A stretch of DNA of 64,000 nucleotides, from the NCBI RefSeq assembly GCF_900111165.1, contig NZ_FOGH01000001.1, positions 62,001 to 126,000 of the forward strand. Direction: 5' to 3'. The position numbers and the translations under genes are program-made. Below, piece by piece: positions 1 through 64,000 of this stretch. How positions within the stretch are numbered: position 1 is the stretch's first letter; every line of letters starts with the position of its first letter. This DNA is from Nitrosomonas sp. Nm51 (GTDB taxonomy: Bacteria; Pseudomonadota; Gammaproteobacteria; Burkholderiales; Nitrosomonadaceae). The notes beneath the pieces are model-generated. The model was not told the DNA's origin. It ran no database searches and saw nothing but the letters and a program-made list of their open reading frames with translations.

Positions 1-2
1 TC

Positions 3-1187
3 CTGGTGCGCTCGGGAGTACTTACTTCTGTGCATGCTTTTGCGACTGATCCGGAAAGAGGCGTATTCATATTAGGGTTCTTGTTTGTGGCCGTTACTTT
101 ATCACTGTTATTATTTGCATGGCGGGCACCAAAAGTTGGTTTGGGAGGTAAGTTTGACTTGCTGTCACGTGAATCAATGTTGTTGGCAAACAATCTATTA
201 TTACTGGTCGCTGCTGCCAGCGTTATGCTGGGCACTTTGTATCCGTTAATAATTGATGCGCTTAATCTTGGAAAAATTTCAGTCGGCCCGCCTTATTTTG
301 AAGCTGTTTTTGTGCCGATTATGACGCCAGCGATATTTTTAATCGGACTGGGGCCGATCTCCCGCTGGAAACAGATGAGCTTGCCATCGTTGGCCGTTCG
401 AATTCGCTGGGCAATTGGCGTTAGCATTGTAAGTGCGATTATCGTGCCATTCTACATGGGTGAATGGAAACCGCTTGTCAGCTTCGGTTTATTGCTGGCA
501 TTCTGGATTGTTATGAGCATATTGGTTAGTATGAAGCACCGTTTAAGTAACAGCGGGCAGGGTAATGTTTTTGTCAAGCTTGCCAAACAATCCAGAAGCT
601 TTTATGGAATGCATTGCGCACATTTTGGCGTGGCGGTATTTATTATTGGTGTCACACTAGTCAACGGTTACGAAACTGAAAAAGACGTGCGTATGGATAT
701 AGGCAGCCGCGTTACCATAAAAGAATATGCATTTCAGTTTAATGGCGTATCTGATGTCGTAGGGCCTAATTATATGTCAGTGCGTGGAGACATTGATGTA
801 TTAAAAGACGGTGAGTTTGTACGAAAACTGTACCCAGAAAAGCGTACTTACAATGCATCAGGCATGGTAATGACAGAAGCTGCGATTGATACGGGATTTT
901 TCCGTGATCTTTATGTTGCTTTGGGTGAACCTCTGGCTAATGAGGCCTGGGTTGTTCGTGCTTATCACAAGCCTTTTGTAGACTGGATTTGGCTTGGTTG
1001 TTTATTGATGTCAATCGGTGGTATTTTAGCTGTAAGTGATAAACGCTATCGCTTGAGAATCAAAGAGAAAAGCCAACAGATCCTGGGCAAAAAATTTAAC
1101 CAGGAAACTCCTGCAACAGATGAGGCTGCTAAACCAGTTGCCACGGAAGGTGGCACAGCATTGGCTTCAGATACAAGGAAAGTTTAA
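3..1187 (+). CDS. ccmF: Cytochrome c maturation protein CcmF, C-terminal part (5' end outside window)
   Basis: This is the C-terminal ~395 residues of CcmF, the inner-membrane haem lyase subunit that attaches haem to apocytochrome c in the System I pathway. The reading frame is open to the window edge, and the first residues (LVRSGVLTSVHAFATDP) match the conserved CcmF segment that lies well inside the protein, so the GTG at 6 is not a real start. Several hydrophobic spans, a long periplasmic stretch after about residue 225 and a last membrane helix near residue 325 fit the family. The stop overlaps the ccmG start by one base. A hydrophilic tail rich in Glu, Thr and Ala follows the last helix. 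Confidence 0.95.
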   Translation: MVRSGVLTSVHAFATDPERGVFILGFLFVAVTLSLLLFAWRAPKVGLGGKFDLLSRESMLLANNLLLLVAAASVMLGTLYPLIIDALNLGKISVGPPYFEAVFVPIMTPAIFLIGLGPISRWKQMSLPSLAVRIRWAIGVSIVSAIIVPFYMGEWKPLVSFGLLLAFWIVMSILVSMKHRLSNSGQGNVFVKLAKQSRSFYGMHCAHFGVAVFIIGVTLVNGYETEKDVRMDIGSRVTIKEYAFQFNGVSDVVGPNYMSVRGDIDVLKDGEFVRKLYPEKRTYNASGMVMTEAAIDTGFFRDLYVALGEPLANEAWVVRAYHKPFVDWIWLGCLLMSIGGILAVSDKRYRLRIKEKSQQILGKKFNQETPATDEAAKPVATEGGTALASDTRKV

Positions 1188-1714
1188 TGCGATATCTGTT
1201 GCCTCTATTTGCTTTTTTAGTGTTAGCGGTTTTCTTATTTGTCGGCTTGTCATTAAACCCGCGCCAGGTTCCGTCGCCCTTAATAGATAAACCAGCACCT
1301 GAATTTCAACTTTACAGTCTGCATGAGCCGGACAGGATTTTTTCTTCGAAAGAAAACATAGGTAAAGTTTGGTTACTGAACGTATGGGCTTCCTGGTGTG
1401 TTGCATGTCGGGATGAACACCCTTTATTAGTACAACTTGCGAATTCAGGCATTGTGCCTATATATGGCCTTAATTATAAGGATGAGAACACAACGGCTAA
1501 ACAATGGTTAAAACACTTTGGGGATCCGTATATTGCAAGTGTGGTTGATCCAGATGGTGCGGTTGGGATTGATTATGGAGTATATGGGGTGCCGGAAACA
1601 TATGTTATTGACAAACAGGGAATTATTAGACACAAGCAAATAGGTCCGGTTACTGTAGATTCATTACAAAACAAGATTATTCCATTGATTGTCGAATTGC
1701 AAAAGCAGACATGA
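1187..1714 (+). CDS. ccmG: Thiol:disulfide interchange protein CcmG/DsbE
   Basis: A membrane-anchored periplasmic thioredoxin of 175 residues that reduces the CXXCH cysteines of apocytochrome c before haem attachment. One N-terminal membrane anchor (about residues 4-22) is followed by a thioredoxin fold with the active site WASWCVAC (Cys71 and Cys74) and the cis-proline region GVYGVPETYVID. The length is typical for CcmG. The start ATG shares a base with the ccmF stop and the gene ends in an ATGA overlap with ccmH, so the ccm genes are translationally coupled. Confidence 0.95.
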   Translation: MRYLLPLFAFLVLAVFLFVGLSLNPRQVPSPLIDKPAPEFQLYSLHEPDRIFSSKENIGKVWLLNVWASWCVACRDEHPLLVQLANSGIVPIYGLNYKDENTTAKQWLKHFGDPYIASVVDPDGAVGIDYGVYGVPETYVIDKQGIIRHKQIGPVTVDSLQNKIIPLIVELQKQT

Positions 1715-2394
1715 AAAAATTCTTAGTTTCATTTTTATATAATTCGGTTCGTGTATGCGCTGATGGGATTACACTGAAAAGGTTTAGTGACGTTTTTTTC
1801 AGCAGCACGGCTGTAATGCTGGTAATCCTATTTGTGATGCCGTCACAAAGCCTGGCTGAAACAGAATATAAAGAGGCGGTTCCAGTAGCGGAAAATCCGG
1901 AAATAGAAAAAAGAATGCTGGCCTTAACAGAAGATCTTCGTTGCTTGGTATGTCAGAATGAATCAATAGCAGAGTCCCGGGCTGATTTTTCCAATGATAT
2001 GCGTCGGATAATCCGTGAGCAGATCAAAGCCAATAAAACCGACGATGAAATTATTGATTTCCTAGTTGATCGCTACGGAGATTTTGTATTGTATAATCCG
2101 CCCATGAAAGCCACGACGGTTTTGTTGTGGTTTGGACCGCTGGTTTTCTTTATCTTAAGCACATGGTTTTTGGTTAAATTCCTTAAAGGACGCCGCCAGG
2201 AGATTAAAGAAGTCACTCTGAGTGAAGCGGAACTGAAAAAAGCAGCTGTGTTGCTGGATGAAAGTCATGCCAAAGTATCCGGGAACCAACACAAAGAAAA
2301 CGATAACTTAAACGAACGAGATAATTCTTCAACTCGGAAACAGCACCAAAAGACGGATGTTTCTGTGCGTGAAAATAAAGGTAACAATGTATGA
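1711..2394 (+). CDS. ccmH: Cytochrome c maturation protein CcmH (N-terminal-type, thioredox subunit)
   Basis: CcmH presents apocytochrome thiols to the haem lyase. The signature LRCLVCQNESIAESRA is present with Cys78 and Cys81, followed by a membrane helix around residues 132-155. The protein has 227 residues. It carries about 30 extra residues before the hydrophobic signal segment (about 33-50) and a Gln/Asn/Lys-rich charged tail after the helix. An internal Met at residue 36 could be an alternative start, but the ATGA overlap with ccmG favours the upstream one. It lacks the TPR part of E. coli CcmH; that part is encoded separately as ccmI just downstream. Confidence 0.93.
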   Translation: MKKFLVSFLYNSVRVCADGITLKRFSDVFFSSTAVMLVILFVMPSQSLAETEYKEAVPVAENPEIEKRMLALTEDLRCLVCQNESIAESRADFSNDMRRIIREQIKANKTDDEIIDFLVDRYGDFVLYNPPMKATTVLLWFGPLVFFILSTWFLVKFLKGRRQEIKEVTLSEAELKKAAVLLDESHAKVSGNQHKENDNLNERDNSSTRKQHQKTDVSVRENKGNNV

Positions 2395-3743
2395 CGGCTT
2401 TCTGGATCATTTCAGGTATTCTTATTGTAGTTACGCTCCTTTTTATTATTCCCACTTTATTAAAAAATAAAAATCTCCAGGAGGAACTTATTGAGCGTGA
2501 CGCGGTGAATGTTACAGTTTATCGTGATCAACTAAAAGAATTAGACAGAGATCTCGAAAATGATATCTTGACGCAAGAACAATATACGCAAAGTAAACAA
2601 GAATTGCAGCAACGCATGTTGCAGGATGTTCAAGAAGGCGAAGTGATTAATCGTAAAAAACCAAATAAAATAATGAATATCGCCGTTTCAACGATATTTG
2701 CGCTGACACTGCCGGTGGCAGCCATTTATTTATATTTGGAGATTGGCGATACGCGTGGACTATTGCCGCAGGCGCAACTGGCAAATGCGGTGCAGATGCC
2801 TCAAGGCAGTGATGGCAGTAACAATGCCATGCCTGAAGGGCATGATAACTTTAATTCTGTTCTGGAGAATTTGATTGCAAGATTAGATAATAATCCTGAT
2901 GATATAGAAGGCTGGTTTATGTTGGCGCGCACATATGCAATCATGAATCAGTATGATGAAGCCGCTGCAACTTATGCCAAACTGAACGAATTTATCCCAA
3001 ACAATCCCCAGATTCTCAGTGATTATGCTGATGTTTTAGCAATGACGAACGACGGGAGCCTTGTTGGCAGACCTAATGAACTGATTCAAAAAGCTTTGAA
3101 TATTGACCCGGAATATCCCAAAGCGCTGGCATTGGCGGGAACAGTTGAGTTCGAGCAGAATCATTTTGATCAGGCCGCAATGTATTGGGAAAGATTATTG
3201 GCGGTTATTCCGGCTGATTCTCAGCTTGCCAAATCAGTGAGTGAAAGCATTGCAGAAGCCAGATCTTTGTCAGGTGAAGGAACATCTGTGCCTCAGACAC
3301 AATTGGCTGCTTCAGAGTCATCAGAAACTGCGGCGCAACCCAGTGTATCGGAACCTGAACAAGTTTCAGTTTCGTCAAATAAGCCAGATGAACCAGCCTC
3401 ACTGTCAATTTCTGGTGATGTGTCTATCAGTGATGCGGTCGCTGCCAAAGCCAATCCGAACGACACACTATTTATTTATGCGCGTGCTGAAACCGGTCCT
3501 AAAATGCCGTTGGCAATTCTAAGATTGAGTGCCAAAGATCTGCCTGCAACATTTACACTCACAGATGCAATGGCGATGACACCTGCCATGAAACTGTCAA
3601 GTTTCCAAAATGTTATTATCGAAGCGCGTATTTCAAAATCGGGCCAGGCGGTTCCTTCCAGTGGAGACTTACAGGGAATGAGTGAACCTATCACGGTTGG
3701 CGATAATGATGTATCAATTGTGATAGATTCGGTTATACCCTGA
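2391..3743 (+). CDS. ccmI: Cytochrome c maturation protein CcmI (TPR apocytochrome chaperone)
   Basis: A 450-residue inner-membrane chaperone that binds apocytochrome c and delivers it to the CcmFH lyase. Two N-terminal helices (about 3-22 and 95-118) flank a charged cytoplasmic loop with the family feature YRDQLKELDRDL. TPR units lie at about 150-290, for example GWFMLARTYAIMNQYDEAAATY. A Ser/Glu/Pro-rich linker leads to a C-terminal beta domain starting near residue 340. The ATGA overlap couples it to ccmH. It is the last gene of the ccm operon; a 76-base gap follows before bcp. Confidence 0.9.
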   Translation: MTAFWIISGILIVVTLLFIIPTLLKNKNLQEELIERDAVNVTVYRDQLKELDRDLENDILTQEQYTQSKQELQQRMLQDVQEGEVINRKKPNKIMNIAVSTIFALTLPVAAIYLYLEIGDTRGLLPQAQLANAVQMPQGSDGSNNAMPEGHDNFNSVLENLIARLDNNPDDIEGWFMLARTYAIMNQYDEAAATYAKLNEFIPNNPQILSDYADVLAMTNDGSLVGRPNELIQKALNIDPEYPKALALAGTVEFEQNHFDQAAMYWERLLAVIPADSQLAKSVSESIAEARSLSGEGTSVPQTQLAASESSETAAQPSVSEPEQVSVSSNKPDEPASLSISGDVSISDAVAAKANPNDTLFIYARAETGPKMPLAILRLSAKDLPATFTLTDAMAMTPAMKLSSFQNVIIEARISKSGQAVPSSGDLQGMSEPITVGDNDVSIVIDSVIP

Positions 3744-3819
3744 TAATTATTTCTAGCATCGTATTTTCATAGTTTATTTGTGTTCTTGGGCAATTAATTT
3801 TTCAATTTTATAAAATCCA

Positions 3820-4281
3820 ATGTTGACGATTAATCAACCTGTTGACGATTTCCAACTACCCAGTACTGATGGTAAGACATTTACATTGTCAGAAGCACTT
3901 GGAAAACATCTTGTTATTTATTTTTATCCAAAGGATAATACGCCCGGATGTACGACAGAAGGTCAGAATTTCAGAGATAACTACACAGCGTTTACAGATC
4001 TAAATTGTGAAATTTTTGGTGTTTCACGTGACAGTATAAAATCGCATAAAAATTTCAAAGAAAAAATGAATTTTCCATTTGAGCTTTTAAGTGATTCTGA
4101 TGAACAGATATGTAAAATGTTTGATGTCATCAAAATGAAAAACATGTATGGAAAACAAGTGCGTGGTATTGAGCGCAGTACTTTTGTTATTGATGCTGAA
4201 GGTATCTTGAGAAAGGAATGGCGCGGTGTCAAAGTGCCGGGGCATATAGAAACAGTGCTTGCTTTTGTTAAAACGCTTTAA
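3820..4281 (+). CDS. bcp: Thioredoxin-dependent peroxiredoxin Bcp/PrxQ
   Basis: A 153-residue peroxiredoxin that reduces hydrogen peroxide and alkyl hydroperoxides in the cytoplasm. The motif YFYPKDNTPGCTTEG carries the peroxidatic Cys44. The resolving cysteine that E. coli Bcp has five residues later is Gln49 here, and the position used by the other PrxQ subgroup (about residue 80) is Lys. The only other cysteines are Cys63 and Cys98, so this is either a 1-Cys enzyme or one that uses Cys98. It is convergent with mdh and has no clear strong Shine-Dalgarno sequence. Confidence 0.93.
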   Translation: MLTINQPVDDFQLPSTDGKTFTLSEALGKHLVIYFYPKDNTPGCTTEGQNFRDNYTAFTDLNCEIFGVSRDSIKSHKNFKEKMNFPFELLSDSDEQICKMFDVIKMKNMYGKQVRGIERSTFVIDAEGILRKEWRGVKVPGHIETVLAFVKTL

Positions 4282-4342
4282 CGAGTTTTGCTGTTGAACA
4301 GAAATCTCGACGATGGACGATGATGTTTTGTATTTAATGGTT

Positions 4343-5329
4343 TCAAGCTAACAAATGCATGATAGCACTTTGTTCTGTGATTAATTCTTCGTAACTTTTC
4401 TGCATTTTGTTCTTGTCAAAATCACTTAACTCCAACCCTTGAACTATCTGATAGTTACCACTATCGCAAATTACCGGGAAGCTGTATATGATTCCTTTAG
4501 GAATGCCATAACTTCCATCGGACAAAATTCCCATTGACGTCCAGTCATTATCGCGAGTTCCAAATATCCAGTCCTGCATATGATTTATGATGGCATTAGC
4601 GGCGCTAGCTGCACTGGACCGGCCATGCCGGGCTTCAATAATCGCCATGCCGCGTCTTTGCACAGTTGGGACAAAGCTGTTGGCAATCCAGTCATCATCG
4701 CTAATGAGTGATCTGACAGGAACATTGTCAATTACAGCGTGGCTCAGATCTGGGTATTGTGTATTGGAATGATTACCCCAAACAATCATTTTTTTTATGC
4801 TGGTAACGGGTTTTGACAGCTTCTTGGCGACCTGTGATAAAGCCCGATTATGATCAAGTCTGAGCATTGCGGAAAAATTCTCAGGACTGAGATCGGGGGA
4901 ATTTTGAAGCGTGATATAAGCATTCGTATTTGCGGGGTTGCCGACAACTAGTACCTTGACATCTCTATTGGCAACAGAATTCAGTGCTTTTCCCTGTTCA
5001 ATAAATATCGGTCCATTTGCTTCAAGCAAGTCTTTGCGTTCCATATTCTCACCGCGGGGCCGTGCGCCAACCAGTAGAGCGATATCAGCATCCTTGAATG
5101 CTGTATATGGATCATCTGTTGTGATGAGTTCTGTCAGAAGTGGAAAAGCGCAGTCTTGTAATTCCATGACTAGCCCGTCAAATAACGGGCGTGCATTCGG
5201 AATGTCAAGTAACTGTAAAATTATCGGTTGATCTTTACCTAACATATCACCCGCTGCAATACGGAACAGCAGACTATAGCAAATCTGGCCTGTTGCACCA
5301 GTGACAGAAATTCGAATTGGCGATTTCAT
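4343..5329 (-). CDS. mdh: Malate dehydrogenase (NAD-dependent)
   Basis: A TCA-cycle enzyme interconverting malate and oxaloacetate. At 328 residues it belongs to the long cytoplasmic-type MDH found in betaproteobacteria. The N-terminal Rossmann motif is [11 protein letters not shown], the substrate-binding region is [18 protein letters not shown] contacts are in [11 protein letters not shown], and the catalytic His lies in [11 protein letters not shown]. It is a single gene on the minus strand, convergent with bcp. In an autotrophic ammonia oxidiser it would mainly supply carbon skeletons. Confidence 0.96.
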
Positions 5330-5629
5330 GTTTTCAATCCTTGAGGTATCCCTGTAGGCTCATTAAATCAACAGTACATGGGAAATTCGACTTTGGATTA
5401 TACGTGTAATTATGGTCTCGAGGAAGGCTAGGATGAACCCGGATGCTAAATAGTCGATCCTGAAAAAGTATTATCTGAAAAAATTCAGTAAATAGAGTAG
5501 CTTGAAAAACTCAAGAATTAAGCTGAATTGTTAAAAACTCGAAAAAGATCAACAAATGAAAAGACTGCATAAGGCTTTATCACAAACCTGACGGAACATA
5601 CAAAGTTCGTTATTTCCCCGGTTATCAGA
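5330..5629. other. Gene-free stretch upstream of mdh
   Basis: This 300-base stretch presumably holds the mdh promoter (minus strand). It is rich in GAAAAA and TTGAAAAACTC-like short runs from about 5460 to 5560. I see no ORF with a ribosome-binding site and no clear hairpin. Its right end probably already belongs to the transposase relic that follows. Confidence 0.4.
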
Positions 5630-6012
5630 AGAATCAGGTCCATTAACGAAAAAACAACAGGAACTGGTAACCACGCCGGAATTGGTTCGCATAGAAAAAT
5701 TCATCATTACTTATCACGGTTATCCAAGGCACCCGGTACAGGATCGCTCGGCCATTAAGGCAAAGTACGGGTTAAGCAACAGACGCGCATTGAAAGACAG
5801 ATGGGCGGCATGGCATTACCGGTATGATCGCGGACCTGCCAACGGCTTGTGAGATTGGTAGCAGGAAAGCAACAAGGGTTACAAAGAGAGCTGGACAGGC
5901 CAAGTTACATCTTGATGTGGCGGACGGGTAGTATACCGGTGAGCGGGCTATTAACATCGGCATCGACAACGACGGCCAGGCAGCAATCCCTTTGACGTAC
6001 ATGACCGCTGAA
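5630..6012 (+). pseudogene. Degenerate DDE transposase relic
   Basis: Three frames together spell pieces of one transposase. The first piece (from 5646) reads TKKQQELVTTPELVRIEKFI, then HGYPRHPVQDRSAI and KAKYGLSNRRAL. A stop follows, then ACEIGSRK, then NKGYKESWTG in another frame, then KLHLDVADG, then IPVSGLLTSAS, then DGQAAIPLTYMTAE. The order matches the DDE transposases with an N-terminal IRIEKFI...DRSAIARAF...YGLSTTRAL block and a central KLHLDVADG-IPVSCLLTSAS block. A large central deletion and at least four frameshifts make it dead. The family name (IS1182- or ISNCY-like) is from memory and uncertain. Confidence 0.7.
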
Positions 6013-6465
6013 TTTTTTCTGGCGCGATTGTTGATAAGCAGAATATTTGAATAGCATGTTGAACGCGGGTTCCCAATAGAAATGTTTTGGCTTGAGTTTT
6101 AACAAGTTAGCAGCTATTAACATAGTTAATAACGATTATTGCAAAAATCCTATATCGTAAAAATGCACGTTGATTACTTGTATTTGAGAAATTTTATTGT
6201 GTGGTTCCGTAAGCGGTTCGTTCAGTCTTATTTTTTGGCAGGCTGGGTTCTACGATGGCTAAAAACGACATCTGGTGGTACTCATCTATTTGCCGCAATC
6301 ACGCTGGTTGCGGATCTGCAGTGTGCTAAATACACGCTACACGCGGCGCGCGCAGTCAAAATAGCAGGAAAAAACTGTTGCCAGTTTACGCCGCTTGTTA
6401 AAAATGGGTTTTTATAGAAATATTTTTGTGCCTTGACTATTTTGTTAGAAAAAGGAGTGCAACAT
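6013..6465. other. Gene-free stretch between transposase relic and BON-domain gene
   Basis: No convincing gene. A perfect 6-bp inverted repeat, CCGCAA at 6293-6298 and TTGCGG at 6308-6313, forms a small hairpin without a T tract. The promoter of the BON-domain gene should lie in the last 150 bases. The left part may include the outer end of the transposase relic, but I could not identify a terminal repeat. Confidence 0.4.
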
Positions 6466-8013
6466 ATGAATTCAAAGCATATGATCACAACAATTAATAT
6501 CGCAAAGAATAGTACGCAATTTTCAGGCTTACTTATATTGCTGCTATTGCTGCTGGTGTTGACACTTTCATCTTTTTCGGTACGGGGCGCATTGTTTATT
6601 GAGGACATAGACATCACCCATCATATAGAAAAAGAATTCCAATCTGATCCGGTTATTCCATTCAACACCATAGATGTAAATACAAATCAGGGCGTTGTCA
6701 CACTTACTGGCAGTGTCACAAATTTGCTGGCCAAAGAACGGGCGGTTCATCTTGCTCAGACTGTGCGCGGCGTACGATCAGTCATTAATCGGACGGAAGT
6801 AAAACCTATTTCGAATTATGCAGCCAGTGTGCTTCAGGATGCCGTAAGAAAAGCCCTGCTGTATGACGCCGCAACGGATTCCTATGAGATTGAAGTCCAG
6901 GCGGATGATAACGGTCAGATTTCTTTAAGCGGCACAGTGGACTCCTGGGCAGAGCGGGATTTGGCAGAAACTGTTGCCAAGGGTGTCAGTGGCGTTGTAA
7001 GTGTCCGCAATAACATAGATATTCAATTGCAATCAAAACGGCCGGACAATGAAATCAAGCGGGAGGTGGAAAAAAGATTGTACTGGAATGCGCTAATCGA
7101 TAACGGGTTGGTCGATGTAAGCGTCACAGAAGGCAAGGTGTCTTTATCCGGAGCCGTCGGTAGCGCGGCAGAAAAACGTCTGGCCGAATTGGATGCGTGG
7201 GTTCACGGAGTCAGGACTATTGATACATCTGATTTGCAGGTTAAGAAATGGGCGCGTGACAATGATTTACGCGAAAAAAAATACGTAGCGCGTTCTGATG
7301 TGGAAATTCTTGCAGCGATACAGGACTCTATGCGGCATGATCCACGCGTGCATCTCTTTGATATGGAAATTAAAGTTTCAAATGGATATGTCACGTTGCG
7401 GGGTGTGGTCGACAATATCCAGGCTAAAAAAGCCGCTATCAGTGATGCGCGCAATACGGTGGGTGTTGTGCGCGTAAACAATCTTATCAAAGTACGTTCT
7501 GGTGTGGATCTGGACGATGATGAAATTGCTGCAAATATACGTTCTGCATTGTTGCGCCATCCTTTCACCGAAAGTTACGAGATTAACGTACGTGTGAAAA
7601 ATGGCGCGGCACAGTTAAACGGAACCGTAGACACTGTTTTTGAAAAAGGCGTGGCAGAAATTGTAGCGCAACGAGCTTCAGGGGCTACATCTGTGCGCAA
7701 TTTTCTGGGTGTCAGCAATCCCGGTACCGTGACCTATAACCCTTATGTATACGACTGGGCCGTTTACGATTTTTCCTGGTACGGCGGCGCCAAAATGGCG
7801 ACCAATAAAAGTGACCGGGAAATTAAATTGGACATTGAGAATGAAATGTTCTGGAGTCCTTTTGTCGATCTTAAAGATATCGACATAGATGTTAATGCTG
7901 GCGTTGCTATTCTGACAGGAACCGTCGATTCCTGGATGGAATACAATGCCGCACGGGAAAATGCATTGGAGGGCGGAGCTATTTCAGTAATCAATAAACT
8001 CAATATCCAATAA
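6466..8013 (+). CDS. Exported protein with six BON domains
   Basis: Start chosen at 6466 because GGAG at 6454-6457 sits 8 bases upstream of this ATG; the open frame extends further up to a TTG at 6433 without support. The 515-residue product has an N-terminal hydrophobic segment (about residues 18-40), then six BON (bacterial OsmY and nodulation) domains. Each has the DIEVxxNxGxVxLxGxVDS-type strand pattern, for example NQGVVTLTGSV, NGQISLSGTVDS, EGKVSLSGAV, NGYVTLRGVVDN, NGAAQLNGTVD and NAGVAILTGTVDS. BON domains are thought to bind phospholipid or peptidoglycan surfaces and appear in osmotic-stress proteins. Six in tandem is more than the two of OsmY. It is followed by a PRC-barrel gene. 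Confidence 0.88.
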   Translation: MNSKHMITTINIAKNSTQFSGLLILLLLLLVLTLSSFSVRGALFIEDIDITHHIEKEFQSDPVIPFNTIDVNTNQGVVTLTGSVTNLLAKERAVHLAQTVRGVRSVINRTEVKPISNYAASVLQDAVRKALLYDAATDSYEIEVQADDNGQISLSGTVDSWAERDLAETVAKGVSGVVSVRNNIDIQLQSKRPDNEIKREVEKRLYWNALIDNGLVDVSVTEGKVSLSGAVGSAAEKRLAELDAWVHGVRTIDTSDLQVKKWARDNDLREKKYVARSDVEILAAIQDSMRHDPRVHLFDMEIKVSNGYVTLRGVVDNIQAKKAAISDARNTVGVVRVNNLIKVRSGVDLDDDEIAANIRSALLRHPFTESYEINVRVKNGAAQLNGTVDTVFEKGVAEIVAQRASGATSVRNFLGVSNPGTVTYNPYVYDWAVYDFSWYGGAKMATNKSDREIKLDIENEMFWSPFVDLKDIDIDVNAGVAILTGTVDSWMEYNAARENALEGGAISVINKLNIQ

Positions 8014-8101
8014 AAAAATATCTAAAGCGCAAAGATTGAATACGCGATAGATATTGTTGTCTGAAGTACTTATTTAAACCAAACTAAGGAGAGGTTTTAT
8101 T

Positions 8102-8548
8102 ATGAAAGATAATAAATTAGTCTTATTGATGGCGGCAATCCTGTTGTTTGCTTTCACCAATGCACACGCTGGTAGCGAAGTGCATAGTGCTGAAAAAATC
8201 GAGTACGGCAAATCGGGTATTACTTACAGGGTTGATAAAGATGTTCATAAATTGATAGGAAAGGATGTTGTCAATAATAAAGGTGACGCCCTGGGGACGG
8301 TTGAAAACTTTTTAATTTCCAATCCTGAAAATATTCAATATGCCATCATTTCGGTTGGCGGTTTTCTCGGTATCGGCGACAAATTAGTCGCTGTTCCGGT
8401 TAAAAACCTGCAAATGAATAAAGAAGAAGGAAATGTTTCGCTCAATAATGTGACAGGAGATGAATTAAAGAATGCGCCTGCATTTGAGTATGAAAAAGCG
8501 GAAAGCGGTACCGAACGCTTTCCGGAATATGGCCCTAGTCAACATTAA
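8102..8548 (+). CDS. Exported PRC-barrel domain protein
   Basis: A 148-residue protein with a cleavable signal peptide (positive KDNK, hydrophobic core, cut near NAHAG at residue 24). The PRC-barrel is at about residues 55-120: LIGKDVVNNKGDALGTVENFLIS, then AIISVGGFLGIGDKLVAVPVKNL. A strong ribosome-binding site (AAGGAGAG) precedes the ATG. PRC-barrels are small beta-barrels of RNA-processing, photosynthetic and stress proteins; exported forms near BON-domain genes are usual in envelope-stress contexts. It is 88 bases downstream of the BON gene and probably functionally linked. The exact role is unknown. Confidence 0.88.
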   Translation: MKDNKLVLLMAAILLFAFTNAHAGSEVHSAEKIEYGKSGITYRVDKDVHKLIGKDVVNNKGDALGTVENFLISNPENIQYAIISVGGFLGIGDKLVAVPVKNLQMNKEEGNVSLNNVTGDELKNAPAFEYEKAESGTERFPEYGPSQH

Positions 8549-8638
8549 GTGATTTCAGGTTTTCAAAATAGTAAGGAACTGAACTTTAAAGCATTTTGCT
8601 GGTGTTTAAAGTAAATTTGTGTTTGATTGCAAAGATAA

Positions 8639-8697
8639 GATATCTACTTTTAAATAATAAGCTATTGTTTTATATGTTGCTATTTGAAGTAGATATC
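8639..8697. promoter_or_regulatory. Long-spacer inverted repeat upstream of a mini-ORF
   Basis: GATATCTACTT at 8639-8649 is repeated exactly in inverse as AAGTAGATATC at 8687-8697, an 11-bp perfect inverted repeat with an AT-rich 37-base spacer. It lies 50 bases before the strong ribosome-binding site of a 10-codon ORF. It could be a protein-binding site pair or the stem of a structured leader. Confidence 0.5.
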
Positions 8698-8747
8698 GAG
8701 TCGATGCAATTGAACACAAGTTAATTGATCATTAGGAGGAAACTACT

Positions 8748-8780
8748 ATGACTCAGGCTAAAAGCATTTCCTTATTGTAG
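8748..8780 (+). CDS. Ten-residue ORF with a strong ribosome-binding site (possible leader peptide)
   Basis: AGGAGG at 8734-8739 is followed, after 8 bases, by ATG and the decapeptide MTQAKSISLL, then TAG. A hairpin with a T tract begins 12 bases after the stop. Together they form a complete minimal transcription/translation unit. No gene lies downstream on the same strand (ettA is on the other strand), so it is not an ordinary attenuator for a downstream operon. It may be a genuine tiny peptide gene, the remnant of a longer gene, or part of a small RNA. Confidence 0.4.
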   Translation: MTQAKSISLL

Positions 8781-8791
8781 AACGCAACAAT

Positions 8792-8824
8792 AGGCCACCG
8801 GTAAGGCCGATGGCCTGATTTTTT
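8792..8824 (+). terminator. Rho-independent terminator after the mini-ORF
   Basis: AGGCCA (8792-8797) pairs with TGGCCT (8811-8816), followed by GA and six T residues at 8819-8824. The T tract sits on the + strand side only, so it ends + strand transcription coming from the BON/PRC region or the mini-ORF. Confidence 0.75.
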
Positions 8825-8970
8825 GCTAATAACTTATTGTTAATAAGTTGTAAAGTGTAAACAAAACCGCCGTTAGTGCGAGGTTTATCGCTGTGTTCTA
8901 CAGTTGACTTATCTTCATACAGATTTCTTGCTGTATTCAAAAGGACAAGCATTTTTTAAATTATTCCTTT

Positions 8971-10635
<1,665 letters not shown>

Positions 10636-10742
10636 TGTTTTGATCTGATTAATTGAAATTTGGAAAATAAGGATGTCTACAGGGACAAAGTTTAACGCAG
10701 CTTTTTCAGCAATGAAAGCGCGCAGGCATGTCTATGCGGTGA

Positions 10743-10973
10743 TTAGCTGTTACTGACTTGTTTAATCGATACGAATTTACGGTTTTGGTCGATAATCAAT
10801 TCAAACAAACCCTGTATGCCGTTTGCCTGCACCACGGAGCGCAGAATGCTGGCGGGGAAACGGATGGTGCGCCCGTCTGTCGTTCTGGCGACAACTGTGC
10901 TGATATTTCCTTCGTAATAGTGAATAAGCTGTTGCGGAGAAATATTGAGAACGACGTGTAAACGTTTATGCAT
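10743..10973 (-). CDS. DUF2835 family protein
   Basis: A small (76-residue) cytoplasmic protein. The sequence pattern LHVVLNISPQQLIHYYEG, then RTTDGRTIRFPASILR, then GIQGLFELIID matches the DUF2835 family, which has no known function. I chose the ATG at 10973. The open frame extends to a TTG at 11018, but that would overlap the upstream YnfA gene. No strong ribosome-binding site is visible for either start, so the start is uncertain. It may be cotranscribed with the YnfA gene. Confidence 0.75.
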   Translation of the reverse strand: MHKRLHVVLNISPQQLIHYYEGNISTVVARTTDGRTIRFPASILRSVVQANGIQGLFELIIDQNRKFVSIKQVSNS

Positions 10974-10998
10974 TGGGGTATTTGCATAATGTAATGCA

Positions 10999-11331
10999 TC
11001 AAGTTGCTCTGGGTGCAAACATGATAATTGCCATGCCAGTTAACGCAACGGATGCGCCAATCAGATCCCAGACGGTTGGTTTGATACCGTCGACAGTCCA
11101 TAGCCAGAAAATGGCGCAAAAAATATAAACGCCGCCATAGGCCGCATAAACTCGTCCTGCTGCGGTCGGATGCATTGTCAGCAGCCATGCGAATACGGCC
11201 AGACTTAATCCGGCGGGAATGAGCAGCCATGCGCTTTTCCCCTGGGTCAGCCACAGATAAGCCAGGTAGCAACCGAGAATTTCCATGATGGCAGTAACGA
11301 AAAAAAGTGCAATCGTTTTAATAAAAAACAT
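10999..11331 (-). CDS. UPF0060 (YnfA-type) small membrane protein
   Basis: A 110-residue membrane protein with four predicted helices. The family pattern is clear: [20 protein letters not shown] at the start, then [19 protein letters not shown] and [17 protein letters not shown] at the end. YnfA proteins resemble small multidrug resistance (EmrE-type) transporters and probably act as dimers; substrates are not firmly established. It lies upstream of the DUF2835 gene on the same strand with a 25-base gap. Confidence 0.9.
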
Positions 11332-11447
11332 AATTTTCTTTCAATGTTATGTTGTCATTTTGTTGGTTTGAGTGTTGCATGGGTAGTATCCGGATTCCTC
11401 ATTGGCCAGATTACTTTATGGGTTTGGGCCTTGATACAACGGTGAAG

Positions 11448-12068
11448 CTAGGCTTTCAGAAAGCTGTGAATGGTGCGTTTGAGAACGGCCAACTTGCCGT
11501 GAAAGAAATGCTCAGCACCTGGGATGACGACAATCGGTAAAGTATGTGGTGTTGCCCAGTTAAGAATGGTGGTTAATCGGATTATTTCGTCCTGGTCTCC
11601 CTGGATGATTAAAACCTGTTCGACGTTACTGCATGAAACAGCTGCATCAGCAGTTTGTTGGATGGATGGTGCGACCAGGACAAGTGACTGCGGGTTTAGC
11701 CGTTCAGCAGCACGTAATTGCACGCCGCCGCCAAATGAGAAACCGGCGAGCAATAATCGTTTGTCACGCAACTGATGACTAAACTGATGCTGAATGGTTT
11801 GTGTGACGGCGACGATATCTTCGGTTTCGCCGATACCGTTGTCAAAGGAGCCATCGCTTTTGCCCACACCGCGAAAATTGAATTTGACCGCGACAAGTCC
11901 AAGTTCAAGCATACTGTTAAACAGTGTATAAACGACCTTGTTATCCATTGTTCCGCCATGCAACGGGTGAGGGTGCGCAATGACTGCGATGCCTTTGGGT
12001 AAGTCACGTGGTTCAGCCAGAACCGTTTCTATTTTGCCAGCCGGGCCGTCGATAAAGAATTTTTGCAA
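11448..12068 (-). CDS. Alpha/beta hydrolase (small dienelactone-hydrolase-like family)
   Basis: A 206-residue cytoplasmic hydrolase. Features are AHPHPLHGGTMDNKVV (oxyanion region), FNFRGVGKSDG, the nucleophile elbow GFSFGGG with Ser111, an acidic residue in QGDQDEI, and the catalytic His in GAEHFFHG. This is the family widespread in proteobacteria beside small ferredoxins; the substrate is unknown. It shares its strand with the ferredoxin gene upstream (24 bases apart), so they probably form one transcription unit. Confidence 0.87.
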   Translation of the reverse strand: MQKFFIDGPAGKIETVLAEPRDLPKGIAVIAHPHPLHGGTMDNKVVYTLFNSMLELGLVAVKFNFRGVGKSDGSFDNGIGETEDIVAVTQTIQHQFSHQLRDKRLLLAGFSFGGGVQLRAAERLNPQSLVLVAPSIQQTADAAVSCSNVEQVLIIQGDQDEIIRLTTILNWATPHTLPIVVIPGAEHFFHGKLAVLKRTIHSFLKA

Positions 12069-12092
12069 AACAATACTGGTCTCGCTGACCGG

Positions 12093-12401
12093 CTAAATTC
12101 TCAAGCGCTCAACGATCCGGCCATTGATCAGATGTTCATCGATGATTTCATCAACATCGTCTTTGTCAATATAGGTATACCAGATATCTTCGGGATAAAC
12201 CACAATAACAGGTCCTTCCTCACAGCGGTCGAGGCAGCCTGCGTTGTTGATGCGTATCTTGTTTTCACCATTTAACTTAAGCGTTTTAATACGGCTTTTG
12301 GCATAATCGCGCATTTCCTGCGCATTCATGTTGTTGCAGCAGGTAGCAGAGCCTTCACGCTGATTGACGCAGAAAAAAACATGATATTGATAATAACTCA
12401 T
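12093..12401 (-). CDS. Thioredoxin-like [2Fe-2S] ferredoxin
   Basis: Start taken at 12401 (MSYYQYHVFFC), where the family begins; nine further upstream codons exist but lack support. The 102-residue protein has a thioredoxin-like ferredoxin fold with cluster ligands Cys11, Cys21 or Cys22, Cys56 and Cys60 (FFCVNQREG, TCCNN, GCLDRCEEGP). Such proteins carry electrons in the cytoplasm; the physiological partner is unknown. It lies directly upstream of the alpha/beta hydrolase on the same strand. Confidence 0.9.
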   Translation of the reverse strand: MSYYQYHVFFCVNQREGSATCCNNMNAQEMRDYAKSRIKTLKLNGENKIRINNAGCLDRCEEGPVIVVYPEDIWYTYIDKDDVDEIIDEHLINGRIVERLRI

Positions 12402-12655
12402 AATGATTTCTAACGCTGAAGCATACAATTCTAATTATACGTTGTACACGGCGGTATTTTCAAAATAAACTTCTTCTTTCGCAGAGTTCTGTTATTTTGA
12501 CTGTCAATCACAGAAAAATTTTTTCAGGTTTAAAAGAGACTTAAAAGGTTTAGCATAAGGTAAATAATGACGTGGGTGTGACAAAATTGCACATTCATTT
12601 GACAGTCTGTGATGTTAAAAATATAACCGTCTGTATTAAAGTGAATATTGTAATT

Positions 12656-14167
12656 ATGAATAAACATTATCAAAATCTGGTTCAGAAGTTAGAAGAAATT
12701 TCGCATTTAAATGGTGTAATGAATACACTTGGGTGGGATCAAGAAGTAATGATGCCAAGCGGAGCGGCACCAGCACGCGCCAGACAGGTTGCGGCACTTG
12801 CTGGCGTGATTCATGAACGTATGACGCATCCGGCCTTGGGCGAGTGCCTTGACGCATTAGAACAACACAACCATCATGTGAGCTCGGTTGAGCAATGCAA
12901 TATCCAGGAAGCAAAGCGGCAGTACGTTTTAATGACCAGAGTTCCGAAACGGCTGACTCAAGCGCTTGCAGAGCTTAGCTCCAGGGGACACGAAATCTGG
13001 GTGCAAGCGCGTCAGGAAAATAGATTTAATGATTTTGCGCCAGTAATTCAAGAGTTTCTGATGCTGAAGAAAGAATGGGCTGAGTGTGCTTTTCCTGAGC
13101 TATCTCTCTATGATGCCAATCTTGATTTGTTTGAACGCGGTACAACGGTGGCGCAGATTTCCACAGTTTTTGATCAGTTGAAAGCTTCTCTGGTACCGTT
13201 GATTGATGCAATCAGACACAATGGGTATCAGCCGGATACCAGTTTCTTAAAAGGCCGCTTTGGCATAAATCAACAGGTAAAATTGACACAGAAAATCAGT
13301 AAAGATATCGGCTTTGATTTTACAAAAGGGCGCATCGATGTTTCAGTTCATCCGTTTTGCGGTGGTGGTCATCCCACTGATGTCCGCATTACCACACGCT
13401 ATGCAGAGCATGATTTTATTGAATCACTGTATGCCGTCATTCATGAGACCGGACACGCGTTGTATGAACAGGGACGCATGCCGGGGCTCGAGGATCTGCC
13501 GGTTTCTGAGTCGCTAACGATGGGTATTCATGAATCGCAATCGCTGTTCTGGGAGCGTATGATTGGTCAGAGCAAAGCATTCTGCACACATTATTTCAAA
13601 CTGTTTTGTGATACCTTTCCGGACAATTTGAAAAATGTAACGGTCGATTCGTTTTATCAGGCTGTCAATATGTGCCAGCCTGCATTGATCAGGGTGGAAG
13701 CAGATGAACTGACCTACCCGTTGCATGTCATTTTACGCTATGAGATTGAAAAGGATTTATTCGAGGGCAATATTGCAGTCGATGATTTGCCGGAAGTATG
13801 GAATGAAAAAATGATTGCGTATCTGGGTATCCGGCCACCAAGCGATACGCTGGGTGTGCTTCAGGATTCGCATTGGAGTGGCGGTGCATTCGGTTATTTT
13901 CCGTCTTACACGCTGGGTGCAATTTATGCTTGTCAGTTTTATGACGCCATGCAGCAGGCTTTGCCGGACACAGAGAAAAATATTGAGACAGGAAATTTTG
14001 CACCGATAAAAAAATGGTTAAACGAAAATGTCCACAGGCAAGGCAGGCTTTATACACCTCAGGAACTTGTGCTACGAATAGCTGGCGAGCCCTTAAATCC
14101 GCAGCACTTTCTCAATTATCTCAAAGCCAAATATAGTGCGATTTACTGTTTAAATGTAAGCGCATAA
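12656..14167 (+). CDS. Carboxypeptidase M32 (Taq-type metallocarboxypeptidase)
   Basis: A cytoplasmic zinc metallocarboxypeptidase that removes C-terminal residues broadly. Start at 12656 (MNKHYQNL) fits the family length of about 500 (503 here); the frame extends 28 codons upstream from a GTG without a ribosome-binding site. The HETGH zinc motif is at residues 263-267, and a downstream GIHESQS supplies the third ligand. DVRITTRY, MGIHESQSLFWE and SGGAFGYFPSYTLGA are conserved M32 blocks. It stands alone between two non-coding stretches. Confidence 0.93.
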   Translation: MNKHYQNLVQKLEEISHLNGVMNTLGWDQEVMMPSGAAPARARQVAALAGVIHERMTHPALGECLDALEQHNHHVSSVEQCNIQEAKRQYVLMTRVPKRLTQALAELSSRGHEIWVQARQENRFNDFAPVIQEFLMLKKEWAECAFPELSLYDANLDLFERGTTVAQISTVFDQLKASLVPLIDAIRHNGYQPDTSFLKGRFGINQQVKLTQKISKDIGFDFTKGRIDVSVHPFCGGGHPTDVRITTRYAEHDFIESLYAVIHETGHALYEQGRMPGLEDLPVSESLTMGIHESQSLFWERMIGQSKAFCTHYFKLFCDTFPDNLKNVTVDSFYQAVNMCQPALIRVEADELTYPLHVILRYEIEKDLFEGNIAVDDLPEVWNEKMIAYLGIRPPSDTLGVLQDSHWSGGAFGYFPSYTLGAIYACQFYDAMQQALPDTEKNIETGNFAPIKKWLNENVHRQGRLYTPQELVLRIAGEPLNPQHFLNYLKAKYSAIYCLNVSA

Positions 14168-14394
14168 ATGTTCTTGCCTTTTGTATATAGACACTGAATT
14201 TCATTACCCTGCTGCGTGAGTTAGCGTTAGAAATTAGCGAAAGTCTCCTTTCTTTTGAAGTGAGGATTTAGACGATGGGAAGCGGTGAGGCTGCAAGAAC
14301 TGATGTGATAGTTGTATACTCGGTCCAGCCTTCTCCTTCGAGCGGAACGGTCAGCCGAGCGACCAATTAATCTGGCTTACAGTCGTAGCCTGAA
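14168..14394. other. Gene-free stretch, possibly the end of a lost insertion sequence
   Basis: No gene with a ribosome-binding site. A short frame from 14274 (MGSGEAARTDVIVVYS...) runs 33 codons to a TAA just before a strong GC hairpin. The arrangement of an open tail followed by that hairpin resembles the right end of IS200/IS605-type elements. I cannot recognise the protein tail, so this is only a suggestion. Confidence 0.3.
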
Positions 14395-14416
14395 CCCACC
14401 GGCTTCAGCCGGTGGG
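14395..14416. repeat. Perfect GC-rich hairpin, IS605-end-like
   Basis: CCCACCGGC (14395-14403) and GCCGGTGGG (14408-14416) form a 9-bp perfect stem with a TTCA loop. There is no T tract on either side, so it is not a standard terminator. Hairpins of this form end many IS200/IS605 elements. Confidence 0.5.
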
Positions 14417-14431
14417 GTATTCACTTTTGTT

Positions 14432-14506
14432 TTATACAAAGAGTGTTTCCAGTACCAGCAACATAAGCATAACAAGGGTTATCGCATAATAAGTTCCGGG
14501 TTTCAT
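14432..14506 (-). CDS. Small hydrophobic membrane peptide, 24 residues
   Basis: On the minus strand AGGAGG is followed after 8 bases by ATG and a 24-codon ORF: MKPGTYYAITLV, then MLMLLVLETLFV, then TAA. Residues 6-24 form one uninterrupted hydrophobic helix with a single Glu20. The ribosome-binding site is among the best in the window. The size, single helix and strong translation signal are those of bacterial small membrane proteins such as accessory subunits of transporters or oxidases. I do not recognise the family. AT-rich heptamer repeats lie directly upstream. Confidence 0.5.
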   Translation of the reverse strand: MKPGTYYAITLVMLMLLVLETLFV

Positions 14507-14518
14507 TGATGATGCCTC

Positions 14519-14560
14519 CTATAAAAAATAAAAAATAAAAAATAAAAAATAAAAAATAAA
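14519..14560. repeat. AT-rich heptamer tandem repeat
   Basis: About five to six copies of the unit AAAAAAT follow one another. They sit immediately upstream of the ribosome-binding site of the 24-residue peptide gene (minus strand), so copy-number change could alter its promoter spacing. Confidence 0.85.
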
Positions 14561-14605
14561 TTAACCAACGTTGTTATTTATTCTGATGCGTATTCTAACA
14601 GAAAG

Positions 14606-14660
14606 TTCACAAAAAAATCACAAAAAAATCACAAAAAAATAACAAAAAAATCACAAATAA
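14606..14660. repeat. A-rich decamer tandem repeat (TCACAAAAAAA)
   Basis: Four to five consecutive units of about 10 bases, a run of seven A residues preceded by TCAC (one unit TAAC). A-tracts phased at about 10 bp would give intrinsically bent DNA. They lie about 100 bases upstream of the minus-strand 24-residue peptide gene. Confidence 0.8.
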
Positions 14661-15271
14661 TTGTGATATAAAAAATATTATTTATATTCATATACTTAAT
14701 TACCTTAAATATTAGATCGAGTAAGTCGGAGGAATTTCATATCCAGTTTTTTGTAAAGCAGCTCGTTCGTGAACTTCTCTTCAATGGCTTCTATCGGTCA
14801 TTCCTATTAGTTCATAACCCAGATTTTTTTGCAAAAGCTGCCTAAAATGGCTTGAAATCATTTCTTGTAAGGTGACTCTGAAGGTATTGTTCAGATTAGA
14901 GGCAGCTTCTTACCCCGGTAACGCACAAGCTTATCCAGGAAAAATTTGAAAGTACTTGACAGGCAAAAAACATAAATTGCCATGATATAAGCTGAGCAGA
15001 TAAGCTAAGGTAGTGCATGAAGTGCTGGCGTAAATAAACACAGGTAAGGCAGGAAAATGATGGTTACAATTTTCTTTAAAAAACATCACAATTTTTTTAC
15101 AAACGGTATGGTAAATTACGGCCAACTAAGGATATGGATATTTGTTATGTCGTAAATCTTTTAAGAGCTTAAAGTTGAAATGTTAAGCATGTTTTAATTG
15201 ATATTTAAAACTCAACATCCGCACTCGTAGTGGTTTCCTTAATTTTCCTCTTTGATTGGCTAAGATTTACA

Positions 15272-15302
15272 CGTCTAATAAAATGAACTGTTCTATTAGA
15301 CG
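15272..15302. promoter_or_regulatory. Inverted repeat far upstream of sbtA
   Basis: CGTCTAATA (15272-15280) and TATTAGACG (15294-15302) form a perfect 9-bp inverted repeat with a 13-base spacer. It may be an operator or a weak terminator; a T-rich stretch follows some bases later. Confidence 0.4.
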
Positions 15303-15367
15303 AAGTTGATGATTTTTATATTGCGTGAAATTTAAATAATAACTATATGATTTTAGATCTTATTTAT

Positions 15368-15386
15368 CATAAATTGATCATTTATG
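15368..15386. promoter_or_regulatory. LysR-type-like inverted repeat upstream of sbtA
   Basis: CATAAAT, spacer TGATC, ATTTATG is a perfect 7-bp inverted repeat, and TCA-N8-TCA can be read across its left part. CbbR and CcmR regulators of carbon fixation bind TNA-N7/8-TNA sites, so this is a candidate for low-CO2 control of sbtA. No LysR gene lies in the window; the link is inference. Confidence 0.35.
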
Positions 15387-15684
15387 TGAAATCAGTGAAA
15401 AATCCTTACTTTCTCGCTTCTCCTTGCTATAAATCGGAAATAAAATTGTTACAGGTCCTGTTGAGTCAGGATGAATAACGGGTGCTGTTTCAATGCCTAT
15501 GAAATAAAACTAGTGACATATTAAGAGCATTAAAAACGTTCGATCTTTAGAAGATCAGTAAAGCTTATTATGCTCGAAAATTCAAAATAGATTTGAAAAT
15601 AAAAAGTTAGTATTAGAGTTATATTAAGAGTGGCTTTGTTTTTTTTGAGTAGTAAATAATTAAATACAAAAGGGGTAATAGTCT

Positions 15685-16677
15685 ATGTCGATTTCTGATG
15701 TTTTAGTACCTGTAGCGCTCTTTTTCGCGCTGGGCATGTTTGCAACCTTGATAAAATCCGATTTAAAACTTCCACCTGACATGCATAAAATGATTGTCGT
15801 GTATCTTTTGTCAGGAATTGGTCTGCATGGGGGTATGGAATTGGCTCACGCAGGAATAGGAGCAGCCCTTCCTGCTGTATTGGCGGCATTGGTATTGGGT
15901 TTTGGTCTTCCTATAGTGGCATACGTGATTATGCGTATGAAAGTTGATCCGATGAATTCGGCCGCGATTGCTGCGCATTATGGTTCTGTCAGTGCAGGTA
16001 CATACATGACAGCAGTTGCTTTTTTAACCGGTATCGGCGTAACTTTCGAGGCCTATCCTGTTGTTATGCTTGCAATTATGGAATCTCCTGCGATTATTGT
16101 CGGCTTGATACTGGCTGGCTATTCACGCGCAGTGGTTAGAAAACGTGAAGGCGGCTCCACTGACGACAAACAAAAAGGCGTCTTCAAACATTTACTTATA
16201 GATTCTTTTACCAATGGCAGTATTTTGATATTGTTCGGCACCATGTTTATTGGCGCCATTGTTAGTGAAGCAAACTACGATAAAATCGAACCGTTCTTCG
16301 GTACTCTGTTGATGGGCGCTTTGTGTTTGTTTTTATTGGACATGGGGCTTGAAGCAGGAAAAAGAATGGCTGAATTCAAAGATGTTGGTATTTTCTTGGT
16401 AATTTTTGGTATTCTGATGCCTCTCATCGGTGCGGCGACAGGGCTTGTTATCGGTCATTACTGGCTTCAATACTCTATTGGGGGCGTCACGCTGGTAACA
16501 GTATTGGCAGCCAGTGCCTCGTATATTGCTGTTCCTCCAGCTATGCGTATGGCTGTTCCCGAAGCGAACCCGTCCTTCTATTTAACTTTGTCACTCGGCG
16601 TTACTTTCCCGTTTAATGTGTTGGTAGGCATACCTCTGTATTATTGGGCGGCACAGTATCTCGCCGGTGCTGTATAA
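15685..16677 (+). CDS. sbtA: Sodium-dependent bicarbonate transporter SbtA
   Basis: A 330-residue membrane protein of the SbtA (DUF897) family with about ten helices, which imports bicarbonate with sodium. The start MSISDVLVPVALFFALGMFATLIKSDL, the stretch NSAAIAAHYGSVSAGTYMTA and ASASYIAVPPAMRMAVPEAN are family blocks. An extramembrane loop rich in Lys, Asp and Glu near residues 150-165 separates the two halves. AGGGG precedes the ATG. A PII-like sbtB gene follows 185 bases later, the same partnership as in cyanobacteria. In an autotrophic host it would raise cytoplasmic bicarbonate. Confidence 0.93.
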   Translation: MSISDVLVPVALFFALGMFATLIKSDLKLPPDMHKMIVVYLLSGIGLHGGMELAHAGIGAALPAVLAALVLGFGLPIVAYVIMRMKVDPMNSAAIAAHYGSVSAGTYMTAVAFLTGIGVTFEAYPVVMLAIMESPAIIVGLILAGYSRAVVRKREGGSTDDKQKGVFKHLLIDSFTNGSILILFGTMFIGAIVSEANYDKIEPFFGTLLMGALCLFLLDMGLEAGKRMAEFKDVGIFLVIFGILMPLIGAATGLVIGHYWLQYSIGGVTLVTVLAASASYIAVPPAMRMAVPEANPSFYLTLSLGVTFPFNVLVGIPLYYWAAQYLAGAV

Positions 16678-16862
16678 AATAATGAAACCCCGTTCTTTTC
16701 TAGTGTAAAGCTTGTTTAAGATAGCATATGATTAGCAACGGGCTTTCTTTGTATTTCAAATTATTAAATTATTGAAGATGTTCCGATATTTGGCGTGTCG
16801 TTGTTTAATCTTTTTCTTGTATCTTGGGAACTATTACCATTAATTACTTAGGGGGTAAAATT

Positions 16863-17192
16863 ATGACTTTGCAGCACGATGCTTTAGTACCATTGAAACG
16901 AGTAGAAATTGTTTTTGATGAAGAGGGCATGGGAGAGTTGGAAAATATACTAAAAACAATAGGTGCGCGTGGATATACATATATAAAACATGCTGGGGGA
17001 TATGGTTCGCGCGGAGAGCGCAGTCCCGATACCTTTGGGCTTAGAGAAGAAAATGTAGTTATTATTCTTGCCTGTACAGTTGCACAAACTGAAAAGCTGG
17101 TTACAATGCTTTCTCCTAAAATGGAGGAACTTGGCGGTATGTGTCTGATTTCAGATTGTTACTGGGTAAAAGGAGCTGCTGAGTCGTATTAA
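16863..17192 (+). CDS. sbtB: PII-like regulator of SbtA (SbtB-like)
   Basis: A 109-residue PII-superfamily trimeric protein that binds adenine nucleotides and gates SbtA. Start at 16863 because AGGGGG at 16848-16853 precedes it; the frame extends 13 codons upstream without support. The ferredoxin-like pattern KRVEIVFDEEGMGELENILKT, a T-loop-like segment GGYGSRGERSPDTFGL and VVIILACTVAQTEKLV fit the family. Canonical PII uridylylation tyrosine context is absent, as usual in SbtB. Two cysteines close to the end (GGMCLISDCYWV) might be redox-sensitive. Confidence 0.85.
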   Translation: MTLQHDALVPLKRVEIVFDEEGMGELENILKTIGARGYTYIKHAGGYGSRGERSPDTFGLREENVVIILACTVAQTEKLVTMLSPKMEELGGMCLISDCYWVKGAAESY

Positions 17193-17613
17193 ATCTCCGC
17201 TGCTAGATTGTGCCGTCTATCTACCGAAGCCTACTGATTATTGTTTGAAAATAACAGGCATTCGATTGTTATCAGCACTTCGCTGCCTTGCGGCGAAGTG
17301 CTGTCGCTGTTCTTCTGTTATTCCAGGAAAGGAAAAGTTTCTGAAGGCGAAGGCTTAAGTCAAAATCGTTTGCGATTCTAACCCATTGTTCTGTTACTTT
17401 AAAATTTCATCAGGCTTGGGATTTAAAGCAGTCATTATTTATATAATGAAATAATTATCGTATCGTTAGATAAATTAAATGCAGAAAATACACGAGAAAT
17501 CTTAACGCAAACTTAAAAAGCATTTATTATAAAATATGTTTTTATGCAACATGCTTAAGCGCATTCACAGTTTTTTATAACCCACTCAATCTGGATATGT
17601 TTATGAGGTTTGT
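17193..17613. other. Gene-free stretch between sbtB and the DAB operon
   Basis: No gene seen. It holds the sbtB-end hairpin at 17274-17302 and, in its last 200 AT-rich bases, presumably the promoter of the dab operon. GAGG 6 bases before the ATG at 17614 is the dabB ribosome-binding site. Confidence 0.5.
17274..17302 (+). terminator. Strong hairpin after sbtB
   Basis: AGCACTTCGC (17274-17283) pairs perfectly with GCGAAGTGCT (17293-17302) across a 9-base loop. No T tract follows directly, so it may be a transcript stabiliser, a Rho-dependent end or a binding site rather than a classic terminator. Confidence 0.5.
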
Positions 17614-19314
17614 ATGTCTATCGTTGTTTTAGTTCCCTTACTTCCATTAATAGGTGCGCTTATTGTAGTTGCAGGGGGCAGTGACTCCTTGCATAAACGC
17701 GCCAAACTTGCAGTCTATTTCCTCGGCGCGGCATTCATTGGCTCTGCTTTGACGCTTTGGCATGTGGCAACGGAGGGACCGATCACTATTCGTTTTTATG
17801 ATCCGGAATCCCTTGCTTCCCTGGTGTTTCCAATGGGTTTTTATATTGACCGGTTGAGTGCCGTCATGATGACGCTGATTTCCTGCGTTGGCATGATCGT
17901 TTATACCTACTCTGTCGGTAATATGTTCCAGGATTATAACGCCAGAAGATATCTATCACTGATGGCGTTTACGGTTTTCGTATTGCTTTGCATGGTTTCC
18001 AGTGCGAACATTATGATGCTATTCATATTCTGGCAGTTATTGAGTTATCTGCTTTATATCCTGGCGCATAACCATTCTCATGGGCCAACGCTTGCGGGTG
18101 CATTTAGAACGTACACGTTGCTAAGGGTAGGGGACGTCGCGTTTCTAACGGGTATTGTGCTGGCCTATCAGCTGTATGGCACACTCGAATTTGGCACGCT
18201 TTTTGAACGAGCAGCTGAAACGTCCGTTTTGCTTGCACCGCTTCCGGGTATTGAGATTAGCGGTGCGACAGCTGTTACACTATTCCTCTTGATCGGCGGA
18301 TTGTGTAAGTCCGCTAATTTTCCTTTCCATATCTGGCTGCCTAGTTCCCTTTTTGCACCGACGCCTATGCATGCTTTGCTTCATGCGGGGATTATCAATG
18401 CGGGTGGATTTTTGATCAATCGTCTGGCGCCATTGTTTGGTATGAGTCCAACGGTGCTGCATCTTGCTTTTGCGATAGGTTTGATAACCGTTATTGTCGG
18501 CGGTCTCATGATGCTCAGGCAAAACGATATCAAGAGAAAGCTGGGCTATTCGACGATTGGCCAAATGGGCTACATGATTATGGAGTGTGGACTGGGCGCT
18601 TTTGCATTAGCCGTGTTCCATCTGATCGCGCATGGTTTCTTCAAAGGTTCGGTCTTTCTGTATTGCGGTAATGTGATTCATGATGCGCGTAAACATCCGG
18701 GCATGCCGCATGTGGGCCATTCCGATAAGCCTAGAGAATTTTCCTTTCTGACATGGTTTACAGGGTTATTCACGACTTTGTTGATTCCGCTGGTTATTCT
18801 TCTCGCTATACATGATGTGCTTGATATGCCGTTACTTGAGTCGCAGGGATTGATGATCTTCCTGTTCTTTATTTGGATAACTTCTACGCAGGCGATTTTG
18901 TCGCTTACACGCATTCAAGGCGTGGCATCATGGAAAGTGTCGGCCAGTATGATATCTGTCTGGTTCTTCATCATATTTATTTATTTGTTTCTTGCTGAGA
19001 CTTTCACGGCGTTTCTGTATCCGGATCCGGCGGAAGTCGAATTTTATCTGCAGGCTGCAGCGCTTCCTGACTGGCTTTTTAGTACCATTGTGGTTGCCGT
19101 CTCTTTGGTAATTATTACAACCTGGTCGTATATGTATATTAGCGCAAAAGGCGGTTCCATCCGTGTGCCTGGCTGGATAAAATCGTTTAAGGTGCGTTTA
19201 TACACGTTATCTATGAATCGGTTCTATATTGAAAAAATGTATGAAGGGTTAGGACGGGTATTTTCGCGCGTTCTAAATCGAATCGTTGGGCATGATAAAG
19301 GATGGTCGAAATGA
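17614..19314 (+). CDS. dabB: DabB, proton-conducting membrane subunit of the DAB inorganic-carbon pump
   Basis: A 566-residue relative of complex I subunit NuoL/MrpA with about 14 helices. The proton-antiporter core is visible: SAVMMTLISCVGMIVYTYSVG, NIMMLFIFWQLLSYLLYILAH, RVGDVAFLTGIVLAY, LCKSANFPFHIWLPSSLFAPTPMHALLHAG split over the expected helices, and IKRKLGYSTIGQMGYM. DabB conducts the ions that energise DabA. The identification rests on the DabA homologue two genes downstream rather than on complex I genes, none of which are nearby. It ends in an ATGA overlap with the next gene. Confidence 0.93.
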   Translation: MSIVVLVPLLPLIGALIVVAGGSDSLHKRAKLAVYFLGAAFIGSALTLWHVATEGPITIRFYDPESLASLVFPMGFYIDRLSAVMMTLISCVGMIVYTYSVGNMFQDYNARRYLSLMAFTVFVLLCMVSSANIMMLFIFWQLLSYLLYILAHNHSHGPTLAGAFRTYTLLRVGDVAFLTGIVLAYQLYGTLEFGTLFERAAETSVLLAPLPGIEISGATAVTLFLLIGGLCKSANFPFHIWLPSSLFAPTPMHALLHAGIINAGGFLINRLAPLFGMSPTVLHLAFAIGLITVIVGGLMMLRQNDIKRKLGYSTIGQMGYMIMECGLGAFALAVFHLIAHGFFKGSVFLYCGNVIHDARKHPGMPHVGHSDKPREFSFLTWFTGLFTTLLIPLVILLAIHDVLDMPLLESQGLMIFLFFIWITSTQAILSLTRIQGVASWKVSASMISVWFFIIFIYLFLAETFTAFLYPDPAEVEFYLQAAALPDWLFSTIVVAVSLVIITTWSYMYISAKGGSIRVPGWIKSFKVRLYTLSMNRFYIEKMYEGLGRVFSRVLNRIVGHDKGWSK

Positions 19315-20564
19315 CATTTGAAGCAAATTCTTTAATTTTGACAATGGTGCCGTTGTTGGGCGGATTACTGGGTTTTGCGGTCTGGTCCCAGCCGAATAAG
19401 CTGAAGATGTTACTGACTCTCGTCACGCTGCTCAGTCTGGCGAGCGTGATCGTATTGTCAGGACAGGTCACAACATCAGCGGGTGGATCGTTATTGCTTT
19501 ATCTCCTGCCGCTGGCGGCTTGCGTATCGTTACTCGTGCAGTTCAACAACCATGACGACCCACTCAGCTCGCTGATGACCGTCGTGCTTCTTGGGCTGGG
19601 GTTAGGTGCTTTGACAAGCGAAGGCGTCACGAGCCAGATATTCCTGGCTGTAATACTGGGCCTGGTAGCATTTCTGCTGTTTAAGTACCGCAATCCGTTG
19701 TGGTCGTCATCCTGGACGGGTATTGGCGTTTCCGGTTTTGCTGCCGTATGTGCCGGCTTTTCTGCCGGTGCTGATGCTTCAGCTGCTTTGATTGTTTCAT
19801 TACTGGTTAGCGCGGTTCTGTTGCCGCTTCTTCCTTTGCAAGCGGGTTACGTAATGGCCGTTACGCGGTTGCCGGGTAGTCTGCCGGCATTTATGATATT
19901 TTTGTTACCTGTTCTCGGTTTGAATAATCTGGCTGGTCTGATAGTGGAAGTGCCGGAGGATATGGCGTATTCAATATCAATATTGGCCCTGGTCAGTATC
20001 GTTTTCGCAACACTCAAGGCAATGCTCCAATCCCGAGTGCCCTTGGTTCTGGCTTATAGCAGTTCCGCTTTCTTTGCAATTCTTTGGTGGTTCCTGGCAT
20101 CATCGCAAACGGTGACGCCTCAGAATGTCATCTATCTTGTTGCGGTAGCTCTGATGGCAACCGGTCTTATGCTTGCCTGGCAGGTCATCTGCAGCAAATA
20201 TGGCGATGATGTGGATATGAGAGCCGTTCATGGTCTTGTCTGGTCAATGCCGCAGTTTGCCGTTCTGTTGACGCTGGTGGCGCTGGCTGCAATGGGCATG
20301 CCGCCATTTGGCGTTTTTGCCGGCTTTGTGGGTATGCTTCTGACCACTGCATATGCAACGTATATTCCGTTGATATTTATCCTTGCTGCATGGCTAGCGG
20401 CCTCCTGGTACATTATGAGCATGGTGCAGAAAATGCTCTTTGGTCAAAAACAGCTGGAGATTCGCCAGATTAGATTGCATCAGTCGGAATTTGCATCTCT
20501 TCTGATAATAGTATTGATTAGCGTTGCGTTGGGGGTGCTGCCAAGCGATATTGCTGGCATCTAA
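19311..20564 (+). CDS. Second complex-I-like membrane subunit of the DAB operon
   Basis: A 417-residue polytopic membrane protein (about 12 helices) encoded between DabB and DabA. Start at 19311 because it forms an ATGA overlap with dabB; an ATG 9 bases upstream is also possible. The segment VWSMPQFAVLLTLVALAAMG, then MPPFGVFAGFVGM, resembles the C-terminal helices of NuoN/NuoM-type proton channels, but the N-terminal half has diverged and I see no conserved charged helix residues with certainty. The best known DAB systems have only dabB and dabA, so this extra subunit is notable. It probably lies in the membrane with DabB. Confidence 0.8.
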   Translation: MTFEANSLILTMVPLLGGLLGFAVWSQPNKLKMLLTLVTLLSLASVIVLSGQVTTSAGGSLLLYLLPLAACVSLLVQFNNHDDPLSSLMTVVLLGLGLGALTSEGVTSQIFLAVILGLVAFLLFKYRNPLWSSSWTGIGVSGFAAVCAGFSAGADASAALIVSLLVSAVLLPLLPLQAGYVMAVTRLPGSLPAFMIFLLPVLGLNNLAGLIVEVPEDMAYSISILALVSIVFATLKAMLQSRVPLVLAYSSSAFFAILWWFLASSQTVTPQNVIYLVAVALMATGLMLAWQVICSKYGDDVDMRAVHGLVWSMPQFAVLLTLVALAAMGMPPFGVFAGFVGMLLTTAYATYIPLIFILAAWLAASWYIMSMVQKMLFGQKQLEIRQIRLHQSEFASLLIIVLISVALGVLPSDIAGI

Positions 20565-20606
20565 TCTAATGTCCCCAATGATTGTAACTTTAATGGAATT
20601 TGTATC

Positions 20607-23600
20607 ATGAAACTAAAAGAATTGACTACCAGTAATACCTTAGCGGGGGTGGGATTAGTAAATGAGAAGGAAGACGAGATTGCGGTGAGAGCCGATGTCG
20701 ATGGTCTTCGTACAAAACTGCGCGACGACGTTAAATCGGCTAATGAAGTGATCGCCGGATTCTGGCCAATGCGTACGTTTGTGCATCATAATCCGCTGCA
20801 TTCCCTTGAATACCTTAAATTTGACGAAGCGGCGCACCGCGGTAAGCAGTATCTGAACGGTAAGGGCTACCTCCCGAATTATATGTACCGTAAGTATTTT
20901 AAATTAGGGAGAATTCTGCCTCGGCATGTTGATTCAGTACTTGAAAAACAAGTACAAAATGAGCAGATACTGATCGGTTCGCGTCAAATAGGCCATAAGG
21001 ACGTGTTGCGCACATGCCTGACTGAACGCATTTCTTCTGCTGAGGAAGATTTATCCGGTGTCAATACACCAAGCGACTCGGATTATGAACTCGTCAAGGC
21101 ACTGTCCGATCGACTCGCATCCGCTATTCCAGCACAGAATGCCGCCGAGAAACTACGGGATGTGGCTACACAAGATGAAGCTGCGCTGGTGCGGACAATG
21201 ACCATCGCACAGTGGTGTGACAAGGTACTGGATACGCAGATTGTCGATGTGATGGTGAGCGATCTGGTCGGCCGATGTGAGCCGTTTCTTGATGAAGGGT
21301 ATACCACCTGGGAAATGACCGGTCGCGAAAAAGGTTTTTTTGTAAAATGGAAAAACACCTTGTCGGATGAATGGTCAACCTGCGGAATTGATAATCTTGG
21401 GAAAAAAATTGCCCAACTTCCCGATGACGCGGAATATGTCGTAATAGACTGCCTGCAAACACTCGGAATTCCGCAGAACGCATGGAAGGAATATTTAACG
21501 CTGCATATGAGTATCCTGCCCGGCTGGGTTGGCTATATCAAGTGGCGTGCCAAACAGGATAATTATGTATGGCAAAACGCATATCCCATCGATCTGGTTC
21601 AGTATCTTGCGGTTAGCCTTTGGTATGAGCGTGAATTAGTCAAAAAATACTGTGATCAGTTTCTTGGTATTGACGGGCGTTATCCGGAAATCGTTTCTTT
21701 CATGAAAAATTCCTCACGTGAATATTTTTTGCGTAGAGAGCGCAATGCAGGCCGCTTAGCGGCAGCTTACTCTGCGGAAGTCGATCGTCTGTCGCATCGC
21801 AAAGGTGCAAACTGGGATGATCTGTTCAATCATTACTGGGAGAACGGTAATCCTAAAGTCGTCAGGGCGGCGCAGAACAAGCTGTCTAGAAGCTTGTGCC
21901 TGCTGGCGTCAGCGCTGAAGATAGAGCCGTCCAGTTTGCTGGATTGTTCTCCGGCAGATCTGAAAAAGCTGAATGACTGGATAGCCGCATTTCCGGAATC
22001 GGATCATGGCCCCGTATGGCTCAGAGCTTTTGAGGCGGGCTATCAGGAGCAATTACTCGGCAGAATTATTGAATCAAAAGCGAAAAGCGACGAATCGGCG
22101 CGTAACAAGGTGCAAGACAAAGTGCGCCCACATACACAATCGGTTTATTGTATCGATGTGCGCTCTGAACCCTTCAGACGTCATCTGGAAGCTTTGGGAC
22201 CAAATGAGACGTACGGGTTTGCAGGTTTCTTTGGCGTGTTGATTACGCACAGTTTTTGGGAACATGAACATCAAACCGAACAATACCCGGTTATTGTCGG
22301 CCCTAAAACTGAAGTGCATGAGATACCGCGCAGCTATCTGGAAAATATGCTGCCGATGTATGAACATCGTACCAGCATGATTCATGCGAGTCATACACTG
22401 CTTCATGATTTGAAGCATAACGCGATTACGACTTACGTTATGGTTGAAGCGGTCGGCCTGTTTTACACTATACAGATGTTCGGCAAAACCATATTGCCAA
22501 GACTCTATCTGAATGCGAGTAACTGGCTCCAGAAGAAGCTTATTCCGGCTATCTCGACGACGATCACGGTTGACAAGCCGAGTGAAGCTGAAACCGAAGA
22601 AATGCTGAAGGTTAAGTATGAGGGTGTCATTTATAAAGTGCTGCAGAATGTTACTGGCCTAAGTAGATGGAAGGTGCCGAATAATCTGGTTAATGCCTTG
22701 TGGCAACATATCTTGAATTCCGAGATAGAATTGGATGGCGCATTGATCGAAATGGCCGATAAAGCCGGAATTTCAAAAGAGAGACTATCTGACGCAGTCA
22801 GCCGCTTACAGCTCCACTACGGTGTCGAACAAAAAGAAATTTCTTGTCAGAAAGAACATATTCTGCAAACCGGGTTTTCTTTAGAGGACCAGGTGCAGAC
22901 AGTCGGCAACGCATTGCGCATCATGGGCCTTACCACCAATTTTGCGCGATTGGTGCTGATTTGCGGACATGGCAGTGAATCGGATAATAATCCGTATGAG
23001 TCGGCGCTGGATTGCGGTGCCTGTGGCGGAAATGAAGGCAAACCAAATGCGCGCGTTTTTGTCATGATGGCGAATAATCCTCTGGTAAGAGAGCGATTGG
23101 CCAAAGGCGGTATTGAAATCCCGTCTGATACCTATTTCGTTGCCGGTCAGGTGAATACGACAACGGATGAGGTGGAGCTGTTCGATCTGGAAGATTTTCC
23201 TTTATCACATGGTCAGGATATCGCAAGATTGATTGAATACCTGGATGAAGCTGGGCGCAGAACGAGCCAGGAGCGCTGCAGTCGATTCGCGGATATTGAG
23301 AACGCTTTGACACATAGCGAGGCTAAATCGCATGTAATTCAGAGAAGCGCGGACTGGAGTCAGGTAAGGCCTGAGTGGGGGCTGTCCAGCAATACCGCTT
23401 TTGTGATCGGACGACGTGCACTGACTGATTCGCTGGATTTGCGCGGGCGTGTTTTCCTGCATTCGTATGATTATCGTTTTGATCCTGAATTCAATTTCCT
23501 TGAAGTCCTGATGACCGCGCCTCAGGTGGTCGCACAATGGATCAATATGGAACACTATTTTTCAACGACTGATTATGATGTGTATGGTAGCGGGAGTAAA

Positions 23601-23912
23601 ATTTATCATAATGTGACCGGAAATTTTGGTGTAATGGCAGGGCCCTGGAGCGATCTTCGTCTTGGATTATCATGGCAGACAGTAATGGATGGAGAGCTGC
23701 CATTCCATGAACCAATGCGCCTGGTTTCAATTGTTGAGGCGCCGCGTAACGAAATTGAAAAGTTAATTGCTAAACATGAACTATTGCAGCATTTTTATCA
23801 TAATGAGTGGGTGCATCTTGTAGTGCTAGAACCGGAAGAAGGGACTCTCTATCGTTACCTGCCTGCAGGCGAGTGGGTTAAATTCGATAAAAACGTTATC
23901 GATAAACAATGA
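20607..23912 (+). CDS. dabA: DabA, carbonic-anhydrase-like subunit of the DAB pump (DUF2309, long form)
   Basis: An 1101-residue cytoplasmic protein that with DabB converts CO2 to bicarbonate in one direction, driven by ion flux. The beta-carbonic-anhydrase-like site is present: Cys515 and Asp517 in YCIDVRSEPFRRHLE, then His788 and Cys803 in LICGHGSESDNNPYESALDC with the following GACGG. The His-to-Cys spacing of 15 equals that of the characterised Halothiobacillus DabA, while the Cys-to-His distance is about 100 residues longer, so this is a long-form DabA. The N-terminus has the family block FVHHNPLHSLE. A terminator hairpin follows closely. Confidence 0.94.
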   Translation: MKLKELTTSNTLAGVGLVNEKEDEIAVRADVDGLRTKLRDDVKSANEVIAGFWPMRTFVHHNPLHSLEYLKFDEAAHRGKQYLNGKGYLPNYMYRKYFKLGRILPRHVDSVLEKQVQNEQILIGSRQIGHKDVLRTCLTERISSAEEDLSGVNTPSDSDYELVKALSDRLASAIPAQNAAEKLRDVATQDEAALVRTMTIAQWCDKVLDTQIVDVMVSDLVGRCEPFLDEGYTTWEMTGREKGFFVKWKNTLSDEWSTCGIDNLGKKIAQLPDDAEYVVIDCLQTLGIPQNAWKEYLTLHMSILPGWVGYIKWRAKQDNYVWQNAYPIDLVQYLAVSLWYERELVKKYCDQFLGIDGRYPEIVSFMKNSSREYFLRRERNAGRLAAAYSAEVDRLSHRKGANWDDLFNHYWENGNPKVVRAAQNKLSRSLCLLASALKIEPSSLLDCSPADLKKLNDWIAAFPESDHGPVWLRAFEAGYQEQLLGRIIESKAKSDESARNKVQDKVRPHTQSVYCIDVRSEPFRRHLEALGPNETYGFAGFFGVLITHSFWEHEHQTEQYPVIVGPKTEVHEIPRSYLENMLPMYEHRTSMIHASHTLLHDLKHNAITTYVMVEAVGLFYTIQMFGKTILPRLYLNASNWLQKKLIPAISTTITVDKPSEAETEEMLKVKYEGVIYKVLQNVTGLSRWKVPNNLVNALWQHILNSEIELDGALIEMADKAGISKERLSDAVSRLQLHYGVEQKEISCQKEHILQTGFSLEDQVQTVGNALRIMGLTTNFARLVLICGHGSESDNNPYESALDCGACGGNEGKPNARVFVMMANNPLVRERLAKGGIEIPSDTYFVAGQVNTTTDEVELFDLEDFPLSHGQDIARLIEYLDEAGRRTSQERCSRFADIENALTHSEAKSHVIQRSADWSQVRPEWGLSSNTAFVIGRRALTDSLDLRGRVFLHSYDYRFDPEFNFLEVLMTAPQVVAQWINMEHYFSTTDYDVYGSGSKIYHNVTGNFGVMAGPWSDLRLGLSWQTVMDGELPFHEPMRLVSIVEAPRNEIEKLIAKHELLQHFYHNEWVHLVVLEPEEGTLYRYLPAGEWVKFDKNVIDKQ

Positions 23913-23935
23913 TGACTGAGATTTGTTAAAACTCG

Positions 23936-23975
23936 ACGAACTGTCACAGTTGCTGTGGTCAGTTCGTTTGTTTTT
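23936..23975 (+). terminator. Terminator of the DAB operon
   Basis: ACGAACTG then CACAG pairs with CTGTG then CAGTTCGT around a TTG loop (23936-23967), with a few mismatched bases in the stem. The T-rich tail TTTGTTTTT follows. It lies between the convergent dabA and CsoSCA genes. Confidence 0.85.
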
Positions 23976-24086
23976 AACACCGTTTAAGATTAACCGGCTA
24001 AGCCTTCTCTATTTCTGGCGATCATTTGTTCGAATCTCTGTGACGCTATTTGTTTTATAAAAACTACCTCGACAAAACCGGCCGTC

Positions 24087-25571
24087 TTAATGTCCGGCTT
24101 CTTTGACCTGATCTTCAACGAACGTGCAACGTTCAGTGCCAGCTATATCACTTATTGCAATTTGACAATAAAGCAAGCCTTTTTCATGGAGTTGTGAATA
24201 ACGTGCCTCTATTGCTGCTTTGACACGCCTGCAACGTCTTATTGTGCGATTACGCGCACCTGGCACATGCGAAGAGTAGTGATAATGCACTAGTATGGGA
24301 ATTGCCAAACCATGCTTGATATTAAGTTCAGTAAAAATCTTGATGCCCACATCTAAGTCGGCTGCACCTTCTTCAACTGTGTTCAGATGGGCGAAATAAT
24401 ATTTATTGCGCAAATATAATTCTTTCATGGATTCACCGGCGCAGATGAAACGCTCGTTATGACCAATCACCCGATAACGCCCGGCATGATATTGAATTAC
24501 AAATTCAATTTGCGATAGATTGGCTTCAACCAGGCCAAGCACCAGGTTTCGCATGCCTGTTGCCATCTTATCTTTTTTTTGATTGATCCCATTTTGCGAT
24601 TCTGCTTTGGACACAGATTCTGCAATATATGTCCGAGCAGCTTCTTGATCCATTCCTAGCGATTTTTTATATACATCGCCGCTATCAACATAACGGTCAG
24701 GAAGAATATTGCCGCTGGCATCTGGGAAGTGAACACGAATGGAATCGAGATCTGTATCAACGCCAATTAAAAGAATATCTGGTGCAGCTCCGCGGCCATA
24801 AGTATTATTTATGGCGGCGCGCAATTCATTTAGCCTTGCCAGCGCGGATTCGCATGCTTTCCTGGTGTCACTGCCATGTGCGGCACAACCTTGGTGGGTA
24901 GGATTCGAACTGCTGTAGTGATATACCGCTATTTTCAAGTAATTGTTATTTTCATGGCCGGGGAGGCCGCCAGATAACCGCTCGAGCTCACGATGCGCCC
25001 AATCAACAATGTTTTCTTCGATATTAAACATTGTGCCGGCATATGACTTGATATAAACAGATTCGCTAGGCCCGATTCGGAGTATGAAAGGTAACAATCC
25101 TTGCAGACGACCATCTGCACAGGAGCTGATATTTACCGTGTGGTATCCGCAGGAATGTATGAAGTCTGTATTTAATACATAACAGTCGCGCCAGGATGCC
25201 TGATCAAAACGTGCCTTAGCGACACATTCCTTAAAACTATGGAAAACACAGTATGAATACAGCGCACGCAAGTTTAGGCCAGCTACCCAGGAGTCTTCCA
25301 ATAAACTGACAGGCAACATATAGTGCAACTGATCCATTGCAATACGCTGTGCGTGAGTGACAAAATCTAGATCGTGTTGATAAATGGAAAGTGTTTTTAT
25401 AGTGTTTTTAATTGCTGAAAAGCGGCTGCGAACAAGCTCCTCATAAATATGTAAAAACTCATTTAAATCAGTATTGACAAGCGAGTGTTTACAAGCTTGC
25501 TCTGGTCCGTCAATGCTGACCGGGTCAACAAATTGTTCGGTTATAACAGGTGAATTTTCAGTCTTATCCAT
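24087..25571 (-). CDS. csoSCA: Carboxysome-type carbonic anhydrase CsoSCA (stand-alone)
   Basis: A 494-residue homologue of the beta-type carbonic anhydrase of alpha-carboxysomes (CsoS3). The zinc and catalytic residues line up with the Halothiobacillus enzyme: Cys151, Asp153 and Arg155 in SSCADGRLQG, His218 in AVYHYSSSNP and Cys229 in THQGCAAHGSD. The spacing is 67 and 11 residues, close to the 69 and 11 of the known structure. N-terminal, catalytic and degenerate C-terminal domains all seem present by length. No shell, rubisco or CsoS2 gene is nearby. It is convergent with the DAB operon. No ribosome-binding site is obvious before the ATG. Confidence 0.9.
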   Translation of the reverse strand: MDKTENSPVITEQFVDPVSIDGPEQACKHSLVNTDLNEFLHIYEELVRSRFSAIKNTIKTLSIYQHDLDFVTHAQRIAMDQLHYMLPVSLLEDSWVAGLNLRALYSYCVFHSFKECVAKARFDQASWRDCYVLNTDFIHSCGYHTVNISSCADGRLQGLLPFILRIGPSESVYIKSYAGTMFNIEENIVDWAHRELERLSGGLPGHENNNYLKIAVYHYSSSNPTHQGCAAHGSDTRKACESALARLNELRAAINNTYGRGAAPDILLIGVDTDLDSIRVHFPDASGNILPDRYVDSGDVYKKSLGMDQEAARTYIAESVSKAESQNGINQKKDKMATGMRNLVLGLVEANLSQIEFVIQYHAGRYRVIGHNERFICAGESMKELYLRNKYYFAHLNTVEEGAADLDVGIKIFTELNIKHGLAIPILVHYHYSSHVPGARNRTIRRCRRVKAAIEARYSQLHEKGLLYCQIAISDIAGTERCTFVEDQVKEAGH

Positions 25572-26380
25572 TTAGTCATTTGCCTTTGTGCGGTTATTAT
25601 TTGCGGTTGTGTATATGTATGTATGTTTATTTATTTAACTACCTTTTTTATGCACGTGTACCACCAGAAATAAACATGCAGCATTTTTGTCTTTACTGTC
25701 TGCTGGTCCGCTAATACGGTTCTTTAGTACTGGATACAGAAGATCGCTCCATTTCGCGCAGTGTAAAAAGTGTAAAAAGATTCTCATTTAGGGCATCTCG
25801 AGATTTCTTGGCCGTTAAGAGAATTGAGAAAATTTGTGGTAGACTACATTATGGCGGTTTTATAGATTAGAGCGGTCTAATATAACGTTCACAAAAAGCA
25901 AGCAAACCTCCATAAATAACTCCAAAAAATAAATTTTCTCATTTATCACTTGAAAAGATTCTAATCCAGCTGGCATAAAAATTTTGTGATAAAAATGTAA
26001 ATTATTTGTAAATTCTGAGAAAATTTATTGCTATCAATTGTATTGATACGTCTGGGTGCTTAGTCTAATCTACATGATGGCCCCGCACTCTGTCAGTGTC
26101 CTGTAACGGCACAAATACACAATGGCAGGATGCGGTATTGATCTTTCTGTCCATGGAAGAAGCGGCTTTTCAATTTGTCGTGAGCGGATTCATTGATCGC
26201 ATCAAAATCCAATAATAATATTTTTAGGTGCATTGTTGAACGGGGCAATGAATTACTCAACGATTACTTCGCGTATACGCCATACTGCCCGGCTGTCTGA
26301 ACGATTTGGCAGGAGTTGTTTCTCTTTTTTGCACTGTTTTAGCTAGCGCCCAAGCAACCGGGACCGCTTCTGCCGACAGC
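25572..26380. other. Gene-free AT-rich stretch between csoSCA and proline iminopeptidase
   Basis: About 800 bases without a supportable gene. It should hold the csoSCA promoter (minus strand) near 25600-25800. A short inverted repeat ATTAGA-GCGG-TCTAAT lies near 25867-25882 and a direct repeat AGTGTAAAA near 25769-25786. A 46-codon minus-strand frame at 26093-26233 has no ribosome-binding site. The right half looks like decayed coding DNA but I cannot name it. Confidence 0.4.
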
Positions 26381-27349
26381 TTATTTCGTTGCGAAAAGCC
26401 GTTTAAATTTCTCGGTTGCTTGAATTAGTGCGTGAAGTATACTGGGTTCCCATACCGAATGTCCGGCATCGTCAATAATCTTGTATTCTGCCTCGGGCCA
26501 TTTCTCATGTAAGTCATTTGCGCTGATAATCGGACATACAGCATCATAACGACCTTGAACGATGATTGCCGGAGTTTTGTGCAGCTTATGTACATTATTC
26601 AATAGCGAATTTTCCGGTAGAAAAATGTCGTGGCTGAAATAGTGCGTTTCCATGCGTGCCAGGCCCAGTGCCACCGTATCTTGCGCGAAATAATTTACCG
26701 TTTCCGGACTGGGTAGCAACGTCGAACATGATCCTTCGTAAATGCTCCAGCTGCGTGCAGCGGGCATATGAACAGCCGGATCAGGGTTTTTTATACGCTG
26801 ATAATAAGCAGAAAGAATATCGTTGCGCTCGGCTGTATCCAATTGAGCGACAAATGTTTGCCAGGCTTCCGGAAAAAAAATTTTCAGCCCATACAAAAAC
26901 CAGTCAATTTCTTGTTTTCGGCATAAAAAAATACCGCGCAAAATCAGCCCCAGGCAACGATCTGGATGGGTTTCGCCATAGGCAAGTGCTAGGGTGCTGC
27001 CCCAGGACCCTCCAAAAACCAGCCATTTTTCGATGCCGAGATGTTGCCTTAGTTGCTCGAGATCATTAATCAGCAGCGGTGTCGTGTTATTGCGCAATTC
27101 GCCTAAAGGCGTTGAACGTCCGGAACCGCGCTGATCGAGTATAACTATCCTGTAGTACGATGGATCGAAAAATCGGCGGTGAGACGGTGTCGATCCCGCT
27201 CCCGGTCCGCCGTGTAAGAAAACAACCGGTGTTCCTGCGGAATTTCCTGATTGTTCCCAGTAAATTGTATGAATCGAATCCACTGGCAACATCCCCTGTT
27301 GATAAGGTTCGATCTCAGGAAATAATTGAAATGTGCTGTTGGTTTGCAT
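26381..27349 (-). CDS. pip: Proline iminopeptidase
   Basis: A cytoplasmic alpha/beta-hydrolase peptidase that removes N-terminal proline (family S33). Start at 27349 (MQTNSTFQLFPEIEPY) gives 322 residues, the usual length; the longer frame is unsupported. The oxyanion segment VVFLHGGPGAGS, DQRGSGRS, the nucleophile Ser115 in GGSWGSTLALAYG, and the late Asp and His (QGRYDAVCP, DDAGHSVWEP) are present. It is divergently oriented to the 76-residue gene at 27491. Confidence 0.94.
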   Translation of the reverse strand: MQTNSTFQLFPEIEPYQQGMLPVDSIHTIYWEQSGNSAGTPVVFLHGGPGAGSTPSHRRFFDPSYYRIVILDQRGSGRSTPLGELRNNTTPLLINDLEQLRQHLGIEKWLVFGGSWGSTLALAYGETHPDRCLGLILRGIFLCRKQEIDWFLYGLKIFFPEAWQTFVAQLDTAERNDILSAYYQRIKNPDPAVHMPAARSWSIYEGSCSTLLPSPETVNYFAQDTVALGLARMETHYFSHDIFLPENSLLNNVHKLHKTPAIIVQGRYDAVCPIISANDLHEKWPEAEYKIIDDAGHSVWEPSILHALIQATEKFKRLFATK

Positions 27350-27490
27350 GGTGTTTAATATTCTGTCGGTGTGCAGAAAATATATGCGAAAAAGGTGATA
27401 AATAGCACAGAATTTAAGGCTTGAGTGATTTAACGTTCTGGTATATTTACTGATATATTTTAACTGCATCTATAATTAAAAGGTAATATC

Positions 27491-27721
27491 ATGCATCATA
27501 CAATTTTAAGAGAACAGGAAATATCAATGTTGCGTGCCGAAATCGAGATGTTAATGTCGGAGCGTCAAGGCTTGCTGGAAGCAGTTGGCGCGGCTGCGAG
27601 ATTTATAGCTTGTCTGGATAGCCAAAAGCTGCCTGAAGAAGCCTGTGAAACAGCTGATAAATTAGCTAAATCGTTGAATCAGTTAAGCGAGGATACCTTG
27701 CAGGATGCACTTGAAAAATAA
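27491..27721 (+). CDS. Small coiled-coil protein of unknown function
   Basis: A 76-residue protein, acidic, Leu/Glu/Ala-rich and probably helical throughout with no signal peptide. AAGGT stands 6 bases before the ATG. I do not recognise a family. Its stop codon lies within the ribosome-binding region of the patatin gene that follows 9 bases later, so the two are likely translated together. A second Met at 27529 is a possible later start. Confidence 0.65.
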   Translation: MHHTILREQEISMLRAEIEMLMSERQGLLEAVGAAARFIACLDSQKLPEEACETADKLAKSLNQLSEDTLQDALEK

Positions 27722-27730
27722 AGGCATAGT

Positions 27731-28909
27731 TTGTTGTTACGGACAATAAATACCAGGCAAAAGTCAAATGATGATAAATCAAAAGTCGGCTTGGTGCTGA
27801 CCGGGGGAGGTGCACGAGCGGCATATCAAGTGGGTGTGTTGCGTGCAATTGCCGAGATGTTACCCGACGGCGCACGTAATCCTTTTCCGGTAATTTGCGG
27901 GACATCGGCGGGCGCAATTAACGCCGCTAGCTTGGCTGTTGCTGCAAATGAATTTCAGGAGGGGGTGCGTCAACTTGAGGATGTATGGGCCAATTTTCAT
28001 GTGGGGCAAGTGTACCGTTCTGATTTTCTGGGTGTGTTGAAAAACAGTATGCATTGCCTGGTATCTTTGTTTTCAGATGACTACGGTCGCCACCGGGCAA
28101 TCTCTTTGCTGGATAATGCACCGCTGAAGTCGCTGTTGTCACGTAAGATACCTTTGCGCATGCTTCAACATTGCATCCGTTCAGGTTCGCTACATGCCTT
28201 GGGCATAACAGCCTGGGGATATACTTCCGGTCAGTCTGTTACTTTTTATCAGGCAGCACATGAAATTGAGCCCTGGAAACGCGCACAGCGGGTCGGCGTA
28301 TCAACGCAGATTCGTGTCTCGCATTTGATGGCCTCATCGGCAATTCCGTTTTTTTTTCCACCAATCAAATTAAATCGTGAATTTTTTGGGGATGGCTCAA
28401 TGCGTCAATTGACGCCCATTAGTCCGGCACTTCACCTTGGCGCAGACAAAATTATGATTCTGGGCGTGCATAAGGTGGCAAGAGAGCTGCCTGGGCGCGT
28501 GAGTACTTCTGATTATCCTTCACTGGCGCAAATCGCCGGCCACGCCATGAACAGTATTTTTGTTGACGGTCTTGATGTGGATCTTGAACGTTTACGCCGA
28601 ATTAATCAAACACTGAAACTGGTGCCGCCGGAAGCACATCGGGAAAAAAAAATTACTCTGCGACCGATTGATTCCATGATGATTTCGCCAAGCATTGAAA
28701 TCAATGAAATTGCACAGCAGTTTGCACAATCGCTGCCGTTTACAATGCGTTCTCTTTATCGCGCTGTTGGTGCGATGAATCCAAATGGTTCGACACTGTT
28801 GAGTTACGTTTTGTTTGAAGCATCATTTTGCAAGGCTTTGATTGAACTGGGGCATCATGATGCTTTACAGCAAAAAGATGAAATTTTAGAGTTTATTCAA
28901 TGTCAATGA
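27731..28909 (+). CDS. Patatin-like phospholipase
   Basis: A 392-residue patatin-family lipid acyl hydrolase. The glycine-rich oxyanion loop VLTGGGARAAYQVG, the nucleophile Ser59 in GTSAG and the dyad Asp221 in FGDGSMRQ are intact. No ATG is available in frame before the oxyanion loop; the preceding stop is the TAA of the upstream gene at 27719-27721, so translation must begin at TTG 27731 (or 27734). AAAGG at 27720-27724 can serve as ribosome-binding site, which makes coupling to the upstream gene likely. The C-terminal part resembles the proteobacterial RssA-like group. Confidence 0.9.
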   Translation: MLLRTINTRQKSNDDKSKVGLVLTGGGARAAYQVGVLRAIAEMLPDGARNPFPVICGTSAGAINAASLAVAANEFQEGVRQLEDVWANFHVGQVYRSDFLGVLKNSMHCLVSLFSDDYGRHRAISLLDNAPLKSLLSRKIPLRMLQHCIRSGSLHALGITAWGYTSGQSVTFYQAAHEIEPWKRAQRVGVSTQIRVSHLMASSAIPFFFPPIKLNREFFGDGSMRQLTPISPALHLGADKIMILGVHKVARELPGRVSTSDYPSLAQIAGHAMNSIFVDGLDVDLERLRRINQTLKLVPPEAHREKKITLRPIDSMMISPSIEINEIAQQFAQSLPFTMRSLYRAVGAMNPNGSTLLSYVLFEASFCKALIELGHHDALQQKDEILEFIQCQ

Positions 28910-29356
28910 TTCTTCAGCGTAAATCGGATTTTTTGCGTCTGTTATTCGGTATTGACAGCGGGGCATGATGGAATGGAATTTAATAGTCCTTAATTTTAGG
29001 TGGCGTTCATGCGTATATCTAGCAATTGTTATTGGTACTGCGTTATGGACTTGAATTGTTGGGCTCAGGGCGATCAAGCAGTGTCATCAGGATTTGCTGA
29101 GAAGGCTGAAATGCTTGTGAAAAGTATCGCAATTATTTGGCCAGGAACAGATTGCGTGCAGCTATCATATCACTGCAGGTAATAGTCCGAGATAATCGAG
29201 CAATTTGCGACGAAGTTAAACTGTGATCGAGCGGCCATTAGCGCACGCGGCCGGCATCTTAAGATCTTGTTGCTGGAATCGGCGGGAGCAGGGTGGTGCA
29301 GTTGTCATCAACACCAGTGCGACTTATTAAATAGTATAATCATGTGGAGCGGTTAA
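28910..29356. other. Gene-free stretch between patatin and MBL-fold genes
   Basis: I see no supportable gene in about 450 bases; short frames on both strands lack ribosome-binding sites. GGAGCGG just before 29357 is the ribosome-binding site of the next gene. Confidence 0.45.
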
Positions 29357-30121
29357 GTGAAGCTCAAAGTATTAGGGTGTAGCGGGGGTATCGGCAGCGA
29401 TTCAGATACAACGTCCCTGTTAATCGACTCAGATATCTTGGTCGATGCGGGAACGGGCGTTGGGAATTTAAAACTGGATGAGCTGATTCAAATTGATCAT
29501 ATCTTTGTTACCCATTCTCATTTGGATCATATCGCTTTCATTCCTTTTCTGGTTGATACTGTTGGATTCCTCCGTAAAAAACCGGTTACTGTGTATGCGA
29601 CTCGGGAGACGATTAGCATTTTACGGGATCACATGTTTAACTGGCTGGTTTGGCCTGATTTTACAAAAATTCCAAATACTGAAGACCCCTACATGCGGTA
29701 TGGAGTTATTTCCCTTGGCGAAACAATCGATTTGGATGGCAGGATGATAACTGCATTGCCTGCCAATCATGTCGTGCCAGCGGTTGGCTATCAGCTGGAT
29801 TCGGGCCGCTCGAGCCTGGTTTTTACCGGTGACACGACTACTAATGATGCGCTCTGGTCTGTCGTAAATACAATGGAAAATTTGAAATATCTTATTATTG
29901 AAGCCGCTTTTTGTGAAGCAAAACGGGATATTGCCATAAGATCAAAGCACCTGTGTCCGAGTTTATTATGCGCCGAGTTGGAAAAACTCAAACTTGATGC
30001 AAAAATCTATGTTACGCATTTAAAACAGGGTGAAGATGAATTGACGATGCGCGAAATACTGGCATGTGCCGGAAGATTCAATCCGCGCAGATTAGCGAAA
30101 AATCAGATATTCGATTTTTAA
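29357..30121 (+). CDS. Metallo-beta-lactamase-fold protein, class II cyclic-nucleotide phosphodiesterase type
   Basis: A 254-residue cytoplasmic protein starting at GTG with GGAG upstream. The metal site motif THSHLDH is at residues 52-58 (His53, His55, Asp57, His58), and FTGDTTTND and YVTHLKQGED supply the later ligands. The long insert FIPFLVDTVGFLRKKPVTVYA fits the PDEase II family, which hydrolyses cAMP or cGMP. It sits 21 bases before the GAF-GspE gene, so a role in cyclic-nucleotide control of that ATPase is possible but unproven. Confidence 0.85.
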   Translation: MKLKVLGCSGGIGSDSDTTSLLIDSDILVDAGTGVGNLKLDELIQIDHIFVTHSHLDHIAFIPFLVDTVGFLRKKPVTVYATRETISILRDHMFNWLVWPDFTKIPNTEDPYMRYGVISLGETIDLDGRMITALPANHVVPAVGYQLDSGRSSLVFTGDTTTNDALWSVVNTMENLKYLIIEAAFCEAKRDIAIRSKHLCPSLLCAELEKLKLDAKIYVTHLKQGEDELTMREILACAGRFNPRRLAKNQIFDF

Positions 30122-30142
30122 AGTATCATGGAGAAGTGTTGA

Positions 30143-32521
30143 ATGAATACAACGATTGCAATCAAGCCGGCTGATGGAGAGTCTTCCGACATCAGTGATC
30201 GCTTAAGTTTTTCTAAAAAACTGCAAACAGTTACCAATAAAATACATGCAGCCAGCGATATTGACGAAATTATGCTGGAAGTCAGCAAGGATATTTGTAG
30301 TTTATTCAATGCTGACCGGCTGACGATTTATACACTCAGCGATGATAAAACGTATTTGTCTTCCAGGGTAAAAACAGGACTTGATTCGTTTCAGGATTTG
30401 AAACTGGCGGTTAACGAGCATAGCATCGCGGGATTTGTCGGGTTGCAAAAAAAAACTGTCAATATCGAAGATGTGTACAATAAACGCGAATTGAAGTCAT
30501 TAAATGAGAAACTGACCTTTTTACAGGATGTAGATAAGCGTACGGGTTACCGGACCAAACAAGTGCTTGTGGTGCCAATATTGAGCGCAGATGACAATGC
30601 ATTGGTCGGTGTCATGCAGGTTATCAATAATAAAGAGGACAAGCCCTTTTCACCAATATTCGTTGATGGTGCCGAAGAAATTACGCGAACGTTAGCTATC
30701 GCGCTCAAGCAGCGGCAGAAATCTTTCAAACTGCTTAAATCAAAGTATGATCATTTGGTGCTGGATGCGGTTATTTCAGCGGGGGAATTCGAGCTGGCAA
30801 CACGATCGGCACGGAAAAAAGGATGTGATCTGGAAGATGTGTTAATTGATGAATTCCAAATACCCGTACCTTTGATTGGCCAGGCGCTGGCGTCATTTTT
30901 CGATGTGAAGTATGAGCCCTTTAAAGCCGATCGGGTAAAACCGATAGACTTGCTGCGCAATTTGAAAAAAGATTATGTGAATACAAATGCATGGCTGCCT
31001 ATTGATGACAGCAAGGATGGGCTGGTCGTAATGACACTGGATCCTGAACGGATCAAGTCACTTCGTATCGTTAACAATATTTTTCCCAAGTTCAAAGTCA
31101 TTCATACAGTCACAACCAAACGCGAATTCAAGCAGACAGTTGATCTGTTTTACGGTAGCAGCTCGGATGAAATCGACGTCGGTGATATTAACGACATGCT
31201 GGTCGGCCTGGAAGATGAAAATGAAGAATTCCAGGAAGCTGACGAGACCTCCGCCGCATCGGATAACGAACTGGTTAAACTGGTCAATAAGATTATTATT
31301 GATGCCTATAAAATGGGTGTTTCAGATATACATGTTGAACCCTATCCGGGCAAGGAGAAAACCAAAATCCGTTTCCGCAAAGATGGATCGTTGATGCCAT
31401 ATATAGAAATTCCCGCCAGTTTGCGCAACCCTTTGGTAACCCGTATCAAAATCATGTGCGATCTGGATATTTCCGAGAAGCGCCGCCCGCAGGATGGAAA
31501 GATCAAATTCAAAAAATTTGCACCGTTAGATATTGAACTCAGAGTGGCGACTATTCCCTCGGCTGGAGGGCTCGAAGATATTGTAATGCGTATTCTGGCT
31601 GCCGGAGAACCGATTCCGCTCGACAAAATGGGCTTTACGTTACACAATCTGAATGAACTGAAAAATATTATCAGTAAGCCTTACGGGCTGTTTTTTGTTT
31701 GCGGCCCGACTGGTTCAGGTAAAACCACTACATTGCATTCCATCCTGAAACACCTTAACCGGGCGGAAACCAAAATCTGGACGGCTGAGGATCCCGTAGA
31801 AATTACGCAGAAAGGCTTGCGTCAGGTGCAGATGAATGTTAAAGCGGGCCTGACATTCCCGGTAGTCATGAAATCCTTTTTACGGGCAGACCCCGATATT
31901 ATTATGGTTGGTGAGATGCGCGACAAGGAAACCACCAGTATCGGTATCGAGGCTTCATTGACCGGTCATCTGGTCTTTGCAACGCTGCATACTAACAGTG
32001 CGCCGGAGTCGGTCATACGTTTGCTCGATATGGGTATGGATCCGTTTAATTTTGCCGATGCCCTGCTTGGTGTTTTGGCGCAGCGTCTGGCCAAACGTTT
32101 GTGCAAAAATTGTAAAGAATCTTATACAGCCAGTGCGCGGGAAATACAATCGTTGCTGGCCGAATATTGTGAAGAATTAAGGCATATCGATCATTTCAGG
32201 ACTGATATTGACAAAGCCTACACCGAAATACTGGCAGATTGGAAAAAACAGTATGGCGACGAGCAAGGTCAGATCATCCTTTACAAATCAGTGGGCTGCG
32301 ACCAGTGTGCGGGAACGGGCTACAGCGGGCGTGTAGGTTTGCACGAATTATTGACTGCTTCGGATGCGCTGAAGAAAAATATTCAGGAAAGAGCAAGGGT
32401 TGCGGAGATGCTGGTTACCGCATTGAGTGAAGGTATGCGGACGTTGAAACAGGACGGGATAGAGAAAGTACTGCAGGGTATTACCGATATCCATCAGGTT
32501 AGGCTTGTCTGTATCAAGTAG
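30143..32521 (+). CDS. GAF-domain type II/IV secretion ATPase (GspE/PilB-like)
   Basis: A 792-residue hexameric ATPase with an added sensor. A GAF domain lies at about 25-190, a MshEN/GspE N-terminal domain at about 200-335, and the T2SSE ATPase at about 375-785. Walker A GPTGSGKT is at 521-528, the Walker B region PDIIMVGEMRD near 585, and a tetracysteine zinc site is formed by LCKNC (about 654-657) and CDQC (about 719-722). No pilin, secretin or GspF gene is in the window, so this is an orphan. The GAF domain could bind a cyclic nucleotide. GGAGAAG precedes the ATG. Confidence 0.9.
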   Translation: MNTTIAIKPADGESSDISDRLSFSKKLQTVTNKIHAASDIDEIMLEVSKDICSLFNADRLTIYTLSDDKTYLSSRVKTGLDSFQDLKLAVNEHSIAGFVGLQKKTVNIEDVYNKRELKSLNEKLTFLQDVDKRTGYRTKQVLVVPILSADDNALVGVMQVINNKEDKPFSPIFVDGAEEITRTLAIALKQRQKSFKLLKSKYDHLVLDAVISAGEFELATRSARKKGCDLEDVLIDEFQIPVPLIGQALASFFDVKYEPFKADRVKPIDLLRNLKKDYVNTNAWLPIDDSKDGLVVMTLDPERIKSLRIVNNIFPKFKVIHTVTTKREFKQTVDLFYGSSSDEIDVGDINDMLVGLEDENEEFQEADETSAASDNELVKLVNKIIIDAYKMGVSDIHVEPYPGKEKTKIRFRKDGSLMPYIEIPASLRNPLVTRIKIMCDLDISEKRRPQDGKIKFKKFAPLDIELRVATIPSAGGLEDIVMRILAAGEPIPLDKMGFTLHNLNELKNIISKPYGLFFVCGPTGSGKTTTLHSILKHLNRAETKIWTAEDPVEITQKGLRQVQMNVKAGLTFPVVMKSFLRADPDIIMVGEMRDKETTSIGIEASLTGHLVFATLHTNSAPESVIRLLDMGMDPFNFADALLGVLAQRLAKRLCKNCKESYTASAREIQSLLAEYCEELRHIDHFRTDIDKAYTEILADWKKQYGDEQGQIILYKSVGCDQCAGTGYSGRVGLHELLTASDALKKNIQERARVAEMLVTALSEGMRTLKQDGIEKVLQGITDIHQVRLVCIK

Positions 32522-32613
32522 GCCTGTGTTGTCGCGGTCTTATATTGTCGTTTTTTCGGATTGGCAAGAATCTGATATGATCGGGTTATGCTTTACTTAT
32601 TCGAAGATGCGGC

Positions 32614-33123
32614 ATGACAACGTTAAAAAACCAAGCGTATATCGTTTTCCTGACAATCCTGATTCTCGGATTGACAATTGCAACCGCGGCAAAAGCCGCG
32701 CAACAGCTGGATATTCGTCCGCATGAAACTGCTGATGAATGTAACCCGGGTATTTCTCAAATCAGGGTGACTGTCAATGGCGTCAGCTTTGGCGGTATGC
32801 TGACCGTCGGTTTGTATGATAATCCCCACCATTTTTTACTGAAACATGGACGTAAACGTCATGTCCGGATACCGGCAACCGGCGAGGAGCATATTGTGTG
32901 TATCAATCTGGATCAACATGGCACATATGCTGTCGCGGCATATCATGACAAGGATGCAGACCGTAAATTAAAACGCCAAAAAAATCTGCTGCCGGGCGAG
33001 CCTTTTGGTTTGTCGAACAATCCGGAACCGGTTTTGGGATTTCCAAAATTCAGCGATTCCGCGTTTAAGACGAAAGGGTTGGGTGCTGACATCACTATTG
33101 ATCTGCGTCAACCCCGATTCTAG
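32614..33123 (+). CDS. Exported DUF2141 family protein
   Basis: A 169-residue protein with an N-terminal signal segment (hydrophobic about 9-28, cleavage probably after AKAA). The DUF2141 beta-sandwich is recognisable: IRVTVNGVSFGGMLTVGLYD, then CINLDQHGTYAVAAYHDKDADRKL, FGLSNNP and LGFPKFSDSAF. The function of the family is unknown; members are periplasmic. The TAG stop coincides with the first bases of a MITE-like element, so the present C-terminus (QPRF) may have been set by the insertion. Confidence 0.85.
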   Translation: MTTLKNQAYIVFLTILILGLTIATAAKAAQQLDIRPHETADECNPGISQIRVTVNGVSFGGMLTVGLYDNPHHFLLKHGRKRHVRIPATGEEHIVCINLDQHGTYAVAAYHDKDADRKLKRQKNLLPGEPFGLSNNPEPVLGFPKFSDSAFKTKGLGADITIDLRQPRF

Positions 33124-33380
33124 ACCCTATCCATATGATATTACTAGTACTTATCAATATGATATTACTAGTACTTATCAATATGATATTGCCAGGCACT
33201 GCGTTACCATGGTGTTATGCAGCAAGGTACAGCACGCTGGAAAGGGTTGCTCCCTTTTCAAGTACTGTAACACAGTTGCAGAACACCACGGTAGCGCCCT
33301 GTAGGTGGGCTTGTCAGCGCCCAAGGTCTGGCGCTTCTGACGTTGCGCCTTTTGACAATAGACTGCTATTGCCTGTAGTG
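33120..33380. mobile_element. MITE-like element, copy 1 (right end missing)
   Basis: About 260 bases clearly related to the element at 43759-44028. Shared segments include the start CTAG-CCCTATC-ATATGATATT, the hairpin arm GCGTTACC-TGGTG, AAAGGGTT-CCCTTTTCAAG, GCAGA-CACCACG, GTGGGC and AATAG-CTATTGCC. The left terminal repeat has multiplied into tandem copies, and the right terminal repeat is absent after about 33380. The inner hairpin arms are at 33201-33222 and 33276-33297. It carries no gene. Confidence 0.8.
33128..33190. repeat. 24-bp tandem repeat of the MITE end
   Basis: The unit TATCAATATGATATTACTAGTACT (24 bases, written here once in two parts: TATCAATATGATATT and ACTAGTACT) is repeated at 33128-33151 (one mismatch), 33152-33175 and partly at 33176-33190. 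It derives from the terminal repeat of the MITE and its CTAG flank, as nested or slipped copies of the end. Confidence 0.9.
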
Positions 33381-33450
33381 CATACAAGGAGAGATTGATT
33401 TAAGCCAAAGCCGCAATCAATAATTCGGTTTTATTTCAGGAAAATCGCTA

Positions 33451-34275
33451 ATGAAAACGATGTTTAGCCTGCTTATCGTGCTTGGATGTGGCTATGGCGT
33501 AATTGTCCTGCTGATTTTTTTTACGCAATCACGTCTGATTTATTTTCCGCATGTGGGCCGGGAAATTGTCGCTACGCCCAGTCAGATTGGATTGAACTAT
33601 GAGACTGTAGCAATTAATACGGGCGATGGTGAAACCCTGGACGGCTGGTTTGTGCCGGTTCCGGATGCGCTGGGAACCGTGTTGTTTCTGCACGGTAACG
33701 CAGGCAACATTTCACACCGGCTCGAATATTTATCCATGTTTCACGCCCTTGGGCTGAATACCATGATTTTCGACTATCGGGGTTATGGACAGAGTACTGG
33801 TGTGCCTACAGAAGACGGCACGTATGCGGATGCTGATGCGGCATGGCTGTATTTAACCGGCACTAGAAGTATAGAATCAGACAGGATTGTGCTGTATGGC
33901 GAATCTCTGGGTGGAGCCGTCGCGGCACGTTTGGCTGCGCACAATAACCCGGCGATATTGGTGCTCGCCTCTACTTTTACGTCCGTACCCGAACTAGCTG
34001 AAACGATTTATCCTTTTTTACCGGTGCGCTGGATTAGCCGTTTCGACTACAATACATTGGAATACCTGAAATCTGTCAGCTGTCCGGTGTTTGTGGCACA
34101 CAGTCCCGATGATGAAATCGTGCCATTTTTACACGGACAGCGATTGTTCAGCGCCGCCGCTGAGCCTAAACAGTTTTTAACTTTGTCTGACGGCCATAAT
34201 GATGGTTTTATTGCGATGCGAGATGAATGGATCGAAATCCTGAGCGCGTTTATCAGCAATCACTTGAAACCATAG
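33451..34275 (+). CDS. Membrane-anchored alpha/beta hydrolase (YfhR/BEM46-like)
   Basis: A 274-residue hydrolase with one N-terminal membrane helix (about 5-24). The LIYFPHVGREI opening, LHGNAGNISHR, FDYRGYGQSTG, the nucleophile Ser152 in YGESLGGAVA, HSPDDEIVP and DGHNDGF (His) complete the catalytic set. CAGGAAAA precedes the ATG. The substrate is unknown; the family is broadly conserved and envelope-facing. A MITE-like element lies upstream and could affect its promoter. Confidence 0.88.
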   Translation: MKTMFSLLIVLGCGYGVIVLLIFFTQSRLIYFPHVGREIVATPSQIGLNYETVAINTGDGETLDGWFVPVPDALGTVLFLHGNAGNISHRLEYLSMFHALGLNTMIFDYRGYGQSTGVPTEDGTYADADAAWLYLTGTRSIESDRIVLYGESLGGAVAARLAAHNNPAILVLASTFTSVPELAETIYPFLPVRWISRFDYNTLEYLKSVSCPVFVAHSPDDEIVPFLHGQRLFSAAAEPKQFLTLSDGHNDGFIAMRDEWIEILSAFISNHLKP

Positions 34276-34511
34276 TGTGTGATTTATTGGTGGTAAACCG
34301 GTTTTCAACATCATTCCGTTACCTAATTTGATAACAGCGCGTCATAATTAAGTGTAACCTGGTTTGAAGCAGTTAATTCGGTCGTTGTTTTGGTCGTTGT
34401 TTTTTGTAACTATGTGTTCTTGAGAATAGCCAAAAATTATACGACAGAATTTGAATTGGGAAAAATTAAAATAATAAACTGACTGTGCTTTAAGCAAATT
34501 GAATAATCTAC
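34276..34511. other. Intergenic stretch before apaH
   Basis: 236 bases with no gene. A direct repeat GGTCGTTGTTTT occurs twice near 34380-34405. The apaH promoter should lie here. Confidence 0.4.
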
Positions 34512-35336
34512 ATGGCTACCTACGCAATCGGCGATATTCAGGGATGTTATTCGGCATTTAGAAAGCTGCTTGATTTGATTAAGTTTGATGCCGGACACGA
34601 CCGGTTGTGGCTGGTTGGCGATATTGTCAATCGTGGTCCCCAGTCGCTGGAAACATTGCGTTTTGTCAAACAGTCAGGTGATGCAGTGGTTACAGTGTTA
34701 GGTAATCATGACCTGCATTTGTTGATGGTTGACGCCGGCATTGCGCGTTACAATATCGGCGATACCATTCAATCGATTTTAGACGCGCCTGACCGTGACG
34801 AATTGCTGTACTGGTTGCGGCATCAACGATTATTTTACGTTGAAAGCGATTATGCATTGGTTCATGCTGGTTTACTGCCTGACTGGTCTATTCCAAAAGC
34901 AGCTCAATTGGCCCGGGAAGTTGAAACGGCTTTGCGCAGTGATGATTACCGGTATGTTTTTGCGCATCTATACGGTAATACACCTGATTATTGGCGCGAC
35001 GATTGGACAGGTGCCGAACGTTTGCGCGTCATCATCAACGCGATGACGCGTATGCGCATTTGTAGTGTCGATGGACGAATGAATTTTTCACACAAAGGTG
35101 CGCCGAAGGATGTCCCCGCCGGTTTTTTACCATGGTTTGAGATACCGCAGCGCGCGAATCGGGACTATACGATTGTTTGCGGGCACTGGTCAGCCCTGGG
35201 GCTGCATGTAACAAGCTCGGTGGCCGCGCTTGACAGCGGTTGTGTATGGAATGGACGGCTGTCCGCTATGCGTTTGGAAGATAAGAGGGTTTTTCAGATT
35301 CGCTGTGATAGGCTGGCTGTGACAAATTGCGGTTAA
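34512..35336 (+). CDS. apaH: Bis(5'-nucleosyl)-tetraphosphatase, symmetrical (ApaH)
   Basis: A 274-residue metallophosphatase that splits Ap4A into two ADP and acts on NpnN alarmones and RNA caps. Metal motifs are GDIQGCY (residues 7-13), GDIVNRGP and GNHDLHLL, with late His residues in HAGLLPDW and CGHWSALG. The length equals E. coli ApaH. Its last 71 bases overlap the 3' end of the acyltransferase gene on the opposite strand. Confidence 0.96.
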   Translation: MATYAIGDIQGCYSAFRKLLDLIKFDAGHDRLWLVGDIVNRGPQSLETLRFVKQSGDAVVTVLGNHDLHLLMVDAGIARYNIGDTIQSILDAPDRDELLYWLRHQRLFYVESDYALVHAGLLPDWSIPKAAQLAREVETALRSDDYRYVFAHLYGNTPDYWRDDWTGAERLRVIINAMTRMRICSVDGRMNFSHKGAPKDVPAGFLPWFEIPQRANRDYTIVCGHWSALGLHVTSSVAALDSGCVWNGRLSAMRLEDKRVFQIRCDRLAVTNCG

Positions 35337-36096
35337 TTGCTTCTTCCGACATGCGTGCCAGTTCGCGCCGGTTTTTTTCTGCGCTGTAAATTGGCGCGTT
35401 GCAGTTTAATACTGCTTCAATACGAGGCTGGCATAAAACTTTTCTCAGTGAGGCTGCAAGTGAGATATCGGTATAGGCAGCATCGTGGCATATGCTGCCG
35501 GCTGTGTCCAGATAGCGAATTGCAACAGGATACAGCAGTGCCTGGGCATTAATTGCGGATTGCAGCAGCGATGCGTGAAAATGCAGTGTCTGCGTGCCGT
35601 CGCTGGTGCCGCCTTCGGGAAAAATGCATACGCGTTCGCCTGCAATTAAAACATTACCGAGTTCTTGATTGAGTCGCGCTGTATCGCTTCGTTTTGCACG
35701 TTCTATGAAATGGGTGCCTACCCTTTTACTTAAAAAGCCGATAACCGGCCAGTTACGGATTTCGGATTTGGCGACAAACTGTGTCGGACAAACCGCCATG
35801 ACTGCACAGATGTCCAGCCAGGAAACATGATTGGCAATTAAAAGCGCGCGCTGATGGTTCCGGTTCGGAAAACTACCGATAACATTTATTGTGATATTCA
35901 GGGTTTTTAGCGTTCCTTTCGCCCAGTTTTTCATCATACGCTGTTGTATAGAACGGGAACAATACGGATAAACAATAGATTGCAGAATTCCCGATACAAC
36001 CTGTAGTAGCAGACGGACTAAACGGAAAAGGCGGACAATTGGCGGAGTGGCTTTTTCTTTCATCTTTTTATGCGGCAGCTTTGAGAGCAATGCCAC
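35266..36096 (-). CDS. 1-acyl-sn-glycerol-3-phosphate acyltransferase (PlsC-like)
   Basis: A 276-residue membrane-associated acyltransferase that makes phosphatidic acid from lysophosphatidate or acylates related lipids. The catalytic NHVSWLD (His90, Asp95) and the substrate motif FPEGGTSDG are intact, with an N-terminal hydrophobic segment at about 22-42. The C-terminal tail after residue 250 is Ser/Glu-rich and is the part that overlaps apaH tail to tail. Which lysolipid it uses cannot be told. Confidence 0.88.
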   Translation of the reverse strand: MALLSKLPHKKMKEKATPPIVRLFRLVRLLLQVVSGILQSIVYPYCSRSIQQRMMKNWAKGTLKTLNITINVIGSFPNRNHQRALLIANHVSWLDICAVMAVCPTQFVAKSEIRNWPVIGFLSKRVGTHFIERAKRSDTARLNQELGNVLIAGERVCIFPEGGTSDGTQTLHFHASLLQSAINAQALLYPVAIRYLDTAGSICHDAAYTDISLAASLRKVLCQPRIEAVLNCNAPIYSAEKNRRELARMSEEAINRNLSQPAYHSESEKPSYLPNA

Positions 36097-36221
36097 GATT
36101 TTACCCTGATCAATTTGAAGATTAAAAAATTTTCGCGCCCGTAAAGGCCGATGGCTGTTTCTTGATTATACTTTATGTGATAATTTGCAGTTGAGATTAT
36201 AAAATTCAATACGGGTGCACG

Positions 36222-37646
36222 ATGCAAACGTTATACGACAAACTCTGGGATCAACATCTTGTCCATACTGAATCGAATGCCCCCGACAGCATGGCGCTGC
36301 TTTATATTGATCGGCATCTGGTTCATGAAGTCACCAGCCCGCAGGCGTTCGAAAGTCTGAAATTGGCTGGACGCAAGCCATGGCGGGTGAATTCGATACT
36401 GGCTGTGGCGGATCATAATGTGCCGACATCAGGCCGTGATTTTGGAATTAATGATCCCGTGTCGCGTCTTCAGGTTGATACGCTTGATAAAAACTGTGAC
36501 GAGCTGGGTATTACCGAGTTTAAAATGCGTGACGTGCGTCAGGGTATTGTGCATGTAATCGGACCTGAACAAGGAGCCACCTTGCCGGGCATGACTGTGG
36601 TTTGCGGGGATTCGCACACCAGTACGCATGGCGCCTTCGCCTGTCTTGCGTTTGGTATCGGCACCTCGGAAGTCGAACATGTGCTGGCCACGCAGTGCCT
36701 GCTAACTAGCAAATCCAAAACCATGCGTATCGCGGTCGAAGGAAAACTTGGACTGGGCGTGACTGCCAAGGATATTGCACTGGCGATAATCGGCAGAATA
36801 GGAACGGCTGGAGGTACCGGCTATGCCATTGAATTTACCGGTGATGCGATCCGGTCGCTGTCCATGGAAGGCCGCATGACGCTGTGCAATATGGCCATCG
36901 AAGCCGGCGCGCGCGCCGGGATGATTGCCGTTGACGATACCACAATTGAATATATCAAGGGAAGACCGTTTGCGCCGCAAGGTGGGTTATGGGAGCAGGC
37001 AGTCGCCTATTGGCGTACATTACATAGCGATACGGATGCTGTGTTTGACAAGACAGTTTCCTTGGAAGCTGCCGGTATCCGGCCACAGGTTACCTGGGGT
37101 ACTTCGCCTGAAATGGTGACAACGATAGACGGTTGTGTACCCGATCCGGCGGGTGTTACTGATCAGGGTAAACGACAGAATATCGAACAAGCACTAAAGT
37201 ATATGGGGCTGCAGCCCAATACACCGATTCAGTCGATTGCACTCGACAAGATTTTTATCGGCTCATGTACAAACTCGCGAATTGAGGATTTGCGCGCGGC
37301 AGCAAAAGTGATAAAAGGCAGGCGCGTCGCTTCAACAATCAAGTTAGCGCTGGTAGTACCCGGTTCCGGACTGGTTAAGCAGCAGGCCGAGCAGGAAGGG
37401 CTTGATAAAATTTTTACGGCAGCCGGATTCGAATGGCGCGAACCGGGCTGTTCAATGTGTTTGGCCATGAATGATGATAGGCTGTCAAAAGGCGAACGCT
37501 GCGCGTCAACATCCAACCGCAATTTTGAAGGCAGGCAGGGGCCCGGAGGCCGTACTCATCTGGTTAGTCCTGTGATGGCGGCCGCTGCTGCTGTTGCAGG
37601 TCATTTCGTTGATGTAAACGAGCTCGATGCGCCCCGAATGCCGTAA
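36222..37646 (+). CDS. leuC: 3-isopropylmalate dehydratase large subunit
   Basis: Isomerises 2- to 3-isopropylmalate in leucine synthesis together with LeuD. The 474-residue protein has the [4Fe-4S] ligands Cys349 (GSCTNSR), Cys410 and Cys413 ([11 protein letters not shown]), and the substrate loop [10 protein letters not shown]. It is first in the leuC-entericidin-leuD-leuB-asd run. The GTG/ATG choice is clear: the ATG at 36222 gives the canonical [10 protein letters not shown] start. Confidence 0.97.
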
Positions 37647-37696
37647 ACTTGATTATTGCAGCGACTACCATAATTTTTATTCCTCTGAAGGAGAAC

Positions 37697-37825
37697 ATGA
37701 TGAGACTTTTTGCGATAGTCATCGCTTTCATTGCATTATTTGGTTTAACGGCTTGCAATACAATGGCTGGTCTTGGTAAGGATATTCAGGAGGGGGGTGA
37801 AGCACTGGAGCGTACCGCACAGTAA
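37697..37825 (+). CDS. Entericidin A/B family small lipoprotein
   Basis: A 42-residue lipoprotein inside the leu operon. AAGGAG at 37688-37693 precedes ATG 37697. A hydrophobic signal ends in the lipobox LTAC with lipidated Cys20, followed by [10 protein letters not shown] and [11 protein letters not shown], the usual entericidin tail. In E. coli entericidins are a toxin/antidote pair linked to lysis; here there is only one, between leuC and leuD, an arrangement frequent in betaproteobacteria. A second ATG directly follows the first. Confidence 0.9.
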
Positions 37826-37835
37826 GTATTTAATT

Positions 37836-38474
37836 ATGGATAAATTTCAAATAGTTACGGGTATTGTTGTGCCGCTTGATCGTGCTAATGTCGATACCGA
37901 CGCCATTATCCCAAAGCAGTTCTTGAAATCAATCAAGCGTACGGGTTTCGGACAGAATCTATTTGATGAATGGCGGTACCTGGATCATGGCGAGCCGGGA
38001 ATGGATGCTTCGCAGCGACAGCTAAACCCGGATTTTGTCTTGAATCAACCCCGTTACCAGTCTGCCAGAATTCTATTGGCAAGAGACAATTTCGGTTGCG
38101 GATCAAGTCGTGAACATGCACCGTGGGCGCTCCAGGACTATGGATTCAAGGTCATTATTGCTCCCAGTTTTGCTGATATCTTTTTTAATAACTGCTTCAA
38201 AATCGGATTGTTGCCTATTGTGCTGAATGGAAACATTCTGGATCAATTGTTTCGTGAAGTAAATGAAACGGAGGGCTATACGTTAACCGTAGATTTGCAG
38301 GAACAGGTGTTGACCACGCCTGCTGGAGAACGTGTGGAATTTTCTGTCGATACATTTCGGAAACATTGTCTGTTGAATGGTCTGGATGACATTGGCCTCA
38401 CGTTACAGCACGCGGATAAAATCAGAGAATTTGAGCAAAAACGGCGTAAACAACAACCTTGGTTGTTTGTGTAA
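37836..38474 (+). CDS. leuD: 3-isopropylmalate dehydratase small subunit
   Basis: The 212-residue partner of LeuC. Start at 37836 ([20 protein letters not shown]) matches the family; the longer frame upstream overlaps the entericidin gene. [22 protein letters not shown] and [16 protein letters not shown] are the substrate-binding blocks. It begins 10 bases after the entericidin stop, so translation is probably coupled, as no own strong ribosome-binding site is seen. Confidence 0.96.
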
Positions 38475-38492
38475 CAATAACTTATAACGATT

Positions 38493-39554
38493 ATGAATAT
38501 AGCAGTCTTGGCTGGTGACGGCATCGGGCCTGAAATTATCGCGCAGGCGGTGCGCTTATTGGATGTTTTAAAAGCAGAAGGATTCGATATCGAACTGGAG
38601 TACGGGTTAATAGGTGGGAGCGCAGTCGACGCAACCGGTGAACCTTATCCGGAAATGACGCACCAATTGGTTTCCCGGGCTGATGCCGTGTTGTTGGGAG
38701 CTGTTGGAGGACCGCAGTACGATGTGTTACCGCGGCCACAACGGCCCGAGAGGGGCCTGCTCGCCATTCGTAAGGCGCTAAATCTGTTTGCTAATTTGCG
38801 TCCTGCAATACTCTACCCCGAACTGGCCAAAGCGTCCAGTTTGAAGCCTGATGTCGTGGCTGGATTGGATATTATGATTGTGCGCGAACTAACTGGAGAT
38901 ATCTATTTCGGTAAGCCGCGTGGGATTGAAATGCGTGACGGTCAGCGTGTCGGCGTCAATACCATGGTTTACAACGAAGCCGAGATCCAGCGCATAGCGC
39001 ATGTCGCTTTCCGGACTGCTCAGAAAAGAAATCGCAGGCTATGCTCGGTAGATAAAATGAATGTATTGGAATGCACGCAATTATGGCGCGATGTGGTGGA
39101 AGAAACCGGCAAAGCATACCCGGACGTTAAATTGTCGCATATGCTGGTTGATAATGCGGCCATGCAGCTGGTGCGCGATCCCAAACAATTTGATGTGATT
39201 GTAACCGGAAATATGTTTGGCGATATACTGTCTGACGAGGCGTCGATGTTAACGGGTTCGATTGGTATGCTGCCATCTGCCTCACTTGACAGTCATAATA
39301 AGGGGCTGTATGAGCCGATTCATGGTTCCGCTCCGGATATCGCCGGCAAAAATGTTGCCAATCCGCTTGCCACCATTCTCTCGGTTGCGATGATGATGCG
39401 TTATACATTCAACCAGGAAGATGTTGCGCAACACATTGAAGAAGCAGTAAAGAAAGTATTGGTACAAGGGCTGCGAACAAGCGATATTGCAAGTCAGGGA
39501 ATGCATGTGCTTGGCACGCGAGAAATGGGTGATGCGGTTCTATCCGCGTTTTAA
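38493..39554 (+). CDS. leuB: 3-isopropylmalate dehydrogenase
   Basis: Oxidatively decarboxylates 3-isopropylmalate with NAD+, the third leucine step. The 353-residue protein has the opening [28 protein letters not shown] and the metal/substrate motif [15 protein letters not shown], then the NAD loop [18 protein letters not shown]. It follows leuD by 18 bases in the same operon. Confidence 0.97.
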
Positions 39555-39679
39555 GCACCCAGACAAATGCTTGCAGTAAGAAAAAGAGACTGTTGGGATG
39601 TTATGATGATGCCTTATGGCAAGCGGTTGATTGAGAATTTTTTTTAACAAATGATGTTTTTTAGTGTGGCGGGGTAACA

Positions 39680-40792
39680 ATGAAGCAGGTTGGTTTTGTC
39701 GGTTGGCGTGGTATGGTCGGTTCTGTTTTAATGCAGCGTATGCGTGAAGAGAACGACTTTTCCCTGATTGATCCTGTGTTTTTTTCCACATCCCAACAAG
39801 GTAGACAGGGCCCGGATGTTGGCAAGGATGTTCCATCGCTGAAGGATGCTTACGATTTGACTGAACTTGCAGCAATGGATGTCATTGTGACATGCCAGGG
39901 AGGCGATTATACCAACAAGGTTGTCAAGGATCTGAGACAGTCCGGCTGGCAGGGTTATTGGATTGATGCCGCATCAGCATTGCGCATGGATGATGATGCT
40001 GTCATTATTCTCGACCCGGTGAATATGCCTGTCATCGAACAGGCAATGCATGATGGCGTAAAAAATTATATAGGTGGCAATTGTACGGTCAGTCTGATGT
40101 TAATGGCGGTTAGTGGGTTGATTAAAAAAGGCCTGGTTGAATGGGCTAATGTCATGACATATCAGGCAGCATCGGGTGCCGGTGCCCGTAACATGCGTGA
40201 ACTGTTGCAGCAGATGGGTGAAGCGCATCGCGTCGTCAAAGAATTGCTGGACGATCCGGCGTCCAGTATTCTGGATATCGATCGTGAAGTTGCTGGTACC
40301 TTGCGAGATAAAAACTTTCCAGTAGCCAATTTTGGTGTTCCACTTGCCGGCAGTCTCATTCCTTGGATTGATAAAGCTGTAGCCAATGGCCAAAGCCGTG
40401 AAGAATGGAAAGGTTTGGCTGAAACCAATAAAATTATTGGCAAAAAGGATCAACCATTACCTATTGACGGCACTTGCGTTCGAATTGGCGCAATGCGCTG
40501 CCACAGCCAGGCGCTGACCATGAAGCTTAAAAAAAATATACCGCTAGACGAAGTAGAGGGCATTATTGCTGATTCGAATGCCTGGGTACGGGTTGTTCCA
40601 AACGAACGTGAAGCGACAACAAGAGAGCTAACACCGGCAGCCGTTACCGGTACTTTGTCGATACCGGTCGGGCGTATACGCAAACTGGCCATGGGTGACG
40701 AATATCTGTCAGCTTTTACAGTTGGTGACCAACTGCTTTGGGGCGCCGCAGAACCGTTGCGAAGGATGCTTCGGATTCTAGTACAGCATTAA
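39680..40792 (+). CDS. asd: Aspartate-semialdehyde dehydrogenase
   Basis: Reduces aspartyl phosphate to the semialdehyde, the branch point to lysine/diaminopimelate, threonine and methionine. 370 residues, with the nucleotide loop [10 protein letters not shown], the active-site Cys135 in GGNCTVSLM, and the late His/Arg block [16 protein letters not shown]. It is the proteobacterial long form. GGCGGGG stands before the ATG. Placement between leuB and fimV is usual in betaproteobacteria. Confidence 0.97.
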
Positions 40793-40816
40793 ATTTAAAC
40801 AATTATTGACTGATTA

Positions 40817-40840
40817 TTAAGACAAATGGTATTGTCTTAA
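40817..40840. terminator. Inverted repeat after asd
   Basis: TTAAGACAA and TTGTCTTAA form a perfect 9-bp stem around ATGGTA. It lies 24 bases after the asd stop and before fimV. No T tract follows, so it could be a Rho-independent terminator of weak kind or an operator for fimV. Confidence 0.5.
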
Positions 40841-40964
40841 TGTATTGACTCAAATTCTTTTTCAAGGAATTAACATATAATTTCGTGAATATTTAGCGCT
40901 TGCATTAGTTGTGTTCGTGCTAGGCTAGGTCTATTTTCTTTTGAGAACAAGAGAGGAGTCTTCA

Positions 40965-43697
40965 GTGTATACATCGTTTTTTAGAGCATGCCTGTTGTTA
41001 ATCGGTTTTGTTTTTTCCTTAACTGCTCATGCTGCAGGACTAGGCAAACTGACTATCAACTCCTCTCTTGGGCAACCGCTCAATGCTGAAATCGATCTTG
41101 TCACTGTCAGTGAAGATGAAGTTTCTTCATTAAATGCTGAAATTGCCTCGCGCGAAGCATTTGTACAGGCCGGTATACGCTATGAACCTTTCTTCTCTAC
41201 ATTTAAGATTTCTATAGAATCCCGTGTCAATGGCGAACCCTACGTAAAAATTATTTCTCCGCAATCCGTAAACGAACCGTTTCTCAACATGCTGGTGGAG
41301 TTGAGCTGGGCCTCAGGGCGATTGTTGCGTGAGTATACCGTTTTACTCGATCCGGCAGACGTTACACCTTCGGAGCCAGTAGCACCGGTCGTGCCGATGT
41401 TTCAGGAAAGAACGGAAACAGTGGTTGAGGCGGAGACAGCGCCTGTCGATCAGGCTGCTGCGCAAACAACACCTTTAGCTGCCGCTGATGAACCAGTTAC
41501 GCAAATGCGCCAACCAGTGCCGACATCACCGAGACCCGGTACATATGGACCGATTCTGGAAGGTGATACGCTTTCATCGATTGCCAGGCAGTTTAAACCA
41601 GAGTCGGTCAATCTCAATCAGATGCTGGTCGCGATATTCCGGGCAAATCGCGATGCGTTTATTGCGGATAACATGAATTTGCTGAGAACCGGTGTGGTTC
41701 TAAATATACCTGATCTGCAAAGAGTAACTGAAATCAATGAAAAAGAAGCCAATGCTGAAGTCAGAGTACAGGTCAGCGACTGGCATAAATACCGCCAGAG
41801 TCTGACTTTGTCTGCGGGGCAGCCGCAGGATATGGATGCACTCAGTCAAACGGCTGCTGGAGAAATAACAACTGCGGTAGACAATGCCGCGGCTTCTCGC
41901 AGCGAATCGCCAGTAGAGGTATTACGGCTGTCAAGCGGTGAAAAACTTCCGGATTCTCAGGATGGATTCTCTGACTTAAGTGCGCAGGAACGGATACGCA
42001 TGATGGAAGAAGATGCCATTGCGCGCAATCTTGCATTAAAAGAGGCGAATGAACGTGTCGCGATGCTGGAAAAGAACATTGAGAATCTGCAAAAACTATT
42101 ATCGTTGCAAAATTCCGAGTTGGCGCAGGCGCAGATAAATGCAGAAACACAGGCGCAACCATCGCAAACTGAAACAGAGGCGCTGGAGATCATTCCGGAG
42201 AAATCTGTTGCGTCGCCCGATGATGAATTTGGCGTGCTTTCCGAAAATGAATCTACGTTTGAGCTGGATGTTGCTAGCGAAGATGATTCGTTTTCATTGC
42301 CAGCCAAGGATGCAACTGTCCAGGATGGTGCTGAAACTGAAGCATTAGCTACTTTGTCGCCTGCTACACAGGTTGAATTAGCAGCAAATTCAGTTCTGGC
42401 TCCGGAGTCAGAGGAAGCGTCCTGGTTTGATCGGGTTACGGGTAATATGATGTATATTGGCGCTGTTTCTGCCTTATTGCTGCTTACTTTGCTAGCCTTC
42501 ATTCTCAGGCGTCGCAGACAAGCTGCTGCGGCTGAAGCTGAGGCAGAGGAGTCCAGATACGAAGAATTGTCGTCGGCGCTGCGCGATAAAACGGCTGCTG
42601 CTGTTGCTGCTGCCCATGTTGTCGATCAAAAAACTGATGGTCAGAATGATTTTGAACAGACGAATCAATTTTTCTCACAAGAAGAATCACAGGAAAAAGA
42701 TGATTCAGCAGCATTTGACTTGTCAACGGATGAAAATGAAAGCCCGGAAATTCCAAAAAATAAATTGTACGATGCTGATCAACCGATTGAATTGGATTTT
42801 TCAAAGGAAAATGAAGAAGCTGATGCGGGAATTGAGTCTTCGATAGATGAATCTGATGCTGCCTTAGGCATGAATGCTTTCGATGAAAGTATTTCAGAAG
42901 CGAAAAGCTTAGATGATACGCTACAGGAAAATACCGATCAGATACTTGATTTTAATGCTGAAACGGAGGCAATGGTTGCGATGGATCAGGAAGCTTCTGT
43001 TGAAAACAGTGAAATCGATGAAGCGCATATTATGGATTTTACGGCCGAAACATCGCGTTCGACAGAAGATGCCAAATCAGATTACGAACTGAAAATCGAT
43101 TTTGATGATGAGCTAAACTCAGAAATTAACGACGCGATGCAGATGGATCTTGCAGATGACAAGCTGACAATGGAATCGACTGAGTCGGAATCAAAATCCG
43201 ATATTGAGAATGCGCTTGATTTTTCAGTGGATTCTTCAACAATTGATCTTTCTGACGAGAGTAATCTGCTAAATGAATCAGCACATGGGGTGACTACCCC
43301 GGAAAGTGAGGATAATACCTCTGATGCGCCTGGATTGGATTTTACATCTGAGCCCGAATTGCCAGAAATCGTATCTGAGGGCAATGAGACGCTCTCTTCA
43401 GATTCAGACAAGCTTATATCTGAAGTTGATTTTTCAGATATCGACCTGAATGTAGAAAACACATCTGGATCTGTTGAAAATAAAGCTGATGAAGAGATTG
43501 AGACAGTTGAGTCTGCATCAGATGAACCTGAAGCAAGAAGTGAGCAATGGCACGAAATTGAAACCAAAATTGATCTAGCAAAAGCTTATCTGGAAATGGA
43601 AGACATGGAAGGTGCGCGAGAGATGCTCGAGGAAGTCGTGCAGGAAGGTGACGAAAATCAGCAAAAAACGGCTAGAGAGTTGTTGGAAAAGCTTTAG
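40965..43697 (+). CDS. fimV: FimV-like peptidoglycan-binding pilus assembly protein
   Basis: A 910-residue inner-membrane hub for type IV pilus assembly and polar organisation. Start at GTG 40965 because AGGAG (40954-40958) precedes it and the signal peptide follows (FFRACLLLIGFVFSLTAHA). Then come the FimV N-terminal domain (GLGKLTINSSLGQPLNAEI), a LysM domain near 190-245 (GDTLSSIARQF, LNIPDL), a coiled coil near 345-385, one membrane helix near 485-505, a long acidic Asp/Glu/Ser tail, and the C-terminal FimV motif EMEDMEGAREMLEEVVQEG. The tail's repeats (DFxxE, LDF) are probably disordered. Confidence 0.92.
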   Translation: MYTSFFRACLLLIGFVFSLTAHAAGLGKLTINSSLGQPLNAEIDLVTVSEDEVSSLNAEIASREAFVQAGIRYEPFFSTFKISIESRVNGEPYVKIISPQSVNEPFLNMLVELSWASGRLLREYTVLLDPADVTPSEPVAPVVPMFQERTETVVEAETAPVDQAAAQTTPLAAADEPVTQMRQPVPTSPRPGTYGPILEGDTLSSIARQFKPESVNLNQMLVAIFRANRDAFIADNMNLLRTGVVLNIPDLQRVTEINEKEANAEVRVQVSDWHKYRQSLTLSAGQPQDMDALSQTAAGEITTAVDNAAASRSESPVEVLRLSSGEKLPDSQDGFSDLSAQERIRMMEEDAIARNLALKEANERVAMLEKNIENLQKLLSLQNSELAQAQINAETQAQPSQTETEALEIIPEKSVASPDDEFGVLSENESTFELDVASEDDSFSLPAKDATVQDGAETEALATLSPATQVELAANSVLAPESEEASWFDRVTGNMMYIGAVSALLLLTLLAFILRRRRQAAAAEAEAEESRYEELSSALRDKTAAAVAAAHVVDQKTDGQNDFEQTNQFFSQEESQEKDDSAAFDLSTDENESPEIPKNKLYDADQPIELDFSKENEEADAGIESSIDESDAALGMNAFDESISEAKSLDDTLQENTDQILDFNAETEAMVAMDQEASVENSEIDEAHIMDFTAETSRSTEDAKSDYELKIDFDDELNSEINDAMQMDLADDKLTMESTESESKSDIENALDFSVDSSTIDLSDESNLLNESAHGVTTPESEDNTSDAPGLDFTSEPELPEIVSEGNETLSSDSDKLISEVDFSDIDLNVENTSGSVENKADEEIETVESASDEPEARSEQWHEIETKIDLAKAYLEMEDMEGAREMLEEVVQEGDENQQKTARELLEKL

Positions 43698-43758
43698 TGG
43701 ATTGGTTTAGCATGTACGGCGGATCTCATTCGCGATGACCGCAACTCGCTGATTGCAG

Positions 43759-44028
43759 CTAGTACTCTATCAATATGATATTGCCGTGTACAGCGTTACC
43801 GTAGTGCTTTGCAGTAAGGCACAGTGCGCAAGAAAGGGTTATTCCCTTTTCAAGCAGTGTAACGCGACTGCAGAGCACCACGATAACGCCCAGTGGGTGG
43901 GCTGGTCAGTGACCATGGACTGCGCTCGTGTCTTTTGGTAATAGAACGCTATTGCCTGCAAGACACGCCTTGCCATGAGCACTGACAAGTTCACTGTACA
44001 CGACAATATCATATTGATAGGGTACTAG
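43759..44028. mobile_element. MITE-like element with 35-bp terminal inverted repeats
   Basis: A 270-base non-coding element between fimV and truA. Its ends are 35-bp inverted repeats with two mismatches: CTAGTAC(T/C)CTATCAATATG, then ATATTG(C/T)CGTGTACAG. If CTAG is a duplicated target, the element proper is 262 bp. Inside is a second inverted pair (43794-43815 with 43868-43889), an AAAGGG-CCCTTT hairpin, GCCCA-TGGGC, and AATAG-CTATT. A partial relative lies at 33120-33380. It encodes no protein; mobilisation would need a transposase elsewhere. IS5-type elements often use CTAG-like targets, but the parent is unknown. Confidence 0.85.
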
Positions 44029-44031
44029 ATT

Positions 44032-44829
44032 GTGAGAATTGTACTCATACTTGAATACAATGGCAGCAATTATTGCGGATGGCAGAGTCAACCATGCAAC
44101 TGTTCGATACAGGATAAACTGGAATTTGCTTTATCATGTATCGCGAACGAAAAGATTCGTGTGGTCACTGCCGGCAGAACTGATGCAGGGGTGCATGCTT
44201 TATATCAGGTGGTTCATTTCGAAACCACGGTGAGACGGCCGAAAACAGCCTGGATACGTGGTGTTAATACGTTTTTGCCAAAAGATATTGCTGTACTTTG
44301 GGCAAGCGAAATTTCCGGTCAGTTTCACGCACGTTTTAGCGCAAATGCGCGCCGTTATCAGTATTTATTGCTTAATCATCCGATTCGTCCTGGCATTCTT
44401 TACCAAAAGGCCGGATGGTGCCATCAACCGCTAGATCTTGAAAAAATGCAAACGGCCGCCAGAATATTGCTCGGCAAACATGATTTTTCTGCTTTTCGTG
44501 CAGCCGAATGTCAGGCGAAATCGCCAGTGCGCATGTTGACACAATTGGATATATCGCGTCGTGATAACATGATTATGTTTGACCTGTGTGCCAATGCATT
44601 TTTGCACCACATGGTGCGCAATATTGTTGGGTGTCTGGTTTACGTCGGCAAGGGGCGATATTCTCCAGATTGGTTACGAATGTTATTGGAAAACGGTGAC
44701 AGAGCGGCGGCTGCACCAACATTTTCAGCGTCCGGCCTTTATTTGGCGGATATTATATACGATCCGGAGTGGAATCTGCCGCGGATGGAAGGACATACTA
44801 ACATTACTAATCATTACCGGTTTTCGTAA
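44032..44829 (+). CDS. truA: tRNA pseudouridine(38-40) synthase TruA
   Basis: Makes pseudouridine in the anticodon arm of many tRNAs. 265 residues with catalytic Asp51 in GRTDAGVHA and the family start MRIVLILEYNG (here GTG). FSANARRYQYLLLN and HHMVRNIVG are further TruA blocks. The start codon is 3 bases after the MITE end; the only ribosome-binding-site-like sequence (TAGGG at 44018-44021) belongs to the MITE. Expression is therefore likely to depend on the element. Confidence 0.95.
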   Translation: MRIVLILEYNGSNYCGWQSQPCNCSIQDKLEFALSCIANEKIRVVTAGRTDAGVHALYQVVHFETTVRRPKTAWIRGVNTFLPKDIAVLWASEISGQFHARFSANARRYQYLLLNHPIRPGILYQKAGWCHQPLDLEKMQTAARILLGKHDFSAFRAAECQAKSPVRMLTQLDISRRDNMIMFDLCANAFLHHMVRNIVGCLVYVGKGRYSPDWLRMLLENGDRAAAAPTFSASGLYLADIIYDPEWNLPRMEGHTNITNHYRFS

Positions 44830-44860
44830 CCTCCTATTGGTAGATTTCAATCAAAATTAA

Positions 44861-45487
44861 ATGTGTTTTATGGTCGTACGCGTAAAAATATGCGGTATTA
44901 CCCGTATTGAGGATGCAATGACGGCGGCTAGTTGGGGTGCAGATGCTATCGGCTTTGTATTCTGGCCAAATAGCTCGCGTTATGTGACGCCGCGTCAGGC
45001 TGCCGAAATTTCGGCTAACATACCTGCTTTTATCAATACTGTCGGTGTTTATGTTGATCCTGATCCAGATTGGGTTAATGAGACCGCTAGAATTGCAAAA
45101 TTGAGTTTGCTGCAGTTTCACGGTGACGAAGAACGGGATTTTTGTGGTCAGTTTTTCTTACCCTACATCAAAGCAATTCGCGTCAGGGAAGACATGGATT
45201 TGTTACAATATGCCAGTCGCTATAACACTGCAAAAGGATTGTTGTTGGATACCTACACAAAAAACATGCCGGGGGGAACGGGAAGTATATTCGATTGGAG
45301 TTTAATTCCCCGGCAATTGCCGTTACCAGTAATTTTGTCGGGTGGATTGAATGTTGAAAATATATCGATGGCGATCAAACAGGTTCGCCCCTGGGCAGTG
45401 GATGTTTCCAGTGGTGTTGAAGCTGATAAAGGTATAAAAGATGCGCAGAAAATTTCTGCTTTTATGCGAGGAGTTCGGGAAAAATGA
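44861..45487 (+). CDS. trpF: Phosphoribosylanthranilate isomerase
   Basis: Third step of tryptophan synthesis. 208 residues, a TIM barrel with [14 protein letters not shown] (catalytic Cys), LLQFHGDE and the phosphate loop [15 protein letters not shown] (catalytic Asp). ATG 44861 and ATG 44870 are both possible starts; the family suggests the second, but no ribosome-binding site decides. Its TGA overlaps the trpB ATG. Confidence 0.96.
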
Positions 45488-46683
45488 ATATATATGATCT
45501 GCCGGACAAGCAAGGTCATTTTGGCCCTTACGGCGGCGTGTTCGTCGCTGAAACACTGATTTCGGCACTGGATGAATTGCGAGAACAATATGATCACTAT
45601 CGAAATAATGCCGCGTTCCAGAATGAGTTTGCAAACGAATTAAAACATTATGTCGGGCGGCCAAGCCCGATTTATCATGCCAGGCGTTGGTCGGAGCATC
45701 TTGGCGGTGCACAGATTCTGTTAAAGCGCGAAGACTTGAATCATACCGGAGCGCATAAAGTCAATAATACGGTCGGTCAGGCTTTACTGGCCCGGCGTAT
45801 GGGTAAAAGCCGGGTTATTGCGGAAACAGGGGCGGGACAACATGGTGTGGCCACCGCTACAGTGGCTGCGCGCTATGGGATGCAGTGTGTTGTTTATATG
45901 GGTTCTGAAGATGTTCGGCGACAGGCGACCAATGTATACCGGATGAAGTTGCTGGGAGCTGAGGTGGTGCAGGTTAAATCAGGCTCCCGAACTTTGAAGG
46001 ATGCTTTGAATGAGGCCATGCGCGACTGGGTGACGCAAGTTGAAAATACGTTTTATATTATCGGCACAGTCGCCGGGCCGCATCCATATCCAATGATGGT
46101 ACGGGATTTTCAGACAGTTATTGGAACCGAAGCTAAAATACAAATGCAAGAAGCTTATGGCAAACAACCCGATGTGTTAATAGCGTGTGTCGGGGGAGGG
46201 TCAAACGCAATCGGCCTGTTTTATCCCTATATCGATGACCAAAGCGTGCGAATGATAGGTGTCGAAGCTGCCGGTAAGGGATTGGAAACAAATAAACATG
46301 CAGCCACCTTAAGCAAAGGAAAACCCGGAGTGTTGCATGGAAACCGCACGTATTTGATACAAGATGAAAACGGGCAGATTATTGAAACACACTCCATATC
46401 GGCCGGGCTGGATTATCCTGGCGTGGGGCCCGAGCATGCATGGCTTAAAGATATTCATCGGGCTGAGTATGTCGGGGTTACAGACGACGAGGCACTAGCG
46501 GCATTTCATGCCCTATGCCGATTTGAAGGCATTATGCCGGCGCTCGAATCAAGTCATGCCTTGGCCTATGCTGCTAAATTCGCGCCAACACTTGCAAAAA
46601 ACCAGTTGATACTCGTCAATCTCTCCGGGCGGGGCGATAAAGATATGGCGACCGTTGCACAAATGTCCGGAATAGCGCTCTAG
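45484..46683 (+). CDS. trpB: Tryptophan synthase beta chain
   Basis: Condenses indole with serine, using PLP. 399 residues with the PLP lysine Lys92 in [10 protein letters not shown], the phosphate-binding GGGSNA block, [12 protein letters not shown] at the start and [15 protein letters not shown] near the end. The ATGA overlap with trpF shows coupling; trpA follows after 104 bases. Confidence 0.98.
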
Positions 46684-46787
46684 CATCGGCAGGCACCGTC
46701 AACGGTGTATTATGAAACTGCTATCACTTCAATTATGCGTGATTGCCGGTCTGACATCCCGTATTTTAAACATTTTTATCAATAAGT

Positions 46788-47594
46788 ATGAATCGCATAG
46801 CACAAACATTTTCTGTTTTGCAGTCAAATCACAAGAAGGCGCTTATTCCCTTTATTACCGCAGGAGACCCTGCTCCCGCATTAACCGTTGAATTAATGCA
46901 TAGCCTGGTCAACGCCGGGTCGGATATTATTGAACTGGGCGTGCCATTTTCTGATCCTATGGCTGATGGGCCGACAATACAACGCTCTTCGGAGCGTGCA
47001 TTAAAGCACCGTGTAGGGTTACATGACGTGTTGAGCATGGTGTCGGAATTCCGAAAAGAAAATATGCGGACACCTGTTGTTTTAATGGGCTATGCCAATC
47101 CTGTAGAAGCAATGGGTTACAAATACTTTGCTGCCCAGGCAGAAAAAGCAGGTATTGATGGTGTGCTGACTGTGGATTATCCACCGGAAGAATGCGAAGA
47201 ATGGGTCCGGTGTCTTGAGCAACATGGGTTGGATACCATATTTTTGTTATCGCCAACGTCAACGCAATCCCGTATAGCGCAAGTTGCAAAACTGGCGAAA
47301 GGTTATATTTATTATGTTTCATTAAAAGGGGTTACCGGCGCTTCGCATCTTGATTTAAAAAGCGTGGCGTTAAGACTTGAAGAATTGCGCGCGGTGATCT
47401 CCATACCTATCGGGGTTGGCTTTGGAATACGTGACGGTAAGACAGCAGGCGCCGTAGCCAAACTTGCGGATGCGGTGGTTATTGGCAGCCGGATTATTGA
47501 AGAAATTGAACATTCGCCACAAAACAAATTGTTGAGTAATGTGGCTGAATTGGTTGCACGGATGCGCGAAGCCATTGATGCACAACGTAGTTAA
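46788..47594 (+). CDS. trpA: Tryptophan synthase alpha chain
   Basis: Releases indole from indole-3-glycerol phosphate and passes it to TrpB. 268 residues with catalytic Glu49 and Asp60 (ELGVPFSDPMADGP) at the same numbers as E. coli, and the phosphate loops GVTGAS and GFGIRDG. A small CACCGT-CA-ACGGTG hairpin lies in the gap before it (about 46693-46706), perhaps an mRNA processing or stabilising structure. Confidence 0.97.
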   Translation: MNRIAQTFSVLQSNHKKALIPFITAGDPAPALTVELMHSLVNAGSDIIELGVPFSDPMADGPTIQRSSERALKHRVGLHDVLSMVSEFRKENMRTPVVLMGYANPVEAMGYKYFAAQAEKAGIDGVLTVDYPPEECEEWVRCLEQHGLDTIFLLSPTSTQSRIAQVAKLAKGYIYYVSLKGVTGASHLDLKSVALRLEELRAVISIPIGVGFGIRDGKTAGAVAKLADAVVIGSRIIEEIEHSPQNKLLSNVAELVARMREAIDAQRS

Positions 47595-47622
47595 ATTCAG
47601 TTTTGAATAAGAGGCCGTATTT

Positions 47623-48495
47623 ATGAGCTGGTTTCAGAATATTATTCCACCTAAAATCAAACGTAAAGAGAATGGTGAAAAAAAAATAGTTCCGGAAGGA
47701 CTGTGGAGCAAATGTAGTTCCTGTGAGGCCGTCCTTTATTGTACCGATCTTGTAAAGAACATGAGTGTTTGTCCACGCTGTGATTTTCATAATCGTATTT
47801 CTGCCAGAACACGTTTGGATTACTTCCTGGATGAACATAGCCGGCAGGAAATCGGTGCGCAGATTCAGCCGACAGATCCGTTGAAGTTCAAGGACAGTAA
47901 ACGTTATGTGGATCGTCTTTCGCAAGCCAAATCCAGCATCGATGAGGGTGATGCCCTCATAGTCATGAGTGGCAGCGTTTTATCAGTACCCGTTGTCGCA
48001 GCCGTTTTCGAATTTGGGTTTATGGGGGGATCGATGGGCTCGGTGGTCGGAGAGCGTTTTGTACGCGGTGTCAACACCTGCATTGCAAATCAACTGCCGT
48101 TTGTATGTTTTAGTGCCAGTGGCGGTGCGCGCATGCAAGAAGGTCTGTTTTCACTCATGCAAATGGCCAAAACAACAGCAGCATTGACGCGTCTGAGCCG
48201 TGAAAAATTGCCATTTATTTCCGTTCTGACGGATCCAACCATGGGGGGCGTGTCTGCCAGTTTTGCGTTTATTGGTGATGTTGTTATTGCCGAGCCCGGT
48301 GCGCTGATTGGTTTTGCCGGTCCACGCGTAATCGAGCAGACAGTGCGTCAGAAATTACCGGAAGGTTTTCAACGCGCCGAGTTTTTACTGGAGCATGGAG
48401 CCGTTGATATGATAATTGATCGCCGACAGATACGTGAAAAAATCGCGAACTTGTGTACATTGCTGATGCGTGGCGCCATGCCAGTAACTGCTTGA
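47623..48495 (+). CDS. accD: Acetyl-CoA carboxylase carboxyltransferase subunit beta
   Basis: Beta subunit of the carboxyltransferase making malonyl-CoA. 290 residues with an N-terminal four-cysteine zinc ribbon (Cys31, Cys34, Cys50, Cys53), then the crotonase-like fold with SGGARMQEG and [10 protein letters not shown]. Gene order trpA-accD-folC is typical for beta- and gammaproteobacteria. Confidence 0.97.
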
Positions 48496-48588
48496 GTCAA
48501 TTCAATTCGGGTCGGGTTTCATTGTTCTCAGATCTGAGTTTTTTGCTTTCATATCCTGTTGCGTGACTGTGTACCCAGAACTGACTCA

Positions 48589-49881
48589 ATGCATATTGCC
48601 GGAAAGCCAGGCGATTTGACCGAATGGCTTGATTATCTGGAAAAACTTCATCCCAAATCAATTGATATGGGACTCGAACGCGTTGATCGAGTGCGCAACG
48701 AACTCAGGCTGACGCCGTTTTTCCCGGTAATTGTTGTAGGCGGCACCAACGGTAAAGGTTCCGTTTGCGCGATAATGGAATCCATCCTGACTGCGGCAGA
48801 TTATCGTGTCGGCTGTTACACCTCGCCGCATTTGATTCGTTACAATGAACGCATTCATGTCAAGCAACAGGTAGTCTCCGATGCGCAACTGCTCAGGGCA
48901 TTTAACACTGTTGAGCAGGCCAGAAAAAAGTGTGATGTCTCGCTGACTTATTTCGAATTCGGAACACTGGCTGCCATGCATGTGTTTATGGTTGAACGGA
49001 TTGATGTCGCCATACTTGAAGTCGGGCTGGGTGGGCGGCTTGATGCCGTAAACATTTTTGATGCCGATTGCGCCATTCTGACCAATGTTGAACTTGATCA
49101 TCAAGAATATCTCGGCGATTCCCGCGAAGCGATTGGATATGAAAAAGCCGGAATTTTCAGGCGAGAAAAGCCGGTTGTCTGTGCAGAAGCGGATTTGCCG
49201 TTGAGCGTGTTGCATCATGCGCAAAAAACAGGTGCACAAATCAATGTGATTCATCAGGATTTCGGGTTTGTTCAAGAAAGCAATCGCCAGTGGCAGTTCT
49301 GGAGCCGTCAAAACCGCCTGTATATGTTACCGCTGCCGGCATTACGCGGCAGCAACCAGTTGCATAACGCAAGTGCCTGCCTCATGGCGTTGGAGCAATT
49401 GCGCGAGCAACTTCAGATCAGCATACAGGCGATACGCGAAGGCCTGTTGTGTGTTACCTTGCCAGGAAGGTTCCAGTTGGTATCAATGCGGCCAATGATT
49501 ATTCTGGATGTTGCCCATAATCCCGCTGCCGCTGCTGTTCTGGCAAAAAATCTGGAGATGACCCCATCGGCAGGAAAGACTTATGCAGTTTTTGCAATGC
49601 TGCAGGATAAGGATATAGCAGGAGTTGTTGAGGTGCTAAAAAATCATATCGACATCTGGCTGATATCATCCACTGATGCTGCAAGGGGCGCTCATGCCCG
49701 TCAATTATTGCAAATTCTTTACAAGTCGGACATTACCAGTGAGAATAATACGATTCGTGAATTTGAAAACGTTATTTCAGCTTATGCATTTGCCTGTGAA
49801 CAGGCTGACAAAAATGATAGAATTTGTGTGTTCGGTTCTTTTTTTACAGTTGGTGCTGTCTTGCAATATCATGGAAAATAG
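48589..49881 (+). CDS. folC: Folylpolyglutamate synthase / dihydrofolate synthase
   Basis: Adds glutamate to dihydropteroate and folates. Start at 48589 (MHIAGKPGDLTEWLDYLE) gives 430 residues; a TTG 10 codons upstream is also in frame. The P-loop GGTNGKGSVCA, the SPHLIRYNERI block, and GLGGRLDAVNIFD are Mur-ligase-type signatures of FolC. It follows accD by about 90 bases and precedes dedD by 23. Confidence 0.94.
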   Translation: MHIAGKPGDLTEWLDYLEKLHPKSIDMGLERVDRVRNELRLTPFFPVIVVGGTNGKGSVCAIMESILTAADYRVGCYTSPHLIRYNERIHVKQQVVSDAQLLRAFNTVEQARKKCDVSLTYFEFGTLAAMHVFMVERIDVAILEVGLGGRLDAVNIFDADCAILTNVELDHQEYLGDSREAIGYEKAGIFRREKPVVCAEADLPLSVLHHAQKTGAQINVIHQDFGFVQESNRQWQFWSRQNRLYMLPLPALRGSNQLHNASACLMALEQLREQLQISIQAIREGLLCVTLPGRFQLVSMRPMIILDVAHNPAAAAVLAKNLEMTPSAGKTYAVFAMLQDKDIAGVVEVLKNHIDIWLISSTDAARGAHARQLLQILYKSDITSENNTIREFENVISAYAFACEQADKNDRICVFGSFFTVGAVLQYHGK

Positions 49882-49904
49882 TTTGTCAAGCAGGGATATT
49901 TGGT

Positions 49905-50573
49905 ATGAATAAAAATATCACTGAAGAAGAGTTGTTACTCAGAAAACGCGCAAGACGCCGACTGGTTGGCGCGATTGTACTGGTCGTGGCGGCAATCGTC
50001 ATTCTGCCCTTGATTTTTGATGAACCAAAGCCAGATACGGAGACACATGAAATTGATATTCATCTGTTTCCGCAGGATGATATCAGTGAAATTCCACCCT
50101 TAGTCCTGCCTTCAGAAAATTTTTCATCAGAGAACCTTGAACAAACTGAACAAAATAATGGCCGGTCGGAGCTGTCATCGGATTTGACACCTGACTTTTC
50201 CGAAACACTAGAGCCAAATGATCAATTAAGCGCGGATGACGCTCATGATGAACGTAAGCAGACTGGCCGCATCCCAATTCCGGGGATCAAACCACGATTG
50301 GTTCCAGTTCAAACTGAGCGCTCTGTTCAATCCGGTCAAACTTCCGGACAGTTTGTTGTACAGCTGGGAGCGTTTTCGGATCAGTCGAAAGCACAGCAAC
50401 AACTGCACAATCTTAAAACGAATGGTTTAAATGCGTTTACAGAAACGCACACGGTTAATGGAAAGGTTGTAACGCGTGTGCGTATCGGCCCGTTTTCAAG
50501 CCGTGACACTGCAGAAAACGAATTGAAAAAATTGAGACGGCAGGGATTGGATGGCGTAGTAACCCCCAGATAA
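49905..50573 (+). CDS. dedD: SPOR domain cell-division protein (DedD-like)
   Basis: A 222-residue inner-membrane protein. Start at 49905 (MNKNITEEELLLRKRARRRL), with AGGGA upstream. A charged cytoplasmic start, one helix (about 19-37), a Pro/Glu/Ser-rich periplasmic linker, and a C-terminal SPOR domain (about 146-220: GQFVVQLGAFSDQSKAQQQ, TRVRIGPFSSRDTAENEL). SPOR domains bind denuded glycan strands at the septum. Position between folC and cvpA is as in E. coli. Confidence 0.93.
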   Translation: MNKNITEEELLLRKRARRRLVGAIVLVVAAIVILPLIFDEPKPDTETHEIDIHLFPQDDISEIPPLVLPSENFSSENLEQTEQNNGRSELSSDLTPDFSETLEPNDQLSADDAHDERKQTGRIPIPGIKPRLVPVQTERSVQSGQTSGQFVVQLGAFSDQSKAQQQLHNLKTNGLNAFTETHTVNGKVVTRVRIGPFSSRDTAENELKKLRRQGLDGVVTPR

Positions 50574-50662
50574 TACTGAATTGCAATACAATGACACTGC
50601 ATCATTTCATTTAGGTTGTAAAGAACCGGTCCGTAATTTTATCGATTGCAGTTTTCTTTCTA

Positions 50663-51166
50663 ATGACCGTTTTTGATTATATCGTTCTGGGGATTTTTTT
50701 TATTTCGATCATTTTGAGTATCATTCGTGGGTTAGTGCGTGAGGTTCTCTCTATAGCAGGTTGGGTTATCGCCTTTATTGCAGCAAGTGCGTACGCATAC
50801 GACTTTGAGCCCTATATTCCTTCTGAGATCGATGGAGAATCGCTGCGGGTTATTGCGGCGTTTATTGCTGTTTTTATAGTCACATTGGTTGTTACTGTTT
50901 TGATCACCATGTTATTAAATGCGCTGATCAAGAACATCGGTTTAGGATTTATCGATAGAACCTTGGGTGCTTTTTTTGGATTTGCACGGGCCTTTATTAT
51001 TGTTTTGGTCATGGTTTTGATAGCAGGTTTGACCGCATTACCGCAGCAGCCAATGTGGCGCCATGCTGTGTTAAGTCCTGCACTGGAGATTGTCGCCCTG
51101 GAGGTTTTGCCCTGGCTGCCGGATGATTTGTCAAAACGAATCAGCTATGAAAAAAAGAGTAGCTGA
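50663..51166 (+). CDS. cvpA: CvpA family membrane protein
   Basis: A 167-residue protein with four membrane helices. FDYIVLGIFFISIILSIIRG, VREVLSIAGWVIAF, then DRTLGAFFGFARAFIIVL match the CvpA family, needed for colicin V production in E. coli and for envelope resilience elsewhere. The exact biochemical role is unsettled. It precedes purF as usual. Confidence 0.93.
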   Translation: MTVFDYIVLGIFFISIILSIIRGLVREVLSIAGWVIAFIAASAYAYDFEPYIPSEIDGESLRVIAAFIAVFIVTLVVTVLITMLLNALIKNIGLGFIDRTLGAFFGFARAFIIVLVMVLIAGLTALPQQPMWRHAVLSPALEIVALEVLPWLPDDLSKRISYEKKSS

Positions 51167-51254
51167 TCTGGTATAAAAAATTAGAAGGTTGTTACCGTGA
51201 TTGCGCGGTCATTATCGGTTTTTGTTATCTGTACAGTATAAACGGAGTACGCCT

Positions 51255-52775
51255 ATGTGCGGAGTATTAGGTATTGTTGCAAAATCACCGGTCAATCAAT
51301 TGCTTTATGACGGTCTGCTGATGCTGCAACATCGCGGACAGGATGCTGGCGGCATCGTAACGGCACAGGGCAATACGTTTCATATGCATAAAGGACTGGG
51401 ATTGGTGAGCGGTGTTTTTCGCACCCGTAACATGTATGAACTTCAAGGCAATATGGGCATTGGACATGTACGTTATCCAACGGCTGGATCGTCTAAGTCA
51501 CCCGCTGAAGCACAGCCTTTTTATGTAAATTCTCCATTCGGTATCGTTCTAGGCCATAATGGTAACCTGACCAATGCTGAGCAACTGAACCAGGAACTGT
51601 TTCGAACTGATTTGCGTCATGTCAATACGCATTCAGATTCGGAAGTATTATTGAATGTATTGGCGCATGAACTGCAAGAACGGGCAGGTAATTGTCATCT
51701 TGATCCGAAAACCATTTTTGCCGCTGTCAATGGCGTGCATAAACGTTGCGCAGGTGCTTATGCCGTCGTTGCGATGATTGCCGGCTATGGGCTGCTGGCA
51801 TTTCGTGATCCGCACGGTATCCGTCCACTTGTTTATGGCACAGCAGAAACAGAAAAAGGTACTGAGTATCTGGTTGCTTCGGAAAGTGTAGCAATGGATA
51901 CGTTAAATTTTCGGCTGGCGCGTGACATTGCGCCAGGAGAGGCGATTTTTATTGATGAAACAGGTGGTTTTTATAGTCAGCAGTGCGCAGACAATGCAAG
52001 CCAGAATCCATGTATTTTTGAATATGTGTATCTGGCACGCCCGGATTCTGTCATAGATGGCGTTTCAGTTTATGAAACGAGACTGAACATGGGTGAGTCG
52101 TTGGCGGATAAAATTACCCGGTCCATGCACCATCTTGATATTGATGTAGTCATTCCAATTCCTGATTCCAGCCGTCCAAGTGCGTTGCAACTGTCCAACC
52201 AGTTAGGTGTCGATTTTCGTGAAGGCTTTATCAAGAATCGTTATGTCGGACGCACATTTATAATGCCAGGACAACAGCTACGCAAAAAATCCGTGCGTCA
52301 AAAGCTCAATGCAATGAGTATCGAGTTTAAAGGAAAAAATGTTTTACTCGTTGACGATTCAATCGTACGTGGTACAACAAGTCGAGAAATCGTACAAATG
52401 GCGCGGGATGCGGGTGCCAAGAAAATTTATTTTGCATCAGCGTCACCGCCAGTGCGGTTTCCAAATGTGTATGGAATCGATATGCCGACACGGCGAGAAC
52501 TGATTGCAACTGAGCGTGATACAGAAAAAATCTGTCATGAAATAGGTGCAGATTACCTGATTTTTCAGGAACTGGATGCATTGACGCACGCAGTTTCGAA
52601 AATAAAACCAGAGTTGTCGCATTTTGAAACGTCCTGCTTTAATGGTAACTATGTCGCAGGTAATGTTACGTTGGAGTATTTGGAAGCGCTTGAAGCTAAA
52701 AGAAATTCCGAACAAGCTGGCAGACGGGCCTCATGGAAAACACAACTTGATCTGAGTCTGACTGTATCAGATTAA
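51255..52775 (+). CDS. purF: Amidophosphoribosyltransferase
   Basis: First committed step of purine synthesis, from PRPP and glutamine. Start at 51255 because Met is followed by the N-terminal nucleophile Cys2 (MCGVLGIV), with GGAG upstream; a longer frame is spurious. 506 residues, glutaminase domain first (RHRGQDAG-like [21 protein letters not shown]), phosphoribosyltransferase domain later with [16 protein letters not shown]. Confidence 0.98.
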
Positions 52776-52843
52776 TTGTAAACGCCCTCTAGCTGACAAC
52801 ATATCCTATCATTTGTTAAGTTTATCCAGGAGTAAATCATTTA

Positions 52844-54022
52844 ATGTCTGACGATCAACTTAAACCCGAAACACGTGCGCTACGAACGGGAATACATCGC
52901 AGCCAGTTTAATGAACATTCGGAAGCACTTTATTTGACGTCCAGTTTTGTTTTTAATAGTGCAGCGCAGGCTGCGGCGCGTTTTTCGGGAGAAGAACCCG
53001 GGAATATATATTCACGTTTTACCAATCCAACAGTTACCGCGCTGGAAGAACGGCTTGCAGCTATGGAAGGTGCGGAAACCTGTGTTGCTACTTCAACCGG
53101 AATGTCAGCAATTCTGGCATGTGTTATGGGTTTGTTATCAGCCGGCGATCATGTTGTTGCATCGCAGAGTCTGTTCGGTGCTACCGTTAATCTGTTTAAC
53201 AATATCCTGAAAAAATTTAATGTTGACACTACGTTTGTATCTGCAACCGATATGGATGCATGGTATTCGGCCGTTCAGCCGAATACCAAACTTTTTTTTC
53301 TGGAAACACCGTCCAATCCGTTAACTGAAATTTCCGATATTGCCGGCTTGGCGAAAATCGCCAGAAAGTCGGGTGCGTGGCTTGTGGTTGACAATTGCTT
53401 CTGTACCCCTATCTTGCAAAGGCCCATTGAGTTGGGTGCGGATATCGTTATTCATTCGGCGACAAAATATCTGGATGGCCAGGGCAGAGTGCTGGGAGGG
53501 GCTGTTCTGGGCAGCCGGGAACTGATGATGGAGGGCGGTGTTTACGGATTTCTGCGCACTGCCGGCCCAACTTTGAGCGCTTTTAATGCATGGGTGATTT
53601 TGAAAGGATTGGAAACGCTCAAAGTGCGTATGGACGCGCACTCAAAAAACGCCTTGCAAATGGCGCAGTGGCTGTCGGCACACCCAAATGTTGAACGGGT
53701 TTTTTACCCTGGACTGCCATCTCATCCGCAACATGAATTGGCCGTGCGCCAGCAAAGCACTGGCGGCGGTATCGTCACATTTGAGATTAAAGGCGGCAGA
53801 GAAGCTGCCTGGCGTGTCATAGACAATACGCGGCTGATATCTATTACAGCCAATTTGGGAGATGCGAAGACTACGCTGACACACCCGGCTACGACAACGC
53901 ATGGCCGTATCGGTCAGGAAGCGCGTGATGCGGCAGGTATTACCGGCGGCTTGTTGCGGATCGCGGTCGGACTGGAGGCAGTGGAGGATATTCAGGCCGA
54001 TCTGGCCAGAGGGCTTGGCTAA
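52844..54022 (+). CDS. metZ: O-succinylhomoserine sulfhydrylase
   Basis: Makes homocysteine directly from O-succinylhomoserine and sulfide for methionine. A 392-residue PLP enzyme of the Cys/Met metabolism family, with PLP Lys208 in HSATKYLDGQGR and SRFTNPTVTALEERLA. Linkage to purF and the GQGR context favour MetZ over MetB or MetY. CAGGAG precedes the ATG at a longer than usual distance. Confidence 0.94.
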   Translation: MSDDQLKPETRALRTGIHRSQFNEHSEALYLTSSFVFNSAAQAAARFSGEEPGNIYSRFTNPTVTALEERLAAMEGAETCVATSTGMSAILACVMGLLSAGDHVVASQSLFGATVNLFNNILKKFNVDTTFVSATDMDAWYSAVQPNTKLFFLETPSNPLTEISDIAGLAKIARKSGAWLVVDNCFCTPILQRPIELGADIVIHSATKYLDGQGRVLGGAVLGSRELMMEGGVYGFLRTAGPTLSAFNAWVILKGLETLKVRMDAHSKNALQMAQWLSAHPNVERVFYPGLPSHPQHELAVRQQSTGGGIVTFEIKGGREAAWRVIDNTRLISITANLGDAKTTLTHPATTTHGRIGQEARDAAGITGGLLRIAVGLEAVEDIQADLARGLG

Positions 54023-54056
54023 CTCCATCAACTTTATCGCGACCAGTTGATGGAGT
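54022..54056. terminator. Hairpin ending the metZ transcript
   Basis: ACTCCATCAACT (54022-54033) and AGTTGATGGAGT (54045-54056) form a perfect 12-bp stem that starts at the last base of the metZ stop codon. A second small hairpin (GAGCGG-CTCA-CCGCTC) follows. No T tract is present, so it may act in both directions only weakly; it separates metZ from the convergent ppiB. Confidence 0.65.
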
Positions 54057-54120
54057 CGAGCGGCTCACCGCTCATTCAATTGGGCCGTATTTATGCTGGT
54101 GCCGCCTAATCTTGGTCTCT

Positions 54121-54612
54121 TTAGATAACTTCGGCCTTTTCAATCACAATATCATCAAGTGGAACATTTTGATGGCCGCTGCGGTCGCCTGTTTTGATTT
54201 TTTTTATTTTATCTACTATAGCCTGACCTTCCACGACTTTGCCAAAAACACAATATCCAAATCCCTGGGTGGTGGGTTCTTTGTAGTTGAGAAATCCGTT
54301 ATTCGCGACATTGATGAAAAATTGTGATGTGGCTGAATGAACGTCCGCGGTCCTTGCCATAGCAATGGTATAAATTTCGTTTTTCAGGCCGTTAGCAGCT
54401 TCATTTTGAATGGGCGGATTGGTTTTTTTTTGTCTCATGTCAGGCTCGAAGCCACCTCCCTGAATCATGAAGTCATCTATCACGCGGTGAAAAATTGTGT
54501 TGTTATAAAACCCGCTGGTGACATAATTCAAAAAATTCTGTACTGTTTCAGGCGCTTTCTCAGCGTCAAGCGCAAGCGTAATATCGCCATAGTTTGTTGT
54601 CAGTTTGATCAT
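54121..54612 (-). CDS. ppiB: Peptidyl-prolyl cis-trans isomerase B (cytoplasmic cyclophilin)
   Basis: Catalyses proline isomerisation during folding. 163 residues with [28 protein letters not shown] and [11 protein letters not shown], and no signal peptide. AGGAAAT precedes the ATG. It lies 11 bases after the exported cyclophilin gene and probably shares its transcript; the two proteins are about half identical by eye, a tandem duplication. Confidence 0.95.
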
Positions 54613-54623
54613 AATATTTCCTG

Positions 54624-55217
54624 TTATTGCTGTTTCTTATTGTCTTCGAATGTTAAGACAGAGATATCTTCAATCGTAATTATTGTCCTGGGAACATCTC
54701 CGGGAAACGGGCCGCCAGAACCGGTAGGCGTTTTAGCAATCTGGTGAACGATATTCATGCCATCGGTCACTTCGCCGAAAACGGTGTAGCCGTACCCTCT
54801 TGCGTTAGGCGCGGTGTAATTCAAAAATGTGTTATTTGCAACATTAATGAAAAACTGCGCTGTTGCCGAATGCGGGTCGGATGTTCTTGCCATGGCAATG
54901 GTGCCTATTTCATTTTTCAAACCGTTATTGGCTTCATTTGCGATCGGGCCGCGTGTGGTTTTCTGATTGAAAGCCGTGTCAAAACCACCACCTTGAATCA
55001 TGAAATTGGGGATAACGCGATGAAAAATTGTGTTGTTATAAAATCCGTTTTCAACATAACGTAAAAAATTCTCGACAGTTTTGGGTGCTTTCTCCGGATA
55101 GAGTTCCAGCGTAATAGGTCCGAAATTTGTTTTTATGATTACCTGGGGGTTGGCGGCGTGACCGGTAATGTTCCAGAAAATGAATAAAACGGCTGCAAAA
55201 AACTGTGTAAAACGCAT
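54624..55217 (-). CDS. ppiA: Peptidyl-prolyl cis-trans isomerase A (exported cyclophilin)
   Basis: The 197-residue periplasmic form, with signal peptide [21 protein letters not shown] and cleavage near residue 22. Active-site blocks [28 protein letters not shown] and [11 protein letters not shown] are intact. CAGGAAAT precedes the ATG. It is first of the ppiA-ppiB pair and divergent from cysS. Confidence 0.95.
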
Positions 55218-55353
55218 TAGATTTCCTGTAATTTGATTGTTTTAAAGTCGAGGAATTAACGGTAACTTGGTATGTTATACTCCCCAAGTTTTTGTGCTCG
55301 CACTGGATTCTATCAAGAAGACGAATCATTCTACAATTATAACGTTTCCTCGC

Positions 55354-56736
55354 ATGTTGAAAATCTATAATACTTTAATACGCGACAAGCAGAATTTTGT
55401 CCCCTTAACGCCCGGAAGAGTGACAATCTATGTATGCGGTATGACAGTCTACGATTTTTGTCATCTTGGTCATGCGCGTGTTCTGGTTGTGTTCGATATG
55501 GTTGTTCGCTGGTTGAGAGTGAGTGGGTTTGAGGTCACTTATGTCCGGAATGTCACCGATATCGATGATAAAATTATTCAACGTGCACTTGAAAATAATG
55601 AAACGATTAAATTGTTGACAGAACGTTTCATTGCAGCAATGGAACAGGATGCTGCGATACTGGGTGTTGACAGGCCAACGTACGAACCGCGGGCCACGCA
55701 GTTTGTTGAAAATATGATTGCTATGATTCAGAAGTTGGTCAACAGATCATTGGCCTATGTGGCTGCTAATGGTGACGTTTATTATGCGGTGCATCGTTTC
55801 CCAGGGTATGGAAAATTGTCTGGCAAATCATTGGATGATCTGCGGGCGGGTGAACGTGTTGGAATCGATACAAATAAAAAAGATCCGTTGGATTTCGTCT
55901 TGTGGAAATCCGCCAAGCCGGGTGAACCTTCCTGGGAATCGCCGTGGGGCAGGGGAAGGCCGGGCTGGCATATCGAGTGTTCCGCCATGAGCGAACACTA
56001 TCTGGGCAAGCAATTCGATATTCATGGCGGCGGTCAGGATTTGCAGTTTCCGCATCATGAAAATGAAATAGCCCAGAGTGAAGGGGCGCACGATCATCCT
56101 TTTGTCAATTACTGGATGCACAACGGCTTTGTCCGGATCGACAGTGAAAAAATGTCCAAGTCGCTGGGCAATTTCTTTACCGTAAGAGAAGTGCTAAAAA
56201 ACTATCAACCAGAGGTTGTCCGGTTTTTTATATTGCGTGCGCACTATCGCAGTCCGTTGAACTATTCGGATCAACATCTAAGGGATGCGAAGCTTGCTCT
56301 GGATCGTTTGTATATTGCGCTGAAAGATTTTGAATTCGTCGATAGCAGCGAAATAGACTGGACAAATGAACATGCGCGGGCGTTCCAGTTTGCGATGAAC
56401 GACGACTTCAATACGCCTGAAGCGATTGCGGTTCTGTTTGAGCTAGCCAGTATTGTTAATAAAACGCGGTCAGCACTGCATGCAACGCTACTTAAATTAC
56501 TGGGCGGTGTTCTGGGGTTACTGCAGCAATCGCCGCATTTGTATTTGCAGCACGCACCTGATTCGTCTGAAACAGAGCGCATTTCCGCCGAACAGATTGA
56601 ACAGATGATACAGCAACGGCTAAAAGCCCGAAAAAACGGGCATTATGCCGAGGCGGATACAATACGCCAGAATCTTACAGATGCGGGTATCATTCTTGAA
56701 GACAGTCCGCAGGGAACGACCTGGCGACGAAATTAA
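55354..56736 (+). CDS. cysS: Cysteinyl-tRNA synthetase
   Basis: Class Ia synthetase charging tRNA-Cys. Start at 55354 ([15 protein letters not shown]) gives 460 residues, the standard length. HLGH is at 37-40 (HIGH variant), zinc-site Cys28, and EKMSKSLGN near residue 265 is the KMSKS loop. The TAA stop shares the palindrome TTAA (56733-56736) with the stop of the opposite-strand methyltransferase. Confidence 0.97.
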
Positions 56737-57554
56737 ACTTTCTCTGGTATGACTGGATTTTGTATTTTCGTAACGGATGTATCGCTGTCGGATCTGATTC
56801 GCCAGATATATAAAGTGGAGCCCGAAAAATCATCGAGTTTGATACAGTCATCAGGAGCAATATCCGGAATTATAAAGGTGTTGCTGATAAAAACACTGCC
56901 AGGGCGCATTTCGCTGCATATTTTCTTCCAGAGTATTTTCATTGGTGCAGGCGATAAGTACGCATATACGATGTCGTAGCGAGACAGATTTTGCTGCCAT
57001 AAATCGCCCCATTGAATGTTGCAGTCTGCTTTCGCAAGCAAGTTTTTTATTTTGCCAATGAAATATGGCAGCAATGCAGCTTCTATGCCATGAAAAGTAC
57101 CGTTGGCCTTGGTTTTACTTAATAAACTGAGAAGCCCACCGCAGCCACAACCTAAGTCAATAAAAGAAAAATTTTTCTTTTGCGGCAGGTATGTCGATAA
57201 CGCCTGCGTGACTGCATGGCTGGAGAGATATAAAGGAACTTGTGTCTGATATGTTTTTCCGTACACCAATACAAGCATGCAAAAACCAATGCCGAACCAT
57301 AACGGAGGAAATCCGAGTGCAAGTGTTGTAATTAATGCCGGAAGAAAACATAGCTGGATTGGAACCCACCAGATATCCATCTTTAAAAAATAGCTGATAA
57401 ACGCAGCCAGAATTCCTTGTAATAAAGCCCATTCAAAAATTGTTAGCCACGGTGAAATGCTGACTAGCAGGGCTATGACGGTTAATGCGATCAACTGAGA
57501 AAATAACGCCATCAATACCGGGCTGCGGCTGGTTTTCATAACAGTGGTGGACAT
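56733..57554 (-). CDS. Membrane-anchored class I SAM-dependent methyltransferase
   Basis: A 273-residue protein with three to four N-terminal membrane helices (about 15-100) and a methyltransferase domain. [16 protein letters not shown] is the SAM-binding loop, [12 protein letters not shown] the motif IV region. The C-terminus is short. The substrate is unknown; the membrane part suggests a lipid, quinone or membrane-protein target. It lies 17 bases downstream of motB on the same strand, so it may be cotranscribed with motAB. Its stop overlaps that of cysS. Confidence 0.8.
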
Positions 57555-57571
57555 ATCTGAAAAATCTTAAG

Positions 57572-58510
57572 TTAATCTTGCAGTGAAATGGCTGGTTTCA
57601 AAAGTATCGGTGCGTCTAAATTTGTTTTTCCATCTATGTGCACTGTTTCATTTTCATGCGTAATTGCTTTTTCAGCTTTTTCATTCATGACAATGATGCT
57701 GATACGGCGGTTAATCGGATTAAAAGGATCTTCCTTATCAAATAACACTGCCGACGATAATCCGACTACGCGCAATATTTTGTCTGCATCCATTCCACCG
57801 GTAATCAATTCTCTTCGGGATGCATTGGCTCGGTCAGCGGATAACTCCCAGTTACTGTAGCCCTTGTCGCCGGTTGGAAACGGCGTTGCATCCGTATGCC
57901 CCGAAAGACTGATCTTGTTTGAAACATCGTTCAGCATTTTCCCAATTTCATGCAGAATGACTTTTGTGTACGGTTGCAAATCTGCGCGTCCACTTGCAAA
58001 CATTGGACGGTTCTGTTCGTCCACAATTTGAATACGCAGTCCTTCCGTAGTAATATCCAGTAACAACTGGTTTTTAAATCGCTTTAAAAGTGGATTGGCG
58101 TCAATGGCTTTTTCCAGGTTAATTTTCAGCTGATTGAGGCGCTGCAACTCCAGACGCTCGCGTTCGGCTTGGGCTGCTTTCAAGTCCAGTACTTCCTTGA
58201 CAGTTTCGCCTTTTTTTACCTGACCGCTGCTCCGGGATAAATCGGTGCCGCCGCCTTTTATAATGCTAGTAGCATCGCCTACACTTGAACCGCCAAACAT
58301 GGCAACTTTCAAAGGTGTTCTGAAATATTCGGAAATGCCCTCCAGGTCGCCTTGAGAAGCCGATCCCAGCAGCCACATCAGCAGGAAGAATGCCATCATC
58401 GCTGTTACAAAGTCTGCGTAGGCAATTTTCCATGCGCCACCGTGATGTCCGCCAGCAACTTTTTTTATGCGCTTGATAACAATAGGACGTTGAGAAAGAT
58501 CTTCAACCAT
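57572..58510 (-). CDS. motB: Flagellar motor stator protein MotB
   Basis: A 312-residue stator subunit. RPIVIKRIKKVAGGHHGGAWKIAYADFVTAMMAFFLLMWL carries the proton-binding Asp33 in YADF (shown here in parts), then a linker and an OmpA-like peptidoglycan-binding domain (about 165-285) with LSGHTDATPFPTGDKGYSNW split across it and NRRISIIV. It follows motA by 42 bases. No other flagellar genes are in the window. Confidence 0.94.
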   Translation of the reverse strand: MVEDLSQRPIVIKRIKKVAGGHHGGAWKIAYADFVTAMMAFFLLMWLLGSASQGDLEGISEYFRTPLKVAMFGGSSVGDATSIIKGGGTDLSRSSGQVKKGETVKEVLDLKAAQAERERLELQRLNQLKINLEKAIDANPLLKRFKNQLLLDITTEGLRIQIVDEQNRPMFASGRADLQPYTKVILHEIGKMLNDVSNKISLSGHTDATPFPTGDKGYSNWELSADRANASRRELITGGMDADKILRVVGLSSAVLFDKEDPFNPINRRISIIVMNEKAEKAITHENETVHIDGKTNLDAPILLKPAISLQD

Positions 58511-58552
58511 GCATGACCTCGTTTTTTGTAGTTCCGGGCTTCATTACACGTG

Positions 58553-59413
58553 TTATTCAGCCTTGCTTTTTTTCACGTGTTCTTCAAGTTCCATGAATGA
58601 TGGCCGCTCGGTGGAGAATAAAACCTTTCGGCCAAACTCAACAGCCAGAACGGGCGAGTAGCCATTCAGATTGGCTAATAGAGTGATTTTGATACATTCA
58701 AGTAGTTTGCTTGATTCATGTAACTGATGTTCCAGCTTGGCCGCCAATGGACTGACAAAACCATAAGCAAGCAAAATACCTAAAAAAGTCCCAACCAATG
58801 CCGCAGCAATCAATATGCCCAGTTCACTGGGTGGTAAATGCACGGATTCCATGGTGTGAACAACCCCCATGACTGCGGCGATAATACCAAAGGCCGGTAA
58901 GCCGTCTCCCAGTTTTGCTATACAATGAATCGGCACTTCACCTTCCTGATGATGCGTTTCGAGTTCGCTGTCCATGAGATTTTCAATTTCTAATGCATTC
59001 AGGTTTCCGCTAACCATCAAACGCAGATAATCAGTAATGAATTCTGTTACATGGTGGTCAGCCAAAATCGTTGGGTATTTTGTGAAAATCGGACTGTTTT
59101 GTGGGTCATCGACATCCGCCTCGATTGACATCAATCCTTCTTTGCGGATTTTTCCCAGGATTTCATAGAGTAATGTCATTAGCTCCATGTATACGGCCTT
59201 GGTATATTTCGAGCTCTTGAGAACGCCGGGAAGGCCCTTAAGAGTCGCCTTAAGCGCTTTGCTGGAGTTGCCGACAACGAAAGCGCCAATTGCGCCACCG
59301 CCTATCATCAATACTTCAACCGGTTGCCATAATGAGGCCAAATGTCCGCCTGCAAGCGCAAAACCGCCAAAAATAGATATTAGGATAATGATATAGCCAA
59401 CGATAACTAACAT
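58553..59413 (-). CDS. motA: Flagellar motor stator protein MotA
   Basis: A 286-residue four-helix stator subunit coupling proton flow to rotation. Start at 59413 (MLVIVGYIIILISIFGG), which matches E. coli MotA; a TTG 11 codons earlier is in frame. GGGAIGAFVVGNSSKA, LPGVLKSSKYTKA, and the late helices GIIAAVMGVVHTMESV and GILLAYGFVSPLAAKLE with key Pro residues are present. AGGGA is upstream at long spacing. Confidence 0.95.
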   Translation of the reverse strand: MLVIVGYIIILISIFGGFALAGGHLASLWQPVEVLMIGGGAIGAFVVGNSSKALKATLKGLPGVLKSSKYTKAVYMELMTLLYEILGKIRKEGLMSIEADVDDPQNSPIFTKYPTILADHHVTEFITDYLRLMVSGNLNALEIENLMDSELETHHQEGEVPIHCIAKLGDGLPAFGIIAAVMGVVHTMESVHLPPSELGILIAAALVGTFLGILLAYGFVSPLAAKLEHQLHESSKLLECIKITLLANLNGYSPVLAVEFGRKVLFSTERPSFMELEEHVKKSKAE

Positions 59414-59792
59414 TGCAGAAAGTCCCTGGAGTAAATAAACAGTCAAGGTTCAAAAATCTCTGCAAAATTAGCACAGGCAGCTGGAAATAAAGGAATGAGA
59501 AAGCCGGCAATTAACCCGTATTTTTACTGAGTTTTTATGTCATCAGTAAAAAACGATTAAGAATCATTGGGATGAAGTCTGAGCCGATAGATTATCGAAA
59601 CTGTCCAGTTTTGCAATCGGTTATTATTCAACATCGTGATTGATAGATAAATGCCGTAGCTGGTAAAAGCAGTTCATCGTGGCGATTATTTGGCTTGCGC
59701 ATCATGTGTGGTCGTGTGTGGAGATTTTGTCAGGTCATGGGCGGAATCAGAATGGTCTGTCCGGACGATTTCGATTGAAAATCGGACATAAA
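59414..59792. other. Gene-free stretch upstream of motA
   Basis: About 380 bases without a gene, presumably containing the motA promoter on the minus strand. I looked for a flagellar sigma-28 site and found none that fits well. A T-rich inverted pair (TTACTGA...TCAGTAAA) lies near 59524-59549. Confidence 0.4.
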
Positions 59793-59814
59793 AAAACCCA
59801 CCGAAGTGGGTTTT
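59793..59814 (-). terminator. Terminator after the 59851 gene
   Basis: AAAACCCAC (59793-59801) and GTGGGTTTT (59806-59814) around CGAA give a compact stem. On the minus strand the stem is followed by a T run, so it ends the minus-strand gene at 59851. The A run on its left side may also let it work in the other direction. Confidence 0.88.
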
Positions 59815-59850
59815 AAAATTGACTATAAGAGCTGTTATAACATCTATTTT

Positions 59851-60258
59851 TTAGCTTTTGGTATTGCCCGATTCCGCAAGGACCGGTTGAGAACTATGCT
59901 CCCCGGCCATTTTTTTGTGGTAGGCTGCTTTCTCCAGACTCTCCTCGGCTGCTTTTTCAAATTCTTGGATTTTATACTTCACATGCTTTTTAATATCCCG
60001 CCCACGTTTTCCCAGGTAGCTGCTGCGTGATCTTTTTTTCAACGTTTCGATTTGCTCTTCAATTTTGCCGTACATCTCGTTGGCTTGTTCCTCATAATGG
60101 CGCGCCAGTGCTGCGTGATCTGCTTTGCCGGTGCTTTCTAATGCAGTCGAATTTGACACGTCATTCTGTCCTGTAGCAAAAGCACTCATAGGTAGAACAA
60201 TGCACATAAATACCAAAACAGTCACAGCAGCGGAGATTTTTATCGTTACATTTCTCAT
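59851..60258 (-). CDS. Exported coiled-coil protein of unknown function
   Basis: A 135-residue periplasmic protein. Start at 60258 (MRNVTIKISAAV) because AAGGAG lies 7 bases upstream; GTG at 60264 is in frame but unsupported. A signal peptide ends near MSAFA (about 28). The rest is charged and helical with HYEEQANEMYGKIEEQIETL-type heptads and repeated AAxxxxxMAxEH segments, similar to small betaproteobacterial periplasmic proteins of unknown role. A terminator follows. Confidence 0.7.
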   Translation of the reverse strand: MRNVTIKISAAVTVLVFMCIVLPMSAFATGQNDVSNSTALESTGKADHAALARHYEEQANEMYGKIEEQIETLKKRSRSSYLGKRGRDIKKHVKYKIQEFEKAAEESLEKAAYHKKMAGEHSSQPVLAESGNTKS

Positions 60259-60600
60259 GATCACGCTCCTTTAACGATCCTATAAATAAAACTGTGAGTC
60301 TAAACAATATAAAGTGTTAAAAAAACCGGGGTGACCATTATTCTTAACTAAGTGAAACCATTAGGATGGTGCGTAATCTGATTCAGACTGCAGCGTGTAA
60401 CTGCAACACGCAACAGGATGTGCAGATTATTAGCCGTATCAATACAAAGCTCCAATGTGTAAAAAAGCGGCAAGTCAAAAAAGTAACAGTATGTGTCTGT
60501 GGGATTTTTCACTGTGTCATTATTCAACTGCTGGTACCCTGAATATCGTAAATAGTAGAAGGATTTCAATGAAAAACACATGTTGACAGGAGTGCCGATC
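60259..60600. other. Intergenic region between two divergent secreted-protein genes
   Basis: About 340 bases with both promoters presumably. No gene is supported; a frame on the minus strand overlapping the start of the + gene is a shadow. AGGAG at 60589-60593 serves the + strand gene. Confidence 0.4.
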
Positions 60601-60978
60601 ATGAACGTAAGAAACTTGTATTTCCATTTTTTCACCGTGCTTTTAGGCATGGTATTGATCATACCGCCGGTAGCGGCGGAAGCTGCAAAATATGACGCCA
60701 AAAATAAAGCTTTTTACAGCCAGTTGTCTTGCAAGGCTTCGACACGCGCAGTTGTCGCGCTTGCCGAATCGATGGAAGCCAGAGGTTTTTCGCAGCTCGA
60801 TTTTAACAAGGTGATTATTGAAGCGCTGCAAGGAACTGCACTAAGTCCCAATGGCCCCCGCTGGGAATGCTGCAGGGCCTGTGTTGATAATGACCAGCCC
60901 AATGATTCAGCGGCATGCCAGTGCTGTGATGGATTGGGCGATAATGTGATTGATATTCAGGATGTTGAGAAGCACTGA
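60601..60978 (+). CDS. Exported cysteine-rich protein of unknown function
   Basis: A 125-residue protein. Start at 60601 (MNVRNLYF) with AGGAG upstream. A signal peptide (hydrophobic about 8-26, cleavage near VAAEA) precedes a mature part with eight cysteines: LSCKAS, ECCRACVDN and CQCCDG. The pattern suggests disulfides or a metal site. An ALAESMEARGFSQLDFNKVI stretch is helical. I do not recognise the family. Confidence 0.65.
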   Translation: MNVRNLYFHFFTVLLGMVLIIPPVAAEAAKYDAKNKAFYSQLSCKASTRAVVALAESMEARGFSQLDFNKVIIEALQGTALSPNGPRWECCRACVDNDQPNDSAACQCCDGLGDNVIDIQDVEKH

Positions 60979-61035
60979 TACACGCGAATAAAATACAGAA
61001 GGGCGCTGTAACCGGACCGGCACTTGTGGTTTGAA

Positions 61036-62571
61036 TCAATTTGTCAGCACCATTTTTGAATTGTTGGTATCTACCCCCTCCAAAAGCGAGAAGGGAAGCG
61101 CTTTTTGGGGAGTTCGATAACCTTCTTTTTTGCAATATTGGATTGGCTCGCTAAAAGCGAGTTTCAGAACTATTCTTTTGTGCTCTAACTTATCGGAAGC
61201 CCAGAGTTTCTGTGGGTTTGATAAAAACGAAAGTGCAGTTCGAAAAGTTTCATCAAACGAAGCTAGCGGACGACCACATTTCGCAATTTTTTCATCCAAA
61301 ATGATCTTTTCTTCCTCCAGTTTTCGGATTTTCTTCTCGTAAGCCGTAATTAGCGTATCACTGTCCGTTTCAGTAATTCGGTCAAAAAACTGTTCGGCCT
61401 TGCGCTCAATTTGCAAGATATTGCGGCGGATGCCCTCGGCTTCCTGTTTGGCTGCTTCGTATCTAGCATTCCACAAATCGGTAAAAATATCAGCAGATAG
61501 GAGAAGCATTTCCTTAGATGACCTCATTTCACCGAGTAGTTTCTCAAAATCACTTTCCACTTGTTCACGGCGAATAGATTTTCCGTACAGATCGCACCGC
61601 GTACCGTCATCATGTTTGCCGTGACATAAATAATAGGCATAAAGTCCGCCCGTACCCCGCGACCAGCAAGACGTCATGGGGTTACCGCAAGACGCACAAG
61701 CCACAAACCCACGTAGTGGAAAATCTTCATTAATATCCTTGCGCACTGGCGCCTTGGCTTTGCCATTTAGACGTTCCTGTATTTTCTGGTAGGTTTCATA
61801 ACTGATCAACGGTTCGTGGTGAGCTTTGATAAGGTTGATATTCCAGTCCGGTTTATCCAGATACCCGGCATAAATGATATTGGTCAGAATATTTTTAACC
61901 CGTTGTAGATGAACTTCACCGGATTTGTCTTTTGGGAAGTGCGGTGAGCTTTCTAGAAAACGTTTGATCTCGCCTTGTGTTTCAAAACGCCCCGAAGCAA
62001 ATCCGCCCAATGCTTCAGTCATCACAGATGCACAAGGTTCATCACGTACCAGTAATTTGCCGTGTTTACCCACCTTGTCGTAACGGTAGCCAGTCGGCGC
62101 ATTAAACACGTTATAGCCATTCATCATCCGCGCCCGCATCCGGTTTTGTACCTGTTCGGCATTCTTTTCACGCTGATGTGCGGCAACAGACGCCAATAGA
62201 TGCTCGACCAAACGACTGTCGGAATCGTCGCCGAACTCGATGGATGGCGATTCCAATTTACCACCTGCATCGTTAATCGCGGTGCGCAAATGAATATGGG
62301 TTTCGATATCACGTGCCAAACGGCTAATATCGTCGATAATCACTACCGGTTTATCGGCCTTGCGTTTCTTAATGTATGACAGCATCGCCTTCATATTCGG
62401 ACGATCCAGCAATTTGCCGGACAGTCCTTCATCACGGAATACGTCAATCACGTCATAGCCCTTATGTTTGGCGTATTCGCGGCAGCGTGTTTCTTGGCTG
62501 GCAAGGCCGTGACCCTCGGTCACTTGCTTGGAGCTGGAAATGCGGCAATAAATAACGGCCTGTTGTGTCAT
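61036..62571 (-). CDS. Large serine recombinase
   Basis: A 511-residue site-specific recombinase of the large serine type (phage-integrase/transposon resolvase family). The N-terminal resolvase domain has YCRISSSKQ (catalytic Ser near residue 12) and DDISRLARD, then a recombinase domain (APTGYRYDKVG, IKRFLESSPHFP), a zinc ribbon (VACASCGNPM, then YYLCHGKHDDGTRC), and a long coiled coil near 355-425. Such enzymes insert and excise phages or mobile islands. It is coupled to an upstream 80-residue gene by an ATGA overlap. Confidence 0.92.
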   Translation of the reverse strand: MTQQAVIYCRISSSKQVTEGHGLASQETRCREYAKHKGYDVIDVFRDEGLSGKLLDRPNMKAMLSYIKKRKADKPVVIIDDISRLARDIETHIHLRTAINDAGGKLESPSIEFGDDSDSRLVEHLLASVAAHQREKNAEQVQNRMRARMMNGYNVFNAPTGYRYDKVGKHGKLLVRDEPCASVMTEALGGFASGRFETQGEIKRFLESSPHFPKDKSGEVHLQRVKNILTNIIYAGYLDKPDWNINLIKAHHEPLISYETYQKIQERLNGKAKAPVRKDINEDFPLRGFVACASCGNPMTSCWSRGTGGLYAYYLCHGKHDDGTRCDLYGKSIRREQVESDFEKLLGEMRSSKEMLLLSADIFTDLWNARYEAAKQEAEGIRRNILQIERKAEQFFDRITETDSDTLITAYEKKIRKLEEEKIILDEKIAKCGRPLASFDETFRTALSFLSNPQKLWASDKLEHKRIVLKLAFSEPIQYCKKEGYRTPQKALPFSLLEGVDTNNSKMVLTN

Positions 62572-62810
62572 GATCGAGGCTCCTTATTGTTCTGACTGTT
62601 GCGATCCCTAGAATCTATCACGCGGTTTTGCTCTTGCAAAGATTTTCGGTTTTTCTCATCCACGGCCTGCTGAACCGGGTGTTTGCCAAATGCCGCAGAA
62701 ACAAACTCCCCCATGATCGCGTATATAAAACGAATAACCTTTTCTTCTTGTTCTTTACCTAGCTTAAGCGGCGCAAGATGTTTGCGGTATTTTTCGATAT
62801 TCAGTGACAT
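62568..62810 (-). CDS. Small partner protein of the serine recombinase
   Basis: An 80-residue charged protein. Start at 62810 (MSLNIEKYRKHLAPL) with AAGGAA upstream; the longer frame is unsupported. Basic and rich in Gln, Asn and Arg at the C-terminus (SQNNKEPRS), with a helical middle. I do not recognise a family. Its stop overlaps the recombinase start (TCATGA on the + strand), so the two are made together and it may be an accessory or directionality factor. Confidence 0.65.
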   Translation of the reverse strand: MSLNIEKYRKHLAPLKLGKEQEEKVIRFIYAIMGEFVSAAFGKHPVQQAVDEKNRKSLQEQNRVIDSRDRNSQNNKEPRS

Positions 62811-63038
62811 AGTAATTCCTTTCAATGTACAAACCGTATGGCATGCACATTCAATATTGATAACAGGATGGAGTGTAAGGGCATGCACCGAAAGTTTCGG
62901 GCGGCTGATGAGATGCGTTATAAAAAAACGCATGGGCGGTCATGCTGATAAAGCTGTAGCAAATATTTTTCTTAAATACAAGAAAATATTCCTACTATTG
63001 GCATATTGAATGCAAGTGTATGACTATGTATGGGATGG
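62811..63038. other. Intergenic stretch between recombinase cassette and toxin gene
   Basis: About 230 bases. A T-rich inverted repeat, AATATTTT-T-CTT with AAG-AAAATATT, lies near 62960-62988 and may end the toxin-antitoxin transcript coming from the right. The recombinase operon promoter should also be here. Confidence 0.4.
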
Positions 63039-63320
63039 TTAAAACTGAGTTTTGGTATCTTCATGTCCCAAGATACGCATAATCTCAATAGCATCGCCAT
63101 CAATACGGTAATAGATGGAATGACTGCCGTAGACGCTACGTCGATATCCGGCACAAATATGATCAACAGCTTGCCAGAGACGCGGTGCTTCTACCAATTC
63201 CTGAAACCTCTGAATTAACCCGTCATAATATCGGTCGGCCTGTTCCAAGCCGAAAGTCAGGACACCATATTCATAAAGACGATCTAAATCTTCATCTGCT
63301 GTCTGGCTGAGCCTATAAAC
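63039..63320 (-). CDS. parE: ParE/RelE-family toxin, start apparently lost by frameshift
   Basis: The frame from 63320 down reads VYRLSQTADEDLDRLYEYG, then VLTFGLEQADRYYDGLIQRF, and ends in HSIYYRIDGDAIEIMRILGHED, a full ParE-type toxin of about 93 residues. There is no ATG, GTG or TTG in frame before TTG 63248, which would remove a third of the fold. An ATG at 63325-63327 lies one base out of frame: ATGGCAA then GTTTATAGG. One inserted or two lost bases would restore MA-VYRLS. It overlaps the antitoxin gene end. Confidence 0.75.
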   Translation of the reverse strand, partial: VYRLSQTADEDLDRLYEYGVLTFGLEQADRYYDGLIQRFQELVEAPRLWQAVDHICAGYRRSVYGSHSIYYRIDGDAIEIMRILGHEDTKTQF

Positions 63321-63571
63321 TTGCCATTATCTTTTAACCGCTTCTTTACAGCCTTCCTGATGTCATCAGGAGTACGATCGCTAAAACCGCTTCCTTCTGC
63401 TTTGATCAGTGCTTCACGAATGATCTCAATCTCGGAATTCCGGGATTGTTCCCGTCTGATCAAATCACGCAACAGTTCGCTGTCATTGCCATAGTGACCA
63501 CTGGCTATTTGCGATTTAATCCATTCTTCCTGTTGATCTGTTACCGTAATGGTTTTTTTAATCATCACCAT
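63284..63571 (-). CDS. parD: ParD-family antitoxin
   Basis: A 95-residue ribbon-helix-helix antitoxin that binds its own promoter and the toxin. KKTITVTDQQEEWIKSQIAS and NDSELLRDLIRREQSR form the DNA-binding part; the C-terminal half (IRKAVKKRLKDNGK) binds toxin. The last eleven residues, FIGSARQQMKI, read through what is probably the original toxin start, so the protein seems extended by the frameshift. AAAGG precedes the ATG; a 10-bp palindrome lies just upstream. Confidence 0.85.
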   Translation of the reverse strand: MVMIKKTITVTDQQEEWIKSQIASGHYGNDSELLRDLIRREQSRNSEIEIIREALIKAEGSGFSDRTPDDIRKAVKKRLKDNGKFIGSARQQMKI

Positions 63572-63593
63572 AGCGTCATACCTTTATAAAAAT

Positions 63594-63620
63594 ATCCGAT
63601 ATAATCCTACTATATCGGAT
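63594..63620 (-). promoter_or_regulatory. Operator palindrome of the toxin-antitoxin genes
   Basis: ATCCGATATA (63594-63603) and TATATCGGAT (63611-63620) form a perfect 10-bp inverted repeat with a 7-base spacer, 23 bases upstream of the antitoxin ATG. Such a palindrome is the expected binding site for ParD-type autoregulation. I could not place -35 and -10 boxes with confidence. Confidence 0.75.
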
Positions 63621-63700
63621 AATATAGGCAAATGAAAGAAAAATTTGTTCACCCTTGATGCTCGTGTCAGTGTTCTGGTTGTTACCGGGGACGTACACTC
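63621..63700. other. Short gene-free stretch
   Basis: Eighty bases with no gene between the antitoxin operator and the transposase relic; likely upstream promoter DNA of the antitoxin. Confidence 0.4.
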
Positions 63701-63823
63701 TCAAAGATCAGCGAATAAATTCCAATCGATCATACGATTGAGCTCTTCAAGCGGATCTTCCAGCTTGCTTAGCTGTTCATAGCGATTCTCAAGGTCAAAA
63801 AAACTGAGTTGCGTGATTGAATC
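63701..63823 (-). pseudogene. N-terminal fragment of an IS5-type transposase
   Basis: The minus-strand frame reads ITQLSFFDLENRYEQLSKL, then EDPLEELNRMIDWNLFADL, then stop. This is the N-terminus of IS5-family transposases (QLSFFDLENRYEQLSKLGDPLE...). No start codon precedes it and the protein ends after about 40 residues, so it is a relic. The bases beyond 63823 to the window end show no gene. Confidence 0.75.
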
Positions 63824-64000
63824 CTGTATCAGTAAATATGTATATTTTTAGAGATGCCCTTATGTGGCTTCTTTTCTTAGGAAGAGAAGGGGCCTGTTGA
63901 GGATACGTGCAAAATGTTGTCACTTTGCGATCACCAGTGGTCTTCTATACGAATTATCTGGACAATAATCATATCATAATGCATGATGGATAGTATGATT
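63824..64000. other. Gene-free window end
   Basis: Nothing recognisable; an AT-rich stretch with short direct repeats (CATATCATAATGCATGATGG) at the very end. It may contain the far end of the transposase relic. Confidence 0.35.

What the first reader, a model, noticed from the sequence alone, without database searches (positions are those of the whole stretch)
15685..25571. Compact inorganic-carbon acquisition island without carboxysome genes
SbtA, SbtB, DabB, an extra membrane subunit, DabA and a CsoSCA-type carbonic anhydrase lie together in 10 kb. Two different CO2/bicarbonate capture routes (sodium-bicarbonate symport and vectorial CO2 hydration) and an interconverting enzyme are combined, yet no shell, CsoS2 or rubisco gene is next to them. 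This suggests a carbon-concentrating strategy that feeds a free cytoplasmic rubisco or a carboxysome encoded elsewhere.
Basis: partly seen in the sequence, partly recalled or inferred. Interest (0 to 1): 0.75.

Follow-up and report, generated by a model that had tools for sequence, protein, structure and literature searches.

The report
Carbon pumps beside a second CsoSCA
An ammonia-oxidizing bacterium carries its bicarbonate and CO2 pumps next to a spare, relocated copy of its carboxysome's carbonic anhydrase while its real carboxysome genes sit elsewhere, and many relatives that appear to lack carboxysomes pair a similar enzyme with a similar pump.

Summary
The genome (a Nitrosomonas; 99.9% complete, 131 contigs) has a complete cso operon on another contig, with its own csoSCA and the only rubisco large-subunit gene found. 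So "carboxysome encoded elsewhere" is right and "free cytoplasmic rubisco" is not supported. The island CsoSCA is a second copy, of the kind called CsoSCA2, already reported from N. nitrosa (PMC9164163). New here: it is a relocated cassette (decayed csoS2 tail, csoSCA, ending at the csoS4A start) with a partial second relic in the same genome. It keeps the listed catalytic residues and the NTD, lacks the 18-residue N-terminal extension of the carboxysomal copy, and is under purifying selection (omega 0.15). Its place beside dab is not shared by the other genomes. Also new, as far as I searched: in 27 of 33 resolvable genus-mates with a larger DAB operon, none with a full-length CsoSCA match, a shorter CsoSCA2 gene follows the last antiporter-like gene. 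CsoSCA-family enzymes thus recur beside DAB. The role of CsoSCA2 is inferred: cytosolic partner of the pumps (about 0.45).

The parts
15685..16677 (+). sbtA, sodium-dependent bicarbonate transporter family
   Evidence: Pfam Sbt_1 359 bits; the only Sbt_1 match in the genome
16863..17192 (+). sbtB, P-II-like regulator (start corrected from 16824)
   Evidence: Pfam P-II 36.7 bits; AGGGGG run before ATG 16863; 109 aa
17614..19314 (+). dabB, NuoL-like membrane subunit
   Evidence: Pfam Proton_antipo_M/N; 90% identical to the N. nitrosa copy
19302..20564 (+). third DAB subunit, NuoM/N-like, overlapping dabB by 13 nt
   Evidence: Proton_antipo_M 42 bits; full-length in 2 of 85 genus genomes including this one, weak partial match in a third; named relatives outside Nitrosomonas among the 120 best are Nitrospirota
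20607..23912 (+). dabA, catalytic subunit of the CO2-hydrating pump
   Evidence: Pfam DabA 837 bits; zinc and Asp-Arg residues kept
24087..25571 (-). csoSCA2, second copy of the carboxysome carbonic anhydrase gene, without the N-terminal extension, convergent with dabA
   Evidence: TIGR02701 610 bits; catalytic set and NTD kept; omega 0.153 over three orthologues
24056..24086 (-). 3' spacer of the cassette; homology to intact cso operons stops at or within a few bases of the csoS4A start
   Evidence: blastn borders against four intact operons, window 24056-24062
25635..25758 (-). decayed csoS2 3' end (about the last 35-40 codons, frameshifted)
   Evidence: best alignment score 80 vs shuffle mean 27.4, sd 3.7, z 14.4; z 5.7-12.1 against the three other csoS2 ends (coordinates)
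25774..26041 (-). non-coding region shared by csoSCA2 loci, possible promoter region
   Evidence: z 27 and 36 against the N. nitrosa and slu-bin5 loci, z 13 against a 60-nt stretch of G080; no similarity to cbbL upstream regions
25700..26334 (-). segment with a second relic copy at contig C63 of the same genome
   Evidence: 92.2% over 526 nt plus 95.9% over 49 nt; found

Best explanation
The island is the inorganic-carbon uptake half of an alpha-carboxysome CO2-concentrating mechanism whose carboxysome is encoded on another contig. SbtA (with SbtB) imports bicarbonate; the three-subunit DAB hydrates CO2 to bicarbonate at the membrane; bicarbonate enters the carboxysome, where the cso-operon CsoSCA frees CO2 for rubisco (inferred from the gene families). 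The CsoSCA in the island is a second copy from an old duplication (CsoSCA2), carried on a cassette made of the csoS2 tail, csoSCA and the spacer up to csoS4A, which probably reached its present site within this lineage. It is an intact enzyme by sequence, under purifying selection, and lacks the N-terminal extension of the carboxysomal copy. Most likely it works as a cytosolic carbonic anhydrase alongside the pumps when carboxysomes are few or CO2 is intermediate, letting bicarbonate made by DAB/Sbt and CO2 needed by rubisco interconvert. Shown: genes, operon elsewhere, cassette anatomy, selection, conserved residues (architecture about 0.9). Inferred: location, timing and role of CsoSCA2 (about 0.45).
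For: Complete cso operon and the only rubisco match on C73. csoS2 tail before csoSCA2 in all four loci found, best z 14-31; 3' border of the window copy at the csoS4A start; upstream region shared by the loci; second relic in the same genome. omega 0.153 (csoSCA2) vs 0.126 (carboxysomal), three genes each. N-terminal extension out of frame or interrupted in the window, N. nitrosa and G080 copies. In 27 of 33 resolvable genus-mates with a larger DAB operon a short CsoSCA2 follows it; the 16 proteins aligned (all) keep all seven catalytic residues. The genome's one Pro_CA and one Carb_anhydrase protein have Tat-like and Sec-like N-termini by eye. Passages of PMC9894237: DAB2 and a cytosolic CA, alone or together, improved rubisco-dependent E. 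coli growth at 0.5-1.5% CO2 without carboxysomes.
Against: A free cytosolic CA is expected to drain the bicarbonate pool of a working carboxysome system (recalled; PMC9894237 passages state CA activity is localized exclusively to the carboxysome). The slu-bin5 csoSCA2 keeps the N-terminal extension in frame and that genome (90% complete) has no DabA or Sbt_1 match, so csoSCA2 does not need DAB there. Only 1 of 3 genomes with intact csoSCA2 has it beside dab. PMC12646314 (abstract, passages) reports CsoSCA recruitment by shell proteins. No expression data. Gamma- and iota-class CAs were not searched.
Confidence: 0.45

Rival explanations
1. CsoSCA2 is a carboxysome component after all: it enters mixed hexamers with the cso-operon CsoSCA or binds shell hexamers directly, giving a second, separately regulated dose of lumen carbonic anhydrase.
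For: The NTD, which holds the hexamer hook, is kept (PF20687 89.5 bits; H66, next to the position that aligns with Pro87 of H. neapolitanus, is invariant in 12 aligned proteins), although PMC11086599 (section 10 read) describes the hook as exclusive to cso-operon sequences. slu-bin5 csoSCA2 keeps the N-terminal extension. PMC12646314 reports shell recruitment independent of CsoS2 (abstract and passages). The three genomes with intact csoSCA2 also have cso operons, the slu-bin5 one cut by a contig end; the broken copy (G080) is in a genome without another CsoSCA match.
Against: Three of four copies lost the N-terminal extension; PMC10614612 passages report that CsoSCA without the first 49 residues is not encapsulated in H. 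neapolitanus. The two copies in this genome are only 74% identical.
Confidence: 0.3
2. CsoSCA2 beside dab is a chance landing of a mobile cassette and has no link to the pumps; the enzyme is a bystander slowly decaying or doing general bicarbonate supply.
For: csoSCA2 loci have different neighbours: dab (window), two tRNAs and aroC (slu-bin5), a thioesterase/PP-binding gene (N. nitrosa), RND efflux genes (G080). It is convergent with dabA. The copy in G080 is cut after about residue 108.
Against: omega 0.153 and intact catalytic set argue against decay; CsoSCA-family genes recur beside DAB in other lineages.
Confidence: 0.25
3. The island is a carboxysome-free CO2-concentrating system feeding cytoplasmic rubisco.
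For: No shell or rubisco gene in the window; gene content resembles the DAB+CsoSCA2 operons of genus-mates without a full-length CsoSCA match.
Against: This genome has a complete cso operon that holds the only rubisco match.
Confidence: 0.05

Closest known systems
CsoSCA2, first variant (Nitrosomonas nitrosa, Nitrosomonas sp. 51, Nitrobacter; PMC9164163)
   Same: Second CsoSCA outside a cso locus in a genome with a typical cso locus; shortened N-terminus; catalytic residues kept
   Different: Section 6 of the paper (read) does not mention the dab neighbourhood, the csoS2 tail relic, the csoS4A border or relocation; it says the N-terminal 40 residues are missing, here 18 relative to the copy in the same genome; the NTD is retained
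H. neapolitanus DAB1, three-subunit (DabA1, small membrane protein hneap_0908, DabB1; PMC13144422 passages)
   Same: DabA plus DabB plus one further membrane protein
   Different: Here the third subunit is a 420 aa NuoM-like protein; relation to hneap_0908 not tested
DAB2 (DabA2-DabB2, PDB 9rd0)
   Same: Catalytic residues and spacing of DabA; NuoL-like DabB
   Different: Two subunits; DabA here 1101 aa vs an 870 aa chain
SbtA/SbtB bicarbonate uptake
   Same: Sbt_1 transporter followed by a P-II-like protein
   Different: Nothing notable tested
Non-cso CsoSCA cluster (PMC11086599 section 10) / CsoSCA2 second variant
   Same: The 349-397 aa enzymes (as called) after the larger DAB operon in genus-mates: no NTD, catalytic residues kept
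   Different: The paper notes neighbours often associated with NADH-related genes, hydrogenases or permeases; here they are antiporter-like genes of a DAB operon with dabA

Membership tests
Alpha-carboxysome (cso) locus | rubisco, csoS2, csoSCA, csoS4, csoS1 together | tested here: not met
   Only csoSCA and a csoS2 relic in the window; full set on C73
CsoSCA family | NTD, catalytic and C-terminal domains; C173, D175, R177, H242, C253, H397, E399 equivalents | tested here: met
CsoSCA2 first variant | outside a cso locus, clusters with cso CsoSCA, shortened N-terminus | tested here: met
Carboxysomal cargo | found inside carboxysomes / binds rubisco or shell | not testable with these tools
   no expression or binding data; N-terminal extension absent
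DAB complex | DabA with zinc and Asp-Arg residues next to a NuoL-like DabB | tested here: met
DAB complex | energy-coupled CO2 hydration | not testable with these tools
   needs an uptake assay
SbtAB | Sbt_1 transporter with adjacent P-II-like SbtB | tested here: met
DAB-linked CsoSCA2 operon of genus-mates | short CsoSCA2 on the same strand right after the antiporter-like genes | tested here: not met
   window csoSCA2 is convergent and of the long type

The most novel reading that the evidence does not exclude
CsoSCA-family carbonic anhydrases are repeatedly recruited as cytosolic partners of DAB pumps. In Nitrosomonas that appear to lack carboxysomes, a DAB operon with four antiporter-like subunits ends in a compact CsoSCA2, forming a pump-plus-anhydrase module that supports rubisco without a shell; in the window lineage a carboxysomal CsoSCA shed its N-terminal end and took up the same partnership.
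Probability: 0.35. Interest if true: 0.75.

Novelty: new variant of a known kind. Interest (0 to 1): 0.48.

Why it matters
Carbonic anhydrase outside the carboxysome is thought to undermine a CO2-concentrating mechanism, yet these genomes keep a conserved CsoSCA-family enzyme beside their pumps, in one lineage together with a carboxysome and in many without a detectable one. That makes the role of CsoSCA2, which PMC9164163 says has yet to be studied, directly testable, and bears on whether pump plus free anhydrase is a working intermediate in the evolution of carboxysome systems (the case tested and modelled in PMC9894237). For the window itself, the correct reading is a carboxysome bacterium whose parts are split over two loci.

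Tried and rejected
Rejected: csoSCA2 driven by a copied cbbL promoter (24 comparisons, z at most 2.3). Rejected: window and cso-operon copies as recent duplicates (74% identity; dS about 1.6). Rejected: reciprocal operon loss at a common site; hemF/aroC lie near the cso operon here and near csoSCA2 in slu-bin5, but on opposite sides. Not resolved: the tree of 19 proteins (10 of the 12 fetched, P0007 and P0009 left out, plus 9 genome copies) interleaves csoSCA2 and csoSCA; deeper nodes in the group have supports of 48 to 97, so it neither shows nor excludes gene conversion. Single origin of the cassette rests on the shared csoS2 tail and upstream sequence. Hydrophobic-segment counts are crude. 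Promoter and terminator scans of 14160-26400 were at background (23 found vs 25.7 expected; 15 vs 12.1). Rfam and tRNA scans of the window found nothing. The genome-contig scan with the window CsoSCA gave 3 loci, in two Nitrosomonas assemblies; plasmid records gave 2 matches at 55% and 42% identity. The gene name sulfotransferase, given by eye to a neighbour of the N. nitrosa csoSCA2, was not borne out by Pfam and is not used.

Limits and errors of mine: the window SbtB query was cut one base out of frame (16862), so hits or misses with it mean nothing; no conclusion uses it (the G003 SbtB query was in frame). Overlapping hits were thinned before printing; one search dropped pairs under 55% identity or 60% length. 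One search is a lower bound for short CsoSCA2: it missed G001, whose protein matches TIGR02701.
Full report
What is there. On the plus strand lie sbtA (15685-16677), sbtB (best start 16863), dabB (17614-19314), a NuoM-like gene overlapping dabB by 13 nt (19302-20564) and dabA (20607-23912); csoSCA is on the minus strand (24087-25571), convergent with dabA and 174 nt from it. The weakest matches are SbtB (P-II 36.7 bits, cut-off 25) and the NuoM-like gene (42 bits to part of Proton_antipo_M, cut-off 21.5). DabA has the zinc and Asp-Arg residues in the spacing of solved DabA2 (residue roles from passages of PMC13144422). The CsoSCA has all seven residues listed as active-site in Table 2 of PMC9164163 (section 4 read; checked).

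Where the carboxysome is. The genome (3.24 Mb, 131 contigs, 99.93% complete) has CsoS2_M, BMC and RuBisCO_large matches only on contig C73, and CsoSCA_cat matches on C73 and in the window. C73 carries cbbL, cbbS, csoS2, csoSCA, csoS4A, csoS4B, three csoS1, a ferritin-like gene, an acRAF-like (Pterin_4a) gene, a ParA-like gene, a 79 aa ORF, cbbQ, cbbO (VWA domain) and a csoS1D-like BMC gene. csoS4A, csoS4B, one csoS1 and csoSCA pass their NCBIfam cut-offs; csoS2 and the csoS1D-like protein match carboxysome models below cut-off. The names acRAF, cbbO and csoS1D are given from domain, size and gene order (recalled). The island lies at 77.7-87.6 kb of the 215.8 kb contig C82, so the cso operon is not a neighbour.

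The island CsoSCA is a second copy. Of 85 genus genomes searched with TIGR02701, 25 had a match at E 0.001 and 6 a match over the cut-off: G000, G014 and G063 with two such genes, G007, G008 and G010 with one. G080 has only a csoSCA2 fragment of about 108 residues running into an HlyD-type (RND adaptor) gene. PMC9164163 (section 6 read) already reports such second genes in N. nitrosa and Nitrosomonas sp. 51 as CsoSCA2, missing N-terminal residues and derived from CsoSCA.

Cassette anatomy. Immediately upstream of csoSCA2 in all four loci lies a csoS2 3' end: best alignment scores against four intact csoS2 ends were 80, 127, 148 and 87 (window, N. nitrosa, slu-bin5, G080), z 14.4, 29.3, 30.8 and 16.9 over 100 mononucleotide shuffles each; the weakest of the 16 pairs had z 4.7. 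Homology starts about 100-125 nt before the csoS2 stop in each. At the 3' end, homology of the window locus to four intact operons stops at window 24056-24062, at or within a few bases of the csoS4A start; the other csoSCA2 loci were not examined for this border. Farther upstream a non-coding stretch is shared by the window, N. nitrosa and slu-bin5 loci (z 27, 36, 83), and about 60 nt of it by G080 (z 10-13; the adjoining part of G080 was outside the slice compared); it does not resemble six cbbL upstream regions. A DNA search of 12 genus genomes with the slu-bin5 stretch found it at three csoSCA2 loci (not at G080), at one more place in the window's own genome, C63, and as a 37-nt piece elsewhere in slu-bin5. 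The C63 copy (92.2% to window 25700-26216, 95.9% to 26286-26334) includes part of the csoS2 relic, gave no CsoSCA hit, and adjoins the RND genes that also adjoin the G080 fragment. This suggests that the cassette moved or was copied within this lineage and that its position beside dab is young. In N. nitrosa the dab genes follow the intact cso operon, convergent with it, and csoSCA2 is on another contig.

Selection and N-terminus. A codon model gave omega 0.153 for three csoSCA2 genes and 0.126 for three carboxysomal genes from the same genomes; no test of difference was made. The N-terminal extension of the carboxysomal protein (18 residues in this genome) is frameshifted or interrupted before csoSCA2 of the window, N. 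nitrosa and G080, and open in slu-bin5. Database proteins P0005, P0006 and P0008 of the same group also start at the shorter position, but this is weak, since the database starts P0007, the N. nitrosa cso-operon protein, late as well. PMC10614612 passages report that in H. neapolitanus removal of the first 49 residues abolishes encapsulation and that no motif is conserved across proteobacteria, so loss of binding here is an inference. The NTD itself is retained, unlike the non-cso CsoSCA group described in PMC11086599 section 10 (read).

Other carbonic anhydrases. The genome has one Pro_CA gene with a Tat-like N-terminus, near urease and urea-transporter genes, and one Carb_anhydrase gene with a Sec-like N-terminus; the signals were judged by eye. 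CsoSCA2 may thus be the only soluble cytosolic carbonic anhydrase outside the carboxysome; gamma and iota classes were not searched. G007 and G008 have cso operons, no csoSCA2 and no Pro_CA match, so such an enzyme does not seem obligatory.

The wider pattern. DabA is in 42 of 85 genus genomes, Sbt_1 in 58. Comparing, in 17 of 18 genomes with only a weak CsoSCA match (G080 aside) that match lay about 5 kb from dabA on the same contig; the 18th, G064, has them on separate short contigs. I therefore read at least one dab locus of each of the 42 genomes; further DabA genes or pieces of G004, G069 and G077 were not fetched. Thirty-seven carry another operon type, an antiporter-like gene, dabA, then three more antiporter-like genes (incomplete at contig ends in G011, G048, G051, G058, G077). 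In 27 of these a CsoSCA-like gene follows the last of them on the same strand (cut by the contig end in G058; G062 has two); 6 lack it (G004, G013, G049, G052, G069, and G076 within the 1.0 kb left on its contig); 4 cannot be judged because contigs end (G011, G048, G051, G064) (recount 103). None of the 37 is among the 6 genomes with CsoSCA over the cut-off; csoS2 and BMC were not searched in them. The other five DabA genomes are G000 and N. nitrosa (three-subunit type), G007 and G008 (dab beside cso) and G005. Of five short proteins scanned, four pass the CsoSCA_cat cut-off and one is just below; the 16 proteins keep all seven catalytic residues and lack the NTD, at 22-25% identity to the CsoSCA of this genome. 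In G003, sbtA and sbtB lie about 2 kb upstream of the operon. PMC11086599 section 10 notes that non-cso genes are often associated with NADH-related genes, hydrogenases or permeases, and PMC9164163's conclusion says that likely DIC transporters are associated with atypical loci or lie elsewhere (passages). I saw no statement of a DAB operon ending in CsoSCA2 in the listings of searches or in what I read; these cover only the openly licensed library, and Desmarais et al. 2019 and Scott et al. 2020 were not available to me.

Origin of the pump. The NuoM-like subunit is full-length in 2 of 85 genus genomes, this one and N. nitrosa (83% identical), with one weak partial match. This suggests transfer between nitrifiers; no tree was made.

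Reading. The island is the uptake half of a carboxysome system plus a relocated CsoSCA2. I put about 0.45 on a cytosolic role with the pumps, 0.3 on a carboxysomal role through mixed hexamers or shell binding, 0.25 on a bystander. PMC9894237 passages give a rationale for the first: DAB2 and free CA, singly or together, helped rubisco-dependent E. coli at intermediate CO2, though their model warns of futile cycling when both are high.

Noticed in passing
L099 (G003:C137:24001-44000), 15263-16342, and 26 further genomes: A DAB operon with four antiporter-like genes is followed by a compact CsoSCA2 gene in 27 of 33 resolvable genus genomes; G062 has two copies in tandem.
   Followed up: partly
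window 17614-23912: DabA and the NuoM-like subunit have Nitrospirota as their nearest named relatives outside Nitrosomonas; possible transfer between nitrifiers.
   Followed up: partly
G000:C63:22860-24600 (L088) and G080:C170 (L048): RND efflux genes 97% identical between two genomes adjoin csoSCA2 remnants that are only about 80% alike; the RND segment may be mobile.
   Followed up: no
L089 (G000:C65), 25389-26225 of the contig: A beta-carbonic anhydrase with a Tat-like N-terminus follows urease and urea-transporter genes (Pfam).
   Followed up: partly
L011 (G000 C73) 4554-6092 and upstream of cbbL: The cso-operon CsoSCA of this genome is the most divergent of the group (dS above 1 to the other copies where computed), and no LysR-type gene lies directly upstream of cbbL, unlike N. 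nitrosa, slu-bin5 and G010.
   Followed up: partly
window 61036-62571: A serine recombinase (Resolvase plus zinc ribbon domains) lies near the window end.
   Followed up: no
window 14587-14674: Short A-rich direct repeats (11-nt spacing) about 1 kb upstream of sbtA.
   Followed up: no
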